This document shows positions 1 to 64,000 of a DNA stretch of 64,000 nt, in pieces. The notes under the pieces were generated by a model. The model was not told where the DNA came from. It worked only from the letters and a program-made list of their open reading frames with translations, and did no database searches. Within the stretch, counting starts at the first letter, position 1. Each line of letters opens with the position of its first letter. Origin of the DNA: Synergistaceae bacterium (lineage in GTDB: Bacteria > Synergistota > Synergistia > Synergistales > Synergistaceae); contig JAITOY010000018.1 of assembly GCA_031289775.1 (NCBI GenBank), positions 1 to 64,000 of the forward strand, given 5' to 3'. The translations under genes were made by a program, and so were the position numbers.

Positions 1-78
1 GTCATTTCGGTATATACTAATCCACATCTAGGGTAGAATAATTTCAACGAACGTAGTTCTCGGAGGGGATGATGTTTA

Positions 79-1266
79 ATGGATGTCAAAAAAAACGTAT
101 CCGATATGATAAAGAAGAACGACGGGTTGTTGCGGCTCAAGGCAGCGTGGGTGTCGCGGATATTCCTTCCGCCTGGCAAGAGGCTTGGGCTGCCGGACGA
201 CGCTTACGACGCAGGGGAGCGCGGCTTTATCACTGAGCGCTGGATAGCCTCGACTACGGAGGCAGAGAATCCCATCCATACGCCGGACGAGGGGTTGAGC
301 TTCCTCGACACGCCGCCGAGAACGCCTCCCATAACGCTGCGAGACGCTGTGGCCGCCCTGCCGGATCTCATCATGGGGGCAGACTACGCGTCTACCCATA
401 AGGGGCTCGGGCGGCTTCCGAAGTTCTTCGACAACAACGACCGCCTCCCCTTCCACATCCACCAAATGCAGAGAGACGCCGTCAAACTCGGCAAAAAATC
501 CAAAGAGGAGTCGTATTACTTCCCGCCAAACGTGCCGCTTGGGCCGCACCCGGAGACGTTTTTCGGCCTCCACCCATATATAATCAAAGAGAACCGCAAG
601 GAGCTCGTGGCGCGATACTTGGAGGACTGGGAGCACAGCGACAGGTTCCTCTCGCTTTCTCGGGCCTATATCAACATGCCGGACGACGGGTTTCACCTGC
701 CGGCCGGCATTCTGCACGCGCCTGGGAGCGCGCTCACGATTGAACTGCAGGAGGACTCGGACGTGTCGGCCATGTTTCAGGGGCGTCTCGCCCATACGCT
801 GCTCGACAGGGGCGTCCTCACGAGGGACGTTCCTCCCTGCGAGCTGCAGGCGAAGGGGATGATGGCTCTGGTCGACCAGCTCGACTGGGAGGCGAACGGC
901 GACCCCTGGTTCTACGAAAACCACCACACCCCCCCGATCCAGGGGCGCGTAACTTCCGAAAGCGAGGAGTGGTGGATATTCTACAACACGACAAAATACA
1001 GCGGGACGAAACTCATGGTTAAACCCGGGGGGAGCTGCGAGTGCGTCGACAAAGGCGCTTACAATATCCTCGTCTGGGACGGCAAAGGCGAGTTCGGCGG
1101 ACTTCCGATCGAGGGGCGCAAACACACGCGCGACGAGATCATGGTCACGGCGGATCGAGCCTCGCGAGGCGTTAAGGTCGTCAACAGCGGAAAAAAAGAC
1201 CTCATGTTGATCAAATTTTTCGGGCCGGACATCAACCAGGCGCCGGTACTGAAAAAATATATTTAA
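79..1266 (+). CDS. Phosphomannose isomerase-like cupin protein
   Basis: 395 aa. Two stretches resemble type I mannose-6-phosphate isomerase metal sites: LPFHIHQMQ followed by KSKEESYYF (the QVHP...KTE region of PMI), and LPAGILHAPG followed by IELQEDSDVS (the VPAGTIHAL...EIQQNSDTT region). A second cupin-like segment (KPGGSCECVDKG) lies near residue 315. Inference: a Zn-dependent hexose-phosphate isomerase relative, possibly acting on mannose-6-P/fructose-6-P, but divergent enough that the substrate is uncertain. A GGAGGGG ribosome binding site at 62-68 sits 10 nt before the ATG at 79. A PfkB sugar kinase follows within about 10 nt, which supports a sugar-phosphate role and co-transcription. 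Confidence 0.7.
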   Translation: MDVKKNVSDMIKKNDGLLRLKAAWVSRIFLPPGKRLGLPDDAYDAGERGFITERWIASTTEAENPIHTPDEGLSFLDTPPRTPPITLRDAVAALPDLIMGADYASTHKGLGRLPKFFDNNDRLPFHIHQMQRDAVKLGKKSKEESYYFPPNVPLGPHPETFFGLHPYIIKENRKELVARYLEDWEHSDRFLSLSRAYINMPDDGFHLPAGILHAPGSALTIELQEDSDVSAMFQGRLAHTLLDRGVLTRDVPPCELQAKGMMALVDQLDWEANGDPWFYENHHTPPIQGRVTSESEEWWIFYNTTKYSGTKLMVKPGGSCECVDKGAYNILVWDGKGEFGGLPIEGRKHTRDEIMVTADRASRGVKVVNSGKKDLMLIKFFGPDINQAPVLKKYI

Positions 1267-1277
1267 TCGGGCGGGTG

Positions 1278-2252
1278 ATGGACGATATGGGCAAAGTGAT
1301 CTGCGCAGGCGACATTTTATACGACTTCATATCGACGGAGCGCGGCCTGGGCCTGGCAGGCTCGACGCGCTTCGAGAAGAAGCAGGGCGGCTCGCCGTTC
1401 AACATAGCTATCGGCCTCGCTCGGCTTGGCGTGCCGGTCGGATTTCTCGTTAAAATAGGCGACGACGAGTTTGGACGCGCCCTTCGCGATTTTCTGGTCG
1501 ACGAAGGAGTCGACGACGCGTATATAGTGGACGGCGCAGGGCACAACACCACGCTCGCAATGGCGGCTATCGACAGCGATGGCAAACCGGAGTTTCGGTT
1601 CTATCGAGATAACTCTGCCGATGTTTCGCTCTCACCCGATGAACTTCCGCAGATCGACCCAGGACAAACGTCCGTCTTTCAGCTCGGCTCCATCTGCCTT
1701 GCGGACAACCCTGTCGGGGAGGCTCACATGCGAGTGTTCGAGAGCATGAGATCAGGCGGAGTCATGACCGTCCTCGACCCGAACGTCCGCCCGCTATACG
1801 TCGAAGCGCGCCCTGTCTTCAGAGAGCGCATAACCTCTTTAATGAAGATAGTGGACGTCTTGAAGATGAGCGACGACGACCTGCGCTGGATCGCAGGCGA
1901 CGGCGCCGTCGAGGATTGTCTCGACAGGCTCGGCCTCAACCACGCCGGGCTTGTGATAGTCACGGAGGGAGGCAAAGGGGCGAGGGCAGTCTGGCGCGGC
2001 GAGACGATAAAAGTTCCTGGCTACAGCGTTGAGGTAGCGGAGACGACCGGGTGCGGTGACTCGTTTATGGCAGGGTTTATCTCCAAGCTCGCGCCGCTCG
2101 GCAGAAGCGGATTCGAAAACATGACGACGGACTTCCTGCGCGACGCCCTAGTGTGGGCGAACGCCTGCGCCGCGATTGTGGCGACCCGCCGCGGAGCGGC
2201 CGGCGCCATGCCCCGCCGGCCGGAGGTCGAGGAGTTTTTAACGAAGGGCTGA
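1278..2252 (+). CDS. PfkB-family carbohydrate kinase (fructokinase-like)
   Basis: About 324 aa ribokinase/PfkB-family kinase that would phosphorylate a sugar, probably fructose, with ATP in the cytoplasm. Seen: N-terminal substrate-site motif GGSPFNIAIGLARLG near residue 37, VKIGDDEFG, and the C-terminal anion-hole/catalytic motif TTGCGDSFMAGF near residue 257, whose Asp is the usual general base. GTG 1275, ATG 1278 and ATG 1287 are all in frame; 1278 is chosen but not proven. It follows the isomerase-like gene directly, so the two probably form a sugar-entry operon feeding fructose-6-phosphate. Fructokinase is the likeliest activity; other hexose or deoxyketose specificities cannot be excluded. 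Confidence 0.85.
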   Translation: MDDMGKVICAGDILYDFISTERGLGLAGSTRFEKKQGGSPFNIAIGLARLGVPVGFLVKIGDDEFGRALRDFLVDEGVDDAYIVDGAGHNTTLAMAAIDSDGKPEFRFYRDNSADVSLSPDELPQIDPGQTSVFQLGSICLADNPVGEAHMRVFESMRSGGVMTVLDPNVRPLYVEARPVFRERITSLMKIVDVLKMSDDDLRWIAGDGAVEDCLDRLGLNHAGLVIVTEGGKGARAVWRGETIKVPGYSVEVAETTGCGDSFMAGFISKLAPLGRSGFENMTTDFLRDALVWANACAAIVATRRGAAGAMPRRPEVEEFLTKG

Positions 2253-2315
2253 TTTATCGAGGCCCAGAGAGCAAAGGAGCAAAGGAGTAAAGATTTAAAA
2301 TCCGGCTGCCGCGTT

Positions 2316-2347
2316 CCCAGGCGGCGAAGAGCCGCCTGGGCTGTTTT
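2316..2347. terminator. Intrinsic terminator between convergent genes
   Basis: Perfect 10-bp stem (CCCAGGCGGC / GCCGCCTGGG) with a 5-nt GAAGA loop, followed by CTGTTTT on the plus strand. It lies between the stop of the PfkB kinase and the stop of gltD, which converge here, so it probably ends the plus-strand sugar operon. Confidence 0.75.
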
Positions 2348-2348
2348 G

Positions 2349-3836
2349 TCAGGCGCTTTCTTTGTTCATATGAGACGCGTTTAAAAACGTATCGCAGGCG
2401 ACGGCGGCGCGACGCCCCTCCTGAAGTGCCCAGACTACGAGGCTGGGCCCTCGGCGCATGTCGCCGGCGGCGAATACCGTGAGCAGGCTGCTCTTGTAGT
2501 CGTCGTCTGACGCCCGGACGTTTCCGCGAGTGTCGATTTCGAGCTGCATCTGCTCTATCAAGGTTCTCTCCGGGCCGGTGAAACCCATGGCGCTGAGGAC
2601 GAGGTCGGCCGGTATCTCGGCCTCCGTGCCGGAGATCTGGCGTGGAGCCATCCCGCCTCCGTCGTTCATCCACTCCACCTCTACCACAAGCACAGACTCG
2701 ACCGTCTCTCCATTGCCCTTTATCTCTTTCACCGTTGTGAGGTACTTCCTCGGATCCTCGCCGAAAAGCTCGCAGGCCTCCTGTTGACCATAGTCCGTGC
2801 GAAGTATTTTCGGCCAGAGCGGCCAGGGGTTGTTATCCGCCCTCGTCTCCGACGGACGCGGCATAATTTCGAGCTGGACGACGCCCGCCGCGCCCTGCCT
2901 TATGGCCGTGCCCACGCAGTCCGTCCCTGTGTCGCCTCCGCCTACAACCACGACCCTTTTTCCCTTGGCGTCGAGCGTCGGGTCGAACCTTGTCTCGACG
3001 CCAAGAAGGCGTTTCGTCGCTGCCGAGAGGAACTCTATAGCGGTATGCACGCCCTCCATGCCACTCCCCGGGACTGACAGTCTCCGCTCGTTCGTCGAGC
3101 CGCAGCAGAGCACGATGGCGTCAAAGTCGTTCAACATCCTGCTCACTGGGACGTCGTGCCCAACCTCGGAGTTTAGGACAAACTTCACGTTCTCCTCCGT
3201 CATTATCCTGATCCTGTTTTCGACGAGCGACTTGTCGAGCTTCATGTTCGGAATGCCGTAGAGAAGAAGCCCTCCGGCGCGGTCGGCGCGCTCGAAGACG
3301 GTGACGTCATTGCCAAGATGGTTCAGCATGTCGGCACAGGCGAGGCCGGACGGACCTGAGCCGACGACGGCGACGCGCTTGCCCGTGCGAACCCTGGGCA
3401 AACGGGAGCGAACCTTGCCGTTTTGAAGCATGTAGTCGATAACGTATCGCTCTATATTTTTGATGGTCACAGGCAGTTCATGCTCGCCAAGCGTACAGGA
3501 GCCCTCACACAGCGCCGGACAGACCCTCGACGTGAACTCCGGAAACGGGTGAGTCCGCGACATGCGGTCGTACGCACCCTCGATGTCCCCGTGATACACG
3601 AGGTCATTTATCTCCGGCACGAGGTTCCCAAGCGGACAGCCTATGGACGTCCCCTCGACCAGCACGCCGGCGTGGCAGAACGAGACTCCGCAGTCCATAC
3701 ACCTCGCGCTCTGGATCGTTACGGTCTCGAGATCCGTCGGAAGCGTAAGCTCATTGTAATCGGATACGCGCTCGTTTATTGGCCTGTAAACGGCCTCGAC
3801 TCTCTTAAACTCCATAAATCCAGTCGGTTTTCCCAT
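2349..3836 (-). CDS. gltD: Glutamate synthase small (beta) subunit
   Basis: 495 aa NADPH-binding subunit of glutamate synthase, which passes electrons through FAD to the GltB subunit so that glutamine plus 2-oxoglutarate yields two glutamates. Seen: N-terminal cysteine cluster CMDCGVSFCH near residue 43 and further Cys in PALCEGSCTLGE (4Fe-4S ligands), FAD dinucleotide motif GSGPSGLACADML near residue 158, NADPH motif VVGGGDTGTDC near 300, and the C-terminal AAGDMRRGPSLVVWA segment. Length is normal for GltD. Start ATG at 3836 has AGGGTGAG upstream. It lies 160 nt downstream of gltB on the same strand, the usual gltBD order. Confidence 0.95.
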   Translation of the reverse strand: MGKPTGFMEFKRVEAVYRPINERVSDYNELTLPTDLETVTIQSARCMDCGVSFCHAGVLVEGTSIGCPLGNLVPEINDLVYHGDIEGAYDRMSRTHPFPEFTSRVCPALCEGSCTLGEHELPVTIKNIERYVIDYMLQNGKVRSRLPRVRTGKRVAVVGSGPSGLACADMLNHLGNDVTVFERADRAGGLLLYGIPNMKLDKSLVENRIRIMTEENVKFVLNSEVGHDVPVSRMLNDFDAIVLCCGSTNERRLSVPGSGMEGVHTAIEFLSAATKRLLGVETRFDPTLDAKGKRVVVVGGGDTGTDCVGTAIRQGAAGVVQLEIMPRPSETRADNNPWPLWPKILRTDYGQQEACELFGEDPRKYLTTVKEIKGNGETVESVLVVEVEWMNDGGGMAPRQISGTEAEIPADLVLSAMGFTGPERTLIEQMQLEIDTRGNVRASDDDYKSSLLTVFAAGDMRRGPSLVVWALQEGRRAAVACDTFLNASHMNKESA

Positions 3837-3996
3837 TTTCTCACCCTTCGCCTTCGAGTTATAGAAATACTGATTTATTGTCAGAGACCTGATGGTAACG
3901 ATTTAAAACCAGAAGGCCTCTGTGTTCCCAAACGGAGAAATTTCGCCCTGGTAAATTAATCCGTGCGCCCTATCTCGCGGCGACCGGCGCGGGCTT

Positions 3997-6900
3997 TTAC
4001 ACTTTTACGCTTTTCCGCGTCCTTGTCCGGCGTATGCTTTTTTCGGCATCTTTCATCATCGAAAGCGCCTTCATGTAGGCGTTCGGGATGACCTTGACGA
4101 ACGCCGCGAGGCTCGCTCCGAAGTCGTCCAATATCGCGCGCGCCCTGATGCTGCCAGTGTAAATGAAATGCCGATCCAGGAGGCCGCGCAGAATGTCGGC
4201 ATCCTCGTCAGTGAGCTCCATCAGGCTGATCAGACCAAGGTTGGAGTTCACGGCGAGTTTTTTGTTCAGATCGTGGACGTAGGCGACGCCGCCGGACATT
4301 CCGGCCCCGAAGTTCTTGCCCGTCTGGCCGAGGATGACGGCGTAGCCGCCGGTCATGTACTCGCAGCCGTGGTCGCCTATCCCCTCTACGACGGCCGAGG
4401 CGCCGCTGTTTCTCACGCAGAAGCGCTCGCCAGCGACGCCCCTGATGAAAACCTCGCCCGATGTCGCGCCGTACAGCGCCACGTTTCCGATGATGACATT
4501 TTCGCCCGTTTCGTCGTTTGCGCCCTCAGGCGGAGTTATTATGATCCGCCCGCCCGAGAGGCCCTTGCCAACGTGGTCGTTCGCCTCGCCGTGAAGTTCG
4601 AGCGTAACTCCGCGCGCCAGAAACGCGCCGAAGCTCTGACCGGCGAAACCGTCGAAGACGAGGCGTATCGTGTCGTCCGGAAGCCCCTCTATGCCAAACG
4701 AGCGAGTTATCTCGCTCGACAGCATACAGCCTATCGTCCTGTTCTCATTCGTTATGCGGAGCCTGGACGTTATCCGCTTCGACGACTCGATCGCCGGGAA
4801 ACAGAGCGGAAGCAGCGTGTTTTTATCGAGCGACTTCTGCAGCTTGTGCATCTGTGGATGGTGGAAGTAGCGCTCCTCCTTGCTCTCGACGGACGAGGGC
4901 TCGAAAAGGAGGCCAGAGAGGTCGACGGTTCTCGCCTTTTCGCTGTATATCTTGTTCTTGACGCGCAGTAGCTCGACGTGCCCTATCAGTTCGTTGAACG
5001 TATGGACGCCTATCATGGCCATCCACTCGCGCACCTCCTGCGCCAGAAAACGCATGAAGTTCTCCACGTACTCCGGCTTGCCCCGGAACTTCTTGCGTAG
5101 CTCCGGGTTCTGGGTCGTGATACCTACGGGACACGTGTCCAGATTACAGACCCTCATCATGTCGCAGCCGAGCGAGACCAATATGGACGTCGCGAAGCCG
5201 AACTCCTCGGCGCCCAAAAGCGCCGCGATCACGATGTCGCGCCCTGTGAGCAGCTTGCCGTCCGTTTCGAGGGTTATGCGGTTGCGCAGGTTGTTGAGGA
5301 GCAGCGTCTGGTGCGCCTCCGCAACCCCAAGCTCCCAGGGAAGCCCGGTGTGACGGATGCTTCCGCGCGGGGCAGCGCCTGTTCCGCCGTCGTAGCCGCT
5401 TATCAGGATGACGTCGGCGAGCCCCTTCGCGACTCCGACGGATATCGTGCCGACGCCGGCCTCGGAGACGAGCTTTACGCTGATGCGGGCGTCCCTGTTC
5501 GCGTTCTTGAGATCATGAATCAACTGGGCCAGATCCTCTATCGAGTATATGTCGTGATGCGGCGGCGGCGATATCAGATCCACGCCAGGCGTCGAATTGC
5601 GGGCGCGCGCGATCCACGGGTAGACCTTGTTCCCGGGGAGATGCCCGCCCTCGCCTGGTTTCGCGCCCTGGGCCATCTTGATCTGGATTTCGACCGCGCT
5701 GTTCAGGTACGCTATCGTCACGCCGAATCGGCCCGAGGCGACCTGCTTGATTGCGCTCGAGGCGCTGTCGCCGTTTTCGAGCGCAATCGCGCGCTCGGGG
5801 ATCTCGCCGCCCTCTCCGCAGTTGCTCTTGCCGCGCAGACGGTTCATGGCTATAGCTATGCACTCGTGCGCCTCTGGGCTGATCGAACCGTAGGACATCG
5901 CGCTCGATTTAAAGCGCTTCACTATCTCCTCGACCGGCTCGACGGAGTCGAGGGGTATGGGTTTGCTCCTCGTCACGACGTTCAGGAGGCTCCGGATGTT
6001 TTTAAGCACGGTCGAGCGGCTGGAAATATTGGCGCTGAACTTCTTGAACATATCGTAATCCCCCGTGCGGCAGGCCTGCTGCAGATAAAAGATATTTTCG
6101 GGGTTGAAGAGGTGGTATTCTCCGTCGCGCCTCCACTTGTAGTCCCCGCCCGGGTCAAGCGGGCTGCCCATCTTTATGGAGTCGAAGGCGTTTTTATGGC
6201 GAGCGCGGCTCTCCCACTCTATCTCCTTCAGCGCGACCCCTCCGATGCGGGTTGTCGTTCCAGTGAAGTACTCATTCACTACTTGTTCGCTCACTCCAAG
6301 CGCCTCGAATATCTGCGCCCCCTGGTAGCTGCGGATCGTCGATATCCCCATCTTCGAAATGACCTTGAGCAGGCCTTTGGTAAGCCCGTATTTATAATTT
6401 TTGAGCGCGCTTTCGGCGTCGCATACAAGCGCCCCGCGTGAGGCCATGTCTGTAATAATGCGGTACGAGAGGTATGGGTTTATAGCGTCCGCGCCATAAC
6501 CGACGAGCGTGGCACAGTGGTGCACCTCGCGCGGTTCGCCGGACTCGAGTATGATGCTGACCTTCGGCCTCGTTTTGTTGCGTATGAGATGATGATGCAG
6601 GCCGGCCGCCGCAAGGAGCGCCGGGAGCGGGATCTTGTTCTCGTCCGCGCCTCTGTCGGAGAGAATGATCAAGTTATACCCGCTCTCGACCACGATGTCG
6701 GCGGCGAAAAAGAGGTCGTCGAGCGCTTTTTTCAGCCCGCCCTGCACCCTGTTGTTGAACAGCATCGGGAGCGTGACGCACTTGAAGCCCTTTTCATTTA
6801 TATTGCGCAGCTTCAAGAGCTCGGAGTCGAAGAGGATCGGAGTCGTGTGGTAGACCATCCGACAGTTCTGCGGCCCCGGTTCGAGCATGTTGCCTTCGCT

Positions 6901-8673
6901 TCCAAACTGCACGGAGGACGACGTGACGTTCGCCTCTCGCAGCGCGTCGAGCGGCGGGTTCGTAACCTGCGCGAACATCTGCTTAAAGTAGCTATACAGA
7001 AGCTGCGGGCGCTCGGAGAGTATGGCGAGAGGGACGTCTATGCCCATTGACGACAGCGCTTCCTCACCGTTTTCTGCCATCGGCTTGAGCGTCAGGTTCA
7101 GATCCTCCCACGTGTAGCCGAATATCTTTTCGGCTTCGAGGAGGGCGCAGGGCTCGGAGTCGGCGTTCTCCGTCGGCACAAAAAGCGTTTCGAGCCCGAT
7201 GAAGTCCTTCAGCAGCGCCTGCTCATAAGGAGCGGAGGGGTTGGCGGAGCGTTTGTGCTTTATGATGTCGCGCCACCTGTCACCGACACCCGGTTTGGCC
7301 GGCAGGTCGTCCAGTTTGAGTATATTTTGCTTCACCCACTTGCTGTACGGCGCCTCGGAGGCGATTTTCGCCTTTATCTCGTCGTCCTCGATGATGCGAC
7401 CCTCGCGCGTGTCGATCAGGAGCATCTTGCCGGGGTGCAGGCGATCTTTCCTGATGATGTTCTCCTCCGGTATCTGGAGGACGCCGACCTCGCTCGACAG
7501 TATGAGCATGTCGTCCTTCGTTACGCAATATCTCGACGGGCGAAGACCGTTCCTGTCGAGCCTCGCTCCCGCGATCTCCCCGTCGGTGAACGCGAGAGCG
7601 GCCGGCCCGTCCCACGGCTCCATGAGGCAGCTGCTGTACTCATAAAATGCTCGCCTGTCAGGATCCATCGATGCGTCGGTCTCCCACGGCTCCGGTATGG
7701 CCATCATGAGGGCGTGAGGGAAGCTGTAGCCGGCATTGAGCATAAAAGAAAGGAAATCGTCGAGCATGGCGGAGTCGCTGCCGTCCTCATTGATTATTGG
7801 CAATATCTTCTTGTAGTCCAGGCCGAACTTCGTCGACTCGAGAATCGACTCGCGGGCCTTCACCCAGTTCACGTTGCCCTGAATTGTGTTTATCTCGCCG
7901 TTGTGTATGAGATGCCGGATAGGGTGCGCCCTCTCCCAGCTCGGGAACGTGTTCGTCGAGTAACGCGAGTGCACAAGCGCTATGGCCGACTCGACGTCCT
8001 CATCGCGAAGGTCGATATAAAAAGCGCTGATCTGGTTTGGCACGAGCATTCCCTTGTAGACGACAGTGCGGGACGATATGCTCGTTAAATAAAAATAAGG
8101 GTCGGACTCCATGTACTTCACGTTGCGTATCTGTGACACCGCCAGCTTTGAGACGACGTAGAGCTTGCGCTCGAAGTCATCCCTGTCCATCCCCTCCGGT
8201 CTGCGGATGAAGACCTGCCTTATCGTCGGACAGACGTCGCGGGCGAGCCGCCCCACAGCGTCCGGGTGCGTAGGGACGAAGCGCACGCCTATCTGCTCCA
8301 GCCCCTCGGACTTCAGTATGGACTCGAATAACTGAAGGGTCTTCACGCGGCGCTGTTTGTCCGGAGAGGCGAACATCATCGCGACGCCGTACTCCCCCTC
8401 GTCTGGAAGATCTATGCCATTGTCCGCGCAGGCGCGCTTCAGGAAGCGGTGAGGAATCTGCAAAAGTATGCCGGCCCCGTCGCCAGTGTATGGGTCAGCG
8501 CCAACCCCGGCTCTGTGACTTAAATTGATCAGTACCTCGAGGGCATCTTTTACGAGCGAGTGTGAGCGCCTGCCCTTGATATTCACGAGCATTCCTATCC
8601 CACATGCGTCATGTTCAAACTTAGGATCGTACAATCCCTGCTTTGCAAATGAATTTAAATTTTTTCGATCCAT
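3997..8673 (-). CDS. gltB: Glutamate synthase large (alpha) subunit
   Basis: 1558 aa catalytic subunit of glutamate synthase. Domains in order: class II glutaminase with the nucleophile Cys (HDACGIGM, about residue 24, exposed only after removal of a short propeptide); central domain; FMN synthase domain with GEGGEIPERAIALENGDSAS and KPGEGGHLPG; 3Fe-4S ligands in GCDMMRVCNLDTCPVG (C-x5-C-x4-C); C-terminal beta-helix GXGXG-type domain (GEANDHVGKGLSGGRIII). The start was moved 7 codons in from an upstream TTG: ATG at 8673 is preceded at 9 nt by GGGGGAG, whereas the TTG overlaps that site. Upstream it is divergent from the ammonium transporter, so ammonium uptake and glutamate formation are physically linked. 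Confidence 0.95.
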   Translation of the reverse strand: MDRKNLNSFAKQGLYDPKFEHDACGIGMLVNIKGRRSHSLVKDALEVLINLSHRAGVGADPYTGDGAGILLQIPHRFLKRACADNGIDLPDEGEYGVAMMFASPDKQRRVKTLQLFESILKSEGLEQIGVRFVPTHPDAVGRLARDVCPTIRQVFIRRPEGMDRDDFERKLYVVSKLAVSQIRNVKYMESDPYFYLTSISSRTVVYKGMLVPNQISAFYIDLRDEDVESAIALVHSRYSTNTFPSWERAHPIRHLIHNGEINTIQGNVNWVKARESILESTKFGLDYKKILPIINEDGSDSAMLDDFLSFMLNAGYSFPHALMMAIPEPWETDASMDPDRRAFYEYSSCLMEPWDGPAALAFTDGEIAGARLDRNGLRPSRYCVTKDDMLILSSEVGVLQIPEENIIRKDRLHPGKMLLIDTREGRIIEDDEIKAKIASEAPYSKWVKQNILKLDDLPAKPGVGDRWRDIIKHKRSANPSAPYEQALLKDFIGLETLFVPTENADSEPCALLEAEKIFGYTWEDLNLTLKPMAENGEEALSSMGIDVPLAILSERPQLLYSYFKQMFAQVTNPPLDALREANVTSSSVQFGSEGNMLEPGPQNCRMVYHTTPILFDSELLKLRNINEKGFKCVTLPMLFNNRVQGGLKKALDDLFFAADIVVESGYNLIILSDRGADENKIPLPALLAAAGLHHHLIRNKTRPKVSIILESGEPREVHHCATLVGYGADAINPYLSYRIITDMASRGALVCDAESALKNYKYGLTKGLLKVISKMGISTIRSYQGAQIFEALGVSEQVVNEYFTGTTTRIGGVALKEIEWESRARHKNAFDSIKMGSPLDPGGDYKWRRDGEYHLFNPENIFYLQQACRTGDYDMFKKFSANISSRSTVLKNIRSLLNVVTRSKPIPLDSVEPVEEIVKRFKSSAMSYGSISPEAHECIAIAMNRLRGKSNCGEGGEIPERAIALENGDSASSAIKQVASGRFGVTIAYLNSAVEIQIKMAQGAKPGEGGHLPGNKVYPWIARARNSTPGVDLISPPPHHDIYSIEDLAQLIHDLKNANRDARISVKLVSEAGVGTISVGVAKGLADVILISGYDGGTGAAPRGSIRHTGLPWELGVAEAHQTLLLNNLRNRITLETDGKLLTGRDIVIAALLGAEEFGFATSILVSLGCDMMRVCNLDTCPVGITTQNPELRKKFRGKPEYVENFMRFLAQEVREWMAMIGVHTFNELIGHVELLRVKNKIYSEKARTVDLSGLLFEPSSVESKEERYFHHPQMHKLQKSLDKNTLLPLCFPAIESSKRITSRLRITNENRTIGCMLSSEITRSFGIEGLPDDTIRLVFDGFAGQSFGAFLARGVTLELHGEANDHVGKGLSGGRIIITPPEGANDETGENVIIGNVALYGATSGEVFIRGVAGERFCVRNSGASAVVEGIGDHGCEYMTGGYAVILGQTGKNFGAGMSGGVAYVHDLNKKLAVNSNLGLISLMELTDEDADILRGLLDRHFIYTGSIRARAILDDFGASLAAFVKVIPNAYMKALSMMKDAEKSIRRTRTRKSVKV

Positions 8674-9145
8674 TTCTCCAAGCTCCCCCTTCAATTAACA
8701 GGAATAATATAAATACTAACAAACCCTCATCAGGTCTATTTGTTTAGAATATTTGGAAAATTAATCGCCAGATTTTAACACAGACTCCGTATATCGCGCA
8801 ACAAGAAATACAGAAAAATTAAACAAAAATTTATCCTGCGAGAGGGCGGCGCGCTGCCGCGAGATTCACTCGAAAATTGCTTAACATATCATAATTTATA
8901 TCATAAAAAGAAAATTTTCTGATTTTATGCACTATTAATGTTTTACTAAGCATGTTTTTGCGGGAAATACTTGACAAAAAAATCATTTTGCGTAAAATGT
9001 TCTCCATTGTGGAATCGATGTTTTAATATTTTTTCATCAGTGAAAATTTGTACAGAAAGGGGATTTGGCAGATGAGGCTACGAGACGCGATTTTATAGCG
9101 GTTTACGGGAGATCGTCATTTTTTCGAGAAATCGGAGGTGTTTTT
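8674..9145. other. Divergent gltB / amt intergenic region
   Basis: A 470-nt AT-rich stretch with no credible gene. It must hold the promoters for gltBD (leftward) and the Amt-PII gene (rightward). A near-consensus promoter is visible only for the rightward direction (8971-8998). I see no sigma-54 type TGGCAC-N5-TTGC site and no recognisable riboswitch. Confidence 0.6.
8971..8998 (+). promoter_or_regulatory. Sigma-70-type promoter of the Amt-PII gene
   Basis: TTGACA at 8971-8976, 16-nt spacer, TAAAAT at 8993-8998. This would start transcription near 9005, leaving a leader of about 140 nt before the ATG at 9146. Confidence 0.7.
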
Positions 9146-10834
9146 ATGTTATCTGCAACTGACACTATTTGGGTACTGCTCGGGGCTATATTGGTTTTTT
9201 TCATGCAGGCTGGATTCGCGATGGTGGAAACGGGTTTCACTAGAGCGAAAAACGCGGGCAACATCATCATGAAGAACTTGATGGACTTCGCCATCGGCTC
9301 TGTCGCCTTCTGGGTGCTGGGCTTCGGCATCATGTTCGGGACGAACGCGCTGAGCGGGCTAATCGGAGTTCCTGACTTTTTCGTCAGGAACGACTATAGC
9401 GGCACGTTTCACACCTACGTCTTTCTGATCTTCCAGACGGTCTTCTGCGCTACGGCGGCGACGATAGTCTCCGGGGCGATGGCCGAGAGGACGAAATTCT
9501 CGTCCTACTGCATCTACAGCCTCGCAATAAGCGCGGTGATTTACCCAATATCCGGACACTGGATCTGGGGCAACGGCTGGCTGGCCGAGCTCGGCTTCCA
9601 CGACTTCGCCGGTTCGACGGCCGTTCACATGGTCGGCGGCATAGCGGCATTCGTGGGCGCGACGATTCTCGGCCCCAGGATAGGCAAGTACGGCCCAGAC
9701 GGCAAAGCGCAGGCGATACCGGGTCACAGCCTCACCTTGGGCGCGCTCGGAGTATTCATCCTCTGGTTCGCATGGTTCGGATTCAATGGGGCCTCCACAG
9801 TAGCGGCCACGGAGCAGTCCGACCTCATAGCGATGGGCGCCATCATCTTCAACACGAACCTCGCGGCAGCCAGCGCGACCTGCGCCACGATGATAATCAC
9901 CTGGATCAGGTATGGCAAACCTGACGTCTCAATGACGCTGAACGGCGCTCTGGGCGGCCTCGTGGCGATAACAGCTGGATGTGACGCCGTCAGCCCAGTC
10001 GGGGCGTTCCTCATCGGCATCGCCTCGGCTTTCGCCCTCGTCTACGGCATCGAGTTCATCGATCAGAAACTCAAAGTGGACGATCCCGTCGGAGCCATTG
10101 GGGTACACGGCGTTTGCGGAGCGCTTGGGACTGTTTTGACCGGCCTCTTTGCCATCGACGGCGGCCTATTCTACGGAGGAGGGGCGAATATGGTCATGAT
10201 ACAGGCCCTGGGCGTCGCCTCGACCGCGGTTTGGACAGGAGTCACGATGTTCGCGATATTCAGCCTCATCAAGTACACCATAGGCCTCCGCGTCTCTGAG
10301 GAGGAGGAAATTACGGGCCTTGACATCCGCGAGCACGCCCTCAAGAGCAGCTACGCCGACTTCATGCCCCTCAACGGCGGCTCTGCGGGGGCAGGCGAGG
10401 TCGTATACGCCGCGCCGTCGTCGAGACCTGCCTCCGAGAAAAGCGCTGGGCCGAAGATGAGCAAGGTGGAGATATTCGCGAACCCGGCGAAGTTGGAGGC
10501 TTTGAAGGATGCTCTGAACAAGATAGGCATAACCGGCCTCACAGTCACCCCTGTGAAGGGCTGCGGCGCGCAGAAGGGAAAGACGGAGTTCTACAGGGGC
10601 ACGAAAATGGATATAACCCTGCTGCCCAAGGTGCGCGTGGAGACAGTCGTGAGCAAAGTTCCGGTGCAGAGTGTGATAGACGCTGCGAAGTCGGTGCTCT
10701 ACTCCGGCGCCGTCGGGGACGGCAAGATTTTTGTTTACGACGTGGAGAACGTTGTGAGGATAAGCTCTGGCGAAGAGGGTTACGACGCTCTTCAGTACGA
10801 TTACGACAGGGCGAAGGACAAAAAAACGGCGTAA
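9146..10834 (+). CDS. amt: Ammonium transporter with fused C-terminal P-II domain
   Basis: 562 aa. Residues about 1-400 are an Amt/MEP/Rh channel with multiple membrane helices. The Amt signature DFAGSTAVHMVGG and the second pore histidine in GVHGVCGALG are present, forming the twin-His ammonium path. After a polar linker, residues about 435-550 are a complete P-II (GlnB/GlnK) protein: T-loop GAQKGKTEFYRGTK with the modifiable Tyr and the 2-oxoglutarate-contacting Gln conserved, B-loop YSGAVGDGKIF, C-terminal NVVRISSGE. Normally GlnK is a separate protein encoded beside amtB and blocks the channel when nitrogen is ample; here the regulator is tethered. Start ATG 9146 has GGAGGTG at 9134-9140; an upstream in-frame start at 9065 has no such site. 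Confidence 0.93.
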   Translation: MLSATDTIWVLLGAILVFFMQAGFAMVETGFTRAKNAGNIIMKNLMDFAIGSVAFWVLGFGIMFGTNALSGLIGVPDFFVRNDYSGTFHTYVFLIFQTVFCATAATIVSGAMAERTKFSSYCIYSLAISAVIYPISGHWIWGNGWLAELGFHDFAGSTAVHMVGGIAAFVGATILGPRIGKYGPDGKAQAIPGHSLTLGALGVFILWFAWFGFNGASTVAATEQSDLIAMGAIIFNTNLAAASATCATMIITWIRYGKPDVSMTLNGALGGLVAITAGCDAVSPVGAFLIGIASAFALVYGIEFIDQKLKVDDPVGAIGVHGVCGALGTVLTGLFAIDGGLFYGGGANMVMIQALGVASTAVWTGVTMFAIFSLIKYTIGLRVSEEEEITGLDIREHALKSSYADFMPLNGGSAGAGEVVYAAPSSRPASEKSAGPKMSKVEIFANPAKLEALKDALNKIGITGLTVTPVKGCGAQKGKTEFYRGTKMDITLLPKVRVETVVSKVPVQSVIDAAKSVLYSGAVGDGKIFVYDVENVVRISSGEEGYDALQYDYDRAKDKKTA

Positions 10835-10849
10835 CGGCAACGACACAGT

Positions 10850-10945
10850 CTCCCCCCGATATCGCGGCCTCCCCAGTCGACCGCGAAACCGGGGGGAGCG
10901 TGTTGTAGATATCCTGAGAATACGGATACAATCAGGTTTTATTTT
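10850..10945 (+). terminator. Possible composite terminator after Amt-PII
   Basis: An outer stem CTCCCCCC (10850-10857) / GGGGGGAG (10891-10898) encloses a second stem CGCGG / CCGCG. It is followed by a weaker CCTGA...TCAGG hairpin that runs into TTTTATTTTT. It lies in the convergent gap before the YgjP-like gene. Confidence 0.5.
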
Positions 10946-10952
10946 TAATTAA

Positions 10953-11441
10953 TTAAAGTCCGGCTTCCTTCTCCTCGGCGCGAAGGCGTCTCCTCAAGGC
11001 CATGCAGCCCGGGAGGGCGGCGCGCACGTTGTCCCAGAACGCGTTGCTGTGGTTCATTTGTTTCAGGTGGCACAGTTCGTGAACGACGATATACTCGGCC
11101 ACGTCGCCTGAGAGCATCGACATCCGCGAGTTGAAAAACAGCTTACCTGCTGACGAACATGAACCCCACCTCGTCTTGGCGTACTTCACGCCTGCGCACA
11201 CAGGCCGCACTCCCAGCTTTTTTGTCCAGATTGGCAGAGTCGACCTTATAAACTCCTCCGTCCGTGCCGTGTAGAAAAACAGTATGCTTTTTTTCCGCTC
11301 CTCTGCCGAAGAGGCGGAGACGAGGAGGAAAAGCCCGTCCCCAGAGACCTCTGCCGCGGCGCGCCCGCCGCCCGGCGAGGCTTTAAGGCGAAGAGGCGCG
11401 CCGCGATATGGAAAACTCTCCCCGTCGAGATAAGTCCGCAT
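10953..11441 (-). CDS. YgjP-like zinc metallopeptidase (DUF45 family)
   Basis: 162 aa member of the YgjP/DUF45 family, small soluble proteins with a metallopeptidase-like zinc site. Seen: WGSCSSAGKLFFNSRM, then VVHELCHLKQMNHSNAFW near residue 123, containing the HExxH zinc motif plus a downstream His. The family is usually 160-240 aa, so this is a short but complete member. Its ATG at 11441 lies 2 nt after the stop of the FAD-dependent dehydrogenase gene, so translation is probably coupled. Cellular role unknown; its substrate is not inferable from sequence. Confidence 0.85.
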   Translation of the reverse strand: MRTYLDGESFPYRGAPLRLKASPGGGRAAAEVSGDGLFLLVSASSAEERKKSILFFYTARTEEFIRSTLPIWTKKLGVRPVCAGVKYAKTRWGSCSSAGKLFFNSRMSMLSGDVAEYIVVHELCHLKQMNHSNAFWDNVRAALPGCMALRRRLRAEEKEAGL

Positions 11442-11443
11442 GC

Positions 11444-12835
11444 CTACATGGTTTTTAATATGGAGCGAGCCGCCCAGAGGCCGGACGCCGAGGCCTGTAT
11501 CACGCCCCGCGTCACGCCCGCGCCGTCTCCGGCTGCCCAGAGGCCCGGTATTTTCGTCGAAAGGGACGGCGACAGGTCGAGCTTCAGGCTGAAAAACTTC
11601 ACCTCAACCCCATAAAGAAGGGTGTGCGGGCCGTCTAAACCGGGAATAATATGGTCGAGCGCCGAGATCATCTCCATTATGCCGGTCAGGTGCCTGTACG
11701 GAAGCACAAATGAGAGATCGCCCGGCTCGGCGCTTTCGAGCGTCGGCCGGACAAGGCCGCGTCCAATGCGCTCCGGCGTCGAGCGTCGGCCCTTCCTGAG
11801 GTCTCCAAGCCGCTGCACCACTATACCTCCGGTGAGCATGTTGGCGAGGCGGGCGATGTGGCTGCCGTAGCCGGTCGGATCCTTGAACGGTTTCGAGAAC
11901 ATCGTAGAGACGAGGATCGCGAAGTTCGTGTTCTCCGTTTTTTTCTCCTTGTCCTTGTTCGAGTGCCCGTTCACAGTTAAGATTCCCTGGCGCGACTGAT
12001 ACTCAGTAGTCACCTCTCCGTTAGGGCACATGCAGAACGTCCTCACGCGGTCGTCGAACGTCGGGGTGTCCAAAATGGCCTTTATCTCGTAGAACTGATC
12101 CGTGATGTCCTGCGCCCACGCGGCCGGTATCTCCACACGCACGCCTATGTCGACCGGAAGCGACGCTATGTCGAGGCCGAGCTTCTGAATGGTCTCCTCC
12201 ATCCACGTGGCGCCCTCTCTGCCAGGCGCCAGAAGAACGTGCCGCGCCTCCACCTCCTCGCCCTCGTCGAGCAAAACTCCCCTCGTCACGCCGTCTCCGT
12301 CGAGTAACACCTCGCGCGCATGAGTGTTCATTCGTATGTCACACGAGTCCGCCAGGCTGGTGTAGATGCTCTGGAGGACGTCCTTGGACTTGTCCGTCCC
12401 CATATGCCTGATCGTCGCCGGCAGTATGTTCAGCCCGGCCCGGCGCGCGTTGTCTATTATCCCTGCCGCCATGTCTCCCTCGGGTTTGAATAGCGTGTCC
12501 GACGCGCCATGTTTGACGTAGACCCTGTCAACCTCGTCTATCAGCGAAATAAGCTTGCCTCGCCCGCAATATTGCTCCATGTTCCCGCCGAACTCGGGCG
12601 TCAGAGTCAGCTTTCCGTCGCTGAACGAGCCGGCGCCCCCCCATCCGCAGATAACGTTGCAGGGCTTGCAATGGACGCACTCACGCACGCCTGTTTTGAG
12701 CGGGCAAAATCTTTTCTCTATTCCCTTGCCCTTCTCTATCAGCACGACGTCCTTCCCGGCCGAGGAGAGCTCGAGAGCGGCGAAAAGCCCGGCTGGCCCG
12801 GCCCCAATTATCGCGACGTCATATTTTTTTCCCAT
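11444..12835 (-). CDS. FAD-dependent dehydrogenase (COG2509-like)
   Basis: 463 aa flavoprotein. Seen: N-terminal FAD Rossmann motif DVAIIGAGPAGLFAALELSSAG, a cysteine-containing segment RECVHCKPCNVICGWGGAGSFSDGKL near residue 60, and the C-terminal FAD-closing motif IPGLWAAGDGAGVTRGV. This combination matches the uncharacterised FAD-dependent dehydrogenases of COG2509. The cysteine pattern suggests a bound cofactor or a redox cysteine pair, but the reaction is unknown. The start was set at 12835 (MGKKYDVAII) because a GGAAGG site lies 9 nt upstream; the longer reading would run into the divergent pepA promoter. Forms a two-gene operon with the YgjP-like gene. Confidence 0.85.
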   Translation of the reverse strand: MGKKYDVAIIGAGPAGLFAALELSSAGKDVVLIEKGKGIEKRFCPLKTGVRECVHCKPCNVICGWGGAGSFSDGKLTLTPEFGGNMEQYCGRGKLISLIDEVDRVYVKHGASDTLFKPEGDMAAGIIDNARRAGLNILPATIRHMGTDKSKDVLQSIYTSLADSCDIRMNTHAREVLLDGDGVTRGVLLDEGEEVEARHVLLAPGREGATWMEETIQKLGLDIASLPVDIGVRVEIPAAWAQDITDQFYEIKAILDTPTFDDRVRTFCMCPNGEVTTEYQSRQGILTVNGHSNKDKEKKTENTNFAILVSTMFSKPFKDPTGYGSHIARLANMLTGGIVVQRLGDLRKGRRSTPERIGRGLVRPTLESAEPGDLSFVLPYRHLTGIMEMISALDHIIPGLDGPHTLLYGVEVKFFSLKLDLSPSLSTKIPGLWAAGDGAGVTRGVIQASASGLWAARSILKTM

Positions 12836-12923
12836 AAGCATCGCCTTCCTTAAAAACTGACAAATATTGCCCAACGCCGAACATAATATCAGATTAACGC
12901 ATATTTTACACGATCCGTGGTAG

Positions 12924-12929
12924 TATAAT
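12924..12929 (+). promoter_or_regulatory. -10 element (TATAAT) upstream of pepA
   Basis: A perfect TATAAT hexamer 58 nt before the pepA ATG. No convincing -35 hexamer at the usual spacing. It lies in the 150-nt divergent gap between pepA and the FAD-protein gene. Confidence 0.45.
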
Positions 12930-12986
12930 CGTTGGACGTTGCGTTGCCGTGAATTAACGAAATGTACGCGATAGGAGGACTCTTGC

Positions 12987-14459
12987 ATGAATTTCAATAT
13001 TTTACCCGAGGATTCGAGGATCGGGGGGAAAAATGTTCTTGGTCTGGCGCTCTTCGAGGATTTCACTAAGGAAGACCTCGCCACTCTGCCATCGAGTCTC
13101 GGCGTCCTTGTTGGGATGTCCATACCGAGGGCTCGCTTCAAGGCGAAGAAAGGCAATACTCTCGTCGTCCCCCTGGCCGACGGCGAGGCTCAATGTATTG
13201 CCATCTTCGGCCTGGGCAAACGGGAGGACGTCCGCTTTGATGACTACCGCAAGGCGGCGTTCACCATCGTGCGGCAGGCTGCCGTTAAGGGCCTCTCCAC
13301 CGTAGCCATGTCCATCCCGAACGCCGAAGACCGTCTTGTATCGAGGGCCATCGGTGAGGGCGCGGCTCTGGGCTGTTATAGATTCGAAAAGTACCACGAA
13401 CACGACGAGGACGACATCTTCGCCGTCCCCCACTCCGCCGATATGCTTCGCGGCAATTTGGAAGGACTGGAGGAGGGCAAGATCCTGGCAGAGAGCCAGT
13501 GTTACGCCCGCGACATCGCAAATGAGCCGGGCAACGTAGTCAACCCTGAGACGTTCGAGGAGTTCGCTCGAACGCTCGCCGAGGAAAAACATCTCGACAT
13601 CCGCGTATATCACGCCGACGAGCTGAAATCGCGCGGAATGAACGCCCTCCTTTCGGTAGGCAGCGGCTCCGCGACGCCGCCGCGCCTCATCCACCTTACA
13701 TACTCGCCGGCGGCCACACCGGTCGCCGCACTCTCGATCGTCGGCAAGGGGCTCACTTTCGACAGCGGAGGCCTCTCCATCAAACCGGCCGACGCGATGC
13801 TGACTATGAAGGGCGACAAAACGGGCGCGTGCGTAGCGCTCGCCGTCATAAAAGCGGCGGCGGAGCTCGAGCTCCCCATAAAGCTGCACGCGATCGTCGG
13901 CGCGGCCGAAAACATGCCGAGCGGCGCCGCGTACCGGCCGGACGACGTTATTAAGGCCTACAACGGCAAAACCATCGAGGTGAACAACACCGACGCCGAA
14001 GGCCGGCTGACCTTGGCGGACGCGCTGGCCTACGCCTGCGAGCAGAAGCCGGACGCCGTCATAGACATCGCCACGCTCACCGGCGCTTGCGCTGTGGCCT
14101 TGGGCGAGACAACAGCGGGGCTTTTCACGAACGACGACAAATTCGGCGACGACTTCCTCGCGATCTCCCTGGACAGCGGCGAGCGCTTCTGGAAGCTGCC
14201 CATGGACGACGAGAACCTTCGCAAAAAGGTAAAGTCCCCGATAGCCGACCTGGTAAACTCCGGCGGCCGCTACGGAGGCGCCATCACAGCGGCCATGTTT
14301 CTCGAGAGCTTCGTGACGAAAGGTACGCCGTGGATCCACCTCGACATAGCCGCGACGGACTTCGCGAAAGAACCCTACTCATACTACATCAAGGGAGCGA
14401 CCGCGTTCGGCATGAGGACGATAACCTCATACCTCCTGCGCAAGGCTGGAAGGGCCTGA
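12987..14459 (+). CDS. pepA: Leucyl aminopeptidase (M17)
   Basis: 490 aa cytosolic leucine aminopeptidase that removes N-terminal residues from peptides. Residues about 1-165 are the M17 N-terminal domain. The catalytic domain shows KGLTFDSGGLSIKPADAM (metal Lys/Asp) near residue 254, KGDKTGA, and the family signature NNTDAEGRLTLADAL near residue 333, which supplies Asp/Glu ligands for the two-metal centre and the catalytic Arg. Length is typical (about 480-500 aa). GGAGG lies 8-9 nt before the ATG. Monocistronic in appearance, divergent from the FAD dehydrogenase. Peptide breakdown fits an amino-acid-fermenting Synergistetes lifestyle. Confidence 0.95.
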   Translation: MNFNILPEDSRIGGKNVLGLALFEDFTKEDLATLPSSLGVLVGMSIPRARFKAKKGNTLVVPLADGEAQCIAIFGLGKREDVRFDDYRKAAFTIVRQAAVKGLSTVAMSIPNAEDRLVSRAIGEGAALGCYRFEKYHEHDEDDIFAVPHSADMLRGNLEGLEEGKILAESQCYARDIANEPGNVVNPETFEEFARTLAEEKHLDIRVYHADELKSRGMNALLSVGSGSATPPRLIHLTYSPAATPVAALSIVGKGLTFDSGGLSIKPADAMLTMKGDKTGACVALAVIKAAAELELPIKLHAIVGAAENMPSGAAYRPDDVIKAYNGKTIEVNNTDAEGRLTLADALAYACEQKPDAVIDIATLTGACAVALGETTAGLFTNDDKFGDDFLAISLDSGERFWKLPMDDENLRKKVKSPIADLVNSGGRYGGAITAAMFLESFVTKGTPWIHLDIAATDFAKEPYSYYIKGATAFGMRTITSYLLRKAGRA

Positions 14460-14771
14460 GGCAGGGCAACAGCCTTTACTCTCCGGCGAATAGAATCTTC
14501 AACTATAATTCTTCAAAATTCAACGCATACGCTTTGTCCCTCGCCATTTGCGCCAGTTGAAGGGACGTTATTTTATCGCGCTGGAACGGGGGATATAGTA
14601 TCTGTTTACTGGCAAAACCTCAATACTTCCGCCGTTGTCGGGCTACCGTTTTCCCAGCGCACAGGTGAAAACAGACAGTCTGCATATATCCGGGGAGTAA
14701 GTGGATGCCTAAAGCATGAAGAAAACCGCGCCGGAGAATATTCGGACAGTCGACCGGCGCGTAGGATTTCC
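14460..14771. other. Intergenic region between pepA and Rpn remnant
   Basis: 312 nt with no intact gene. It contains a short coding-like fragment (14503-14580, listed separately) that recurs near 37.5 kb. The rest shows nothing recognisable. Confidence 0.5.
14503..14580 (-). repeat. Repeated C-terminal coding fragment, copy A
   Basis: On the minus strand this reads ...DKITSLQLAQMARDKAYALNFEEL-stop. Nearly the same DNA and peptide occur at 37479-37550 on the plus strand (DKITLLRLAQMARDKAYALNFEE-stop). The match ends at the stop codon and near DKIT, so it looks like the preserved 3' end of a duplicated gene. Copy A lies downstream of a decayed Rpn-family gene and copy B just upstream of an intact one. 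Family not recognised. Confidence 0.6.
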
Positions 14772-15665
14772 TCAGTTCATCAAAGCCTGGATGTCCTTTT
14801 GGGATAGGCCTGAAGTCCTCGCTATGATCTCCGGCGATATTCCCTCGGCAAGAAGATTTTTTGCCATTTCGACGCGGCCTTCCGCATGGCCTTCCGCATG
14901 GCCTTCCGCATGGCCTTCCGCGCGGCCTTCGACGCGGCCTTCCGCGCGGCCGTCGACACGGCCTTCCGCGTGGCCTTCCGCGCGGCCGTCAGCATGTGCT
15001 TTGTCTCGCCTTGCCATTTCGTCCATGAGATAGAGTTCTCTGGCCTCGTACCGCATCCGCGTCGCCTCATCCGCGCTCAAGTGTTTGAGTCTTACCACAG
15101 CCTTTTCCATCTCTGGGGTTTTTGTCGCGAGCATCTCTATTTCCTCCTTCCTCTCCGAGCGAATCAGCCGGAGCCAGTCAAGAAGCTCCTCTTCCTTGCC
15201 GTCCGCGCCGGATGTTTCCGGTAGCTTTTGCAGTTCCAGCGTGTGAATTTCCATCACGTCGGTCAGCAGCGTTTTATTCTCCGCGTCGTACAGCTTGAAT
15301 ATGTGGTGATAGGCATTGTCGGAATCTATCATTTCGAAATTTGTGATGACGATAGTGACTACCCGCGCTATTTCCGTGTAACCTTGACCTGGCGCGATCT
15401 GCCTGGATAAGTTTCGTCCCGTCGAAAAAGCGACACGTTCGGCCATCGAGGGTGTTCCGCGAACCTGAATCTCGACTGCTATCATTTTTTTGTTTTTAAG
15501 CTGAATCCTCACGTCGAGAATCCCTAGTTTTTCCTCCGGCGAGTCGCGTTCGAGATGAGGGTCGATTATTTCTAAATCTTATAAATATTTTAACATGCCT
15601 TGAAGCTCTTTGTCCCTTCTGTCGTCGCTGGAAGACGCGATAAAAGCTGGTAATATTCTGTAAAA
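14772..15665 (-). pseudogene. Rpn-family (PD-(D/E)XK) nuclease/transposase remnant
   Basis: The open part is 246 aa from an internal ATG at 15512. The homology reads further upstream in the same frame through a TAA at 15579-15581: the segment before it ends RRDKELQGMLKYL and the segment after it begins DLEIIDPHLERDSPEEKLGILDVR. This reconstructs the conserved Rpn core, with the catalytic-type Asp in ILDVR and EIQV just downstream. A second stop at 15666-15668 and no good start show the 5' end is also lost. The C-terminus carries a 4-residue repeat (H/R-A/V-E/D-G) and then a short helix-turn-helix-like tail (EGISPEIIARTSGLSQKDI). Intact relatives promote RecA-independent recombination or resemble transposases. 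Confidence 0.8.
14871..14992. repeat. 12-bp tandem repeat inside the Rpn remnant
   Basis: About ten variants of a 12-bp unit based on CCGCATGGCCTT, with CGCGGCC and CGACGCGG variants. On the minus strand this encodes the alternating EGHAEGRVEG tail of the Rpn-like protein. Such repeats are prone to slippage and unit-number variation. Confidence 0.85.
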
Positions 15666-15743
15666 TTACAAAAAGATACAAATACCCAATACTCGTTTGG
15701 TCGTCGGGATGGTTATTGACGAGTGATATATTTTGGGGAGTCT

Positions 15744-15862
15744 AAAGATGCTTTTATTTGACTCAAAATTGGAATGCGCGACACGATGTCGCGCCGCGCA
15801 ATGCACAGCATTGCGGCTTCTCTAAGTCAAGCGCGCGGGATGCGAGTTTGACTTAGAATTAG
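15744..15862 (+). repeat. REP-like stem-loop element, copy 1
   Basis: About 115 nt shared, in inverted orientation, with 62590-62703. It contains three successive hairpins: GCGACA/TGTCGC, GCAATG/CATTGC and an AAGTCAA...TTGACTT arm pair, preceded by TTGACTCAAAATTGGAAT. Copy 1 has a few extra bases in the middle hairpin (CAATGCACAGCATTG). It encodes nothing obvious and sits between the Rpn remnant and tRNA-Arg. It resembles a REP/BIME or small MITE-type intergenic repeat. Confidence 0.75.
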
Positions 15863-15863
15863 G

Positions 15864-15898
15864 AAAAAAAAGGGCTCAGAGGAGAATCCCCTGAGGCC
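15864..15898 (-). terminator. Terminator of tRNA-Arg
   Basis: On the minus strand, an imperfect stem (GGCCTCAGGGGA / TCCTCTGAGCC) followed by eight T residues, about 10 nt after the tRNA 3' end. Confidence 0.7.
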
Positions 15899-15908
15899 TT
15901 GCTATTTC

Positions 15909-15985
15909 TGGCGGGCTCGTGCGGAGTCGAACCGCAGACCTACGGCTTAGGAGGCCGTCGCTCTATCCTGCTGAGCTACGAGCCC
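15909..15985 (-). tRNA. tRNA-Arg (anticodon CCU)
   Basis: 77 nt including an encoded CCA. Acceptor GGGCTCG pairs with CGAGCCC; TA at positions 8-9; D-arm GCTC...GAGC; anticodon stem ACGGC/GCCGT around loop CTCCTAA, giving anticodon CCT (reads AGG); T-arm TGCGG TTCGACT CCGCA; discriminator G then CCA. All arms pair perfectly. Confidence 0.95.
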
Positions 15986-16100
15986 GCGAGCAATCTCCCT
16001 GATTCTATCACGGCCCCGAGTTTTACACAAGGGAAAATTCGCGCGCGCTTGTTAATTAACACTCGACAATTTTGCGCAACTTTAACAAACCGCACTTTCA

Positions 16101-18338
16101 TCATCCCGGTTCTTTGACGCGGGCGAGCGTCTCGGACGCGGCGGCAAAGTCAAAATCCTCGATCTGGGCGATCAATGTCTCGGCATCCTCGCCGAGGGGC
16201 AAGAGCGTTTCCTCTATTTCGCCAATCATGTCCAGGCTTTTTGTGTTCCCGGATTTCAGGAGCGGTTCGAGCTTTTCGATAAGCTCCGAGACCTTCCCCA
16301 TGTCCACCGGACGCGAAACTGGCCTTGCGCTTCGCCCTTCTTTTTCGAGCGATCCTATGGCCACAGTCACTGCGTCAAGCTCATCGCGCAGATTTCGCAG
16401 CGTCTCCTGAAAACTTCCGCTGTCAGCGTCCAAAACACCCACTGCCAACAAATTTTCCGCAGAGAGCGCGACCGTTCGAAGCCGCGTCGCGCCGATCAGG
16501 GCGGAAGTGCTTTTAAGCGTGTGCGCTACTCTGTGGGCTGTGGAGATATCTCCGGCGGAGAGTGCCCCAGAAATGCGCTTGAAATCCTCGGCGTGATCCG
16601 TCTTAAAATCGGCCAGCAAGCGGCGATATAGTTCTCTGTCGCCGGTGGAGTTCTTCAGACCAACATGAGCATCGAGCGTCTCGGCGTTGTTTTCGGAGAG
16701 GTCTGTTTTCGTCTGTTTTCCCTCTTGCTTGAGAGATATTTTCTGGGGCGGCAGCCATTTCAGCAGCACATGGTTCAAAGCCCCAGGGTCAATTGGTTTC
16801 GCGATGAAGTCATTCATGCCGGATCTGAGGAATAGCTCTCGCGCCTCCAAAACGACGTTTGCGGAGAGCGCTACGATAGGGACATCGCGAAAGCGTTCGC
16901 CCTGAAACGCGCGAATGCGCTCTGTCGCCTCAATGCCGTCCATCAGAGGCATCATGTGATCCATCAGCACAAGGTCATACGCCTTTTGGCTGGCTCGCTC
17001 CACAGCCTCCAATCCATCGCCGGCCGTATCGGCTTTTATGTTGTGCTTTGCCAGGTAAGCGAGCGCCACCTTGAGGTTTATGGCGTTGTCGTCCACGACA
17101 AGAACCGAGACGTCATAGGCCGTCACAAAAGCTTCTATGACAGCCTGTTTTTCAATGAGCCCCGGGGCGCCTTCATCCAATGGTATGAGAACCGTGAATA
17201 CCGAGCCCTCCCCGTAAACGCTTTCGACGTCGATCTGCCCGCCCATCATATTCACGAGCTTTTGGGTGATGGAGAGGCCCAGGCCTGTACCGAGGATCCC
17301 CCGGTTTTTATCCGCGTCGAGCCGCTCGAAAACGCCGAATATCCGTGAAAAATCCTCTCGTTTTATGCCAATCCCAGTGTCCTTCACGATAAAAGCGATA
17401 TAATCGGATTTATCGCGAACGACAAATTCCACGTCAAATTCGACATAACCCTCCCTCGTGTATTTGATAGCGTTGTTTACGAGGTTCGTGACGACCTGCC
17501 TGACGCGGGTATCGTCGCCGTACAGGACGCAGGGCACGTTTGGGCCGAACGAATGGCGAAACTCGAGATCCTTCCCTTCGGCCATAAAACGGCTCATGGA
17601 GCAAATATTGTCGCACATCTCGAGCAAATTGAAGTGAACCGGGTTCAGCTCCAGTTTTTCCGCCTCTATCTTTGAAAAGTCCAGAATGTCGTTTATGATC
17701 TGCAAAAGCGCCTTCGACATTTTCCTGATATCGTCAAAATAGCTTCTCTGAGTGGCGTCGAGATTGTCCGTGCGCATGAGGTCGCTCATGCCGATGATGG
17801 CGTTCATGGGGGTGCGGATCTCGTGGCTCATGGTGGCGAGAAATTTGCTCTTTGCCTCGGACGCGACTTGTGCGGCTCTGCTCCGCACCTCGAGCTCGCG
17901 ATTGCGCAGGTCAGCCTCTCGGATTACCTGCTCCTTGGCCTCGATCTCGCGCATGTCTCTGGCGTAACCTACGACGCAGTGGCCCTCCTTCCACTGTGTG
18001 CAGACAAACGTCACCTCGACGGGGAAAAGGAGCCCGTGGGCCGTGCGATGCTCCCACTCCGAGGTAAAGCTCCCCTTCTCGTACGCCTCGCGAATACACA
18101 GCCCGGCCTTGTCGCGGCTTTTCATGCCATCCGGCTGGAACTCAGGCGACAGATCATAAAAGCGCTCCATGTACTCTCGTTTGCTCTTCACGTTGAACAA
18201 GTTGAGCGCCTCCTGATTGCAGTCGAAAATATTGCCGCCCAAGTCCCAGAACGTGCAGGAGAGCGGCATGGCGTCCAGCATGATTCGGGTTCGCTCTATC
18301 GCCTCGGCGCTCAGCGCTTGTGATTCGTCCTCCAACAT
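16101..18338 (-). CDS. Cytoplasmic hybrid sensor histidine kinase (PAS-HisKA-HATPase-REC-HPt)
   Basis: 745 aa phosphorelay protein with no visible membrane segment. Order: PAS-type sensor about residues 20-130; HisKA with phospho-His in [16 protein letters not shown] near 170; HATPase with VRQVVTNLVNNAIKYT, DTGIGIK and GTGLGLSI (about 280-390); receiver domain from VLVVDDNAIN with the acceptor Asp in LVLMDHMMPLMDG near 457 and the conserved Lys in IAKPID; C-terminal HPt with AHTLKSTSALIGA near 603. The phosphoryl output partner is not in the gene. It starts 47 nt downstream of the cyclic-glucan synthase stop on the same strand, so the two are probably co-transcribed. Confidence 0.93.
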   Translation of the reverse strand: MLEDESQALSAEAIERTRIMLDAMPLSCTFWDLGGNIFDCNQEALNLFNVKSKREYMERFYDLSPEFQPDGMKSRDKAGLCIREAYEKGSFTSEWEHRTAHGLLFPVEVTFVCTQWKEGHCVVGYARDMREIEAKEQVIREADLRNRELEVRSRAAQVASEAKSKFLATMSHEIRTPMNAIIGMSDLMRTDNLDATQRSYFDDIRKMSKALLQIINDILDFSKIEAEKLELNPVHFNLLEMCDNICSMSRFMAEGKDLEFRHSFGPNVPCVLYGDDTRVRQVVTNLVNNAIKYTREGYVEFDVEFVVRDKSDYIAFIVKDTGIGIKREDFSRIFGVFERLDADKNRGILGTGLGLSITQKLVNMMGGQIDVESVYGEGSVFTVLIPLDEGAPGLIEKQAVIEAFVTAYDVSVLVVDDNAINLKVALAYLAKHNIKADTAGDGLEAVERASQKAYDLVLMDHMMPLMDGIEATERIRAFQGERFRDVPIVALSANVVLEARELFLRSGMNDFIAKPIDPGALNHVLLKWLPPQKISLKQEGKQTKTDLSENNAETLDAHVGLKNSTGDRELYRRLLADFKTDHAEDFKRISGALSAGDISTAHRVAHTLKSTSALIGATRLRTVALSAENLLAVGVLDADSGSFQETLRNLRDELDAVTVAIGSLEKEGRSARPVSRPVDMGKVSELIEKLEPLLKSGNTKSLDMIGEIEETLLPLGEDAETLIAQIEDFDFAAASETLARVKEPG

Positions 18339-18385
18339 GACTCCCAGTCCCTTCAGCTAGAATGTTCAGAGGCATTATACATTTT

Positions 18386-21300
18386 TCAGGCCTGCGCGGG
18401 AATCCTGATCTCCGCCAGGTGCTCCAGCCCGTCGTTCACGAGCGGGATGGTTTTCCCCGAAGACTCAACGCCGTCCGGCGACTGGATTATATTTATGATG
18501 TATGTCGTCTCGTGGAAACGATATCTGACCGTGATATTCTCCCAATCCTTCGGCAGGCAGGGGGAGACGTGCAGGGAAGACCCTTCGCGGCGTACTCCGA
18601 GCAGCGATTCGAGCATGAGGCGGTACATCCACGACGCCGAGCCGGTGTACCAGCTCCAGCCGCCGCGGCCGACGTGATCCGGCGAGGCGTATACGTCGGC
18701 CGCCATGACATAAGGCTCCGCCTTGTAGATCTCGACCTCCTCGCTCGTGTGGCCATGATTCACGGGGTTGATGATCCTGAAAAGCTCCCAGGCTCTTTTT
18801 TTGTCCCCCAACTTTGCGAAAGCCATCGCGGCCCAAACGGCAGCGTGAGTATATTGGCCGCCATTCTCCCTGACGCCCGGCACGTAGCCTCTTATATAGC
18901 CGGGATTCGGCCCCAGTTCGCCCAACTCGCTTTTATTGTCGAAAGGCGGGTCCAATAGTTGAACCAGTTTCTTGTCGCGCCTCACAAGGCGGGCGTAGAG
19001 CGACTCCATGGCCATGCGCGAGCGGACATCGCCGCCAGCCCCGGATAGGACGGACCAGCTCTGGGCTATCGAGTCGATTTGGCACTCGGAATTTTGCGAC
19101 GAACCAAGTGGCGACCCGTCATCGAAAAACGCCCTCGCGTACCACGCCCCGTCCCATCCGCTTTTCTCCGCGCTTTGGCGAAGCTCCTCCGCTTTGGCGA
19201 TACAGTGTTCCGCGAACGAAACGTCCCCGTACTCTCTTGCGAGAGGGGCGAACCGCGTCAGGAGGTCGAACGTGAAAAACGCCAGCCAGACGCTCTCCCC
19301 CCTTCCAAGCTCGCCGACCTTGTCCATTCCGTCGTTCCAGTCGCCAGAACCCATGAGGGGCAACCCGTGAACGCCGAACCTCAAGCCGTGCAGTATTGCG
19401 CGGACACAGTGCCCGTAGAGGTCTGAAGTCTCGTCCGAGACGGAGGGCAGGTCGTAATACGCGCTTTCGTCGTCCTTCAAGGTTCGTCCGTCTATGAATG
19501 GGACGGATTCCTGAAGCACTGCCATATCCCCTGTCGCAAGAACATAACGGCACGTCGCGAGCGGAAGCCAGAGGAAGTCGTCCGAGCAGCGAGAACGGAC
19601 TCCGCGTCCCGTCGGCGGATGCCACCAATGCTGCACGTCCCCCTCGCGGAATTGCCTCGTCGCGCACAGGAGCAGTTGCTCGCGCAGAAGACCGGGTTGA
19701 GCGTGAATGAGGGACATCGCGTCCTGAAGCTGGTCGCGAAAGCCAAAAGCGCCCCCTGACTGGTAGAAACCGCTTCGCGCCCACAGGCGGCACGAGAGGA
19801 TCTGGTAAGGGAGCCACCCGTTCAGCATCACGTTGAATGACTCGTCCGGCGTTTCGACGCGTACGGCGCCGAGCGTCTCCGACCAATAACGCCAAATTTT
19901 CTCGAGCGCGCTCCGCGCCGCGCTCGTCCCGCAAAAACGCGCGGCGAGCGAGATGGCCGCGTCCCTGTCGAGGCCGACGCCAAGCCTGAAAACGACGTCG
20001 CGCTCCTGGCCGTCTTCCAGCTCGAACGCCGTCTGAATGGCCGCGCAGGGGTCAAGCGCTGTTCCGACTCTCCCGGAAAGGTGAACCCGCCTCATCGCGT
20101 CCGGCGACTCGAGCGTCCCGTTGCGGCCGAGGAATTCGCTCCTGTCGCAGCTCACGGTGGCGCCCATGTCGTCCGTGTCGAAAAACGCGGTTCTGCCGGG
20201 GAATTCTGTGTTGTACGGGTTATGGGCAAAAATAGCGCCGCTCGTGGCGTCCCGTTCGGTGACGACGTACATGCCTGTTTTCGAGCGCAGGTCGCCGAGC
20301 ACCCACTCGACGTAACCCGTTGCCGATATGTTCCTCGTCCGACCCGATTGGTTGATGACCTTGAGAGAGATAAACTTTACGGAGGCGTCCAGCGCCACAT
20401 AAACCTGCATTTCGGAGTGAATTCCCCGCTCTGTGTGCTCAAACACCGTGTAGCCAAAGCCGTGCCTCGTGACGTAAAAGGTCTCCCCGCCGCAGGGCAT
20501 AGGGGCGGGCGACCAGAAATAGCCGCTTTTTTCGTCGCGCAGGTAAAAAGCTTCCCCCTTCGAGTCGTTTATAGGATCGTTGCCCCAGGGGGTGAGGCGG
20601 AACTCGTGAGCGTTCTCGCTCCACGTATAAGCCATGCCGCTCTCCGAGACCACCGTTCCAAAGTTCGGGTTTGCGAGGACATTTACCCACGGCGCCGGCG
20701 TCCGGTGTCCTGAGGCAGTCGTTATCACGTATTCCCGGCCATCCGACGTAAATCCGCCCAGCCCGTTGTAAAAAAGAAGATCCGGACGCGACAGAGGTCT
20801 CTCCTCCCCGATGGCCGAGACTCTCGTGTACGGCTTTGGGTGGCGCGGCACAACGACGTCCCTCGGTCTTCGTCCCGCTATCTGTTCTTCCAGAGTGCCC
20901 CTCGTATCTGAAATCAAAACGCGGGCGACGGTCTGTATGAGGACTCGGTCCTCCTCCGCCATGCGGTCGGCCTGCCTTACGAACACGCCGCCGGAGCGAC
21001 CCATTTCCTCGGATTCGCCGCCCGCCGAGACGAGATCCATTATCTGGTCGTGCAGAACCTGACGGTATCCTCCCTGATCCTCATTCCATATTATGAGGTC
21101 GACGACAAGCCCTTTCAGGCGCCAGTACGCGTGAGCGCGCAATAGCTGGCGCACAAGGTTTATATTGGCCGGATCCTCAATTTGGAGCAACAAGATGGGG
21201 AAATCGCCGGAAATTGAATATCCCCAGAGGCCGGATTGTCCCTTGTTGTTCCTGACGAGAACGCTCGAGTCGGCTCGCCGCAGGGAAGTTGCGTAGATTA

Positions 21301-24300
21301 TGGAACCAGCCAGCGCGTTGTAGAGTTGGGCGTCGGCCTCGGACGCGTTCAACTGGCGCAGCAGAACCTGGCTGTGCGTCCACGCCATGTCGAAGACACG
21401 ATCCGCAAGGGGGCGGTCGTGGTATTTCCCGACCATCTCGAGCGCGGCCTCGCGAGTCTCCGCCACCCCGGTGACAATATCTATCGTCACAGACCCCTCT
21501 ATCTCCATAGATATTCGGCCGCGAACGGCAACAGCGGGGTCGAGAACAGCGCCGTCGCGCCCGGAAAGCGTTTTGTTTTTTTCGTCCATGGCCTCGGGGT
21601 TGACGATGGAGCGACCGCGACCGATGAAACGCGCGCGATCCGTCTCGCAGGTGACATCGCCGACCTCCGCGTCATGCACGACCATCATGTGAAACATCCA
21701 GGGCGACTCCTCTCCCTGGGAGCGCGGACGCCTCGTGCATAAAATCGCGTTTTGGTCGCGAAGTATCTCCGTCTGCACGAAGAGATTACTGAAAACCGGA
21801 TGCAGGTCGTCCGAGGCCGCAGGCGCCAACACCGTCTCGGCGAAGCTCGTAGCCTCCAGCGTGCGGCGCGCGAACGCCCTGTTCGTGACTCGGATCCTGC
21901 GCAGTTCGACGTCGTCCTCGGGCGAAACGACGATCGTGACGTGCGAGTCGTAATCTCGATAACGGCAGTGAAATTCGGCTCGCCCGTTCGAGAACTCCGA
22001 CTTGAAAAACTGTGAGCGCTTCAGCGTCGGTTGGTGCGTCGCGGACCAGAACTCGCTTGTTTTGACGTCACGGAGGTAACAGAACGTGCCCCAGTTGTCG
22101 CAGGTCGCGTCCTCCCGCCAGCGGGTCACGGACAACCCGTTCCATCTGCTGTAGCCGCCTCCGGCGCTCGTGAGCATTACATGGTATCTGCCGTTTGAGA
22201 GAAGCTGCACCTCTGGAGTCAATGTGTCGACTTTTTCGAAAATGCGGGTCGTTGCCGCCTCTTCGGTTTTCCTGAACTCCGGGTATGACGAGAGATGAGC
22301 CGACGGCGCGGACGCCTCAGGAATCCGCTCCTGGAGCAGAAGAAGCGCGGCGTTGAACAGCGGCTCCGCCTTGAATCTCTTCTGCATCGACTGTCCGAGC
22401 ATAAGGTGGTTCAACGCCAAAAGGCTCATGCCCTGATGGTGCGCCATGAAAGAGCGCACGACCGCGTGCGAATGGCCTCGTTGGAGACGCGACGGGGTGT
22501 AGTCGATGGCTTCGTAAAATCCATACATGCCCTCAAACCCCTCTTTCGACAGACGCTCCAGGTTCCGGCACGCCTCCAGCGGGGCGACCGTTAGCGCAAG
22601 CGCCGAGGCGTAAGGGGCGACCACAAAATCCGACGCCAGCCCGCGCGTGAGACCGAGGCCGGGCACGCCAAAAGCGTGGTATTGATAGTCCTGATGCACG
22701 TCGAACATGTTGTAGCCGCACTCGGATATCCCCCAAGGCAGCGAGAGCTTCCTCCCATAGGCGATCTGCCTGTTTACGGTAGCCTTGCAGGTCTCGTCGA
22801 GCAGCGTGTGCTCGAAAGTTGGCATCACGAGAAGCGGCATAAGGTATTCAAACATCGACCCGCTCCACGAGAGCAAAATTTGTTCCCCTCCTGCCGACGC
22901 GAGCCTGCGCCCGAGGGCGAACCAACTCTCCTGAGGCAGCAGCCCCTGAGCTATTCCGACGAAGACAGCCTGCCTGGCCTCTGAGGCGAGAAGGTCGTAG
23001 CAGCTTGGATCCGCCCTCAGCTCCGTGACGTTGTACCCTACCGTGAGCAGACGGCGGGCCTCGTCGTAAAGAAATCCATATTCAATACGAGAAAAATCGC
23101 CGCATCGATTCATGAGCCCGTCGATAATATCGAGCCGTTCCAGGGCGTGCGAGACGCCTTCCTCGATAAGCGGCGCCAGGGCTTCCATCTCCGAGCTCCA
23201 CGACGCGTCGGCATCCGCGCGGTCCCCGAGTTCGCGCAGCGTCGAAATTCTGTCGAGCTCGTCAAGCTCGGAGGCCGGCAGAGAGTCAAGTGACGTCCAT
23301 ATCCACGGCACGAGGCATTTCAGCTCGTCAAGGGCGTCCCCGCACCCTATGACGAATGAGATGATCCAGCGTTCGCGCTCGTCGTCGCACACAAGGGCGC
23401 CGCTCGTCAAGGCCGAACCGGCGTCAGCGAGGCGCTCGAGACAGCGACGCGACTTCGTCAGCGTTTCGGGGGGAGTGCGCGCCAGCGATTTCAAATCCAG
23501 CAAAAGACCCGCGAGGCCCGGTTCTTTTACGTTTTGCGCCTCGTCGCGGAGCGATGCCATTTCGAGGACGTCGTGCAAACTTTCGAAAAGGCGAGATCCT
23601 ATTATTTTGTCGCCGGGCAGATCTCGAAGGCCGGAACGCAGCGTCATCAAATGCCCTGCGAGGTTTCCGCTGTCCACCGTCGACACGTAAAGAGGCGCTA
23701 AGGGCTCGAGTGTCAGCGTGTCATACCAGTTGAAGAAATGGCCTCTGTGGCGCTGGAGGGCGTCCATAGTCTCAAACGTCTTAGCCGTGCGGTCTATGAG
23801 TTTTCCGGCCGAAATGAAACCGAAGTCATACGCGGACAAATTCGCCAGCAGCGAAAGACCCATGTTTGTCGGGCTTGTGCGGTGGGCTATCCTTGCCGAT
23901 GGGTATTCCTGAAAATTATCCGGAGGCAGCCAGTTGTCATCCGGCCCGACGAATGTTTCGAAGAACCCCCACGTTTTTCGGGCGACGTGTTTTAGAAATT
24001 GATTTTGGGCGAGTGAGAGCTTATCCGGTTTTTTGAACACAGGCAGGCTGATCCGCCACGCGATGAACGGAGAGAAGAACCAGAGCGCCAATATGAAGCC
24101 AGACGAGGTAAACGCGGCAGGCGACTTCGCGAAAAGCGCCAAAGCCGTGAGCACCGACGCTGCCGGACCAATCCACATTTTCCGCAAACTTGCGCCAAAA
24201 CCCGAGTTCAGGCCCCTGTTGGCCTCCTCGGACGGGTTCCATTGAAGCAGTTTTTTGTGCGACACAAAAAGCCGCCAAAGGGCTAAAGCGATCTCGCTCA

Positions 24301-27049
24301 GATTGCATAAGGCTTCATAGGGCAGGCAGGAGAGCGAAAAACAGACGCTGGCGCAGATCTGTGGAATTCGCCGGCCCGCAGTGCGGACATGTCCTCCAAA
24401 TGTCTTGTCAGTCGATTTATTCAGCAGGTTAAAAGCGGACGGCGCCAGAGACGGAATGAGTATGACGCCCGTAATTATCGCAGTCCACCATCCCGGGGAC
24501 GCCAGAAGGAGCCATGTGTAGACCAATAAAGACGTCATGGCGGCCGCCGTCAGACTGCGCCTCAAATTGTCGAATATTTTCCAGCGCGACAGCCAGGAAA
24601 GCGGGTTTTTTTGCCTTTTTGACCCAGTCGATCCGGCTGAATCCGCGGCGGGGACGGACGGCAAAACCCAGGCGGCTATCTGCCAGTCCCCGCGGGTCCA
24701 CCTGCGCCGCCTCGCTACATCCGCGTCGTATCGCGACGGGGATTTTTCGTACAGCTGCACGTCGCTGACGAGCCCGCTTCTCGCGTAACAGCCCTCCAAA
24801 AGGTCGTGGCTCAGGATGCGGTTCTCGGGTAAACGCCCGTCAAGTGCCTTCTGAAAGGCGTCCAGAGAATAAATACCCTTTCCTATGAACGACCCCTCTC
24901 CGAACAAATCCTGATAAACGTCGGAAATGGCCCGCGTATATGGGTCGATGCCCATTTCAGTGGACGACATCCGCGAGTAAAGCGAGCGATGCGCGCTCGG
25001 CAGCGTAGTCGCGACGCGAGGCTGCAAAATACCATACCCCTCCGCGACTCGCCCCTCCTTTTCATCGTAGCGGGGTTGGTTGAGAGGGTGCGCCATAGCA
25101 CCGACAAATTGCCGGGCAGAGTCGCGCGCGAGCTGCGTGTCGGCGTCGAGCGTGATGACGTATTTCACGCCTGATAAAACCGATGTCTCGCCGACAACGG
25201 CCGAAAAACATTCGCGGGACTTTTGCCCGCCCCTCAAAAAAGCGTTTAAAGCAGACAATTTCCCGCGTTTGCGCTCGTATCCCATCCATACGCCCTCATG
25301 CGGATTCCAGCTTCTGGAACGGTGAAACAGAAAAAAAGCCGGCGGGTCGTCTCGCGAAGTCCGGTATTTCTCGTTAAGGCCTTCGATTTTCTGGCTGGCG
25401 AACCGCAGAAGCGACTCGTCCTCCGGGACGGATTCCTCGTCCGCGTCGCAAAAATCGGTGAGCAATGAGAAGTGGAGGTTTTTCTCGCGATTGCCGAGAA
25501 ACCGAACCTCGAGCTCCCTGGCCAGCTTCTCTATCGCGCCCTCGTTCGTAAGCATGGCCGGGATTACGACAAGCGTCCGTTGATCCTCCGGTATCCCGTC
25601 TGAAAAATCAAGACGAGGCAGGATGCACGGCGTCACTGACAGCGTCGAGAGCCAGTTTACGAGCGCTATCGCCAAATCGCCGGCGCAGAGAACAAAAAGC
25701 GCCCCGAGCGGTAAAAGCGCCCAACCGGACGTCCCTCCCTCCATAATCTTATCGATGAGGCCATAAGTGAAGAAAACCGTGAGCAGCGCTGTCGCGCCCA
25801 AATATATCGGCAGGGGAAATCCCCGGCAAACCTTGCGCATGGAGTCGCGGAATGTCCTCCTCATTCCGGCCAAAGACTCCAGTTGATCCCGCCCTTTGTC
25901 GATGAGGTAATACCCAATATGAGCTTTTCGATTTTCGCGGCCTCGACTCTCCGCTGCCTCGTTTGCCAGCTTCAGGACGAGGAGGGCGATATCCTCCTCG
26001 GAGCGGGAGCTTTTTTTTGCGATATGTTCCACAACGTGGCGATAGCGGTCGCGCGTCGTAAAATCCATTGACGCGTATACTTCGCTCGGATCCCTGGACA
26101 GGATGCCTTCGACCACGCTCATCTCCTCGACGAACGTCTGCCAGCCTATCGCGTCTACTACGCGGAGGCTCCCTATGCAGTTGCCCATCGAAACCTGGTA
26201 TCCGGCCTGCAACTGGTTTTCGGTGTTTACGGACTGCTCCAGCGTCAGGTTCGACTCTGACAACTGCTGCGAGATCCATGTGATCGGCAGGCCGAGCGTA
26301 GCCCCGAGACCTTTGAGGCGGCGCGTCAGCTCGGCCACGAACGACGTCGTCAGCACCGGCGTGGATCGAACCATATCGGCTATGATTCCGATAAGTTCAT
26401 TCCGTTTTTCGGCGGCCTCCGTGATCATTTTATCAGCCCATTCGCCAGCGCGAATTTTTTCGAGCCTGTTCGCAGTGATAAGCGCGGTGACGCGCCTCAA
26501 ATTTTCGATAAGCGCGAGCCGCAGCATGATGGGTATAGCCCAAAGCTCGCCGAGTTTTAACGAGTTTACGGATTGGTAAGCGCTTACGAAGCTCTTCAGG
26601 CCCTCCATATCCACGCGCCCGTCCCCGTGTAAAATAGCTTCGAGGGCGATGTCGTAAACTCTGGGCAGCCCCGCCGACGACCCGTTCGACAAATTAGGCA
26701 GCTCCCGGCTGTAGCCCTTCGGCAAATGCCGGCGCGCCGTCCGTATCTGTTCCTCGATCACATAAAAGTTATCGAGAAGCCACTCGCCAGCCGGGGTGAC
26801 GCTGCGTTCGGCCTCCACGTCGCCGACTAACGCGCCATGCGCGTCGATCAGCAGGCTTTCGTTCTCCGAAAGCCGCCTGAGAAGCCGCTCCTTCGAGCGG
26901 CCGGTTTTCAGGCGATGCTCCACCGCAAGTATCCTGCCGTGCTCCTCGCGCTGCTCCGCGTTGAACAATCCCAGCCGGAGCGGCAATTCGTCGCCGACAT
27001 GCGGCCGAGACGTGAATATTTTACGGAAAAAATTGCCATACGGCTTCAT
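18386..27049 (-). CDS. ndvB: Cyclic beta-glucan synthase, NdvB/ChvB type
   Basis: 2887 aa giant inner-membrane enzyme that polymerises glucose from UDP-glucose and cyclises it into periplasmic beta-glucan. Domains in order: N-terminal region; membrane helices near residues 405-465; GT84-type glycosyltransferase with DADTQ near 633 and RRRRWTRGDWQ near 785; a further membrane cluster; a glycoamylase-like segment (RTSPTNMGLSLLANL near 1060); two phosphorylase-type beta-sandwich repeats (YSRWNGLSVTRW, then FYNGLGGFTSDG); and a C-terminal GH94 (alpha/alpha)6 domain with GSGDWNDGMD near 2570. The start was set at 27049 (MKPYGNFFRK) because AGGAGGGGG lies 7 nt upstream; the longer frame has no such site. 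Length matches the NdvB family (about 2800-2900 aa). Strict linkage (beta-1,2) is inferred from family. Confidence 0.92.
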   Translation of the reverse strand: MKPYGNFFRKIFTSRPHVGDELPLRLGLFNAEQREEHGRILAVEHRLKTGRSKERLLRRLSENESLLIDAHGALVGDVEAERSVTPAGEWLLDNFYVIEEQIRTARRHLPKGYSRELPNLSNGSSAGLPRVYDIALEAILHGDGRVDMEGLKSFVSAYQSVNSLKLGELWAIPIMLRLALIENLRRVTALITANRLEKIRAGEWADKMITEAAEKRNELIGIIADMVRSTPVLTTSFVAELTRRLKGLGATLGLPITWISQQLSESNLTLEQSVNTENQLQAGYQVSMGNCIGSLRVVDAIGWQTFVEEMSVVEGILSRDPSEVYASMDFTTRDRYRHVVEHIAKKSSRSEEDIALLVLKLANEAAESRGRENRKAHIGYYLIDKGRDQLESLAGMRRTFRDSMRKVCRGFPLPIYLGATALLTVFFTYGLIDKIMEGGTSGWALLPLGALFVLCAGDLAIALVNWLSTLSVTPCILPRLDFSDGIPEDQRTLVVIPAMLTNEGAIEKLARELEVRFLGNREKNLHFSLLTDFCDADEESVPEDESLLRFASQKIEGLNEKYRTSRDDPPAFFLFHRSRSWNPHEGVWMGYERKRGKLSALNAFLRGGQKSRECFSAVVGETSVLSGVKYVITLDADTQLARDSARQFVGAMAHPLNQPRYDEKEGRVAEGYGILQPRVATTLPSAHRSLYSRMSSTEMGIDPYTRAISDVYQDLFGEGSFIGKGIYSLDAFQKALDGRLPENRILSHDLLEGCYARSGLVSDVQLYEKSPSRYDADVARRRRWTRGDWQIAAWVLPSVPAADSAGSTGSKRQKNPLSWLSRWKIFDNLRRSLTAAAMTSLLVYTWLLLASPGWWTAIITGVILIPSLAPSAFNLLNKSTDKTFGGHVRTAGRRIPQICASVCFSLSCLPYEALCNLSEIALALWRLFVSHKKLLQWNPSEEANRGLNSGFGASLRKMWIGPAASVLTALALFAKSPAAFTSSGFILALWFFSPFIAWRISLPVFKKPDKLSLAQNQFLKHVARKTWGFFETFVGPDDNWLPPDNFQEYPSARIAHRTSPTNMGLSLLANLSAYDFGFISAGKLIDRTAKTFETMDALQRHRGHFFNWYDTLTLEPLAPLYVSTVDSGNLAGHLMTLRSGLRDLPGDKIIGSRLFESLHDVLEMASLRDEAQNVKEPGLAGLLLDLKSLARTPPETLTKSRRCLERLADAGSALTSGALVCDDERERWIISFVIGCGDALDELKCLVPWIWTSLDSLPASELDELDRISTLRELGDRADADASWSSEMEALAPLIEEGVSHALERLDIIDGLMNRCGDFSRIEYGFLYDEARRLLTVGYNVTELRADPSCYDLLASEARQAVFVGIAQGLLPQESWFALGRRLASAGGEQILLSWSGSMFEYLMPLLVMPTFEHTLLDETCKATVNRQIAYGRKLSLPWGISECGYNMFDVHQDYQYHAFGVPGLGLTRGLASDFVVAPYASALALTVAPLEACRNLERLSKEGFEGMYGFYEAIDYTPSRLQRGHSHAVVRSFMAHHQGMSLLALNHLMLGQSMQKRFKAEPLFNAALLLLQERIPEASAPSAHLSSYPEFRKTEEAATTRIFEKVDTLTPEVQLLSNGRYHVMLTSAGGGYSRWNGLSVTRWREDATCDNWGTFCYLRDVKTSEFWSATHQPTLKRSQFFKSEFSNGRAEFHCRYRDYDSHVTIVVSPEDDVELRRIRVTNRAFARRTLEATSFAETVLAPAASDDLHPVFSNLFVQTEILRDQNAILCTRRPRSQGEESPWMFHMMVVHDAEVGDVTCETDRARFIGRGRSIVNPEAMDEKNKTLSGRDGAVLDPAVAVRGRISMEIEGSVTIDIVTGVAETREAALEMVGKYHDRPLADRVFDMAWTHSQVLLRQLNASEADAQLYNALAGSIIYATSLRRADSSVLVRNNKGQSGLWGYSISGDFPILLLQIEDPANINLVRQLLRAHAYWRLKGLVVDLIIWNEDQGGYRQVLHDQIMDLVSAGGESEEMGRSGGVFVRQADRMAEEDRVLIQTVARVLISDTRGTLEEQIAGRRPRDVVVPRHPKPYTRVSAIGEERPLSRPDLLFYNGLGGFTSDGREYVITTASGHRTPAPWVNVLANPNFGTVVSESGMAYTWSENAHEFRLTPWGNDPINDSKGEAFYLRDEKSGYFWSPAPMPCGGETFYVTRHGFGYTVFEHTERGIHSEMQVYVALDASVKFISLKVINQSGRTRNISATGYVEWVLGDLRSKTGMYVVTERDATSGAIFAHNPYNTEFPGRTAFFDTDDMGATVSCDRSEFLGRNGTLESPDAMRRVHLSGRVGTALDPCAAIQTAFELEDGQERDVVFRLGVGLDRDAAISLAARFCGTSAARSALEKIWRYWSETLGAVRVETPDESFNVMLNGWLPYQILSCRLWARSGFYQSGGAFGFRDQLQDAMSLIHAQPGLLREQLLLCATRQFREGDVQHWWHPPTGRGVRSRCSDDFLWLPLATCRYVLATGDMAVLQESVPFIDGRTLKDDESAYYDLPSVSDETSDLYGHCVRAILHGLRFGVHGLPLMGSGDWNDGMDKVGELGRGESVWLAFFTFDLLTRFAPLAREYGDVSFAEHCIAKAEELRQSAEKSGWDGAWYARAFFDDGSPLGSSQNSECQIDSIAQSWSVLSGAGGDVRSRMAMESLYARLVRRDKKLVQLLDPPFDNKSELGELGPNPGYIRGYVPGVRENGGQYTHAAVWAAMAFAKLGDKKRAWELFRIINPVNHGHTSEEVEIYKAEPYVMAADVYASPDHVGRGGWSWYTGSASWMYRLMLESLLGVRREGSSLHVSPCLPKDWENITVRYRFHETTYIINIIQSPDGVESSGKTIPLVNDGLEHLAEIRIPAQA

Positions 27050-27433
27050 TTTTCTTCCCCCTCCTGGGGTCAAATATTGTTCGCTTTCGGCCGGAAAACG
27101 CGGCCGATACGTATGCGTACCCGAAACGGCTTGTCCGTCCGGCGCCCGCAAAATCTGTTACGTTAAGGAAAGATCAGCGCATAGAGAGGAAAATCGAATG
27201 TTACCACGCACTTGACGGAGACATGGAGGAATGGCAAACACTCTAAAGAAACAATAAAGTAATTTTACCACATTGGCGAACAAAAGAGAGAAATCAAGCG
27301 TATCCGGTTCTCCCGAGCCGTCGGCAAAACAAGTTTACTGTTTTTAGACTGAAAATAGGCGATGGGACACTTGAAACCGATGAGGAGATGGCAGTATGAT
27401 AATGAGTATAAAATAAAAGGGATAAGGTGAACC
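27050..27433. other. Divergent promoter region, ndvB / membrane hybrid kinase
   Basis: 384 nt without a gene. A GTATAAAAT-type -10 near 27406 and AAGGTGA at 27424-27430 precede the rightward kinase. AGGAGGGGG lies at the left edge for ndvB. No other element is recognised. Confidence 0.5.
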
Positions 27434-30400
27434 ATGTTTAAGAACCTAAGTCTGAAAACTAAAATATATTTCCTGGTTACCGCTGTTGTCGTCTCTTTTC
27501 TGGCGCTCACATTGATAGTCTCCAACAGAAGCTTCGATATGGCGAGAAAGGACGCCTTCAGCCTGGCGGATGAGACGGCGGAGAAATACAAAAACGAGAT
27601 CAGGGCGGAACTGCAGGGCGCCAGGGTAACGTCGGAGACGCTTGCGACCGTGTTTGAAACACTAAAGAACCACGATCTCACCGACCGCGACATGATGAAC
27701 GACATCCTGAAAAACGCCTTGGCGCAAAAGCAGTACATAACGGCTTTTTGCATCGCCTACAACCCAAACGCTCTCGACGGAAAGGACGAGGAGTACGCAG
27801 GGAAAAAACCGGAGCATGACGAAACGGGAAGATATACGCCCTACTGGAATAAACTCGGCGGCAATATCGCGGTCGAACCATTGTACGACGTTGACATAGC
27901 CGATTGGTACATCGTCCCCAAGGATACACACAAAGAATATATCACAGATCCGTATCCTTATCAGGTACAAGGGCACGACGTCATGCTCGCCAGCTTTGTC
28001 TTCCCTCTCCTCCATAAAGGCGAATTTATCGGCATCATAGCGTCGGACATCGTCCTCGACAAACTCCAGGAGATGATTTTACAGGTGAATCCTCGCGGAC
28101 AGGGAGGCTATACGGAAATTTTTTCAAATTCCGGCGTCATCGTGGCGCACCCCTACAAGCAGTATCTGGCGAAAGATTTAACCGAGGCCTTGATGTACGA
28201 TATGCTGAAGGCCAACCCTTCCGCGATCGATGGCGCCCTCGAACGCGCAAAAAAATATATCGAAAAAAATCCCGTTAAAGACGAGGCGGATGAAACCGAG
28301 GCCGACAAACACAAGAACCTTGTCTCGTTTGTCCGCGATTTGGAGAAATTCGCGGCGAGTACGGATAAAGCCGAACTGGATTTGTCGTACTCCTCGCCCG
28401 AGATAGCCGAGGAGATGCTCGATGCGGATGAATACTGGCGACAATACGCGATGGACGCGAAGGAAGCTATCAAAAACGGCGAGACGTACATCTCGAGCGG
28501 AAAGGATTTTTACACCGTATATATCCCGATTCAGTTCAGCGAGTCTACAAAACCATGGTCGGTCGCGGTGAGTATTCCCATGGTCGAGGTTCTGAAAAAT
28601 GCCAACGGCGTCCGAAAGTATGTCGTTATCGTGTCCTTCGTTTCGATGTGCGCGATCGCTTTCGTCCTTTACATTATCGCAAAAAGAATCACAAAACCGA
28701 TACTTGTGCTGGCAAACACCGCCAAAATTTTCGGCGAGGGGAATTTTGACGCCGAAGTGCCCGATAATCCCGGCAGCGATGAAATAAGCGTTTTGTCCAG
28801 AGCGTTCAAAGTCATGGCCGAAAAAATCAACGACCTTTTCAAAAAAATGCAGAATTACGCAAGAGAGCTGGAAGAAAAAAACAACAACCTGAACAGATTG
28901 AATGAACTCATGGTCTCCGCCAAGGAGCAGGCGGAGAAGTCGAGCCGGGCGAAAGGCGATTTTCTTTCCAACATGAGCCATGAAATGCGAACGCCCATGA
29001 ACGCCATCATAGGCATGACCTCCATCGGCAAGGCCTCCGCCGACATCGAGAGAAAGAACTACTCGTTCGAGAAAATCGAGGAGGCATCCACACACCTGCT
29101 GGGCGTAATCAACGACATTCTGGATATGTCGAAAATTGAAGCGAACAAGCTGGAGCTCTCCCCAGAGGACTTTGATTTTGAAAAAATGCTGCAGAAGGCA
29201 GTCAATGTCACGTGCTTCCGCGTGGACGAAAAACACCAGAACCTCCATGTGACCATCGACAAAGATATACCCCGCCGGCTCGTCGGCGACGATCAGCGGC
29301 TTGCGCAGGTCATAACGAACCTGCTTTCAAACGCCGTGAAGTTCACGCCGGAGGGCGGCGTCATACGCATTGGCGCCCATTTCGTGAAAGAAGAAAACGG
29401 CGTCTGCACCATCCAAATAGAGGTGGCCGACACAGGTATAGGCATAAGCGACGAGCAGCAGGCGAAGCTGTTCCACTCCTTTCAGCAGGCGGACAGCAGC
29501 ACATCCCGCAACTTCGGCGGGACAGGGCTTGGCCTGGCTATCTCAAAGCGCATCGTCGACCTGATGGGAGGAAGTATCTGGATCGAGTCGGCGCCTGGTC
29601 ATGGCTCGACGTTTTTCTTCACAATACAGGCGGAGAGGGGCGAGGCAGACAGGCGCAGCTTGCTCTCCCCCGGCGTAAATTGGGAAAACGTCCACGTGCT
29701 GGCGGTGGATGACGACACTGAGACTCTGGAATACTTCAAGGAAATAGCGTCGCGGTTTGGCATAGCCTGCGACGTGGCCTCGAGCGGCGGGGAGACGCTC
29801 GAGATGCTCGAGCGAGGCGAACTGCACGATATTTATTTTATAGACTGGAAGATGCCTGGAATGAACGGTATCGAGCTTTCGAGGAGAATCAAAAAACAGC
29901 ACCCGGGCGATTTAGTCGTCACGATGATTTCCTCCGCGGAGTGGAGCGTCATCTCCGACGAAGCGAAGGCGGCCGGCGTGGACAGATTCCTGTCAAAACC
30001 GCTGTTCCCCTCTGCCATCGCCGACTGCATCAACGAGTGCCTTGGCGCCGGCGATTTAACGACCGCGAAAAAAGCCGGACAGGACGAGGCCGCCGTGTTC
30101 GCGGGTCGTAGTGTGCTGCTGGCCGAGGACGTGGAAATAAACCGCGAAATCGTGCTGACCCTGCTAGAGCCGACCGGCCTCGAAATCGAATGTGCTGAAA
30201 ACGGCGTGGAGGCCCTGCGTATGTTCAGCGAAAACCCGGGTCGCTACGACATGATTTTCATGGACGTACAGATGCCGGAGATGGACGGGATGGAGACGAC
30301 CCGTCGCATCCGGGCGCTCGACACGCCAAGAGCGAAAAGCATACCCATAATTGCCATGACCGCCAACGTATTCCGCGAGGACGTCGAAAAATGTCTCGAC

Positions 30401-30484
30401 GCCGGCATGAACGACCATGTCGGAAAACCGCTCGACTTTGAAAATGTGCTCGACAAACTGCGCGAGTATTTGCTTGGCGGATAA
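27434..30484 (+). CDS. Membrane hybrid histidine kinase (dCache-HAMP-HisKA-HATPase-REC-REC)
   Basis: 1016 aa. TM1 about residues 12-32; a large periplasmic dCache-type sensor (about 35-390); TM2 about 395-414; HAMP to about 466; coiled coil; HisKA with SNMSHEMRTPMNAI near 514; HATPase with LAQVITNLLSNAVKFT, DTGIGIS and GTGLGLAIS; first receiver from VLAVDDDTE with acceptor Asp in FIDWKMPGMNG near 801; second receiver from VLLAEDVEIN with Asp in MIFMDVQMPEMDG near 943 and Lys in VGKPLD. There is no HPt domain, so a separate phosphotransfer protein is needed. It is divergent from the cyclic-glucan synthase. The ligand cannot be read from sequence; Cache domains commonly sense small metabolites. 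Confidence 0.93.
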   Translation: MFKNLSLKTKIYFLVTAVVVSFLALTLIVSNRSFDMARKDAFSLADETAEKYKNEIRAELQGARVTSETLATVFETLKNHDLTDRDMMNDILKNALAQKQYITAFCIAYNPNALDGKDEEYAGKKPEHDETGRYTPYWNKLGGNIAVEPLYDVDIADWYIVPKDTHKEYITDPYPYQVQGHDVMLASFVFPLLHKGEFIGIIASDIVLDKLQEMILQVNPRGQGGYTEIFSNSGVIVAHPYKQYLAKDLTEALMYDMLKANPSAIDGALERAKKYIEKNPVKDEADETEADKHKNLVSFVRDLEKFAASTDKAELDLSYSSPEIAEEMLDADEYWRQYAMDAKEAIKNGETYISSGKDFYTVYIPIQFSESTKPWSVAVSIPMVEVLKNANGVRKYVVIVSFVSMCAIAFVLYIIAKRITKPILVLANTAKIFGEGNFDAEVPDNPGSDEISVLSRAFKVMAEKINDLFKKMQNYARELEEKNNNLNRLNELMVSAKEQAEKSSRAKGDFLSNMSHEMRTPMNAIIGMTSIGKASADIERKNYSFEKIEEASTHLLGVINDILDMSKIEANKLELSPEDFDFEKMLQKAVNVTCFRVDEKHQNLHVTIDKDIPRRLVGDDQRLAQVITNLLSNAVKFTPEGGVIRIGAHFVKEENGVCTIQIEVADTGIGISDEQQAKLFHSFQQADSSTSRNFGGTGLGLAISKRIVDLMGGSIWIESAPGHGSTFFFTIQAERGEADRRSLLSPGVNWENVHVLAVDDDTETLEYFKEIASRFGIACDVASSGGETLEMLERGELHDIYFIDWKMPGMNGIELSRRIKKQHPGDLVVTMISSAEWSVISDEAKAAGVDRFLSKPLFPSAIADCINECLGAGDLTTAKKAGQDEAAVFAGRSVLLAEDVEINREIVLTLLEPTGLEIECAENGVEALRMFSENPGRYDMIFMDVQMPEMDGMETTRRIRALDTPRAKSIPIIAMTANVFREDVEKCLDAGMNDHVGKPLDFENVLDKLREYLLGG

Positions 30485-30798
30485 TACACTGGACTTGCTC
30501 GAACACGGCAGACGGAGAATCCTCCATAACGGGTGCGACGGGCAGAACGTCGCTTCAGGCGCGCGAGGACTATAACATTTTCCAGGGCTATTTTTACGGA
30601 TTTTTCCCATGCCTGCATATGGAGTTTGGATTGTGAATAGGAACCTGTGGTGTGAGGCCCCCCAAGCCACTTGATTTTGCTTATAAATTGTGATAACCTG
30701 CGCAGATCGATATTTTTATGATATGCGCAGGTTTTTATTTCCTTTAAAGCAGAATTTTTCAATAAATTTCTGCTTAATTCACGAGGGAGGTTTTTATT
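30485..30798 (+). other. glnN upstream region
   Basis: 314 nt with no gene. The first 200 nt show nothing recognisable. The last 110 nt hold two stem-loops (listed separately) and the glnN ribosome binding site GAGGGAGG at 30783-30790. Confidence 0.5.
30695..30775 (+). promoter_or_regulatory. Tandem hairpins in the glnN leader
   Basis: Hairpin 1: perfect 10-bp stem AACCTGCGCA (30695-30704) / TGCGCAGGTT (30724-30733) with a 19-nt AT-rich loop and a TTTATTT tail, which is terminator-like. Hairpin 2: AAGCAGAA (30747-30754) / TTCTGCTT (30768-30775), ending just before the ribosome binding site. They could be the terminator of the upstream kinase plus a glnN leader hairpin, or an attenuation device for glnN. 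Confidence 0.5.
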
Positions 30799-32946
30799 AT
30801 GGCTGCATCAGGAAGCAGTGTGACGGAGGAAAAACAGTATCCGCCAGTGAGGGAGATCTTCGGATCCCTGGTCTTCGATAAGAGGGCTATGAGAGAGCAT
30901 CTTCCCAAGAAGGTCATCGCCAATCTCGAGGAGGCCATGCTCGGGCGAAAATCGCTCGACGCGGGCGACGCGGATATCGTCGCCATGGGCATGAGAAACT
31001 GGGCCATATCGAAGGGCGCCACCCATTGGACTCACTGGTTTCACCCCTTGAACGAAAATACGGCGGAGAAACACCAGGCTTTCACCCTGCCGCTCGAGGA
31101 CGGTTCGCCGCTCGAAGTCTTCAGCGGCAAGGATCTCATGCAGGGCGAGCCCGACGCTTCGTCTTTCCCATCCGCCGGCTCACGCTCGACGTTTGAGGCG
31201 CGCGGCTACAGCGCGTGGGACACGAGCAGCGCGGCCTTCATAGTCAAGAGCCCCAAGGGCGCGACGCTCTGCATCCCGTCTGTTTTCCTGTCGTATGACG
31301 GCACGCCGCTCGACCTCAAGACCGGGCTGCTGCGCGCGCTCGACTCTATCGAAGCCAACTCGCTCAAGCTGCTCCGCATTTTTGGGCAGAGGGGCGTTCG
31401 TTACGTCCGCATGACGGTCGGCTCGGAACAGGAGTACTTCCTGCTCGACAGGCCAAGGGCTCAAAAAAGGCCCGACATCCGCTTCTGCGGTAAGACGATC
31501 ATCGGCGCGCAGCCGGCGAAGGATCAGAAGCTCGACCACCACTACTTCGGCTCGATCTCGCCGCGCGTCCTGGCTTACATGGAGGACGTGGAGCGCGACC
31601 TGGCGCGCATTGGCATCGCCATCGCCACGCGCCACAACGAGGTCGCGCGCTGCCAGTTCGAGTTCGCGCCGCTTTTCTCGGAGGCGAACATCGCCTGTGA
31701 CCAGAACCTCATGATAATGGAGACGATGAGGAAGCTCGCCCAAAAGCACGAGCTGCGCCTGCTCTTCCACGAGAAACCTTTCGCGGACATGAACGGAAGC
31801 GGCAAACACGTAAACATCTCGCTTGTGGACAGCGAGGGCCGTAACCTACTGAAGCCGTCGACGAACCAGAGGAAAAACATAATATTCCTGACGTTCCTCG
31901 CGTCGTTTGTCCTAGGCGTATCGAAGCACTTCTCGCTTCTCCAGGCCGTTACGGCGACCGCGGGCAACATGTACAGGCTCGGCGGCCACGAGGCGCCTCC
32001 GTCCATCATCAGCATCTACCTCGGCGAGGCGCTCACTAAGATGATTAAAGAGCTGGGGACTAGCGCTGGCGAGTTCTCGCGCAAGCCAAACATAGACCTC
32101 GGCCTTGCGAAGCTGGCGTCCATCACGGCCTACGACAGCGACCGCAACAGGACGTCGCCTGTGGCGTTCACCGGCGACAAGTTCGAGTTCCGCGCCCCGG
32201 GCGGCTCGCAAGCAGTCGCGTTCCCGGTCACCGGCGTCGCGGCCGTGTGGTCGCTTGGTCTGAAGAGGGTATCCGAACGCCTGGAGGCAAGCGTCGAGAC
32301 CGGCAAGGATCCTCTCGACGCGGCTCTCGAGATCGTCGCGGAGACGATAAACGAGGCGGGTAAGATACTGTTCGAGGGCGACTCTTACACGCCAGAATGG
32401 AAAGCCGAGGCACAGAAGCGCGGCCTGATCAGGTCGAACTCGACGCCGGAGGCGATCGACCTGCTGCTCGACAAGGACAACGTCGCTATGCTCGAGGAGC
32501 TCAAAATATACACAAAGCGCGAGGTAGACGTGATCCATGAGATCCGCATGGAGTCGTTCTGCACCGCCATAGAGGTCGAGATGGCAATGCAGTATGACAT
32601 GCTCTACGAGGGCGTGCTGCCGGCAATTTCAAAACAGCTTCTGCTCGAAAAGGGCTCGCTCGACGCCATGGCCGGCGTCGACTTCAAGGACGGGGAGGCG
32701 TGGCGAGGTTTGATAGTGAAGCTCGGCACAATAAAAGCCACGCTGATCAAGGAGTCCGCTAAACTCGCCGAGACAAAAAAACGTCTCGAAGACCTCCCGG
32801 CGAGAGAGCGAGCCGAAGTCATAGTGAACGAAGGAGTGCCGCTCATGCGCGCCATTCGCAAACTAAGCGACGACGCGGAGGAGCTCATCTCGAGCGACAT
32901 CTGGCCATATCCGACATACAGGAACCTCCTCTCTCTGTCGGCATAA
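30799..32946 (+). CDS. glnN: Glutamine synthetase type III
   Basis: 715 aa dodecameric GSIII that makes glutamine from glutamate, ammonia and ATP. Seen: GSIII N-terminal region with NWAISKGATHWTHWFHPLN, the active-site stretch GSEQEYFLLD (metal-binding Glu), ARCQFEFAPLFSEANIACDQN, and MNGSGKHVNISL (ATP/ammonia-site His-Asn region). Also RAPGGSQAVAFP, and the C-terminal helical region typical of the type III enzyme. Length fits GlnN (700-730 aa) and rules out the 450-aa types I and II. GAGGGAGG precedes the ATG. Monocistronic; regulation may involve the leader hairpins. It works with GltBD and Amt-PII elsewhere in the window. Confidence 0.95.
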   Translation: MAASGSSVTEEKQYPPVREIFGSLVFDKRAMREHLPKKVIANLEEAMLGRKSLDAGDADIVAMGMRNWAISKGATHWTHWFHPLNENTAEKHQAFTLPLEDGSPLEVFSGKDLMQGEPDASSFPSAGSRSTFEARGYSAWDTSSAAFIVKSPKGATLCIPSVFLSYDGTPLDLKTGLLRALDSIEANSLKLLRIFGQRGVRYVRMTVGSEQEYFLLDRPRAQKRPDIRFCGKTIIGAQPAKDQKLDHHYFGSISPRVLAYMEDVERDLARIGIAIATRHNEVARCQFEFAPLFSEANIACDQNLMIMETMRKLAQKHELRLLFHEKPFADMNGSGKHVNISLVDSEGRNLLKPSTNQRKNIIFLTFLASFVLGVSKHFSLLQAVTATAGNMYRLGGHEAPPSIISIYLGEALTKMIKELGTSAGEFSRKPNIDLGLAKLASITAYDSDRNRTSPVAFTGDKFEFRAPGGSQAVAFPVTGVAAVWSLGLKRVSERLEASVETGKDPLDAALEIVAETINEAGKILFEGDSYTPEWKAEAQKRGLIRSNSTPEAIDLLLDKDNVAMLEELKIYTKREVDVIHEIRMESFCTAIEVEMAMQYDMLYEGVLPAISKQLLLEKGSLDAMAGVDFKDGEAWRGLIVKLGTIKATLIKESAKLAETKKRLEDLPARERAEVIVNEGVPLMRAIRKLSDDAEELISSDIWPYPTYRNLLSLSA

Positions 32947-32957
32947 CGACACCCCAA

Positions 32958-33000
32958 CAACGAGACGCCCCAGGCTGTTGCCCCTGGGAGCGTCTCGTTG
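32958..33000 (+). terminator. Hairpin after glnN
   Basis: Perfect 11-bp outer stem CAACGAGACGC (32958-32968) / GCGTCTCGTTG (32990-33000) with an inner CCCAGG/CCTGGG stem. The following sequence is only weakly T-rich (GAGTTTATC), so termination is plausible but not textbook. Confidence 0.6.
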
Positions 33001-33063
33001 GAGTTTATCTAGCTTCAACGGCATTGGCCGAAGTAGCGGCCGAACGTCGCTCCTCTGTTGTCC

Positions 33064-33612
33064 TCAGCGTCCCCTGACGAGGTATGAGAAGGGGAAGCTG
33101 TCGCCCTCGATGACTCGAACCATTTCGGGCGAGTCATTCGAGGCGAAACGCGCCGTGTAGCTGAACCTTTTTCTCACTGGCCCGCGCGGCTTCATTTTTA
33201 CAAAATACCGCTTTGCGCCGTCGACCAGGCCCTCCGCCGAGATGAACTCCCGCGCGAGCGCCGCGCAATACTCTATCGCGCAGACAGCGCCGTGCATCAG
33301 CCGTTCGGTATCCTTCTTGCACTGGGAGGCGGCGCCAGTTTCGATAAAAACGACGATTTTTTTGCCGTTCGCCGCCCCGATGAGGACGTAGTCGGCGCGC
33401 CATCGCGCCCATTCGCCGGAGAGGAAATTACCGCACCGTGGGAAACTGCCGCCAATTTTTATAACGACGGAGTCCTCCGGGACGTCCGTCACAGTGATTT
33501 TGCGGCGCTGCCCGGACAGGCCGACGCTAAAACGCCCGTTTCTCCCAACTGGCGCGATCACCGCGGAGTCGGCGAGTATCTTCCTGACGATGTCGGGCGC
33601 GCTTTTGGTCAT
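33064..33612 (-). CDS. Small protein coupled to AAA ATPase (possible PD-(D/E)XK-like fold)
   Basis: 182 aa, no confident family. Central part: WRADYVLIGAANGKKIVVFIETG near residue 67, followed by a helix rich in charged residues (KKDTERLMHGAVCAIEYCAAL). This layout (Asp on a strand, then a strand ending in Glu) recalls small PD-(D/E)XK-like partners found beside AAA ATPases, where homologues read ELK; here the position reads ETG, so the catalytic Lys may be missing. A basic C-terminal half follows (KMKPRGPVRKRF). The ATG overlaps the ATPase stop codon (ATGA, 33609-33612), so the two are translationally coupled. Function unknown; a nuclease or DNA-binding partner of the ATPase is an inference. 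Confidence 0.6.
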   Translation of the reverse strand: MTKSAPDIVRKILADSAVIAPVGRNGRFSVGLSGQRRKITVTDVPEDSVVIKIGGSFPRCGNFLSGEWARWRADYVLIGAANGKKIVVFIETGAASQCKKDTERLMHGAVCAIEYCAALAREFISAEGLVDGAKRYFVKMKPRGPVRKRFSYTARFASNDSPEMVRVIEGDSFPFSYLVRGR

Positions 33613-35006
33613 GACCCGCCGCCCCAGGCTATTTCGTCGAAGAGGCTGTTCATCTCGTCGATAGCGCTGTCGAAACCGCTCGTTTTTACGCCCGACTCAG
33701 GAGAGATTTCCGCGCGCGTGAAGACGCTTCCGGCGGCGCCGTCGTGGATTCCCGGCGCCTCAGCTATATAGACCTTCAACTGGCTTGCCTTGAGCAACTG
33801 CCCTTTGTCATAGCCAATCCTGTTGCGAACGGCCAGAATGCGCGGCACATCCCTGTTCAGCAGGATCAGCAGCTCGAGCTCCTTTAAAATATAGTCGCTG
33901 TGAGTCGTTATGAACACCTTGACGCCCGCGTTCGCGAGGCGCACGAAAAGCCGTGCCATCCGGCGCTGGTTCTCCGGGTGCAGGTTCGACTCGGGCTCGT
34001 CTACCATCAGGATATTTCCGTGGTTCGCGAGGAATTTAAGGTAAAGGCCTGTTATGAGGAGCGACCTGACGGAGGCGGAGCTCTCGGCCAGAGATAGGGA
34101 CGACTCGAAGCCTTCAGGTTTGAAACGAACGCCGCCGGCGTCGTCTGTGACGTACTCTCCGCCGAGTATGGCCCAAAAATCCCTCAGGATCTCCGGGTGT
34201 TCGTTCACCACGGACCCCAGGCTGACAGTTCTAGCGCGCGCGAACCGAACGAGTGATTCGAGGTTGTGCCTCAGCGGCATGGAGTAACTTCCGAATGTGG
34301 CGCCGCCGGCCTCCGCCCTCTCCGAATGGACGTATTCCCCCCCGGCGAGTTTGTCTTTCGCGAAGCTTATCTCGTCGTGAAACACAGTCAAACCCTCGCG
34401 CATCGAACTGGCGATGAATGCGTCTGGAAAGAGCTCTTTCAGGAATATTCCGGTTATCGAGTTGCTCACCCAAACGCGCAGCTCGGCGCTGTCCGGCGGA
34501 AAATCTTTTTTTCTGTCCCGGCTCCGCAGATGGACGTTTATCACGCCTTTTTGCACGTTGATCTGCAGCATCGCCGACAGATCCTTGTTAAAGTGAACTG
34601 TGCTCCCTATTCTCTTGCGCGCGGAGAAGTCATCCTCACAGAACTCTACCGCGACGCGCGCGTTCGAAAATTTTTCGAGGCCGGGGAAAAGGACGTCCGC
34701 CAACTCTGTCTCGTAATCCTTTCCCGCGTCCAGAAACAACTCGCCCAACAGCGGGGCTATTTTCTCCGTCCCATAGCGATACGCGAGTTTGCCGGTTCCC
34801 AGAAGCTGTTTGTAATCTGCGTCCTCGAGCACAAAAGGCGACGAGAGCTTTCTGACTTTTTTCAAAAAGCCGTACAATGCATAAGCCGCATAGGTTTTTC
34901 CAGTGTTGTTCTCTCCGCAGATAACCGTAATATCGCCCAGTTCTATGTCGGCGCGTCTTAGAGGACCGATGTTTTCAAAGATGAATTTCAATAGAGCATC
35001 CCCCAT
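33609..35006 (-). CDS. AAA family ATPase (RecF/OLD-like ABC-type)
   Basis: 465 aa. Walker A GENNTGKTY near residue 31; ABC-type signature region LSLAESSASVRSL near 310; Walker B ILMVDEPESNLHPENQ near 337; switch His in VFITTHSDYILKEL near 366. This is the arrangement of OLD/RecF/SMC-like ATPases. The C-terminal region (about 380-465) shows no TOPRIM nuclease motif, so it is not a full OLD protein. Start ATG 35006 has a poor ribosome binding site; a TTG at 34991 follows GGGGGA and may be the true start. A TATAAT -10 lies at 35047-35052 (minus strand). Two-gene operon with the 182-aa protein. Role unknown; such pairs often occur in phage defence or nucleic-acid surveillance. Confidence 0.8.
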   Translation of the reverse strand: MGDALLKFIFENIGPLRRADIELGDITVICGENNTGKTYAAYALYGFLKKVRKLSSPFVLEDADYKQLLGTGKLAYRYGTEKIAPLLGELFLDAGKDYETELADVLFPGLEKFSNARVAVEFCEDDFSARKRIGSTVHFNKDLSAMLQINVQKGVINVHLRSRDRKKDFPPDSAELRVWVSNSITGIFLKELFPDAFIASSMREGLTVFHDEISFAKDKLAGGEYVHSERAEAGGATFGSYSMPLRHNLESLVRFARARTVSLGSVVNEHPEILRDFWAILGGEYVTDDAGGVRFKPEGFESSLSLAESSASVRSLLITGLYLKFLANHGNILMVDEPESNLHPENQRRMARLFVRLANAGVKVFITTHSDYILKELELLILLNRDVPRILAVRNRIGYDKGQLLKASQLKVYIAEAPGIHDGAAGSVFTRAEISPESGVKTSGFDSAIDEMNSLFDEIAWGGGS

Positions 35007-35160
35007 ATTTTATAGATAACTTCAAAAAAAACTTGATTTGAGTAAAATTATACCACATGAACAGGATGGAAGAAGCGGATAATTGATCGGCCTTTCGCGC
35101 CGGTGAGCGAGCTCTTGATGTTTTAAGTAAATAGCCGGCAAGATATAGGCAATTTCACTG

Positions 35161-35185
35161 ATTATTATTTCTTTAAAATAATTAT
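35161..35185. promoter_or_regulatory. AT-rich inverted repeat upstream of peroxiredoxin
   Basis: ATTATTATTT (35161-35170) faces AAATAATTAT (35176-35185), 8 of 10 positions pairing, about 58 nt before the start codon. The size and AT-rich character resemble PerR/Fur-family operators. No regulator gene of that type is adjacent, so the assignment is a guess. Confidence 0.35.
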
Positions 35186-35242
35186 AGTTTAGGTATCGTC
35201 AACGAAACTAATATACTAAATATTCTCGGAGGTGTGGATGTG

Positions 35243-35899
35243 ATGGATTGTTGCGAAATAGCAAGGATCGGCTTTGCTGCCCCAAATTTTGAAGTTCCTG
35301 GTTTTGACGCTGCCAAGGGTAAATTCGATACATTTTCTCTCGCTAACTACAAAGGCAAGTATGTCATCCTATTCTTCTACCCGGGAGATTTCACCTATGT
35401 CTGCCCGACGGAGCTCGTATCCGTCGCGTCGATCAAGGACAAGTTCGCCGAGGCAGGCGTCCAGGTGCTGGTCATAAGCACGGACAGCAAATTCTCCCAC
35501 AAAGAGTGGAACGAGAGCGAGCTCGCCCCCGCCGTCGGCGGAAGCTACCCGTTTCCGATGCTCTCGGATTCTCTGGGCAAGATAGGCAAGCACTACGGCA
35601 TATTCGACGAGGAGGGCGGGGTTGACCTGCGCGGAGTCGTCATCATCGACAAAAAAGGCATCGTCCAGTCCATCAGCGTCAACGCCGCGCCTCTCGGCAG
35701 GAACCCGAAGGAGATCCTCCGCGTCGCCCTCGCGCTCAAAGAGCACGACGACAACGGCGGAAAAGTCATGCCGGCGTGCTGGGTTCCCGGCGACGACGTC
35801 ATCGACCCGACATACGAAAATTCCGGCAAGATGTGGAACAACTACAAGACCGTCATGCAGCACGGGGTCGTCCAAGGCGGCAACTGGAGAGTCAACTGA
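35243..35899 (+). CDS. 2-Cys peroxiredoxin (AhpC/Prx family)
   Basis: 218 aa thiol peroxidase that reduces H2O2 and organic peroxides. Seen: FFYPGDFTYVCPTEL with peroxidatic Cys near residue 54, STDSKFSHKEW, LRGVVIIDKKGIVQSISVN, and the resolving Cys in MPACWVPG near residue 178. Length and the C-terminal extension fit the AhpC/Prx1 group, which needs a thioredoxin- or AhpF-type reductase; none is adjacent. Start ATG 35243 is 10 nt after GGAGG (35228-35232); GTG at 35234 is too close to that site, and GTG at 35240 is an alternative. Probably oxidative-stress defence in an anaerobe. Confidence 0.93.
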   Translation: MDCCEIARIGFAAPNFEVPGFDAAKGKFDTFSLANYKGKYVILFFYPGDFTYVCPTELVSVASIKDKFAEAGVQVLVISTDSKFSHKEWNESELAPAVGGSYPFPMLSDSLGKIGKHYGIFDEEGGVDLRGVVIIDKKGIVQSISVNAAPLGRNPKEILRVALALKEHDDNGGKVMPACWVPGDDVIDPTYENSGKMWNNYKTVMQHGVVQGGNWRVN

Positions 35900-35942
35900 A
35901 AAGCGCCGGTTAGCCGGTTAAAAAACGTTTCGGCTGAAGCCT

Positions 35943-35984
35943 CACAATAAAGTCCCGCTCACCGGTGAGCGGGACTTTATTGTG
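35943..35984. terminator. 42-bp perfect palindrome, bidirectional terminator
   Basis: Two 21-nt arms meet with no loop: CACAATAAAGTCCCGCTCACC and its exact reverse complement, in the convergent gap between the peroxiredoxin gene and the first Synergist-CTERM gene. The AT ends give T-tracts on both strands, so it can terminate transcription from both sides. Confidence 0.85.
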
Positions 35985-36022
35985 ATTATATTTGATTTTT
36001 ATTTACTTATTTGCTCAATATG

Positions 36023-37432
36023 TCACTTCCTGCGCCTGAGCGGCAGCGCCGCCAGCAGCAGGAGCGGGGCCGCGCCGAAACCGGCGTTGCAGCTGCCGTT
36101 GTCGACGTTCAGCGTATGTGAGCCGCCCTCCGCGTCGTTCCACTCGTCGTCATCTTCGCCGGTATTGCCATAGTTTCCGTCCGAAACATCGTCGTCGCCG
36201 TCGCCGGCGGACGTGACTTTCACCGAAATCGGCGTAGTCCTGAAGTACTCCTTGGTAACACTTGTCCTGTATAGTATGACGACTTCCGTCGAGCCGGCTT
36301 TCAGACCTCTGAGGCTCAACTTATACGAGTTGCCGCCGGCTGACGTCCATGAGTCAAAGGCTGCCACGGACTCGTCCGCTATCTGCACCGCGCGGTAATA
36401 CTCGAGTGAACTCGGGTCGGAAGATGGATTCACGTAGGAGGTATAGTCCACCTTAAACGCTATTTCCAAGTTCTTTGTGTTCATGGCTGGGATCTCGTGC
36501 TCTTGTGTAAACACCGACAACAGGGTTTCGTCCGTCAATCCATTGTCGCTTTCGTCGAACTTGTCCAGAACTTCGCTGGAAGAACCGCCGCCCGACGCGG
36601 TGAATATCCAGCTATAAACCGACACGACATTGTCTTGCGAGTCGTCCCAATCGAAGTCGACCTGGACGCTTACGAGGTTCTCTGGGTCGTAGCTGGAAGT
36701 CGATGTGACTGTCAGGTCGCCTGAGGGGACGCTGCCCGCCGCGAAATTTTTCGAGGCGACGCGGGGAACGCCGCTTTTGTAACGGGCGGTCACGGTGATA
36801 ACCCCGGCTTTATCGATCGGTCGAGGCGATCTGGTTTTATCGTCCGACTTGACCATTTTCCAGTTGAAGTTCCTGCCGTCAGAGGCGAACTCGACGTAAG
36901 GGACATACGACTCCAACTGCTCGCTGACGGTTTTGAAGTCAGGAACCGTGCTATTCTTAAGCGGGGCGCCACTGACTTGCCAATTAAAATTTGAACCCCG
37001 CAAGCCCCCGTCAGCCGGCCCTATGAACCTCGTTATAAAGAAATCGCCAAGGGACGGCTCGAAAGCGGTATAATCCGAGGCGCCGCCCGAGCAGCTCAGA
37101 ACGAAAGAACTTTCCGCACCCGCTTCAGGCACTCCGTTTTTAACATTGAAGAGCTTCCCGGCCGCGTCCGTGTAACTATAGCTGCCGTCTTGGATAGTCA
37201 ACGTTCCTCTGGGCTCTCCGATCTCGCTGGAAACCAGAGGCTTATCCTGCCGCGCCTGAAAGCGCGCTCCGCTAAACGCCGCGTTGCTGTACGACGTCTT
37301 GCCGCCGGAGAAACCGGCCTTCGCTTCGTAGAAAATATACATAGCTTCGTCGTAGGCGGCGGCCGCGCCGGCGAAAACGAACAGCGGTGCGAAGGCCGCA
37401 AGGATAGTTAAAATTGTTAAAAACTTTCTCAC
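36023..37432 (-). CDS. Secreted Synergist-CTERM protein A
   Basis: 469 aa exported protein. Signal peptide residues 1-26 (MRKFLTILTILAAFAPLFVF, then AGAAAA). The C-terminus is GSCNAGFGA, a hydrophobic stretch (about 452-464) and RRRK, the Synergistetes-specific sorting signal with its invariant Cys. This predicts processing and surface or membrane anchoring by a dedicated sorting enzyme not in this window. The body is probably beta-rich, with a conserved core GPADGGLRGSNFNWQVSG and an FNWK motif shared with protein B (40843-42093). A low-complexity acidic linker (DGDDDVSDGNYGNTGEDDDEW) precedes the sorting signal. Start is GTG 37432 with GGAGGGG 7 nt upstream. Function unknown. Confidence 0.85.
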   Translation of the reverse strand: MRKFLTILTILAAFAPLFVFAGAAAAYDEAMYIFYEAKAGFSGGKTSYSNAAFSGARFQARQDKPLVSSEIGEPRGTLTIQDGSYSYTDAAGKLFNVKNGVPEAGAESSFVLSCSGGASDYTAFEPSLGDFFITRFIGPADGGLRGSNFNWQVSGAPLKNSTVPDFKTVSEQLESYVPYVEFASDGRNFNWKMVKSDDKTRSPRPIDKAGVITVTARYKSGVPRVASKNFAAGSVPSGDLTVTSTSSYDPENLVSVQVDFDWDDSQDNVVSVYSWIFTASGGGSSSEVLDKFDESDNGLTDETLLSVFTQEHEIPAMNTKNLEIAFKVDYTSYVNPSSDPSSLEYYRAVQIADESVAAFDSWTSAGGNSYKLSLRGLKAGSTEVVILYRTSVTKEYFRTTPISVKVTSAGDGDDDVSDGNYGNTGEDDDEWNDAEGGSHTLNVDNGSCNAGFGAAPLLLLAALPLRRRK

Positions 37433-37478
37433 AAAAAATCCCCTCCTTTTTCAATGAGGAGATTATACTATAAAACTG

Positions 37479-37550
37479 GATAAAATAACGCTCCTTCGGC
37501 TGGCGCAAATGGCCAGGGACAAAGCGTACGCGTTGAATTTTGAGGAATGA
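37479..37550 (+). repeat. Repeated C-terminal coding fragment, copy B
   Basis: Plus-strand counterpart of 14503-14580, reading DKITLLRLAQMARDKAYALNFEE then TGA. It ends 52 nt before the start of the Rpn-family gene at 37603, in the gap behind Synergist-CTERM protein A. Near-identity at DNA level over about 70 nt, including the synonymous differences expected of a once-coding sequence. Confidence 0.6.
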
Positions 37551-37602
37551 TATGAGATATTACCTTTAGTGCCTTCATTTTCTCTGTTATAATTGTTTAA
37601 AG

Positions 37603-38598
37603 ATGGGATGTGAGCCAATGATCGAATCGGTCGAAGATGATTATATCGGAGAAGCCTTCTCCAGTGAACTTGACGAACTGATTCCCAGAACGAGGGACGA
37701 CGCCGTCGAGCGTTTGAAACAGGGCAGGCTCTTTCGCCTTCTGGATAGCATAATAAAATTTATTCTGGCTCGCCCAGAGAACGAAGCCATCTGCCGCGAC
37801 TTTTTGAACGCGGTCATATTTCCCGATGGGTCGAGGGAGTTCACCCTCATAGAAGTTTTGGGCAGCGATACGCCTCCGGCCCGTCTGCGAGGCAGGGGAA
37901 GCCGCATCGACCTGCGTGGCGTGCTGGACGACGACTCGATGCTGAACGTAGAAATACAGATCAACTACGACGCGGCCCACGCGAGCCGCGCCGTCTATTA
38001 CTGGTCGCTCGTCCACACAAACCAGCTCGAATCCGGGGATCTGTACAAAGAGACGAGCAGAACCGTCAGCATAAACGTCCTCGGCTTCGACATGCTGAAG
38101 CTCGAAAAAAATTTCTGCAACAGCTACTCCATCCGCAACGACGGAAGCAGCAGAGTCCTCTCCGACGACCTGAAAATAATTTTCATCGAGCTGCCCAAGT
38201 ACATAAGGGAGCTTAAAAAACCCGGGCGTAAACTAAAAAGCAAGCTCGAACGCTGGCTCTGTTTCCTCGTCGGCCTGGAGGACGAGCACATGCCGAACAT
38301 GGCGGAAGAGGCGCCGCTTATTGGAACGGCCATCGAGCAGGAGAAGCTTTTTATAGTGGACGAGCGCCTGAGAATGGCCTATATCGACGACCTCATGGAT
38401 ATGTACTCGGAGCGCCGCCGCGAGGCCCGCGCGATGAAGCTCGAAAAGGACAAGCTGGAGCTCGTCGAGGAGAACAAAAAACACCTCCGGAACGAACGGC
38501 GGACCGCCGTCAAATTCGCCGAGCTGGGCCTGACCATCGAGGAGATAGCGGTCACAATGGGCGTGGAGGACGAAGACGCTCGTAATTTTTTGGCCTGA
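37603..38598 (+). CDS. Rpn-family recombination-promoting nuclease / putative transposase
   Basis: 331 aa PD-(D/E)XK-type protein. Seen: N-terminal helical part with DDAVERLKQGRLFRLLDSIIKF and DFLNAVIFPDGSREFTL; core SRIDLRGVLDDDSMLNVEIQI near residues 105-125 (catalytic-type Asp, then E-x-Q); RAVYYWSLVHTNQLESGDLY; and a charged C-terminus with a helix-turn-helix-like end (LGLTIEEIAVTMGVEDEDA). Rpn homologues stimulate RecA-independent recombination and cut DNA in vitro; many are annotated as transposases though no terminal inverted repeats are seen here. It lies between the two Synergist-CTERM paralogues, 52 nt after repeat copy B. Start chosen as given; ATG at 37618 is an alternative. Confidence 0.85.
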   Translation: MGCEPMIESVEDDYIGEAFSSELDELIPRTRDDAVERLKQGRLFRLLDSIIKFILARPENEAICRDFLNAVIFPDGSREFTLIEVLGSDTPPARLRGRGSRIDLRGVLDDDSMLNVEIQINYDAAHASRAVYYWSLVHTNQLESGDLYKETSRTVSINVLGFDMLKLEKNFCNSYSIRNDGSSRVLSDDLKIIFIELPKYIRELKKPGRKLKSKLERWLCFLVGLEDEHMPNMAEEAPLIGTAIEQEKLFIVDERLRMAYIDDLMDMYSERRREARAMKLEKDKLELVEENKKHLRNERRTAVKFAELGLTIEEIAVTMGVEDEDARNFLA

Positions 38599-38666
38599 GG
38601 CTGCCGGCCGCGGGCTGAAATCTCATTTTTTGATAGAAAAGCCGATTTAAAGCGCGCATGACATGA

Positions 38667-38694
38667 TTGACAGAATGTTATTTATGCGTATAAT
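38667..38694 (+). promoter_or_regulatory. Consensus sigma-70 promoter of the SLH porin
   Basis: TTGACA at 38667-38672, 16-nt spacer, TATAAT at 38689-38694: both hexamers perfect. It predicts strong constitutive transcription starting near 38701, about 340 nt before the porin ATG. Confidence 0.85.
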
Positions 38695-38700
38695 GTTTCT

Positions 38701-39042
38701 CGGTAGTCGTATCTTCAATGTGATGATTTTTGCGCCCATCTCGTTTGAGGTTTTGCGTCGCCGGCAGGTTTGCTTCCCTGCGCGCTACTTGACAATCCGG
38801 ACCCCCGGATACCAACACAGCTCAGTACCCCGCGACGACCCCGGATGACAGGAAAGGAGGTGCAAGACCCCCAGTCAATATGGGAGAGCGGAGCCAGAGG
38901 CGGATCTGAAGGCAAAAAGCGGTGGAATAAGCGAAGATTGCGGGCAAGGAAACGTGGATACTTTCCCGGCATATTCGTCAAAACCGCCCCCGAAGGCCCA
39001 AAGGCCGCAAAATAAAACACAACCAAGGGGGTTGTATACACA
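38701..39042 (+). other. Long 5' leader of the SLH porin gene
   Basis: About 340 nt between the consensus promoter and the porin start. It holds an isolated strong AAGGAGGTG at 38854-38862, followed 17 nt later by a 9-codon reading frame (38880-38909), and the porin's own AAGGGGG site 11 nt before its ATG. No known riboswitch class recognised. Confidence 0.5.
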
Positions 39043-40602
39043 ATGAAAAAGATTCTGATAGCAGTACTTGTAGTGGTAATAGCGGCGTTTGCGGCGCCTG
39101 TTTTCGCCGCGACAAACCCGTTCATGGACGTACCGGCGAGCCATTGGGCTTATGACGCGGTTTCTCAGCTCGCGGCCCGCGGGATCATCTCCGGTTATCC
39201 CGACGGTTCCCTGAAGGGCGGACAGCCCGGCACCCGTTACGAAATCGCTTCCCTGATCGCGCGCAGCCTCGCGAGGGTTGACCTCGAGAAGGCGAGCAAG
39301 CAGGATGTCGAACTCCTGAAGAAGCTCATCGTCGAGTTCAAAGACGAGCTGGACGCCCTCGGCGTGAGGGTAGACAGGCTCGACGAGCGCGTAGCGGTTC
39401 TCGAGAGCGAAATCGGCGGATGGCACATCTGGGGCGACCTGGACTTCCGCGCGAAGTTCACTGGCCACAACGAAGCCGATGCCAGCAGGAACGACAGCGG
39501 GCTCTATAACCGCACCGGCAAAAACGATTTCTATCTCGACCACTATCGCGTATACCTGAGCAAGAGGATCGACGAGAACACGTCCTTCACGACCCGCCTC
39601 GGCGCGACCGGAGGCAGCAAGGGCGGCGATGACGACGCGGCCGTCGTGTGGCAGCGCTACTATGTCACAACGAAGCTCCCCTATGACGTGACGTTCATCG
39701 TCGGCCGTCAGCCGATCGATTACGAAGCCGACCTTGACCTGTACATAGACGACGACGCGCTCGTCGGCGACTACAACAGAACCGGCTTCACGTTCATAAA
39801 GAACTGGGGCATCGCCGATCTCTCCCTCTCGTTCATTCGCCAGGGTGACAACGGTTGGCTCGACAAATCAGTCTTCCTTGGCGCTGGTGGCGCCGCTGCT
39901 CTTGCTGACCTTGACGATCTCCCGCAAGAGTACACTGAGATCACGGCGAAACTGAACTTCAACTTCAACGAGCGCGTCTATGCCGGCCTTCTCGGCTATT
40001 ACGACATACCCGACGAGGAGTATTGGCTGCCGACGGCCCCTCTTAGCGAGACCGACACCGATCTCTCGACGTTCGGCATCTACGCCGGTTTCAAGTTCAC
40101 GCCCTCCATCGAGTTGAAGGGTATCTACTACTTCCAGAATCAGGGCGACACGATTGGTCAGATCATTGGCCAGACCGCTACCGGCTACGATGACTCCGCC
40201 AACGCCTGGAAGATCATACTCGACGTCGATCAGGAAGCGCTGAAGTTCACGTCCCTCTGGCTGGAGTACTCCCAGATCGACAACAACTTCCTCTACACAC
40301 AGGATCCATATGCCTTCGACAACGTGGGGATTTTGAATAACAAGCCATGGGAGGGCGACTCCAGCACATCGGTCTTGTTCGTATCGGCAAGGCAGCAGTG
40401 GAACGAGAAGTGGGGCACGTTTGAGCGTTATGTCAACGCCGACTATGACAATAGGAACATTCACGACGCTACGGACTGGACGTTCGGCGTCGACTACCAG
40501 CTCAACCCGGCAGTTCTGTTAGAGCTCGCCTACGACAGCCTCGACTTCGGCGACGACCAGGACGACCATCTCATCCGCTTCAGGACGTTCGTAACGTTCT
40601 GA
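39043..40602 (+). CDS. SLH-domain outer-membrane porin
   Basis: 519 aa major outer-membrane protein. Signal peptide about residues 1-22 (MKKILIAVLVVVIAAFAAPV...); one S-layer homology domain about 24-78 (FMDVPASHWAYDAVSQLAAR ... GYPDGS ... TRYEIASLIAR); a heptad-rich coiled coil about 83-125 (DVELLKKLIVEFKDELDALG...); then a beta-barrel of alternating aromatic strands (about 130-519) ending in Phe, the usual signal for barrel assembly. In diderms such as Negativicutes and Synergistetes, SLH-porins bind the cell wall and tether the outer membrane. A consensus promoter, long leader and strong terminator suggest very high expression. Confidence 0.93.
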   Translation: MKKILIAVLVVVIAAFAAPVFAATNPFMDVPASHWAYDAVSQLAARGIISGYPDGSLKGGQPGTRYEIASLIARSLARVDLEKASKQDVELLKKLIVEFKDELDALGVRVDRLDERVAVLESEIGGWHIWGDLDFRAKFTGHNEADASRNDSGLYNRTGKNDFYLDHYRVYLSKRIDENTSFTTRLGATGGSKGGDDDAAVVWQRYYVTTKLPYDVTFIVGRQPIDYEADLDLYIDDDALVGDYNRTGFTFIKNWGIADLSLSFIRQGDNGWLDKSVFLGAGGAAALADLDDLPQEYTEITAKLNFNFNERVYAGLLGYYDIPDEEYWLPTAPLSETDTDLSTFGIYAGFKFTPSIELKGIYYFQNQGDTIGQIIGQTATGYDDSANAWKIILDVDQEALKFTSLWLEYSQIDNNFLYTQDPYAFDNVGILNNKPWEGDSSTSVLFVSARQQWNEKWGTFERYVNADYDNRNIHDATDWTFGVDYQLNPAVLLELAYDSLDFGDDQDDHLIRFRTFVTF

Positions 40603-40655
40603 GTTACAAAAAACAACGGGATACAAGGTTGACGCAGCACTAATTCCGCTCCCGC

Positions 40656-40683
40656 AGGGAGGGCCCAGGCCCTCCCTTTTTTT
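40656..40683 (+). terminator. Porin terminator
   Basis: AGGGAGGGC / GCCCTCCCT stem with a short CCAG loop, followed by a run of seven T residues, 55 nt after the porin stop. Confidence 0.9.
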
Positions 40684-40811
40684 GTGGGCTGTTTCCGCGA
40701 GGTGAGATGAATACAGCTGGCGGCGGCTTTTTGCCTCCCTATTCTTGGATAATCCATTTACCAGACTTTTTACTTCATCCAAATATCACTCCCAATTATG
40801 TAGATTTTCTG

Positions 40812-40817
40812 TATAAT
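40812..40817 (+). promoter_or_regulatory. -10 element upstream of Synergist-CTERM protein B
   Basis: Perfect TATAAT 26 nt before the ATG; no good -35 at standard spacing. The GGAGGGG site at 40831-40837 follows. Confidence 0.45.
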
Positions 40818-40842
40818 ATTTTCACCATGAGGAGGGGTTTTG

Positions 40843-42093
40843 ATGAGAAAAATTTTCAGTACAGCGGTTTTATCGGCGTGTCTGTCTCTGTCCATTTTCG
40901 CCGCTGCCGCCGCGGCGTATACGTCGACGGAGACCGGCCATAACTCGTTCGCCGTCATAGTCGATGGCAAGTCGATCTACGACACGGCTCGTTTCGGGGG
41001 AATATCATTTTACGTCGAGGAGGACGGGGTGGAGTCGAGCGAGACGAATCTGGCGACTGCCGGTTCCATAACTATCTACGATGGCGACTATTCATATTAC
41101 GACCTCAGCGGCAACCTCAGCGGCGAAGTGACGGGCGAAACGAGACAGTTCGGCCTCGTCCCGGAGCGCGGAAATATCGGGTTTGTGCCGGCGCTCGCCA
41201 ACGGAACGCGAATCATTTTCAGGGGCAGCGCGGACGGGGGTCTGAGGGGGAAAAATTTTACCTGGGCCCTTACCGAAAAAGCGCCGCACAGCGGGGTCAT
41301 CCCAAACATGAGGACAACAAAGGAACAGTTGGACACGTTTGCGCCATATATCGAGCTTAACGAGGCACATACGAGATTTAACTGGAAAATCGTAAAGCCG
41401 GGCAGCGACGAGGCGATATCCCCGCCCATCGCCGGTTCGTACAGGATACGCCTCTATGACAAAAAAGGCGGCGAGCATATAGCCCAGAATACGGACGGAT
41501 GGCTGCGTTTCGGCGAAAATTCTACGCGGCATCCGTCCGGTTATGTCGACGTTCCGCAGGGTTATAGCGTCGACGACGTCCAATACGCGAGGGTCGATAT
41601 CGACCTGGACGGCGAGAGCGACGACTCCTCCGTTCTTTCGACGTACCATTGGAGGTTTGACGTAGCAAACCGCACCGACACGGATAATGGGCTGGATAAA
41701 GAAAACACGGATTTTTCCGCTGACGAACCCATAACGATTCTGGTTGGCGAGGTAAAAACCCTGAATATATCGTTCAAACCCGGTTATTACACATACAACG
41801 ACACAAAACCCGCGCTGATAGCGGACGAAACCGTGCTTCAGCAGACGTCCTGGCGTGAGCTCGGCCCGGAAGAATACGAGTTAAAGCTCAGAGGAGCGAG
41901 CAACGGAGAGACCTCCTTCAGCGTCTTGTATTGGGATGAATACGGCCAGCTCTATAGGACGGAACCGACCACTGTAATAGTCGGCAGCGGCGTTGCGGTT
42001 GGCGGCGGCGGCGGCGGGGGCGGCGGCTGCAACGCCGGTTTCGGCGCCGTCCTGCTATTGGCGGCGGGCAGGACGCTGCTCAGGAAGAGATAA
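40843..42093 (+). CDS. Secreted Synergist-CTERM protein B
   Basis: 416 aa exported paralogue of the protein at 36023-37432. Signal peptide about residues 1-25 (MRKIFSTAVLSACLSLSIFA...). Shared core GSADGGLRGKNFTWALTEK near 130, then a TKEQLDTFAPYIEL and RFNWKIVK segment that lines up with SEQLESYVPYVEF and NFNWKMVK of protein A. A run of nine glycines leads to CNAGFGA, a hydrophobic stretch and RTLLRKR: the Synergistetes C-terminal sorting signal. Start ATG 40843 with GGAGGGG 5 nt upstream (an in-frame TTG lies one codon earlier). Function unknown; likely a surface-anchored protein. Confidence 0.85.
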   Translation: MRKIFSTAVLSACLSLSIFAAAAAAYTSTETGHNSFAVIVDGKSIYDTARFGGISFYVEEDGVESSETNLATAGSITIYDGDYSYYDLSGNLSGEVTGETRQFGLVPERGNIGFVPALANGTRIIFRGSADGGLRGKNFTWALTEKAPHSGVIPNMRTTKEQLDTFAPYIELNEAHTRFNWKIVKPGSDEAISPPIAGSYRIRLYDKKGGEHIAQNTDGWLRFGENSTRHPSGYVDVPQGYSVDDVQYARVDIDLDGESDDSSVLSTYHWRFDVANRTDTDNGLDKENTDFSADEPITILVGEVKTLNISFKPGYYTYNDTKPALIADETVLQQTSWRELGPEEYELKLRGASNGETSFSVLYWDEYGQLYRTEPTTVIVGSGVAVGGGGGGGGGCNAGFGAVLLLAAGRTLLRKR

Positions 42094-42116
42094 AAAACCA
42101 GCAAAACCAGAGAAAT

Positions 42117-42165
42117 AAGCCTCTTTTCGTTTCGCCCCGGACGAAGCGTGAAGGGGCTTCTTTTT
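42117..42165 (+). terminator. Terminator after Synergist-CTERM protein B
   Basis: AAGCCTCTT pairs (one G-T wobble) with AAGGGGCTT around an inner CGTTTCG/CGAAGCG stem, followed by CTTTTT. It sits in the convergent gap before surE. Confidence 0.75.
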
Positions 42166-42974
42166 CACTTCTTCGCCTTTATTTTCAGCGAATTTGAAAG
42201 GGTATCCTCCAGCCCGGCCGACTTCAGGTCGTCGAGGAGCGCGTAGTGGGTCATGTCGAGGAAAACGGGCGTGACGGAGACATAGCCCTCGGCGACGGCG
42301 GTTACGTCCGTGCCCGGGCTCTGTTCGTCCGTCACATCGCCGGCCAGCCAGTAGCAATCCCGGCCTCTTGGGTCTTTCACGTTGATGAATTTGTCATTGT
42401 AGTTTCGCCGTCCCCTGCTCGTGAGTTTGAAGCCCTTTATATCCTTCATGAGCGCGTTCGGCACGTTTACGTTCAGGATGACGCCCTCCGGGAGGCCCTC
42501 TTTCTCGACGTAATCGAGCACCGCCATGCCTGTTATCGCGGCCGTCATATTGTGCCCGAACGTCTCTCCATGTTGTACGCAGAGGGATATCGCCACGGCG
42601 GGCCTGCCTAGTATGGCGGCCTCGATGGCGGCGCTGACTGTGCCGGAGTACAGGACGTCGTCGCCGAGGTTTGGCCCCTGGTTTATGCCGGAGACTACAA
42701 AGTCGGCCTGTGGGAACAGCAGTTCGAGGCCGAGCGAGACGCAGTCGCACGGCGTGCCGTCACAGGAGTACGCGGAGACGCCGGCGGGGTACATCCCTGG
42801 GTCGAGCGGGTGGACGCGCACGGGCTGCGTCATCGTGATGGAGTGGCCCATTCCGCTGCGCTCGCGATCCGGCGCGACTACGGCCGACAGACAGCCCCTG
42901 TCAGCCAGGAGTTTCGATATCATCTGTATGCCCTGAGAGATAACACCGTCGTCGTTAGTGAGCAAAACCTTCAT
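42165..42974 (-). CDS. surE: 5'/3'-nucleotidase SurE
   Basis: 269 aa metal-dependent phosphatase that removes phosphate from nucleoside monophosphates and short polyphosphates. Seen: LLTNDDG with the two metal-binding Asp at residues 8-9, APDRERSGMGHSITMTQPVRV with the conserved Ser, YSCDGTPCDCVSLGL, and FVVSGINQGPNLGDDVLYSGTVSAA with the metal-binding Asn. Length is typical. AGGAGG lies 8 nt before the ATG. It is the last gene of the uvrD-coaE/cutA-M50-surE minus-strand cluster, 13 nt after the M50 protease stop. Confidence 0.95.
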   Translation of the reverse strand: MKVLLTNDDGVISQGIQMISKLLADRGCLSAVVAPDRERSGMGHSITMTQPVRVHPLDPGMYPAGVSAYSCDGTPCDCVSLGLELLFPQADFVVSGINQGPNLGDDVLYSGTVSAAIEAAILGRPAVAISLCVQHGETFGHNMTAAITGMAVLDYVEKEGLPEGVILNVNVPNALMKDIKGFKLTSRGRRNYNDKFINVKDPRGRDCYWLAGDVTDEQSPGTDVTAVAEGYVSVTPVFLDMTHYALLDDLKSAGLEDTLSNSLKIKAKK

Positions 42975-42987
42975 GATAATATACCTC

Positions 42988-43623
42988 CTAAAATTGAAAG
43001 AGAAAAAGACGCAAAAGAAGCTGGATGATTGGATTCATTATAAGCGGCAGGATGCCAGTGAATACAAGTATCAGGATTATTACCATCCCATATTGTTCGA
43101 GAAAGAAAAATGTCCTCATCTGTGATGGGGGCAGCATAACCGCCAATATCTTAGACCCGTCGAGCGGCGGTATCGGTATGAGGTTGAACACTCCGAGGCC
43201 TATGTTCATGTACAGAAAATTCAGGATAAGCGTCGTGATAGATCTGGATTGCAGCAGCAGGGCAGGGAATAAATTCAGCAGTATCCCGAAAAAAATCGCG
43301 GTGAGAAAGTTGCCTCCAGCCCCGGCGAAACTGACAAGGGCTATATCCCTTCTCGGGTTTTTAAAATACCTCGAGTTGATGGGGACAGGTTTCGCCCAGC
43401 CGAAGCGGAGAAAAACCAGCATAAGCGTGCCGACCAAGTCCAGATGGGCCATAGGGTTAAGCGACAGCCGCCCCTGAGAGGCTGCTGTCCTGTCGCCCAG
43501 CTTGAACGCCATCCACCCGTGACAGAACTCGTGAAACGAAAGCGCCCAGAGGACAGAGGGCAGCCGCAGCAGCATATCGGCAAGCCAGGATGCGGAGCCA
43601 AAATTCGAAGGGAAAAACCCCAT
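42988..43623 (-). CDS. Membrane-embedded M50 (site-2 protease-like) metalloprotease
   Basis: 211 aa integral membrane protein of the short M50 group. Seen: ALSFHEFCHGWMAFKLGD, where HEFCH (residues 31-35) is the HExxH zinc motif inside a membrane helix; AGAGGNFLTAIF; and NLIPIPPLDGSKIL near 140, which brings the third zinc ligand (Asp) close. Several other hydrophobic helices. It lacks the PDZ domain of RseP-type proteases. Its substrate is unknown; in this group, cleavage of membrane-bound peptides or anti-sigma factors is usual. It starts 22 nt after the CoaE-CutA stop, with GAAAGGA as ribosome binding site. Confidence 0.88.
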   Translation of the reverse strand: MGFFPSNFGSASWLADMLLRLPSVLWALSFHEFCHGWMAFKLGDRTAASQGRLSLNPMAHLDLVGTLMLVFLRFGWAKPVPINSRYFKNPRRDIALVSFAGAGGNFLTAIFFGILLNLFPALLLQSRSITTLILNFLYMNIGLGVFNLIPIPPLDGSKILAVMLPPSQMRTFFFLEQYGMVIILILVFTGILPLIMNPIIQLLLRLFLFQF

Positions 43624-43645
43624 TACTCAACACGTCCTTTCAAGG

Positions 43646-44530
43646 TCAACCGCAGTTTTCGACTATCCACTCGAGCGTGGCCGGATCCGCGTGGGCGAGT
43701 TCCGTAGCGGTGACAGCCGGCAGTTCGTATGGGTGATTCTCGCGAATGCACTCCATAGCGGCCCTTAGCGAGCGCTCCGTCGTATAGCACGTCAGCCGCC
43801 ACTCGCGAGACGTGTTGACCGCGCCTTCCCAGCGATAACGACTGTTCGTCTCGACTATATTGGCGCCGCTCGCGAGACGCCGTTCGACGAGCAGGGACGA
43901 AATTCTCTCGGCGTCGGCGAACGAACAGCAATAGGCCGACACCTCATGCGCGCTCGCCATAGCGAACAGGCGTTCGCAAAAGGGACGAACCGCGCGCTCC
44001 CACGACTCCATATCCATGTCATTCACAAGCGTGACGTTCGATTTTTTTTTCTTCCCTGCGGCGCCGAGCATGAAGCGCTCGCGGCGCGCTATCTCTCCCG
44101 CGTCCCAGCCTCTGTCGGCGTTTCGCCTTATCCTTGCGTCCAGTGGCGCCGTGACGTATATCACATAATCGACCCAGTCGCGGGCGGCAGTCTCGAACAG
44201 CAGCGGTATCTCGACCACGACGAGGCCTCTGGACGAGCGGACGAGGCGATTTATGTCGGCGGCCGTGCCGGGGTGTATCAGGGCGTTCATGAAACGATAT
44301 TCCTCGTCGTCGGCGAAAGCGGCCCGCGCTATCGCGGCAAAGTCGGCCGCGCCGTTTGGCGCCGCTCCGCTCCCCCATCGCCTGACTGCCGATTCGAGCA
44401 CGTCGGGCTTCGACCACTGCGACTTCGCTACCGCGTCGGCGCTTATCACCGTCGCGCCTAGCGAGGCCGAAACAGCGGCGAGCGTGCTTTTACCAGCTCC
44501 AACGTCGCCCGTGACCGCCGCCGCGAACAT
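43646..44530 (-). CDS. coaE: Dephospho-CoA kinase fused to CutA-like domain
   Basis: 294 aa two-domain protein. Residues about 1-190: dephospho-CoA kinase, the last step of CoA synthesis, with P-loop GDVGAGKST (8-16), VISADAVAK, LIHPGT and VVEIPLLFE. Residues about 193-294: a CutA-type domain (ferredoxin-like trimer, linked to divalent-metal tolerance) with ERRLASGANIVETNSRYRWEG, ENHPYELP and a LEWIVEN end, aligning with LAACVTLIPGATSLYYWEG and HHPYQTPE of E. coli CutA. The join is continuous, with no stop or shift. GGAGG lies 6 nt before the ATG. The 5' end overlaps uvrD by 41 nt. Trimeric CutA could impose a trimer on CoaE; CoaE trimers have been reported, but the functional link is unknown. 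Confidence 0.88.
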   Translation of the reverse strand: MFAAAVTGDVGAGKSTLAAVSASLGATVISADAVAKSQWSKPDVLESAVRRWGSGAAPNGAADFAAIARAAFADDEEYRFMNALIHPGTAADINRLVRSSRGLVVVEIPLLFETAARDWVDYVIYVTAPLDARIRRNADRGWDAGEIARRERFMLGAAGKKKKSNVTLVNDMDMESWERAVRPFCERLFAMASAHEVSAYCCSFADAERISSLLVERRLASGANIVETNSRYRWEGAVNTSREWRLTCYTTERSLRAAMECIRENHPYELPAVTATELAHADPATLEWIVENCG

Positions 44531-46445
44531 CGCCGCCTCCTTTGAGACCCCTCGTCCTGTCGTCCATCGTCACTTTGTCGTCCGGAAGCTCGAATATAAA
44601 CCTCGAAAACGACGAGCGCTGAAATGTCCCGAAAATAAGCCTGCTCATGACGCCAGATAAATAAAGCCTCTCCCTCGCCCTCGTCATGCCAACATAGCAG
44701 AGCCTTCGCTCCTCCTCTATGCCGTCACTCGACTCTTCAACAGCCCTGCCGCTTGGGAATATGCCCTCCTCGAATCCGACGAGGAAAACGACCTGGAACT
44801 CCAGCCCCTTCGCCGCGTGCATGGTGAGCAGGTTGACGCGCGAGCCATCGTCGTCGGAGTCCGCGTCCGTGAAAAGCGCGACCTGCGCCAGCGCCTCCGC
44901 GATATTCCCCTCCGGCATTATGGAGAGAAGCTCGCGTATGTTCTCGGAGCGCTCCTCCCAGTCGTCTGGAAACTCGTCCCTCAGATAGTCCTCGTAGCCG
45001 AAATTATACATGATAAAGTCGATCGCGCCCTCGAAGGTTTCTTCGGCCAAAATGCCGCCCATAAGCGACGCGAGAAGAGACGCGCCCTTTCCGGCCCTGC
45101 CGGAGAGAGGCGGGGTTTTCTCCATCCCGGCCCATATCTCCTCTGCGGTTCCCTCCGCGTGCGCGAGGCAATTCGCGACGTCCTCCGCGCTTTTTTTGCC
45201 GAGCCCGCGCTTCGGGACGTTCGCTATTCGCTCCAGAGACGCGCCGTCCCTCGGATTCACGGCTAGGCGAAACATCGACAGCACGTCCTTGACCTCGCGC
45301 CTTTCGTAAAACGACACGCCCCTCAAGATCCTGTATGGGATCCCTCGCTCCAGCAGCGTCTGTTCGTAGCCGCGCGAGAGCGCGTTCATCCTGTATAGTA
45401 TCGCCATCTCCTTGTACGCGTAGCCTTCCATCGCGAGGCGCTCTATCTCGCCCGCGATGAAGCCCGACTCCTCGTCGTCGTTGCGCGCTAGGAGCACGTT
45501 GACTTGTGACCCGAGATCCGAGGCCGTCCAGAGGTTTTTTTCGCGCCGCACCGGGTTGTTTCTGATGACGGCGTTGGCGGCGTCAAGGATGTTTCCGGTC
45601 GACCTGTAGTTCTGGTCGAGCACGACGACGCGCCCTCCGGGAAAGTCGTCCTCGAAGCGCATTATGAGCGACATGTCCGCACCCCGCCAGCCGTATATCG
45701 ACTGGTCTGGATCCCCCACCACCGTCAGACGCCCGGATTCGGCGGCGAGCTGACGCAGCAGCAGGTACTGCGGCGCGTTCACGTCCTGGTATTCGTCCAC
45801 GAGCACCCATTCTATAGAAGCCCGTTCGCGCTCCAGGGCCGCGCGGTTCGCGCACAGGATGTGCAGGGGCAGCATCATGAGGTCGTCGAAGTCGAGCGCC
45901 CCTTGCCGCAGCAGCTCTGAGCAGTATTTTTCGTAGAGGCCGGCCCACCTCTCGTCTATGTCGGGTTCGAGCGTGAGGGGATCGCAGCCTGTTTTCGCGC
46001 GCGAAATCCTGTCGACGAGGAAGCTGACGTCAGAGCCGCCGGCGTCGAGGCCCAGTTCCTTCGCGAGGCGCTTGACGAGGTTGCGGCAGTCCCCCCTGTC
46101 GAACACGACAAACGACTGAGGATAGCCCATATCGCACAAGAACTGAGTGTTGCGGTACAAAAAGCGCAGGCCATATGAGTGAAACGTCGACGCTTGAATA
46201 CCGTGCAGGTCGTGCCCTACGAGCGACTTGACGCGATCTCGCATCTCGCGCGCGGCTTTGTTTGTGAAGGTGAGCGCGAGTATCCTGTACGGCGGGACGT
46301 TTTTTTCGTTTACGAGGTGCGCTATTTTCGCGGCTATGACGCGCGTCTTGCCGCTCCCCGCGCCGGCTAAAACCAACTCGGGGCCGTCGCACCACTCGAC
46401 GGCCTCCCTCTGCTTTGGGTTCAGCGCGCCAAACGGGTCGGTCAC
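44490..46445 (-). CDS. ATP-dependent DNA helicase, UvrD/PcrA/Rep family
   Basis: 651 aa superfamily 1A 3'-5' helicase acting in repair and replication restart. Seen: LNPKQREAVEWCDGPELVLAGAGSGKTRVI (Q-motif and Walker A near residue 30), ALTFTNKAAREMRDRV (Ia), VLVDEYQDVNAPQYLLL (Walker B), VGDPDQSIYGWRGAD (III), QNYRSTGNILDAANAVI (IV), LLTMHAAKGLEFQVVFLVGFEEG (V) and LCYVGMTRARERLYL (VI). Slightly shorter than PcrA/UvrD (about 720 aa); the C-terminal tail after motif VI is short. GTG start at 46445. First gene of the cluster leading to coaE-cutA, M50 and surE; overlaps the next gene by 41 nt. Confidence 0.93.
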   Translation of the reverse strand: MTDPFGALNPKQREAVEWCDGPELVLAGAGSGKTRVIAAKIAHLVNEKNVPPYRILALTFTNKAAREMRDRVKSLVGHDLHGIQASTFHSYGLRFLYRNTQFLCDMGYPQSFVVFDRGDCRNLVKRLAKELGLDAGGSDVSFLVDRISRAKTGCDPLTLEPDIDERWAGLYEKYCSELLRQGALDFDDLMMLPLHILCANRAALERERASIEWVLVDEYQDVNAPQYLLLRQLAAESGRLTVVGDPDQSIYGWRGADMSLIMRFEDDFPGGRVVVLDQNYRSTGNILDAANAVIRNNPVRREKNLWTASDLGSQVNVLLARNDDEESGFIAGEIERLAMEGYAYKEMAILYRMNALSRGYEQTLLERGIPYRILRGVSFYERREVKDVLSMFRLAVNPRDGASLERIANVPKRGLGKKSAEDVANCLAHAEGTAEEIWAGMEKTPPLSGRAGKGASLLASLMGGILAEETFEGAIDFIMYNFGYEDYLRDEFPDDWEERSENIRELLSIMPEGNIAEALAQVALFTDADSDDDGSRVNLLTMHAAKGLEFQVVFLVGFEEGIFPSGRAVEESSDGIEEERRLCYVGMTRARERLYLSGVMSRLIFGTFQRSSFSRFIFELPDDKVTMDDRTRGLKGGGDVRGGGHGRRWSW

Positions 46446-46464
46446 CGGCGAGTCTCAGCGCAAG

Positions 46465-46497
46465 TAAAAGGGGAAGGGGCCGCAGCCGCCTTCCCCC
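46465..46497 (-). terminator. Terminator of hpf
   Basis: On the minus strand, GGGGGAAGG(C)GGC TGC GGCCCCTTCCCC followed by TTTTACTT. It lies between the hpf stop and the uvrD start, so most hpf transcription ends here. Confidence 0.85.
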
Positions 46498-46518
46498 GAC
46501 TGTATGCCGCGCTTTTCG

Positions 46519-47067
46519 TCACTCCTGAGGCTCCAACAGGCCATAGGCGCCATCGTTCCGTTTGTAGACGACGTTGAAGTCGCCGGTATCGCCGTTGCGA
46601 AACACGAAGAAATTGTGCCCGAGCAAGTCCATCTGCCGCGTGGCCTCCACGGGGAGCATCACCGTCACAGGGAAGCGTTTTTTCTTTACGATGTCCGTCG
46701 GGCTGACGTCGTCCTGATCCCTCACGTCGCCGAACGTGTTTGGCGGAAGCTCGAAGGATATCTCGGGCGTCTTGATGTGCGAACGATCCTTGAGATAGTC
46801 CTTGTGGCGCTTTACCTGGCGCTCGATGTTCTTGAGCGACTTGTCGAAAGCGGCGCGCATGTCCGGGGAGTGATCCTCGCCCCTCATCACGAGGCCATTT
46901 GCCTTCGCCGTAATCTCGACTATGTTCATGCCGCGCTTGTAGTCGAGAACTACTTGAACGTCAGATATCTTGTTGAAGAATTTTTCGATCTTCCCGAGCT
47001 TTTTCTCCATGAGGTCCTTCATGTCATCGGAGGCCTCCGCATTGCGAGTGACGAAACGAACGTCCAT
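46519..47067 (-). CDS. hpf: Long-form ribosome hibernation promoting factor
   Basis: 182 aa. Residues about 1-100 are the S30AE/YfiA domain that binds the 30S decoding region (MDVRFVTRNAEASDDMKDLM, KIEKFFNKISDVQVVLDYK); a linker follows; residues about 120-182 are the C-terminal dimerisation domain (VSPTDIVKKKRFPVTVML..., LGHNFFVFRN). The long form builds 100S ribosome dimers in resting cells. Start ATG 47067 lies 5 nt after AGGAGGGG; the GTG two codons upstream overlaps that site. It has its own terminator and borders the restriction-modification island. Confidence 0.93.
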   Translation of the reverse strand: MDVRFVTRNAEASDDMKDLMEKKLGKIEKFFNKISDVQVVLDYKRGMNIVEITAKANGLVMRGEDHSPDMRAAFDKSLKNIERQVKRHKDYLKDRSHIKTPEISFELPPNTFGDVRDQDDVSPTDIVKKKRFPVTVMLPVEATRQMDLLGHNFFVFRNGDTGDFNVVYKRNDGAYGLLEPQE

Positions 47068-47280
47068 GGTCACCCCTCCTAAAATTAATTTAGCGCTATC
47101 GCTCTGTCCCTAGATTTTAACATCACTTCCCGCCTCCCGCAACGATATGACCATGAAGTATTCCGGCTGATAAATACCCTTTATCAAGATTTTAGGATTT
47201 GAGCCCCCGGAATGGTGTCTTCGATTCGGGACAAGCTTCTTGTCACGGGCGGCAAAAACAAGGATTCGACGCAGCCGTGA

Positions 47281-47286
47281 TATAAT
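47281..47286 (+). promoter_or_regulatory. -10 element of the restriction-modification operon
   Basis: TATAAT at 47281-47286; no clear -35. Transcription would begin near 47293, which argues that translation starts at 47335 rather than at the ATG at 47293. Confidence 0.45.
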
Positions 47287-47334
47287 CAGTATATGACGAT
47301 ATATAGTGTCGTTGATGGAAGGGAACATTGCGGT

Positions 47335-48462
47335 ATGGCTCACTATAAAATCGACTTGGCATTTGCTCCTTGGACAATGCATGAATTTTTTGCTGGTAGC
47401 GGTTTAGTCGCATACAGTTTGATGGGGATGTTTCGCCCTATCTGGGCAAACGACATCAGCGACAAAAAAACCGCTGTGTATCAATCAAATTTTCAGGCTA
47501 AACACTTTATTCTGGGCGATATAAAAAATATTCGCGGTTCTTCTCTGCCTTTCGCACACTTGTCATGGGCAAGTTTCCCCTGTCAAGATTTATCTTTGGC
47601 CGGTTCATTAGGCGGAATTGACGCGGCGCGTAGCGGGCTTGTATGGGAATGGCTGCGCATTTTAAGGGAAATGCCAGAGCAGCCCGCAGTGTTGCTTATT
47701 GAGAATGTAGCTGGGTTGCTATCCACAAACAAAGGCAAAAATTATACGAAACTTCATCACGCTTTATTGGAGTTGGGTTATAAAAGCGGGGTTGTGCTGA
47801 TTGACGCGGTTCATTTTGTCCCGCAATCGAGGCCGCGCGTATTTGTAATTGCCGTTAGAGATGATATTGATATTCCGCAGGAATTACAGGACATCGGGCC
47901 TAATTGGCTGCATAACAAAGCCGCCGCCGATTTAGGGAAAGTCTTGCCTCAATGGATATGGTGGCGCGCTGATAAGCCGCCAAGACGCCAGATTCGGCTG
48001 ACAGACATAATTGACTTCACTATGCCTTATGATAAGGACGATGTGTTGCGATTGCTTTCACCGCGCCACAAGGAAAAACTCGACGTAATGGAAAACGCCA
48101 TAGCAACAGGTTACCGCAGGACGCGGAGAGGGAAGCAATGTTTGGAATTGCGCTTTGATGGCGTGGCAGGGTGCCTGCGGACGCCGGACGGAGGTAGTAG
48201 CAAACAGTTTCTTATCGTCAAGCAAAACGGAACGGCGCATGTCCGGCTCATCTCTCCCCGTGAAGCGGCTCGGCTGATGGGTGTGCCAGATAGCTTTGTC
48301 CTGCCGGGCGCATATAATGATGGCTATAAGGCTATGGGGGACGCGGTTGCCATGCCTGTTGCTGCTTTTGTAGGGCAAGCGTTTTTAACTAAATTAGCGG
48401 AGGCGGCTTATGGAAAACAAGGAAATATACGAACGATTGAAAGCGTTCAAAGACGAGCATAA
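47335..48462 (+). CDS. DNA (cytosine-5)-methyltransferase
   Basis: 375 aa type II C5-cytosine methyltransferase. Motifs: I FFAGSGLVAYSL (SAM binding), IV WASFPCQDLSLAG with the catalytic Cys, VI LLIENVAGLL, VIII QSRPRVFVIAVRDD, and IX/X MGDAVAMPVAAFVGQAF. The target-recognition region lies between VIII and IX; the recognised sequence is not predictable by eye. Start ATG 47335 has GGAAGGGAA 9 nt upstream. Codon use and base composition are visibly AT-richer than in neighbours on either side, indicating transfer. Overlaps the next gene (DUF4928-like) by 53 nt; vsr follows. Confidence 0.92.
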   Translation: MAHYKIDLAFAPWTMHEFFAGSGLVAYSLMGMFRPIWANDISDKKTAVYQSNFQAKHFILGDIKNIRGSSLPFAHLSWASFPCQDLSLAGSLGGIDAARSGLVWEWLRILREMPEQPAVLLIENVAGLLSTNKGKNYTKLHHALLELGYKSGVVLIDAVHFVPQSRPRVFVIAVRDDIDIPQELQDIGPNWLHNKAAADLGKVLPQWIWWRADKPPRRQIRLTDIIDFTMPYDKDDVLRLLSPRHKEKLDVMENAIATGYRRTRRGKQCLELRFDGVAGCLRTPDGGSSKQFLIVKQNGTAHVRLISPREAARLMGVPDSFVLPGAYNDGYKAMGDAVAMPVAAFVGQAFLTKLAEAAYGKQGNIRTIESVQRRA

Positions 48463-49047
48463 TGCCATCACCAAAGGCCCACTTGCCCTTTTATCCTTAC
48501 GGCTGATCCATCACGAACGATTAGGGCAAGTCTGGACGAACTTTTTGAACAGGCAAGGAAAAGACAAAAACAAAATCCGGGAACGCAATATTTGGGCGCA
48601 GTTTTGCAACACCTTGTAGCAGCCAAACTGTCCGTAATACTGCCGCCGGATAAATTTCAAGTTCACGGCGCGTTTGTGGCTGATTCGCCCACAGATCGTG
48701 GCGGGGACTTTGTGATAAACAATATGATTCTCCATTGCACAACCGCGCCAGGCGAACCGCTTATACAAAAGTGCAGAGCCAATATCCGCGCCGGTTGTTT
48801 GCCTGTTATCATTACAATATTTGACCGTGTGCGGACGGCGTTTGACTTGTCTACCGACGCTGATTTAAGCGGACGGATTGATATTTGGGATATTCAGCAG
48901 TTCTTTTCCACCAATATCAACGAACATAGCCTGTTTGACAGTGCTACGCGAAACTCGAAGTTTGCCAATATCATCGGAAAGTACAACGCAATTATTGCAG
49001 AAGTGGAAACTGACCCAAGCTTGCGAATTGAGTTTGAAGCAAAGTAA
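48410..49047 (+). pseudogene. DUF4928-like restriction-associated gene, broken by deletion
   Basis: Two parts in different frames. Part 1 (ATG 48410, GGAGG upstream) reads MENKEIYERLKAFKDEH... to AITKGPLA and then drifts to a stop at 48619. In the +2-shifted frame, homology resumes as PFILTADPSRTIRASL..., and runs through QNPGTQYLGAVLQHLVAAKL, PTDRGGDFVINNMILHCTTAPGEPLIQKC and EVETDPSLRIEF to 49047. From memory of the family, full proteins have roughly 100 extra residues between these parts, so the junction near 48470-48495 is an internal deletion that also shifts frame. The family usually sits beside C5 methyltransferases and is thought to be the restriction enzyme. The enzyme should therefore be inactive here. 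Confidence 0.75.
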
Positions 49048-49053
49048 TTTGAA

Positions 49054-49485
49054 ATGACGGATATATTTAACGCTAAAAAGCGCAGTGAAATAATGTCTAA
49101 GGTGCATAGCGCCAACACTACGCCGGAAATCCATGTTCGGAAATTGTTGCATAGAATGGGGTATCGTTTTCGCTTGCAACGGCATGATTTGCCCGGGAAT
49201 CCTGATATTGTTTTGCCAAGATATACGACTGTAATTTTCGTTCACGGTTGTTTCTGGCACGGTTGCCCAACATGTCGACATGCAAAAATCCGGCCAGTCG
49301 CTAATGCAGAATATTGGGAAAAGAAACTTAATCGAACTTTAGAGCGAGATAAAACCAATATCGCGGCGTTAAAACGGTTAGGCTGGCACGTATTGATAAT
49401 ATGGGAATGTGAAACTAAGAAGAAAAACCTATTGATATTATCGCAAATATTGCAAAATTTTTTAATGGAGAAACTTATTAAGTAA
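49054..49485 (+). CDS. vsr: Very short patch repair endonuclease
   Basis: 143 aa Vsr endonuclease, which nicks beside T:G mismatches created by deamination of 5-methylcytosine. Seen: MSKVHSANTTPEIHVRKLLH, the catalytic-region motif LPGNPDIVLPRYTTVIFVHG with its Asp, CFWHGCPTCRHA with zinc and catalytic His residues, and EYWEKKLNRTLERD plus GWHVLIIWECE. Complete in length. Starts 6 nt after the broken DUF4928-like gene. AT-rich like the methyltransferase and inherited with it. Its recognition site should match that of the methyltransferase. Confidence 0.93.
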   Translation: MTDIFNAKKRSEIMSKVHSANTTPEIHVRKLLHRMGYRFRLQRHDLPGNPDIVLPRYTTVIFVHGCFWHGCPTCRHAKIRPVANAEYWEKKLNRTLERDKTNIAALKRLGWHVLIIWECETKKKNLLILSQILQNFLMEKLIK

Positions 49486-49791
49486 ACATGTGACTTTTCG
49501 CTCAAAGGCACATTCGTGATAGGTGTGCTGTCGCGCTAACGGAGAGTATAGGAGCTGCCAGAAGAATAATAAGTACTCCAAGAACGAATAAGGGTAATGG
49601 CAACAAAAATCAACCTATATCGCTTATCGTGAGCACAGGCGCCATAACAACATTTTGTGTTCGCAAACACAAGAATCTCGCGTTGTCAAGATCAAATAGA
49701 TCGGTAATTTTGCCTACTCTTTGTGCCGACTGATGCCTCATCATTATATGCGCAACCTATGGAACCTTTCAAGAGGGGGTATCAACTTATC
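49486..49791. other. Right flank of the restriction-modification island
   Basis: 306 nt without a gene. AT-rich at first, returning to host-like composition near 49750. One small hairpin (TTGTGTTTGCG... type) near 49660; no direct repeats matching the left flank were seen. Confidence 0.4.
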
Positions 49792-50940
49792 ATGAATTGC
49801 CGTTACTATATTCCGATGCTCAACCTGATCGGCCGGGGCTCAGTCAAGGAGGTCGGGAAGGAGGCTCGCAACCTTCACGGCAACAGGGCTTTTATCGTCG
49901 CTTCGGAGGGGGCCGTCGGCGAGGCCCAGGCAAAAGAAATTTCGGATATTCTCGCGAAGGAGGGGGTCATATCCCATCCTTTCTGCGAGGCCGTTCCAAA
50001 CCCAACCGTCTCCGTCGTCGAAAAGGGGCTCGCGAGCTATCAGGAGTCCGAAAGCGACATCATCGTCGCTGTCGGAGGCGGTAGCGCCATTGACACGGCG
50101 AAGGGGATCGGCCTGCTCGCGACGAACGGAGGCAACATCAGGGACTATAGCGGCGCCAACAAATCGCGGCACGCGATGCCGCCGTTCATAGCGATCAGCA
50201 CGACAGCCGGGACTGGCAGCGAAGTGACACAGTTCGCTGTGATCTCGGACGACGCGAACCACTCGAAGTTCACTATCGTGGACTGGCACACGACGCCAAA
50301 CGTGTCCGTCAACGACCCGGAGATGATGCTCTCCATGCCGCCCTCGCTCACGGCCGGCACCGGGATGGACGCGCTCACCCACGCGGTCGAGGCTTACGCC
50401 TCGAAAAACGCGACGGCGGTAACGGACGCCAAGGCGTACAAAGCTGTGGAGCTCATCGCAAAAAGCCTTCTGAAGGCCGTCAAGGACGGCGCCGACATCG
50501 ACGCGCGCGAGAACATGTGCTACGCCAGTTTCCTCGCTGGCGCCGCCTTCAACAACGCCGGGCTCGGCCTGACGCACGCCCTGTCACACCCGCTCGGGGG
50601 TATGTACAATCTTCCTCACGGCCTATGCAACGCCCTCCTTCTGCCGCACGTGATCAAGTTCAACATGGATCGCGCCTCCGGACGCTACTCGGACCTCGCG
50701 GTAGCGGTGGGCGCCGGCAAGGCGTGGCACTCTGAGCGAGAGAACTGCGAGTCGTTCACCCGCTTCATAATAAACCTCTCGCGCGAAATAGAAATCCCGG
50801 GCGGGTTATCTGAGGTCGGCGTCAAAAGCAAGGATTTGGAGACGCTCGCCGCCGAAGCGATGGAGGAGGCCATTGGGGCGACGAACCCAAGGCCCTACTC
50901 CGCACAGCAGGCGCTGGACGTGTACAAGGCCGCTTTTTAA
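49792..50940 (+). CDS. Iron-containing alcohol dehydrogenase
   Basis: 382 aa member of the Fe-ADH (type III) family, NAD(P)-linked interconversion of alcohols and aldehydes. Seen: NAD site VGGGSAIDTAKGIGLLATNGG, STTAGTGSEVTQFAVI, and metal ligands in GMDALTHAVEAYAS, GLGLTHALSHPLGGMYNLPHGLCNALLLPHV. Length is normal for the family when translation starts at ATG 49792 (MNCRYYIP), which follows GAGGGGG by 12 nt; a longer reading begins in island DNA. Natural substrate not predictable. Its stop is 2 nt before the cbiA start, so the two are co-transcribed. Confidence 0.92.
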   Translation: MNCRYYIPMLNLIGRGSVKEVGKEARNLHGNRAFIVASEGAVGEAQAKEISDILAKEGVISHPFCEAVPNPTVSVVEKGLASYQESESDIIVAVGGGSAIDTAKGIGLLATNGGNIRDYSGANKSRHAMPPFIAISTTAGTGSEVTQFAVISDDANHSKFTIVDWHTTPNVSVNDPEMMLSMPPSLTAGTGMDALTHAVEAYASKNATAVTDAKAYKAVELIAKSLLKAVKDGADIDARENMCYASFLAGAAFNNAGLGLTHALSHPLGGMYNLPHGLCNALLLPHVIKFNMDRASGRYSDLAVAVGAGKAWHSERENCESFTRFIINLSREIEIPGGLSEVGVKSKDLETLAAEAMEEAIGATNPRPYSAQQALDVYKAAF

Positions 50941-50942
50941 AA

Positions 50943-52322
50943 ATGCCACGCTTCGCAGGCACAAGGGGCTTCGTCCTCGCCGCCACGTCGAGCGGGGTCG
51001 GAAAAACGACGGTCGCGTCGGCGCTCTGCAGGGCGCTCTCCGAGAACCGGGCCGTCCAGCCCTTCAAGACCGGGCCGGACTTCATCGACCCTACATATCT
51101 GACGCTGGCCGCCGGCAGGAGGTGCAGGAGCCTCGACGGATACCCCTGCCGCGACATGGTGCCTTGGTTATACTCATACGGATGCGAAGCTCGCGACGGG
51201 CATCCGAAGGCCGACATAGCCGTCGTCGAGGGCGTCATGGGAATGTATGACGGTTTAGGCCCGGACGGGCTTTATTCGACGGCCTGGCTCGCGAAGGCCC
51301 TCGGCCTTCCGGTGATCCTGCTCGTAGACGCGAAGGCGTCGGTCACAAGCGTCGCCGCCACCGCCAAGGGTTTCGCCGCGCTCGAGCCGCTCGCGCCGAG
51401 GGTCGTTGGAGTCATCGCAAACAGGGTCTCCGGCGAAAGGCACGCGGAGATGATCGGCGAAGCCGTAACGCGCTTCGCCGGTTTGCCGCTTTTGGGCTGG
51501 CTGCGGGACATCAAAGACAGTCGTTTCCCGTCGAGACACCTTGGCCTCGTGCCAGCCGCCGAGCGAAAAAACACAGATGAGACCATCGAGCTTTTTGCCG
51601 CTGAGATAAAGTCGCGCGTCGACGTCGAGCGAATAGCGAACATGGCGGCGCCTCCGTCCTGTCATGTTCGCGCGCCGGACATCCCGGGAACCGTCAAAAA
51701 ATCGGACGGCTCGCCGGCGCGCGTCGCCATAGCGAACGACGACGCGTTTTGTTTTCACTATCACGAGAACTGGGAGCTGTTCGAAAAGCTGGGCGCAAAG
51801 ACGGAGTGGACGTCTCCGCTCAACGACCGCTCGCTGCCTGAAGCCGACATCCTCGTACTGCCGGGAGGATACCCGGAGGAGTTCGCCGGCCGGCTCTCGC
51901 AAAACTCGGAATACATTGAATCAGTGAGAAAATTTTCCGCAAAAGGGCGAATATACGCCGAGTGCGGCGGCATGATGTACCTGACGAACAGCATGGAGAG
52001 CGGGGGCGTCAAACACGCCGGCGCCGGCGTTATTAACGCGACGGCGCGGATGGGCGGTGCGCTGCGGCACTTCGGTTATGTGGCCGGAGAGGCCCTCCGC
52101 GACAACATGCTCTTTCGGGAGGGCGAATCTGTAAAAGCGCACGAGTTTCACTATTCGGACATCACTGGAGAGCCGCCGGGAGCGTTTCGCGTAACTCGCG
52201 CCTCGGGAGGCGGAGAGGAGTGGACGGACGGTTACGCGATCGGCGACAGATTGCTCGCCACGTACCTGCACATCAACTTCTACTCGTGCCCAAGCTCCGC
52301 GGCGAGACTCCTGTCAATGTGA
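50943..52322 (+). CDS. cbiA: Cobyrinate a,c-diamide synthase
   Basis: 459 aa glutamine-dependent amidase of the cobalamin pathway that amidates the a and c side chains of cobyrinate. Seen: ATP-site P-loop LAATSSGVGKTTVASALCRAL, FKTGPDFIDPTYL, VEGVMGMYDG; C-terminal class I glutaminase-like domain with LPGGYPEEFAGRL, the nucleophile Cys in YAECGGMMYL near residue 340, and HEFHYSDI. Full length. No other cobalamin gene lies in the window, and it is coupled to an alcohol dehydrogenase rather than to a cob/cbi cluster, so the rest of the pathway must be elsewhere. Confidence 0.92.
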   Translation: MPRFAGTRGFVLAATSSGVGKTTVASALCRALSENRAVQPFKTGPDFIDPTYLTLAAGRRCRSLDGYPCRDMVPWLYSYGCEARDGHPKADIAVVEGVMGMYDGLGPDGLYSTAWLAKALGLPVILLVDAKASVTSVAATAKGFAALEPLAPRVVGVIANRVSGERHAEMIGEAVTRFAGLPLLGWLRDIKDSRFPSRHLGLVPAAERKNTDETIELFAAEIKSRVDVERIANMAAPPSCHVRAPDIPGTVKKSDGSPARVAIANDDAFCFHYHENWELFEKLGAKTEWTSPLNDRSLPEADILVLPGGYPEEFAGRLSQNSEYIESVRKFSAKGRIYAECGGMMYLTNSMESGGVKHAGAGVINATARMGGALRHFGYVAGEALRDNMLFREGESVKAHEFHYSDITGEPPGAFRVTRASGGGEEWTDGYAIGDRLLATYLHINFYSCPSSAARLLSM

Positions 52323-52347
52323 CAATATGGCCGGACTCCTCCGAAGA

Positions 52348-53412
52348 TCACTGCTGCGCCACGGTTATCTCCTCAAATATGGGGAACGTATCGTGCAGCA
52401 AGTCTATGAGCAATGGATCGAGGTGAGCGCCAGTCTCCTTATACAGTATCGACATGGCCTCCTGATGGCTCATGGCGTCCTTGTAGGGCCTCTCCGACGT
52501 CAGTGAGTCGTATATGTCCGATATAGCCATAACGCGGCCCGAGATGGGTATTTTGCCGCCGGAGAGCGCGTTCGGGTACCCGGAGCCGTCCCACCACTCG
52601 TGGTGAGATATGACGATCTCCCTCGCGACGTGCAGGAATGGCGACACGTCGCCCAGATCCGCCATCGCGTCGTCTATCATCCGCGCGCCAAACGTCGTAT
52701 GTTTTTTCATCTCGTCGAACTCCTCAGGGGAGAGCCTGCCCGGTTTGAGCAGGATGCTGTCCGATATCGCGACTTTGCCTATGTCGTGCAGCTTCGATGT
52801 CTTTACAATGTGCTCGCCGTACTGCGGGTTTATCCGATAGTTTGGGTGGTTTTTCTCCATGAGGCAGTCAACCACAAGCCGCGAGTAAGCCGTCGTTCTC
52901 GTTATGTGTCCGCCCGTGCCGCTGTCGCGCCACCCCGTTACGTTCGCGAGTATGTCCAATATGGAGTCCTGCGTGTTGCGGAGTTGTTCGGTCTTCTGCT
53001 CGACAAGCATCTCGAGGCGCTTCCTGTAGACCTCGAGCTCCATGTGGAGGTTGACCCTCGCAAGCACGACGCCCGCCGTAATCGGCTTGAGGATATAGTC
53101 GACAGCCCCGAGCTGCAGAGCTGTCTCCTCCTTGTCGCGCCCCTCCTGGGCCGTTAAAAACAAAACCGGAATCGAGGCGGTTTCCGGGTTCTCCTTTAGG
53201 CTTCTTATCACTTGATACCCGTTCATCCCGGGCATTTCCACGTCGAGCAGGATAAGATCCGGCTTTCGTTTCCCCAGGAACGCCATCGCCCTCTCGCCGG
53301 AAGGAGCGGCGTAGACCTTATACTGCGAGCTCAGTATCTCTTGCAGCATCCTCAGGTTCGTGGCGTCGTCATCCACTACCAAAATGCCGCGAAAAGATTT
53401 TTCCTCGTTCAT
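52348..53412 (-). CDS. Response regulator with HD-GYP domain (c-di-GMP phosphodiesterase)
   Basis: 354 aa. Receiver domain residues 1-125 with VVDDDATNL, acceptor Asp in [14 protein letters not shown] near 55 and Lys in ILKPIT. Coiled linker. HD-GYP domain about 150-340 with [20 protein letters not shown] (HD pair near 207), [16 protein letters not shown] (GYP signature) and [19 protein letters not shown]. Such proteins hydrolyse cyclic di-GMP when activated. The ATG overlaps the stop of the upstream hybrid kinase (ATGA at 53409-53412), so the kinase is the likely phosphodonor. Converges with cbiA. Confidence 0.93.
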
Positions 53413-56138
53413 GGACGCTCCTCCTTCGCCGTCTCGTCCGCTGGCAGAATGGAGCGTATCAGCTCGGCGGCCCTGTCGTAATTAAACGACTCTATCGCAG
53501 CCCTTATCTGCAGGAGGCTTCTGTCAAGGTTCATTCCATAGCTCTCGAGAGACGCCCTCTCGATCTCGGCGAGGGCGTCTTCGTGCTCGAGCGCGTCGAT
53601 CATGCCTCCCACGCCCTCGAGGACTGTGCGCAGTATCTCGACGCTGCCGGCAAGCTTCCGCTCCTTCGGCCCCGGCTCATCGACGGCCATGACGTCCTCG
53701 ATGAAGGCAAACAGATCGAGCATGTCCCTGGAGAACTGACCGAAGCTTTCGTCTACGAAGCCGTAGTCTCCGGATACCGCCGCCATCTCAAGACTCCTCG
53801 CCTCATCGGAGATGTCGTGCGCGCCTATGTTTGCGAGCGAGCTTTTCGCGGCGTGAACATCTATCCTGAACCTCTCGAAATCGCCCCTCTCGATCTGCTC
53901 CGTCATGTTCGCCAGCTTGTCCGGCAACGAGGAGATAAACGCCCTCACCACGCTCAGCCACGAGCTCTCAGAGCCCCCGATGCCGCTTATGGCCGCCTCT
54001 GTATCGAGCCTCTCGGCGAGGCGCCCAATAAGCCCCACGCCCTGGCCGGACGAAGCCCGCCTTGGGGCCGTCTCGACGGCGGAGACTTTACCCTCCGGAA
54101 GCCACGTTATCAGCACACGGTTCAGCTCCGGTATCTCTATAGGTTTGCTTATGAAGTCGTTCATTCCACAAGAGAGGTACGTTTCTTTCATTCCAGTGAG
54201 GGCGTTCGCCGTGAGCGCGACTATGGGAACCGCGGCGAGCCATCCGCCCATGCCGCGGAGTATCCTCGTGGCCTCTATGCCGTTTATCTCCGGCATCATG
54301 TGATCCATGAATATTATGTCGTATCGCTTTTCCGCAACGAGGCCGAACGCGCTTTTAGCGCCATCGGCCGTATCGGGCTCTATGTCGTACTGCCTGAGAA
54401 TTTCGCTTGCGACCATCAGGTTTATGTCGTTGTCGTCCACTAAAAGTATCCGGGCGTCCTCGAACTTGAAGGATCCGATGGAGTTCATCGCGGAGGCGCC
54501 AACCGCATCCATGATTATCGGTTTTTTATTGTTTATGGCGCTTGCGGTCGCCATGACGAGGACTGGCTCGAAAAGCACATGGACGCTGGCCGCGGTATTC
54601 TGCCTCGACGCGAGTTTTATGTCCTTGACCGCGATCAGCTGGCAGCTATCCTGCACCCAACCAAAGTGTTTTTCGATTATCTCGTGCGCGAAATCATACT
54701 TATAAAGGACGTGCGTGTAGGCGTTTTTGCCGACATATGAGACGAAGGATTCCTCGCTTTGAGAGACGTCGTAATTCACCCCGAGGTCGCGCAGCATATC
54801 CTCGTATTGAAGGGCGTGTACGCCCTCGGCAACCACAAGCACCCTTTTCGCGAGGGGGCGGATCACATTTGCCAGAGACTCGCTCGAAGCGGCGCGCAGC
54901 TCTACAGAAAAACAAAAGAGACTTCCCTCTCCGTATACGCTCTTCGCCTCCAGAGACCCGCCCATCTTCTCCACAATGCGGCTACTGATGGAGAGCCCGA
55001 GGCCTGTCCCCTCGACGTTGCGGTTGAGATACCTGTCCGTCTGCGAGAAGGGCTGGAATATCAGCGGCAGTTCCTCCTCCTTTATCCCTATGCCTGTGTC
55101 CTGAATCGAGAACACCAGCTTCACCATGTCCGCTTTTGTCGGGAGACACGCGACAGATAGCTTGACATACCCCTCTCTCGTGAACTTGACGGAGTTGTTG
55201 AGAAGATTCAGGAGCACCTGCTTCAACCTGATCTCGTCGCAGTATGCCATGGAGGGAGTGCGGGGGGAAATGTGAGTGACGAAACAAAGATCCTTGTCCG
55301 ACGCCTTCAGGTTTATGAGCCCCGTTATGTCGGTGAGCAGCGAACCGATGTCGACCGGGGCTTCGAGCAGTTCGAGCTTGTCCGCCTCTATCTTGGAAAA
55401 ATCAAGCAGGTCGTTTATGATTGCCAAAAGCGAGTGCGCCGCGTTCGTTATGCTCTGCGCGTAACCCCTCTGGACGTCGTCGAGCGCCGTCAAAAGCAGA
55501 AGGTCGCTCATGCCTTTTATGGCGTTCATCGGGGTGCGTATCTCGTGGCTCATGTTCGCGAGAAACGACGTCTTCGCCTTATCAGCGGCCTCAGCGCGTT
55601 CAAGAACCATCGTTATATCCGTGACGTCGTGCAGAACGACAACGAGACCCAGACATTCGCCGCCCGACTCGAAAGCCGGCGAGATATTTATCGTAAGCTG
55701 AAGCGCCTTACCGTCCAGCATAACAAGTCTGTCGCTGAAATCTATCCTTCTTAGCCCCTCCATGGCCTCGCCCATATAGGCCGTCATGCGGTCTATCCAT
55801 TCCTTCGTGGCGATACGGCTGAACAGCCGTTCGAAATGCAGGCCGGTCATCTCTCTCTGGTCTGAGTAAGAGAGTATGCGCATGAGCGTGTTCGTCCCGA
55901 GGGTGTAGTTGAGCTCGTTGTCGAGGACGAGAATCATGACTGGCGACGTTTCGAGGAGCAGCCTGTTGTAGAGGAACTGGAGACCCCTCAGCCTCTCCGC
56001 GTCCTCAAATCTCGACACGAGACTACCGTAACGGCGCTCCAGTTTCGCCAGTTTTCCGCGTAGTTTTTTGCACTCGGCCGCGTCGTCGGGCTTTCCCACC
56101 TGGTAGTCCGCTTCCGTCATGTCGAGCTGGATGCCCAT
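53409..56138 (-). CDS. Cytoplasmic hybrid histidine kinase (PAS-HisKA-HATPase-REC-HPt)
   Basis: 909 aa, no membrane segment. Coiled coil near the N-terminus; PAS about 60-185; HisKA with [18 protein letters not shown] near 198; HATPase with [32 protein letters not shown]; a receiver-like but degenerate segment about 440-530 without the usual acidic cluster; a genuine receiver about 550-665 ([10 protein letters not shown], acceptor Asp in [13 protein letters not shown] near 609, Lys in ISKPIE); and HPt with [14 protein letters not shown] near 764. It overlaps the HD-GYP regulator gene by 4 nt and probably controls it by phosphorelay through its HPt domain, linking an intracellular signal to c-di-GMP. 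Confidence 0.92.
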
Positions 56139-56259
56139 ATCGCTGTCGATTCGTTGTGTAGAGCAAATTTAAGAATACTAAACACCTCCATCAGCGCTCG
56201 GCAGATATATTACAGTACATACGGGCTTGCAATGGCAATTGCGACGCAGAGGCGCGCCG

Positions 56260-58092
56260 TTACAGGGCCGCTAGCGAAAATATGCCGTCCCGGACGGACT
56301 TCTCGTCCAACCCTTCGTCAAGGACGCCAAGGACTTCGCCTATGGAGAGGTTTTCTCTCCCGTCTATCCTCGAAAGGAAAATTTTGTCGTGGCCCGTCCT
56401 GCCGACGTGGGCCGGGTCGTAGAAAAGCTCCTCGAAAAGCTTCTCGCCCGGCCGAATGCCGGTAAAGACGACCTGCACGTCACTGTACGGCTCCCGCCCG
56501 TGAAGGCGAATCAAGGTCTCCGCCATCTCGGTGATATTCACCGGGTCTCCCATGTCAAGCATGTACAGCTCCCCGCCATGCCCCATGGAACCGGCCTGCA
56601 GGACGAGGCTCACGGCCTCCGGAATCAGCATGAAGTATCTCGTCATGTCCCTGTGAGTGACCGTGACCGGGCCTCCGCGCTTTATCTGCCGCTCGAAGAG
56701 CGGGACAACGCTCCCGCGGCTGCCCAGTACGTTGCCGAACCTCACCGTGATGTATCTCGTGCCCGCGTGGGCATCCCACGCGCCGCTCATCAGGCGCTCC
56801 GCAATCCTTTTTGTGGCGCCCATCACGCTCGACGGCCGAACCGCCTTGTCTGACGATATCATGACGACGCGTTCGGCGCCATATATTCCGGCAAGCTCGA
56901 AGAGCGTCCATGAACCGAGCCCGTTGACCCGAAGCGCCTCCCTCGGGTTATCCTCCATAAGCGGGACGTGTTTGTGCGCGCCAGCGTGAAATATGACGTC
57001 GGGCGCGCAACTCTCGAAAAACCTCTTCATTGTGGGAAAATCGGCGATGTCCGCTATCACGGGACGGATTGGGACGGTCACGCCCACCTCGCTCAGCCTC
57101 TGTTGAAGCATGTATATCGACTGCTCTCCGTGCCCTAAAATAATCAGCTCGGCCGGGGAGTGTTTCAGCACCTGCGAACATATCTCGGAGCCTATGGAGC
57201 CGCCGGCGCCGGTGATAAGGATTTTTTTGCCGCAAAGATACTCGCCTATCCCCGCCTCGTCCAACTGTATCGGCTCTCGCCGGAGCAAGTCCTGAAGTTC
57301 GACGGAGCGGAGGCGGCTGACCTCCACCCTGCCGTCCGCCAATTCCGAGAGACTCGGCAGAACCCTCACCTCCACCCCAATCTCCGAGAGCGCGTCCAGA
57401 TACTCGCGCACTCTGGCCCCGCTGGCGGATGGGATGGCGATCAGAGCCACCTCTATGCTCTTCGACATGACTATGTCCTTGAGGGAGTCGCCCCCCCCGA
57501 GGACAGGCAGACCAGCTATGCTCTTGCCTAGCTTCTCCGAATCCTCGTCTATAAAACCGACCGGAAGCAGATCGTGCGTTCTGCGATGCAAATCACGCGC
57601 GATATACGCCCCGGCCTCGCCAGCGCCGATTATGAGCGCGCGCTTCGCGGACGCGGACGCTCCCGGGCGCGACGACGAGAGCTCCGCAAGCCGCCAGGTC
57701 GCTCGCGTACCGCAGGCGAAGCACAGCCCGGCGAACAGCATTATCGCAAGCGAGGATCTCGGCACCATGAGGGTTTTCATAAAAAAATTGACGAACATAA
57801 ACAGCGCGCTTCCATACACGTAACTGCCGGCGAGCTTCGCGTACTCCTCCACGCTCGCCTGAGGCCAGTACACACGGTAGACGCCGCACATGAAGAACGA
57901 GAGGACTACGCACAGCGGAAAAAGAACCCCGGCCATCAGGAGGTCTTCGAGATTGTCGTATCCTATCAGAAGCGTCAGTCTGAGGGCGAAACCAATATAG
58001 ACCGCAAATGCCAACAAGCATATATCTAAAACGATGACACGCCTGTTGCGCCTTGCCACAGCCGACCAGAGCCTGAGAATTTTACCTCTCAA
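56260..58092 (-). CDS. Membrane nucleotide-sugar 4,6-dehydratase (CapD/WbpM type)
   Basis: 610 aa. Four N-terminal membrane helices (about residues 15-120), a first Rossmann-like domain (ALIIGAGEAGAYIARDL) and a second catalytic SDR domain with ILITGAGGSIGSEICSQVL near 275. It also has FHAGAHKHVPLMEDNPREA and MISSDKAVRPSSVMGATKR: the S-M-K triad, with Met in place of the usual Tyr, is the known signature of the WbpM/CapD group. Predicted to make a 4-keto-6-deoxy-UDP-HexNAc precursor for surface polysaccharide. Start TTG 58092 lies 5 nt after GGAGG; a TTG at 58110 overlaps that site. Downstream of a 149-aa unknown gene by about 24 nt. Confidence 0.9.
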   Translation of the reverse strand: MRGKILRLWSAVARRNRRVIVLDICLLAFAVYIGFALRLTLLIGYDNLEDLLMAGVLFPLCVVLSFFMCGVYRVYWPQASVEEYAKLAGSYVYGSALFMFVNFFMKTLMVPRSSLAIMLFAGLCFACGTRATWRLAELSSSRPGASASAKRALIIGAGEAGAYIARDLHRRTHDLLPVGFIDEDSEKLGKSIAGLPVLGGGDSLKDIVMSKSIEVALIAIPSASGARVREYLDALSEIGVEVRVLPSLSELADGRVEVSRLRSVELQDLLRREPIQLDEAGIGEYLCGKKILITGAGGSIGSEICSQVLKHSPAELIILGHGEQSIYMLQQRLSEVGVTVPIRPVIADIADFPTMKRFFESCAPDVIFHAGAHKHVPLMEDNPREALRVNGLGSWTLFELAGIYGAERVVMISSDKAVRPSSVMGATKRIAERLMSGAWDAHAGTRYITVRFGNVLGSRGSVVPLFERQIKRGGPVTVTHRDMTRYFMLIPEAVSLVLQAGSMGHGGELYMLDMGDPVNITEMAETLIRLHGREPYSDVQVVFTGIRPGEKLFEELFYDPAHVGRTGHDKIFLSRIDGRENLSIGEVLGVLDEGLDEKSVRDGIFSLAAL

Positions 58093-58116
58093 ATGCGGCC
58101 TCCGCTGCAAAATAAG

Positions 58117-58566
58117 CTAAATAATGAGCCTGCTTCCGCCCGCCTTGCCGCCCTGCTGTGAGGAGAGCTTGTCGAGCTGATGCAGGACGTCAGGCGAGGC
58201 CACTGTCAAAGCGGATTTTTTATCCTGCTCACGGCTGTATTCCTTGACTTTTTTCTCGTATTCCACCATGGCATTTTTTATCTCGTCGACGTCGCCTTTT
58301 ATCCACTGGAGTATATTGTTGGCCACGGAGACGGCAACTTCCTCGCCCGGTTCTTCCTGAATCATGCCGAGCTCCTTGAGCATCCTGTGTTCCTCCTTCA
58401 CGGAGTCGACGATGTCCGAGTCGGAGATGAGGCCTTTTTTATACAGGGCCCTCGCCACGATATTGAAGCGGGTCTTGCTGTTCTCGTCGTTTTGCGCAAG
58501 CGATTCCACTCTCGAAAGAAGCATCGTGATGACGTCTTCAAGGCTTACCTGCATGGGCATTTGCAT
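58117..58566 (-). CDS. Hypothetical helical protein
   Basis: 149 aa, not recognised. Mostly alpha-helical and charged: VSLEDVITMLLSRVESLAQN at the N-terminus, a central KGLISDSDIVDSVKEEHRML, an acidic VDEIKNAMVEYEKKVKEYS helix, and a glycine-rich C-terminal end (QQGGKAGGSRLII). No signal peptide, membrane segment, cysteine cluster or catalytic motif. GGAGGAA lies 5 nt before the ATG. It directly precedes the CapD-type dehydratase on the same strand, so it may be an accessory or simply co-expressed protein. Confidence 0.75.
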   Translation of the reverse strand: MQMPMQVSLEDVITMLLSRVESLAQNDENSKTRFNIVARALYKKGLISDSDIVDSVKEEHRMLKELGMIQEEPGEEVAVSVANNILQWIKGDVDEIKNAMVEYEKKVKEYSREQDKKSALTVASPDVLHQLDKLSSQQGGKAGGSRLII

Positions 58567-58731
58567 ATCGATTCCTCCATACCTGCGTATATTTTTTTAA
58601 GAGCTCGCCTTTATTCTATCATAGCAGAGGAGGAACGACGGGCTTTCATCCGGCGTTTTCTGGCTTATCCGAGAGAATCGGCGACGCCAGTCAGGGTTTA
58701 AACCTTTGGCCTTTAGGCCCATAACGAGAAA

Positions 58732-59637
58732 TCACGACTTCGGCTTCCAGTTTTTCGCCTTCACTATTTCGGGCCGCGGCGGGAGGTAATTCAGCGGGTC
58801 GCGTTTTTTGCCGGCCACCCTTACCTCGAAGTGTACGTGATCCGTGGTGGCGCTCCCCGTCCTGCCCACTGTCGCTATGAACTCGCCTCGTTTTACCCTC
58901 TGCCCCATTTTGACCAATATGCTGCTGCAATGAGAGTAGAGCGTGTGAACGCCGTTCCCGTGGTCTATGATAACCGTCTTGCCATACCCCTTGAAGCGAG
59001 GGCCTCCGTTCGCCGCTACCGAAACTATGCCGTCAGCCGCGGCGGCTATCGGCGTATTTTTTTTCGTGACTATATCTATTGCGCCGTGCACCCTGCCCCG
59101 GCGCCTCGTGGCGTTGAACGCCGAGTAAATCAGCCCGTCGACCGGCCAGAGGAGTTTACCCGACGTGAGCGCCAGAGGCGCGCTTTTCCCTAAAGAGCCT
59201 ATCGGAAGCATCGTCGCGACCTTCAGAGCGACCTCCGCGTCCGACAAGGAACCCGAGACGGGCGAGACCTGTTTTGCCGGCAGTTCGTCGGGCAGCATGG
59301 CCGCTACGTCGATAGCCTGCCTCATCAGGCCGGCTATCGCCTTCACAGACGAAACAGTCGCCTCGGCTGGGCCGATCGGTTTTGGCGGAGTCTCCATAAA
59401 CAAATATCTCCCGGGCAAAAGCCCGGCTACGTCAAGCGCGCCCTGCGGCGAGTCTATGCTGGCGTTGGAAACCTGCGCATAAAGAAGAAGTATGAGGAGC
59501 GCGAAAACGGCCGGCAGAGCGCGGAAACGCGCTTTCGACGCAACGCGCGAATAACCTGGATGATCGGATGGGTAATTAAACTGATTTGAGTTTGTGGTTT
59601 TTCCCGTAATATGCCTATTTCTGCTTGTAATAACCAT
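58732..59637 (-). CDS. M23 family metallopeptidase (LytM-type)
   Basis: 301 aa membrane-anchored cell-wall hydrolase or hydrolase activator. One uncleaved signal/anchor helix about residues 38-60 (LPAVFALLILLLYAQVS); a spacer with repeated blocks (VAGLLPGRYLF, VAAMLPDELP, VATMLPIGSLG); C-terminal M23 domain with HGAIDIVTKKNTPIAAAADG (zinc ligands His and Asp), VIIDHGNGVHTLYSHC and TTDHVHFEVRVAGKKRDPLNYL. All zinc ligands are present, so it is probably catalytic rather than an EnvC-type degenerate activator. GGGAGGAA precedes the ATG. Confidence 0.9.
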   Translation of the reverse strand: MVITSRNRHITGKTTNSNQFNYPSDHPGYSRVASKARFRALPAVFALLILLLYAQVSNASIDSPQGALDVAGLLPGRYLFMETPPKPIGPAEATVSSVKAIAGLMRQAIDVAAMLPDELPAKQVSPVSGSLSDAEVALKVATMLPIGSLGKSAPLALTSGKLLWPVDGLIYSAFNATRRRGRVHGAIDIVTKKNTPIAAAADGIVSVAANGGPRFKGYGKTVIIDHGNGVHTLYSHCSSILVKMGQRVKRGEFIATVGRTGSATTDHVHFEVRVAGKKRDPLNYLPPRPEIVKAKNWKPKS

Positions 59638-59737
59638 ATAATTCCTCCCATCTGAATAACCGCGAAGGCCCGCAAAATGAATGCGGCTACGCAGGCCGGT
59701 ATATTAACATGAAAAAACCGTTATGGCAAATCCTAAT

Positions 59738-60829
59738 TTAAATCTTGCTCTGCCCGTACAGGTCGATCCTGACGTTTCCCTCGAACGTCCTCGCGGCAGA
59801 TATCATGAGGAGATAAAGCTCGCTCTGCCATACGTAGGTTCTTACAGGGGCGATCCACTTCACGCGGGCGGTTATCTCGTCCACGAAAAATTTAAAAAGC
59901 GCCCAGGGGCCTGTGAAAACTATGCCCTCCACATCGCCGCGCAAAGCGACGGCGCGAGCCCCGATCTCCTTCGCCACACGGTAAGCCATAGCCCTGACGA
60001 GGAAAATAGTCGTCTCGTCGCCGGCGAGGCACGCGCCCTCCACGCTCGACAGACTGCCGTCGCCCAAATGCGCCGCGAGCCCTCCTGATTCCGTCACAAG
60101 GCGCAATATCTCGTCCATATCATACCTCCCGGAGTAACATAACTCCAGAAGACCGCCTGTCGGCAGGGCGCCGGACGTCGTAGACGAAAAGGGGCCTTCG
60201 CCGTCAAGCGGGCTGTTGCTGTCGATAATCCTGCCCATGTCGAACGCGCCGACGCTTATCTCGATCCCGAGGTGCGCTATTATCATACGCCCGTCGTATG
60301 AACCCTTGTACATGTCGTCCAAAAAAAGCGACGCGGCAGCCCTGTGGGAGAACGCGTGGTAGACGGGCGCTCTCGTTATGTCCTTGACGCCAGAGAGGGC
60401 GGCTTCCGGCATTATCTCATTGTCCATTGCGGGTTCGATTAAAAGCGGCAGACACTCGTGGTCGCTCTTGCCGTTTATGTGGTTCGCGAGGTTTGCCGCC
60501 AAAAAAACGGCCGAGCGCCGCACGTTTTCGTCTATCCTGCTCTCCTCCATAAGCGCGGACAATCTGCGATCCACGAGGTATATCCCGCCAGCCAGCGTCT
60601 CCACCCCGCCCTGGGTGATGACTATGTCCACGTCGTCGATTACGATCTTTTTTTCGGTTATGAGGCTCATCATCGCGTTGTACCGAAAAACTCCCTGCTC
60701 CAAAGGAGTCAGGAGGGAGTTGAGCTCCGCCGGAGAGTGTTCTATAGTCTCACAGCAGAGCTCGACCTCGTCCTCGTACAGAGCGAACTCCGTCACGGCC
60801 AGCTTTGTGAGGAACGGGAGCACCTTCAA
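59738..60829 (-). CDS. Butyrate kinase-like protein with degenerate active site
   Basis: 363 aa homologue of butyrate kinase (acetate/butyrate kinase fold, ASKHA). Recognisable by DSNSPLDGEGPFSSTTSGALP, VYHAFSHRAAAS, ELCYSGRYDMDEI and MAYRVAKEIGA. The catalytic signatures are altered: the N-terminal NPGSTSTK phosphate loop is absent (the aligned region reads FLTKLAVTEFALYEDE), HMGGGISVG has become HLGIEISVG, the TGG loop reads FTGPWA, and the PGEDE region reads YVWQSE. TTG start at 60829 with AGGGAG 9 nt upstream. It starts 16 nt after ptb, the usual ptb-buk order. It may be a pseudokinase or have a changed function; it should not be annotated as active butyrate kinase without test. Confidence 0.8.
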   Translation of the reverse strand: MKVLPFLTKLAVTEFALYEDEVELCCETIEHSPAELNSLLTPLEQGVFRYNAMMSLITEKKIVIDDVDIVITQGGVETLAGGIYLVDRRLSALMEESRIDENVRRSAVFLAANLANHINGKSDHECLPLLIEPAMDNEIMPEAALSGVKDITRAPVYHAFSHRAAASLFLDDMYKGSYDGRMIIAHLGIEISVGAFDMGRIIDSNSPLDGEGPFSSTTSGALPTGGLLELCYSGRYDMDEILRLVTESGGLAAHLGDGSLSSVEGACLAGDETTIFLVRAMAYRVAKEIGARAVALRGDVEGIVFTGPWALFKFFVDEITARVKWIAPVRTYVWQSELYLLMISAARTFEGNVRIDLYGQSKI

Positions 60830-60845
60830 GGCGGGAAGCTCCCTG

Positions 60846-61769
60846 TCATTTCCTCTTTTGGAACGCCGCGAGCGCCACGGCGGATGCTATAGACAGCAGT
60901 TTCGTCTCCGCGGAATCCGCGCGGCTCGTGAGAACTACCGGGGCCTTGGCGCCTAGCACGAGCCCGGCCGTTTTGTTTCTCGCGAAGTAGACGATGGACT
61001 TCGCGAGCAGGTTCCCGGCCTCTATGTCCGGCACGATCAGGATGTCTGCGTGCCCCGCGACTTCCGATACTATTCCCTTGTGGCGGGCCGACTCCTCAGA
61101 GACGGCGTTGTCGAGCGCGAGAGGGCCGTCCACGAGGCATCCCGTGATCTGTCCGCGACGGTTCATCTGGGTGAGCAGCGCGGCGTCGAGCGTTGAGGGC
61201 ATCTCTGGATTTACGACCTCTACAGCGGCCAGGGCCGCGACTTTCGGCGTCTCGACCCCGAAGGCGTGGGCGAGACGGACGACGTTCTCCAGAATACCGA
61301 CCTTTCCCTGCAGATCCGGGTACATGTTGAACGCCGGATCCGAGATGAAAAATATCCTGTCGTAGTTCTCTATCTGGTGGATGTATACGTGGGAGAGCAG
61401 CGCGCCGGAGCGCAGCCCGCGATCCTTGTTGAGAACCGCGCGCAGGAAATTTGCCGTCTTCACCATCCCTTTCATGAGGACGTCGGCCTTGCCGGACGAC
61501 ACAACCTCGACCGCCTTGAGGCTCGCCTCCGCCTCACCTTTTTTTTCGTCGATTATTTCGAAGTTTCGCGTATCGACGGAGATGGAGGCGGCTGTCGAGG
61601 CGATCCTGTCGGCGTCGCCTACGAGGAATGCCTTGGCGACCCCTTCTTTTCTCGCTTTATCGACGGCCTCGAGAACCTCCGCGTCCTCGGCGCAGGCGAC
61701 GCTGACCGTCATAGGGCCAACGTCGCGGGCATAATTCAACAGTTCTGTGAGCGAGCGCAACTGTCGCAT
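60846..61769 (-). CDS. ptb: Phosphate butyryltransferase-like phosphate acyltransferase
   Basis: 307 aa enzyme moving an acyl group (butyryl or branched acyl) between CoA and phosphate. Seen: DVLMKGMVKTANFLRAVLNKDRGLR, ISDPAFNMYPDLQGKVGILENVV, ETPKVAALAAVEVVNPEMPSTLDAALL, CLVDGPLALDNAVS, ADILIVPDIEAGNLLAKSIVYFA and GAKAPVVLTSRADSAETKL, all as in canonical Ptb. Start ATG 61769 (MRQLRSL) lies 10 nt after AAGGGG; a 34-residue longer reading lacks one. First gene of a pair with the degenerate butyrate-kinase-like gene. Fits fermentation of amino acids to short-chain fatty acids. Confidence 0.9.
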   Translation of the reverse strand: MRQLRSLTELLNYARDVGPMTVSVACAEDAEVLEAVDKARKEGVAKAFLVGDADRIASTAASISVDTRNFEIIDEKKGEAEASLKAVEVVSSGKADVLMKGMVKTANFLRAVLNKDRGLRSGALLSHVYIHQIENYDRIFFISDPAFNMYPDLQGKVGILENVVRLAHAFGVETPKVAALAAVEVVNPEMPSTLDAALLTQMNRRGQITGCLVDGPLALDNAVSEESARHKGIVSEVAGHADILIVPDIEAGNLLAKSIVYFARNKTAGLVLGAKAPVVLTSRADSAETKLLSIASAVALAAFQKRK

Positions 61770-61935
61770 AACTGATAATCCCCTTTCACTTGTCATGATT
61801 TTTTTGCGGAAAATACTCAATAGGAAGAGATTATCATAATGCGGGGTTTTCGTGTAGGCTGAAAACCTCAATCCACAATCATAACCTGCAATATCGCCGA
61901 AATAATGTAGAATAATACCCGCGGGGGGCTTGACT

Positions 61936-62574
61936 ATGTTCTACTGGTTGGCACGGTTATTCTTCAGGCTGTATTTTTTGATCTACCACCGGGTTCGAAT
62001 AAGGGGGCTCGGCGAGCTCAAAAAGTTTCTCGCGACGCGCGACGACCCTGTGCTGCTCGCCGCAAATCACGAGAGCTACCTCGACCCGCCGGCCATTGGC
62101 ATGGCGTTTCCGGGGCGGCTCCGATTCGTTGCCTGGGACGGCCTGTTTAAAATCCCTGTGCTCTCCGCGCTGATCACGGCGCTCGGGGCGGTGCCAGTGA
62201 GTCAGGAGAACAAAAACAGCGCCGCCGGCGTTCTGCGCCAGGTAATCGGCTTCGTGGAGGACGGCTTCAGCGTGCTCATTTTCCCGGAGGGTATGCGGAG
62301 TCCGGACGGCAGTCTGCTGCCGCTCGAAGGCGGGTTCGCTCTCGTGGCCTCAAAAACGAACGCTCCAATCGTGCCGGTATGGATTGAAGGCACGTGGAAC
62401 GCCATGTCCGTCCATCGCTCGTTTCCAAGACCATGTGCTGTGACAATAACATTCGGGGCGCCCATATTGCCGGACGAACTTCCAGAGAACCTGCCGGAGA
62501 AGGAGCGGCGCAAGATTCTGCTCGACTCCCTGCAGAGCGCGCTTGAAAATTTGCGCGATAAAAAACAGGCCTAA
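61936..62574 (+). CDS. plsC: 1-acyl-sn-glycerol-3-phosphate acyltransferase
   Basis: 212 aa membrane-associated acyltransferase that makes phosphatidic acid. Seen: N-terminal hydrophobic segment (LARLFFRLYFLIY), catalytic NHESYLDPP (HX4D) near residue 46, GAVPVSQE, FPEGMRSPDG (motif III), and FALVASKTNAPIVPVWIEGT. Length typical of short PlsC proteins. ATG 61936 follows GGGGGG by about 7 nt; an in-frame TTG lies two codons upstream. Divergent from ptb and apparently monocistronic. Confidence 0.92.
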   Translation: MFYWLARLFFRLYFLIYHRVRIRGLGELKKFLATRDDPVLLAANHESYLDPPAIGMAFPGRLRFVAWDGLFKIPVLSALITALGAVPVSQENKNSAAGVLRQVIGFVEDGFSVLIFPEGMRSPDGSLLPLEGGFALVASKTNAPIVPVWIEGTWNAMSVHRSFPRPCAVTITFGAPILPDELPENLPEKERRKILLDSLQSALENLRDKKQA

Positions 62575-62589
62575 AATGATCTGTCTTAT

Positions 62590-62703
62590 TCTAATTCCAA
62601 GTCAAACGCGCATCCTGCGCGTTTGACTTGGAAAAGCCGCAATGCTGCGCGGCGCGACATCGTGTCGCGCATTCCAATTTTGAGCCAAATAAAAGCATCT
62701 TTG
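62590..62703 (-). repeat. REP-like stem-loop element, copy 2
   Basis: Reverse-complement match to 15744-15862. It carries the CAAGTCAAACGCGC / GCGCGTTTGACTTGG hairpin (perfect 14-bp arms here), the CGACAT/ATGTCG hairpin and the TCAAAATTGGAAT end, which is repeated once more just outside (62703-62718). It sits 15 nt after the plsC stop, where it could also act as a transcript 3' end. Confidence 0.75.
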
Positions 62704-62911
62704 ACTCAAAATTGGAATTACATAAATTAACGCCGAAGGGTTCGCGGTCCCTTCGGCGTCAAGATGAGGAAGAATGGGAGGAATTGGTAGAGTTGCCGCA
62801 ACAGCACCCAACCATCTATGCAAAAATGAGGAGGCCATCCTCAGGCATAGCAAAGGCATTAAAAGTTTGACCTGACTAACTGAAACAAGGGCAAAAAAAC
62901 TGCCTGCCCTT
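62704..62911. other. Intergenic with hairpin and coding-like fragment
   Basis: Contains a 10-bp hairpin CGCCGAAGGG/CCCTTCGGCG (62732-62760). A short plus-strand reading ending at 62870 (DEEEWEELVELPQQHPTIYA...) looks like the tail of a lost protein but has no start outside the repeat. No intact gene is supported. Confidence 0.4.
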
Positions 62912-63592
62912 CTATGCTGTATCAGGCTGATAAAGCCAGATCGCCGACGCTTCCGTTATACCGACCCGAAGCTGTATGTCGTTCATGGAAAACGTAAACA
63001 GCCCGCCCCGCACGCCATCCTGCTTCTGTATATTGCTTATGTGTACGTCCGTGACAAAACCGGCCGCGTTCAACCTTCTTCTCAGCTCATACTGGGCCGT
63101 GAGCCTCGCTATCGCCCCGCTCGAACCGGAGGGCATCATACAAAGCGGCAATGGGAGGGCTTTTGGCGTATCCAAAGCCTCCTGAAGTCGCTTCAGCCAC
63201 TCCTCGCCCTTTCTCTCCGCCTGCGCTAACGCATCCGTAAACGCGGCAAGCCTGCGCTCCGTGTGCTCGTCTATCTCGTGCTCCATGACGCATGAGACCT
63301 TCTGCGCCCTCTCGCGGGAGAAACCGAGTATCCTGACGAAAAAATCTGTCAGAAACTCGTGCCTCCGATAGACCGCAAGCGCCTTCTGACGCCCTTCCTC
63401 TGTGAGGATCACGTCGCCATATCGTTCATGTTCAAGCAGACCGTCCAGCTTCAGCCTCTTGAGCGCAGCCGTCACAGTTGCCTTCGTCACCCCAAGATTT
63501 TTAGCAAGCTGTGTAACCGTGGCTATCTCGCCCGTCATCTCTATTTCAAGAACGGCCTCGAGATAATCCTCCACTCTCGCGGTTAGATCCAT
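62912..63592 (-). CDS. DtxR/MntR-family metal-dependent transcriptional regulator
   Basis: 226 aa. N-terminal winged helix about 1-70 (RVEDYLEAVLEIEMTGEIAT, VTQLAKNLGVTKATVTAALK, then LLEHERYGDVILTEEG), dimerisation/metal domain about 70-140 with VSCVMEHEIDEHTERRL (metal-binding His/Glu cluster), and a C-terminal FeoA/SH3-like domain (about 150-226). Represses iron or manganese uptake genes when metal is bound; which metal cannot be told. Start ATG 63592 lies after AAGGAGA; eight extra upstream codons are unlikely. A palindrome overlaps its 5' leader (63610-63626), suggesting autoregulation. Confidence 0.9.
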   Translation of the reverse strand: MDLTARVEDYLEAVLEIEMTGEIATVTQLAKNLGVTKATVTAALKRLKLDGLLEHERYGDVILTEEGRQKALAVYRRHEFLTDFFVRILGFSRERAQKVSCVMEHEIDEHTERRLAAFTDALAQAERKGEEWLKRLQEALDTPKALPLPLCMMPSGSSGAIARLTAQYELRRRLNAAGFVTDVHISNIQKQDGVRGGLFTFSMNDIQLRVGITEASAIWLYQPDTA

Positions 63593-63609
63593 TTTTTCTC
63601 CTTGACCGT

Positions 63610-63626
63610 CAAACAATTAATGTTTG
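63610..63626. promoter_or_regulatory. Palindrome upstream of the DtxR-family gene
   Basis: CAAACA ATTAA TGTTTG: perfect 6-bp arms, 18 nt upstream of the start codon. Candidate operator for autoregulation by the encoded DtxR-family protein; the sequence does not match a canonical MntR or DtxR box closely. Confidence 0.4.
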
Positions 63627-63809
63627 AGGCCTCTAACTAAGGGACAGTCTACTCCATAAATCCCTGGATGTCAACACCATCAACCAAACTTCTCCGACAA
63701 AAAACAAAACATTCGATCGTTTACAAGACACGCTGTAAATATCACGTTATGAATATAATGTCAGAATTCGGCGACGTCAATATACAAAATCACAGCCCTC
63801 GGCGAGCCG

Positions 63810-64000
63810 TTACCCCGCGCGCAATATCGCGTCCTCGAGGACGTCGAGCCCCCTCCGCATGTCCTGCTGCGTGTTGAAAGAGCGCCTCACCAGCTCATCG
63901 GCCGCCATCTTCCACACGGACACTATATACTGCCCCTCCGGCGTGAGGACTCCTCTCGATTCGTGAAACCTGCCGCTCTCGATGAGCTTATACGCGACGG
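63810..64000 (-). CDS. Partial gene, C-terminal end only
   Basis: The last 63 codons of a minus-strand gene that begins beyond the right edge. It reads VAYKLIESGRFHESRGV, then LTPEGQYIVSVWKMAADELV and RRSFNTQQDMRRGLDVLEDA, ending ILRAG and a TAA at 63810-63812. Host-like GC-rich codon use. Helical and charged; family not recognised. About 190 nt separate it from the DtxR-family gene. Confidence 0.6.
   Translation of the reverse strand, partial: VAYKLIESGRFHESRGVLTPEGQYIVSVWKMAADELVRRSFNTQQDMRRGLDVLEDAILRAG

Follow-up and report, generated by a model that had tools for sequence, protein, structure and literature searches.

In a branch of four Synergistaceae genomes, a two-gene module of the candidate defence system PDC-M47 is retained without relaxed selection, and its small protein lacks two residues, the catalytic lysine and a glutamine in a helix. 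Family membership, the pairing of the two genes, the residue loss and the absence of relaxed selection were all computed here. We lean, with somewhat better than even confidence, towards the explanation that the module is a PDC-M47-type anti-phage pair, in which a triggered ATPase would act with a small protein that binds or senses rather than performing standard PD-(D/E)XK cleavage. The module was studied in a 64,000-nt stretch of DNA from Synergistaceae bacterium (GCA_031289775.1, contig JAITOY010000018.1), called the window here. The other three members of the branch belong to a sister genus, and their loci are L015, L016 and L017 (also labelled L003, L004 and L002, respectively).

Gene A (33609-35006, minus strand) encodes a 465-aa OLD/ABC-type ATPase of the PDC-M47A / PD-T4-4_A family, and gene B (33064-33612, minus strand) encodes the 182-aa small subunit, which belongs to the PDC-M47B family. 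The stop codon of A and the start codon of B overlap in the ATGA at 33609-33612 (minus strand), from which we infer that the two genes are translationally coupled. The ATPase contains a Walker A motif (GENNTGKT), a Walker B motif (DEPE) and an H-loop (TTHSD), and it retains K37 of Walker A, R203, E337 of Walker B and H369 of the H-loop. Pfam assigns it to AAA_15 (2.4e-23) and AAA_21 (1.8e-13), and neither Pfam nor motif inspection found a Toprim or other nuclease domain in it. A preliminary description of the window had reported a RecF/OLD-like ATPase without its own nuclease domain, overlapping through ATGA with a 182-aa protein; the motifs agree with the first point, and both open reading frames are found at the coordinates it gave. 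Residues 202-205 of A read MREG where ERTG is expected. When compared with its relatives, A may truly start at the TTG at 34991, behind GGGGGA, rather than at the ATG at 35006. Upstream of A there is an extended -10-like promoter, TGGTATAAT, at 35047-35055 (minus strand); a consensus scan of the region gave 4 promoter-like sites against 1.3 expected. Because the same string also precedes A in L015 and L016, the earlier remark that the pair has its own promoter-like site is reasonable. No second copy of the pair was found in the window's own genome.

Both genes were compared with the PADLOC profiles. A matches PDC-M47A with 1.5e-107 (residues 7-462 on profile positions 2-459 of 461) and PD-T4-4_A with 8.7e-103 over its whole length, while B matches PDC-M47B with 2.8e-20 (residues 7-179 on positions 5-183 of 186). 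The gene order and spacing also agree with those of PDC-M47. By these profile matches the pair is firmly placed in PDC-M47, an already catalogued candidate defence system, and the pair itself is not new; a literature search for PDC-M47 found no paper on the candidate system and no published test of it. On the other hand, the window B differs from the canonical members in lacking Lys93 and Gln105 and in its far lower PDC-M47B score, 70.8 bits compared with 187-204 for the canonical proteins of L005 and L008. The combination of D...(E/D)x(K/Q) and a helix Gln, which is a feature of the PDC-M47 relatives and not a rule of the catalogue, is not complete in it. No match for B was found in Pfam, NCBIfam or PHROG, and the window B does not match the PD-T4-4_B profile even with a limit of E = 10. 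PDC-M47 and PD-T4-4 have related small subunits, since canonical M47B proteins match the PD-T4-4_B profiles weakly.

Septu (PtuAB), Gabija and PARIS also have an OLD-type ABC ATPase core, and A matches the profiles of PtuA (3.1e-10), GajA (2.7e-12) and AriA (3.2e-26). Membership in these three systems was rejected because the match is limited to the shared ATPase core. Their nuclease parts are HNH in Septu and Toprim in Gabija and PARIS (PMC12839542), and none of these resembles B. No HNH family match was found for B in Pfam, NCBIfam or PADLOC, so the feature of a PtuB partner is absent, and the PtuAB-like layout suggested in the preliminary description had to be given up.

PD-T4-4 of E. coli was discovered when anti-phage systems were selected for experimentally (PMC9519451). 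Its layout is like that of the present pair and its ATPase family is matched by A, but PD-T4-4-like B proteins keep CD...(D/E)xK. WonAB, from the WASA-1 prophage of Vibrio cholerae, is a two-gene operon that encodes an OLD-ABC ATPase together with a small protein of PD-(D/E)XK-variant type, and its authors link it to PD-T4-4 and to the operon of OLD-ABC with a novel REase (PMC12137116). Protection by WonAB requires both genes and is lost in ATPase mutants and in WonB K71A; overproduced WonB is toxic only when WonA is present; translation halts with no DNA breakdown; and WonB is predicted to sit on the C-termini of the ATPase (PMC12137116). The pair in the window resembles WonAB in joining an OLD-ABC ATPase to a small partner, a likeness of layout and motifs. 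By order and spacing, K37, R203, E337 and H369 of the window ATPase would correspond to K34, R182, E300 and H333 of WonA. The small proteins differ: WonB, of about 16 kDa, needs K71, while the window B has Gly at the lysine column of ExK, the two columns being equated by motif only. By homology, a defence role of the pair is probable.

Within the class, 8 of 183 genomes contain A and 7 of 183 contain a detectable B. From the scan of the GTDB genomes, at least 508 relatives of A were obtained, and among the best 80 of these, 76 loci have an adjacent B in the same order, with the B start located -29 to +5 nt from the A stop. Since the three further Synergistaceae genomes and these 76 of 80 loci keep both the genes and their order, the pairing is not due to chance; the co-occurrence elsewhere that the preliminary description had proposed to look for is thus found. 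The pair occurs in Cyanobacteriota, Poribacteria, Pseudomonadota, Thermodesulfobacteriota, Gemmatimonadota, archaea and others. Relatives in which the pair is conserved also exist on enterobacterial and cyanobacterial plasmids, and one is located in a Vibrio phage adjoining the phage CI repressor. Viral contigs scanned with an alignment of the four B sequences gave no further members, and a scan of viral contigs for the ATPase gave 16 loci, with this version of B in none of those examined. The 110 neighbours of canonical pairs include only a few restriction-modification and Uma2 genes; with no control set to compare, this count is not taken as evidence of a defence island.

The AlphaFold2 model of the window B has a pLDDT of 86.7 and a pTM of 0.86, and that of the canonical L066 B has a pLDDT of 91.0. 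Both models have the same restriction-enzyme-like order of elements: helix, strands, the strand with D74, the strand with E91, long helix and strand. In Foldseek neither model gave a significant match and no PDB match had E < 0.03; the weak hits included FokI, BamHI, BsmI and Bse634I, scattered among others. When B was used in a profile search of the PDB sequences, the best match was the Holliday junction resolvase Hjc, which is weak at E = 0.68. Judging from the order of elements, B likely has the PD-(D/E)XK / restriction-enzyme fold, although these searches gave no significant match. Unrelated to B, a PDDEXK_2 protein (PD-(D/E)XK nuclease family transposase; Pfam 2.6e-35) is encoded 2.6 kb away from the pair, at 37603-38598 of the window.

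The key point of the locus lies in the putative active site of B. In the window protein, D74 and E91 are on two adjacent predicted strands, and G93 occupies the lysine position of ExK. This confirms the earlier reading of a strand-Asp, strand-Glu pattern with ETG in place of ELK. We aligned 86 relatives from outside the branch with the four branch sequences. All 86 relatives have Asp at position 74, Glu or Asp at position 91 and Gln at position 105; position 93 is Lys in 79 of them and Gln in the other 7. In the branch, given in the order window, L015, L016 and L017, position 74 is D/C/I/Y, position 91 is E/E/E/E, position 93 is G/N/N/N and position 105 is L/R/R/R. The ATPase tree places the four branch members together with a support of 100 and a long stem of 1.56. 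Because all four copies are without K93 and Q105, the simplest history places the loss of these two residues on the branch's stem. D74 would have been freed later, since it is kept in the window alone and each sister-genus copy has a different residue in its place, as expected of a freed position. Two technical explanations were rejected. A misalignment that conceals a nearby lysine does not hold, as the four branch sequences have no consistent Lys or Arg up to two residues from E91; a frame or assembly error does not hold either, as the loss is common to three separate genomes and all frames are intact.

With the catalytic lysine and the helix glutamine missing throughout the branch, the label of nuclease effector for B is not justified by its sequence. 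The earlier proposal of a defence pair is supported by the matches to PDC-M47A/B and PD-T4-4_A, by the co-occurrence of the genes and by the likeness to WonAB, but not in this label. A separate change at the lysine position is seen in seven Poribacteria loci (L031, L038, L040, L044, L075, L086 and L094), which have an independent Lys-to-Gln replacement (ETQ) and keep the Asp and the helix Gln; the Poribacteria loci L032, L068 and L074 retain ETK.

The retention of B was evaluated from substitution rates. Among the three sister-genus copies, dN/dS is 0.22-0.33 for B and 0.14-0.17 for A, and dN_B/dN_A is 1.9-2.3. The corresponding medians over 300 canonical pairs are 0.26 for B and 0.13 for A, with a B/A rate ratio of 2.0. 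As the branch rates resemble those of the canonical pairs, B is about as constrained as in lineages with the full catalytic set; it is retained and not decaying, and relaxed selection on B is rejected by this comparison. Conserved parts of the branch B include the long helix region (AVC, YC and REF) and other positions, and new branch-invariant residues include T102, E103, K139, R149 and F150. In A, F456 and E378 are specific to the branch. These rates bear on the suggestion that the pair is a degenerating defence locus, with a dead nuclease and both genes heading for loss. The loss of catalytic residues in B, the Walker B change E337K in the L017 ATPase and the MREG of the window ATPase point in that direction. 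However, both genes are intact in frame in all four copies, with between-genus identities of 52-54% for A and 37-45% for B, dN/dS is well under 1 and the B/A rate ratio is equal to that of canonical pairs, so we regard degeneration as improbable. The L017 gene A (3272-4645 of its locus) has Lys for the Walker B Glu (DKPE) and encodes an otherwise intact ATPase; the change is predicted to block ATP hydrolysis. Because of this substitution and the MREG in the window, the activity of individual copies is uncertain.

The main alternative is that B is an active nuclease with a rebuilt site, in which E91, and in the window also D74, would hold the metal and another residue would serve for the lysine, candidates being residues of the long helix and K139, a branch-specific residue of the fourth strand. 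It is consistent with E91 being kept in 4 of 4 copies, with the new branch-invariant polar residues T102, E103, K139 and R149, with the absence of relaxed constraint, and with the Poribacterial relatives, in which Gln is accepted in place of the Lys under comparable selection. Nevertheless, three of the four copies are without the Asp and have a different residue each (C, I and Y), as expected of a freed position; the Lys is replaced by Gly or Asn, the otherwise invariant Q105 is lost, and no single residue stands out as the substitute. We therefore consider a rebuilt site unlikely, though it deserves serious attention. The window copy itself may have residual or altered catalysis, since D74 and E91 are both kept.

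In all four branch genomes the pair and one and the same AhpC/TSA peroxiredoxin gene (prx; 35234-35899, plus strand, in the window) are arranged divergently, and the far-side neighbour of the pair is pepA in the sister genus and glnN in the window. A PerR-box-like inverted repeat, TTAAAATAATTATAG, is located between prx and A at 35173-35187 (plus strand) and fits 12 of 14 positions, a score reached by 0.4% of shuffles. This arrangement would suit a pair domesticated for a cell function other than phage defence, possibly oxidative stress, in step with prx: the adjacency holds in 4 of 4 copies across two genera while the far side varies, and the box lies between the two. But prx is also present in the sister genome G172 and in other genera with no detected pair, and in G172 as well as in G030 a PerR-box-like site precedes prx. 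As the box accompanies prx even where no pair is detected, it is most likely an element of prx. The flank in G172 differs from the branch locus, and G172 is not usable as a true empty site. Shared descent alone accounts for the adjacency, and A and B, unlike housekeeping genes, have changed much more quickly than prx, glnN and pepA. Domestication therefore appears highly improbable to us. The preliminary description had seen no housekeeping link for the pair; this needs qualifying in view of the shared position beside one prx in all four genomes, although the adjacency does not show a functional link.

Between the window and the sister genus, the identity is 84-86% for glnN, 79-82% for prx, 73-75% for pepA, 52-54% for A and 37-45% for B, with synonymous change near saturation for most of these genes. 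These values fit shared descent at one locus together with fast protein change, which is usual for immune genes. Between prx and A there is also a small ORF of 47-50 aa (VSAVI.K.S.EV.DIFVEP) in two of the four branch genomes (2885-3025 in L017 and 4682-4831 in L015, minus strand); no copy of it turned up in the genome of the window or among the other family genomes searched. Elsewhere in the window, two related exported proteins (36023-37432 and 40840-42093) are 31% identical, and both end with GFGA, a hydrophobic stretch and then arginines, an ending that resembles the C-terminal sorting signal of Synergistetes. At 18386-27151 (minus strand) there is an open reading frame of 2921 aa.

For the favoured explanation, that of an anti-phage pair with a binding or sensing B, the phage trigger, the ATPase-B complex and the non-catalytic action of B are what we infer. 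By analogy with WonAB, the OLD-type ABC ATPase dimer would be the infection sensor and switch, and it would hold and control the small protein of restriction-enzyme fold encoded on the same transcript. In the branch the ATPase would still be triggered by infection, and B would contribute binding, be it to sense nucleic acids or nucleotides, to dock on a target or to regulate, in preference to standard cutting. Elsewhere, a nucleotide-sensing role has been proposed for inactive REase domains that are paired with NTPases (PMC12839542). Because the nuclease lysine is essential in WonAB, a pair that lacks it may fail to protect by the WonAB route; no replacement effector was found beside the pair. 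As for history, we suggest tentatively, and at slightly less than an even chance, that the branch turned a nuclease effector into a non-catalytic functional subunit, losing the Lys and Gln first and the Asp later and keeping the constraint and the ATPase.

Pairs of an OLD-ABC ATPase and a small nuclease are widespread and few have been tested. In WonAB both protection and toxicity depend on the nuclease lysine, and a lineage that keeps the pair without this lysine is a ready test of non-cutting roles of the small subunit. It also calls for caution with the defence catalogues, in which such proteins are called effectors without a check of the catalytic residues. If the proposed explanation is true, nature would have separated, in this branch, what these small proteins do in sensing and complex formation from what they do in cutting.
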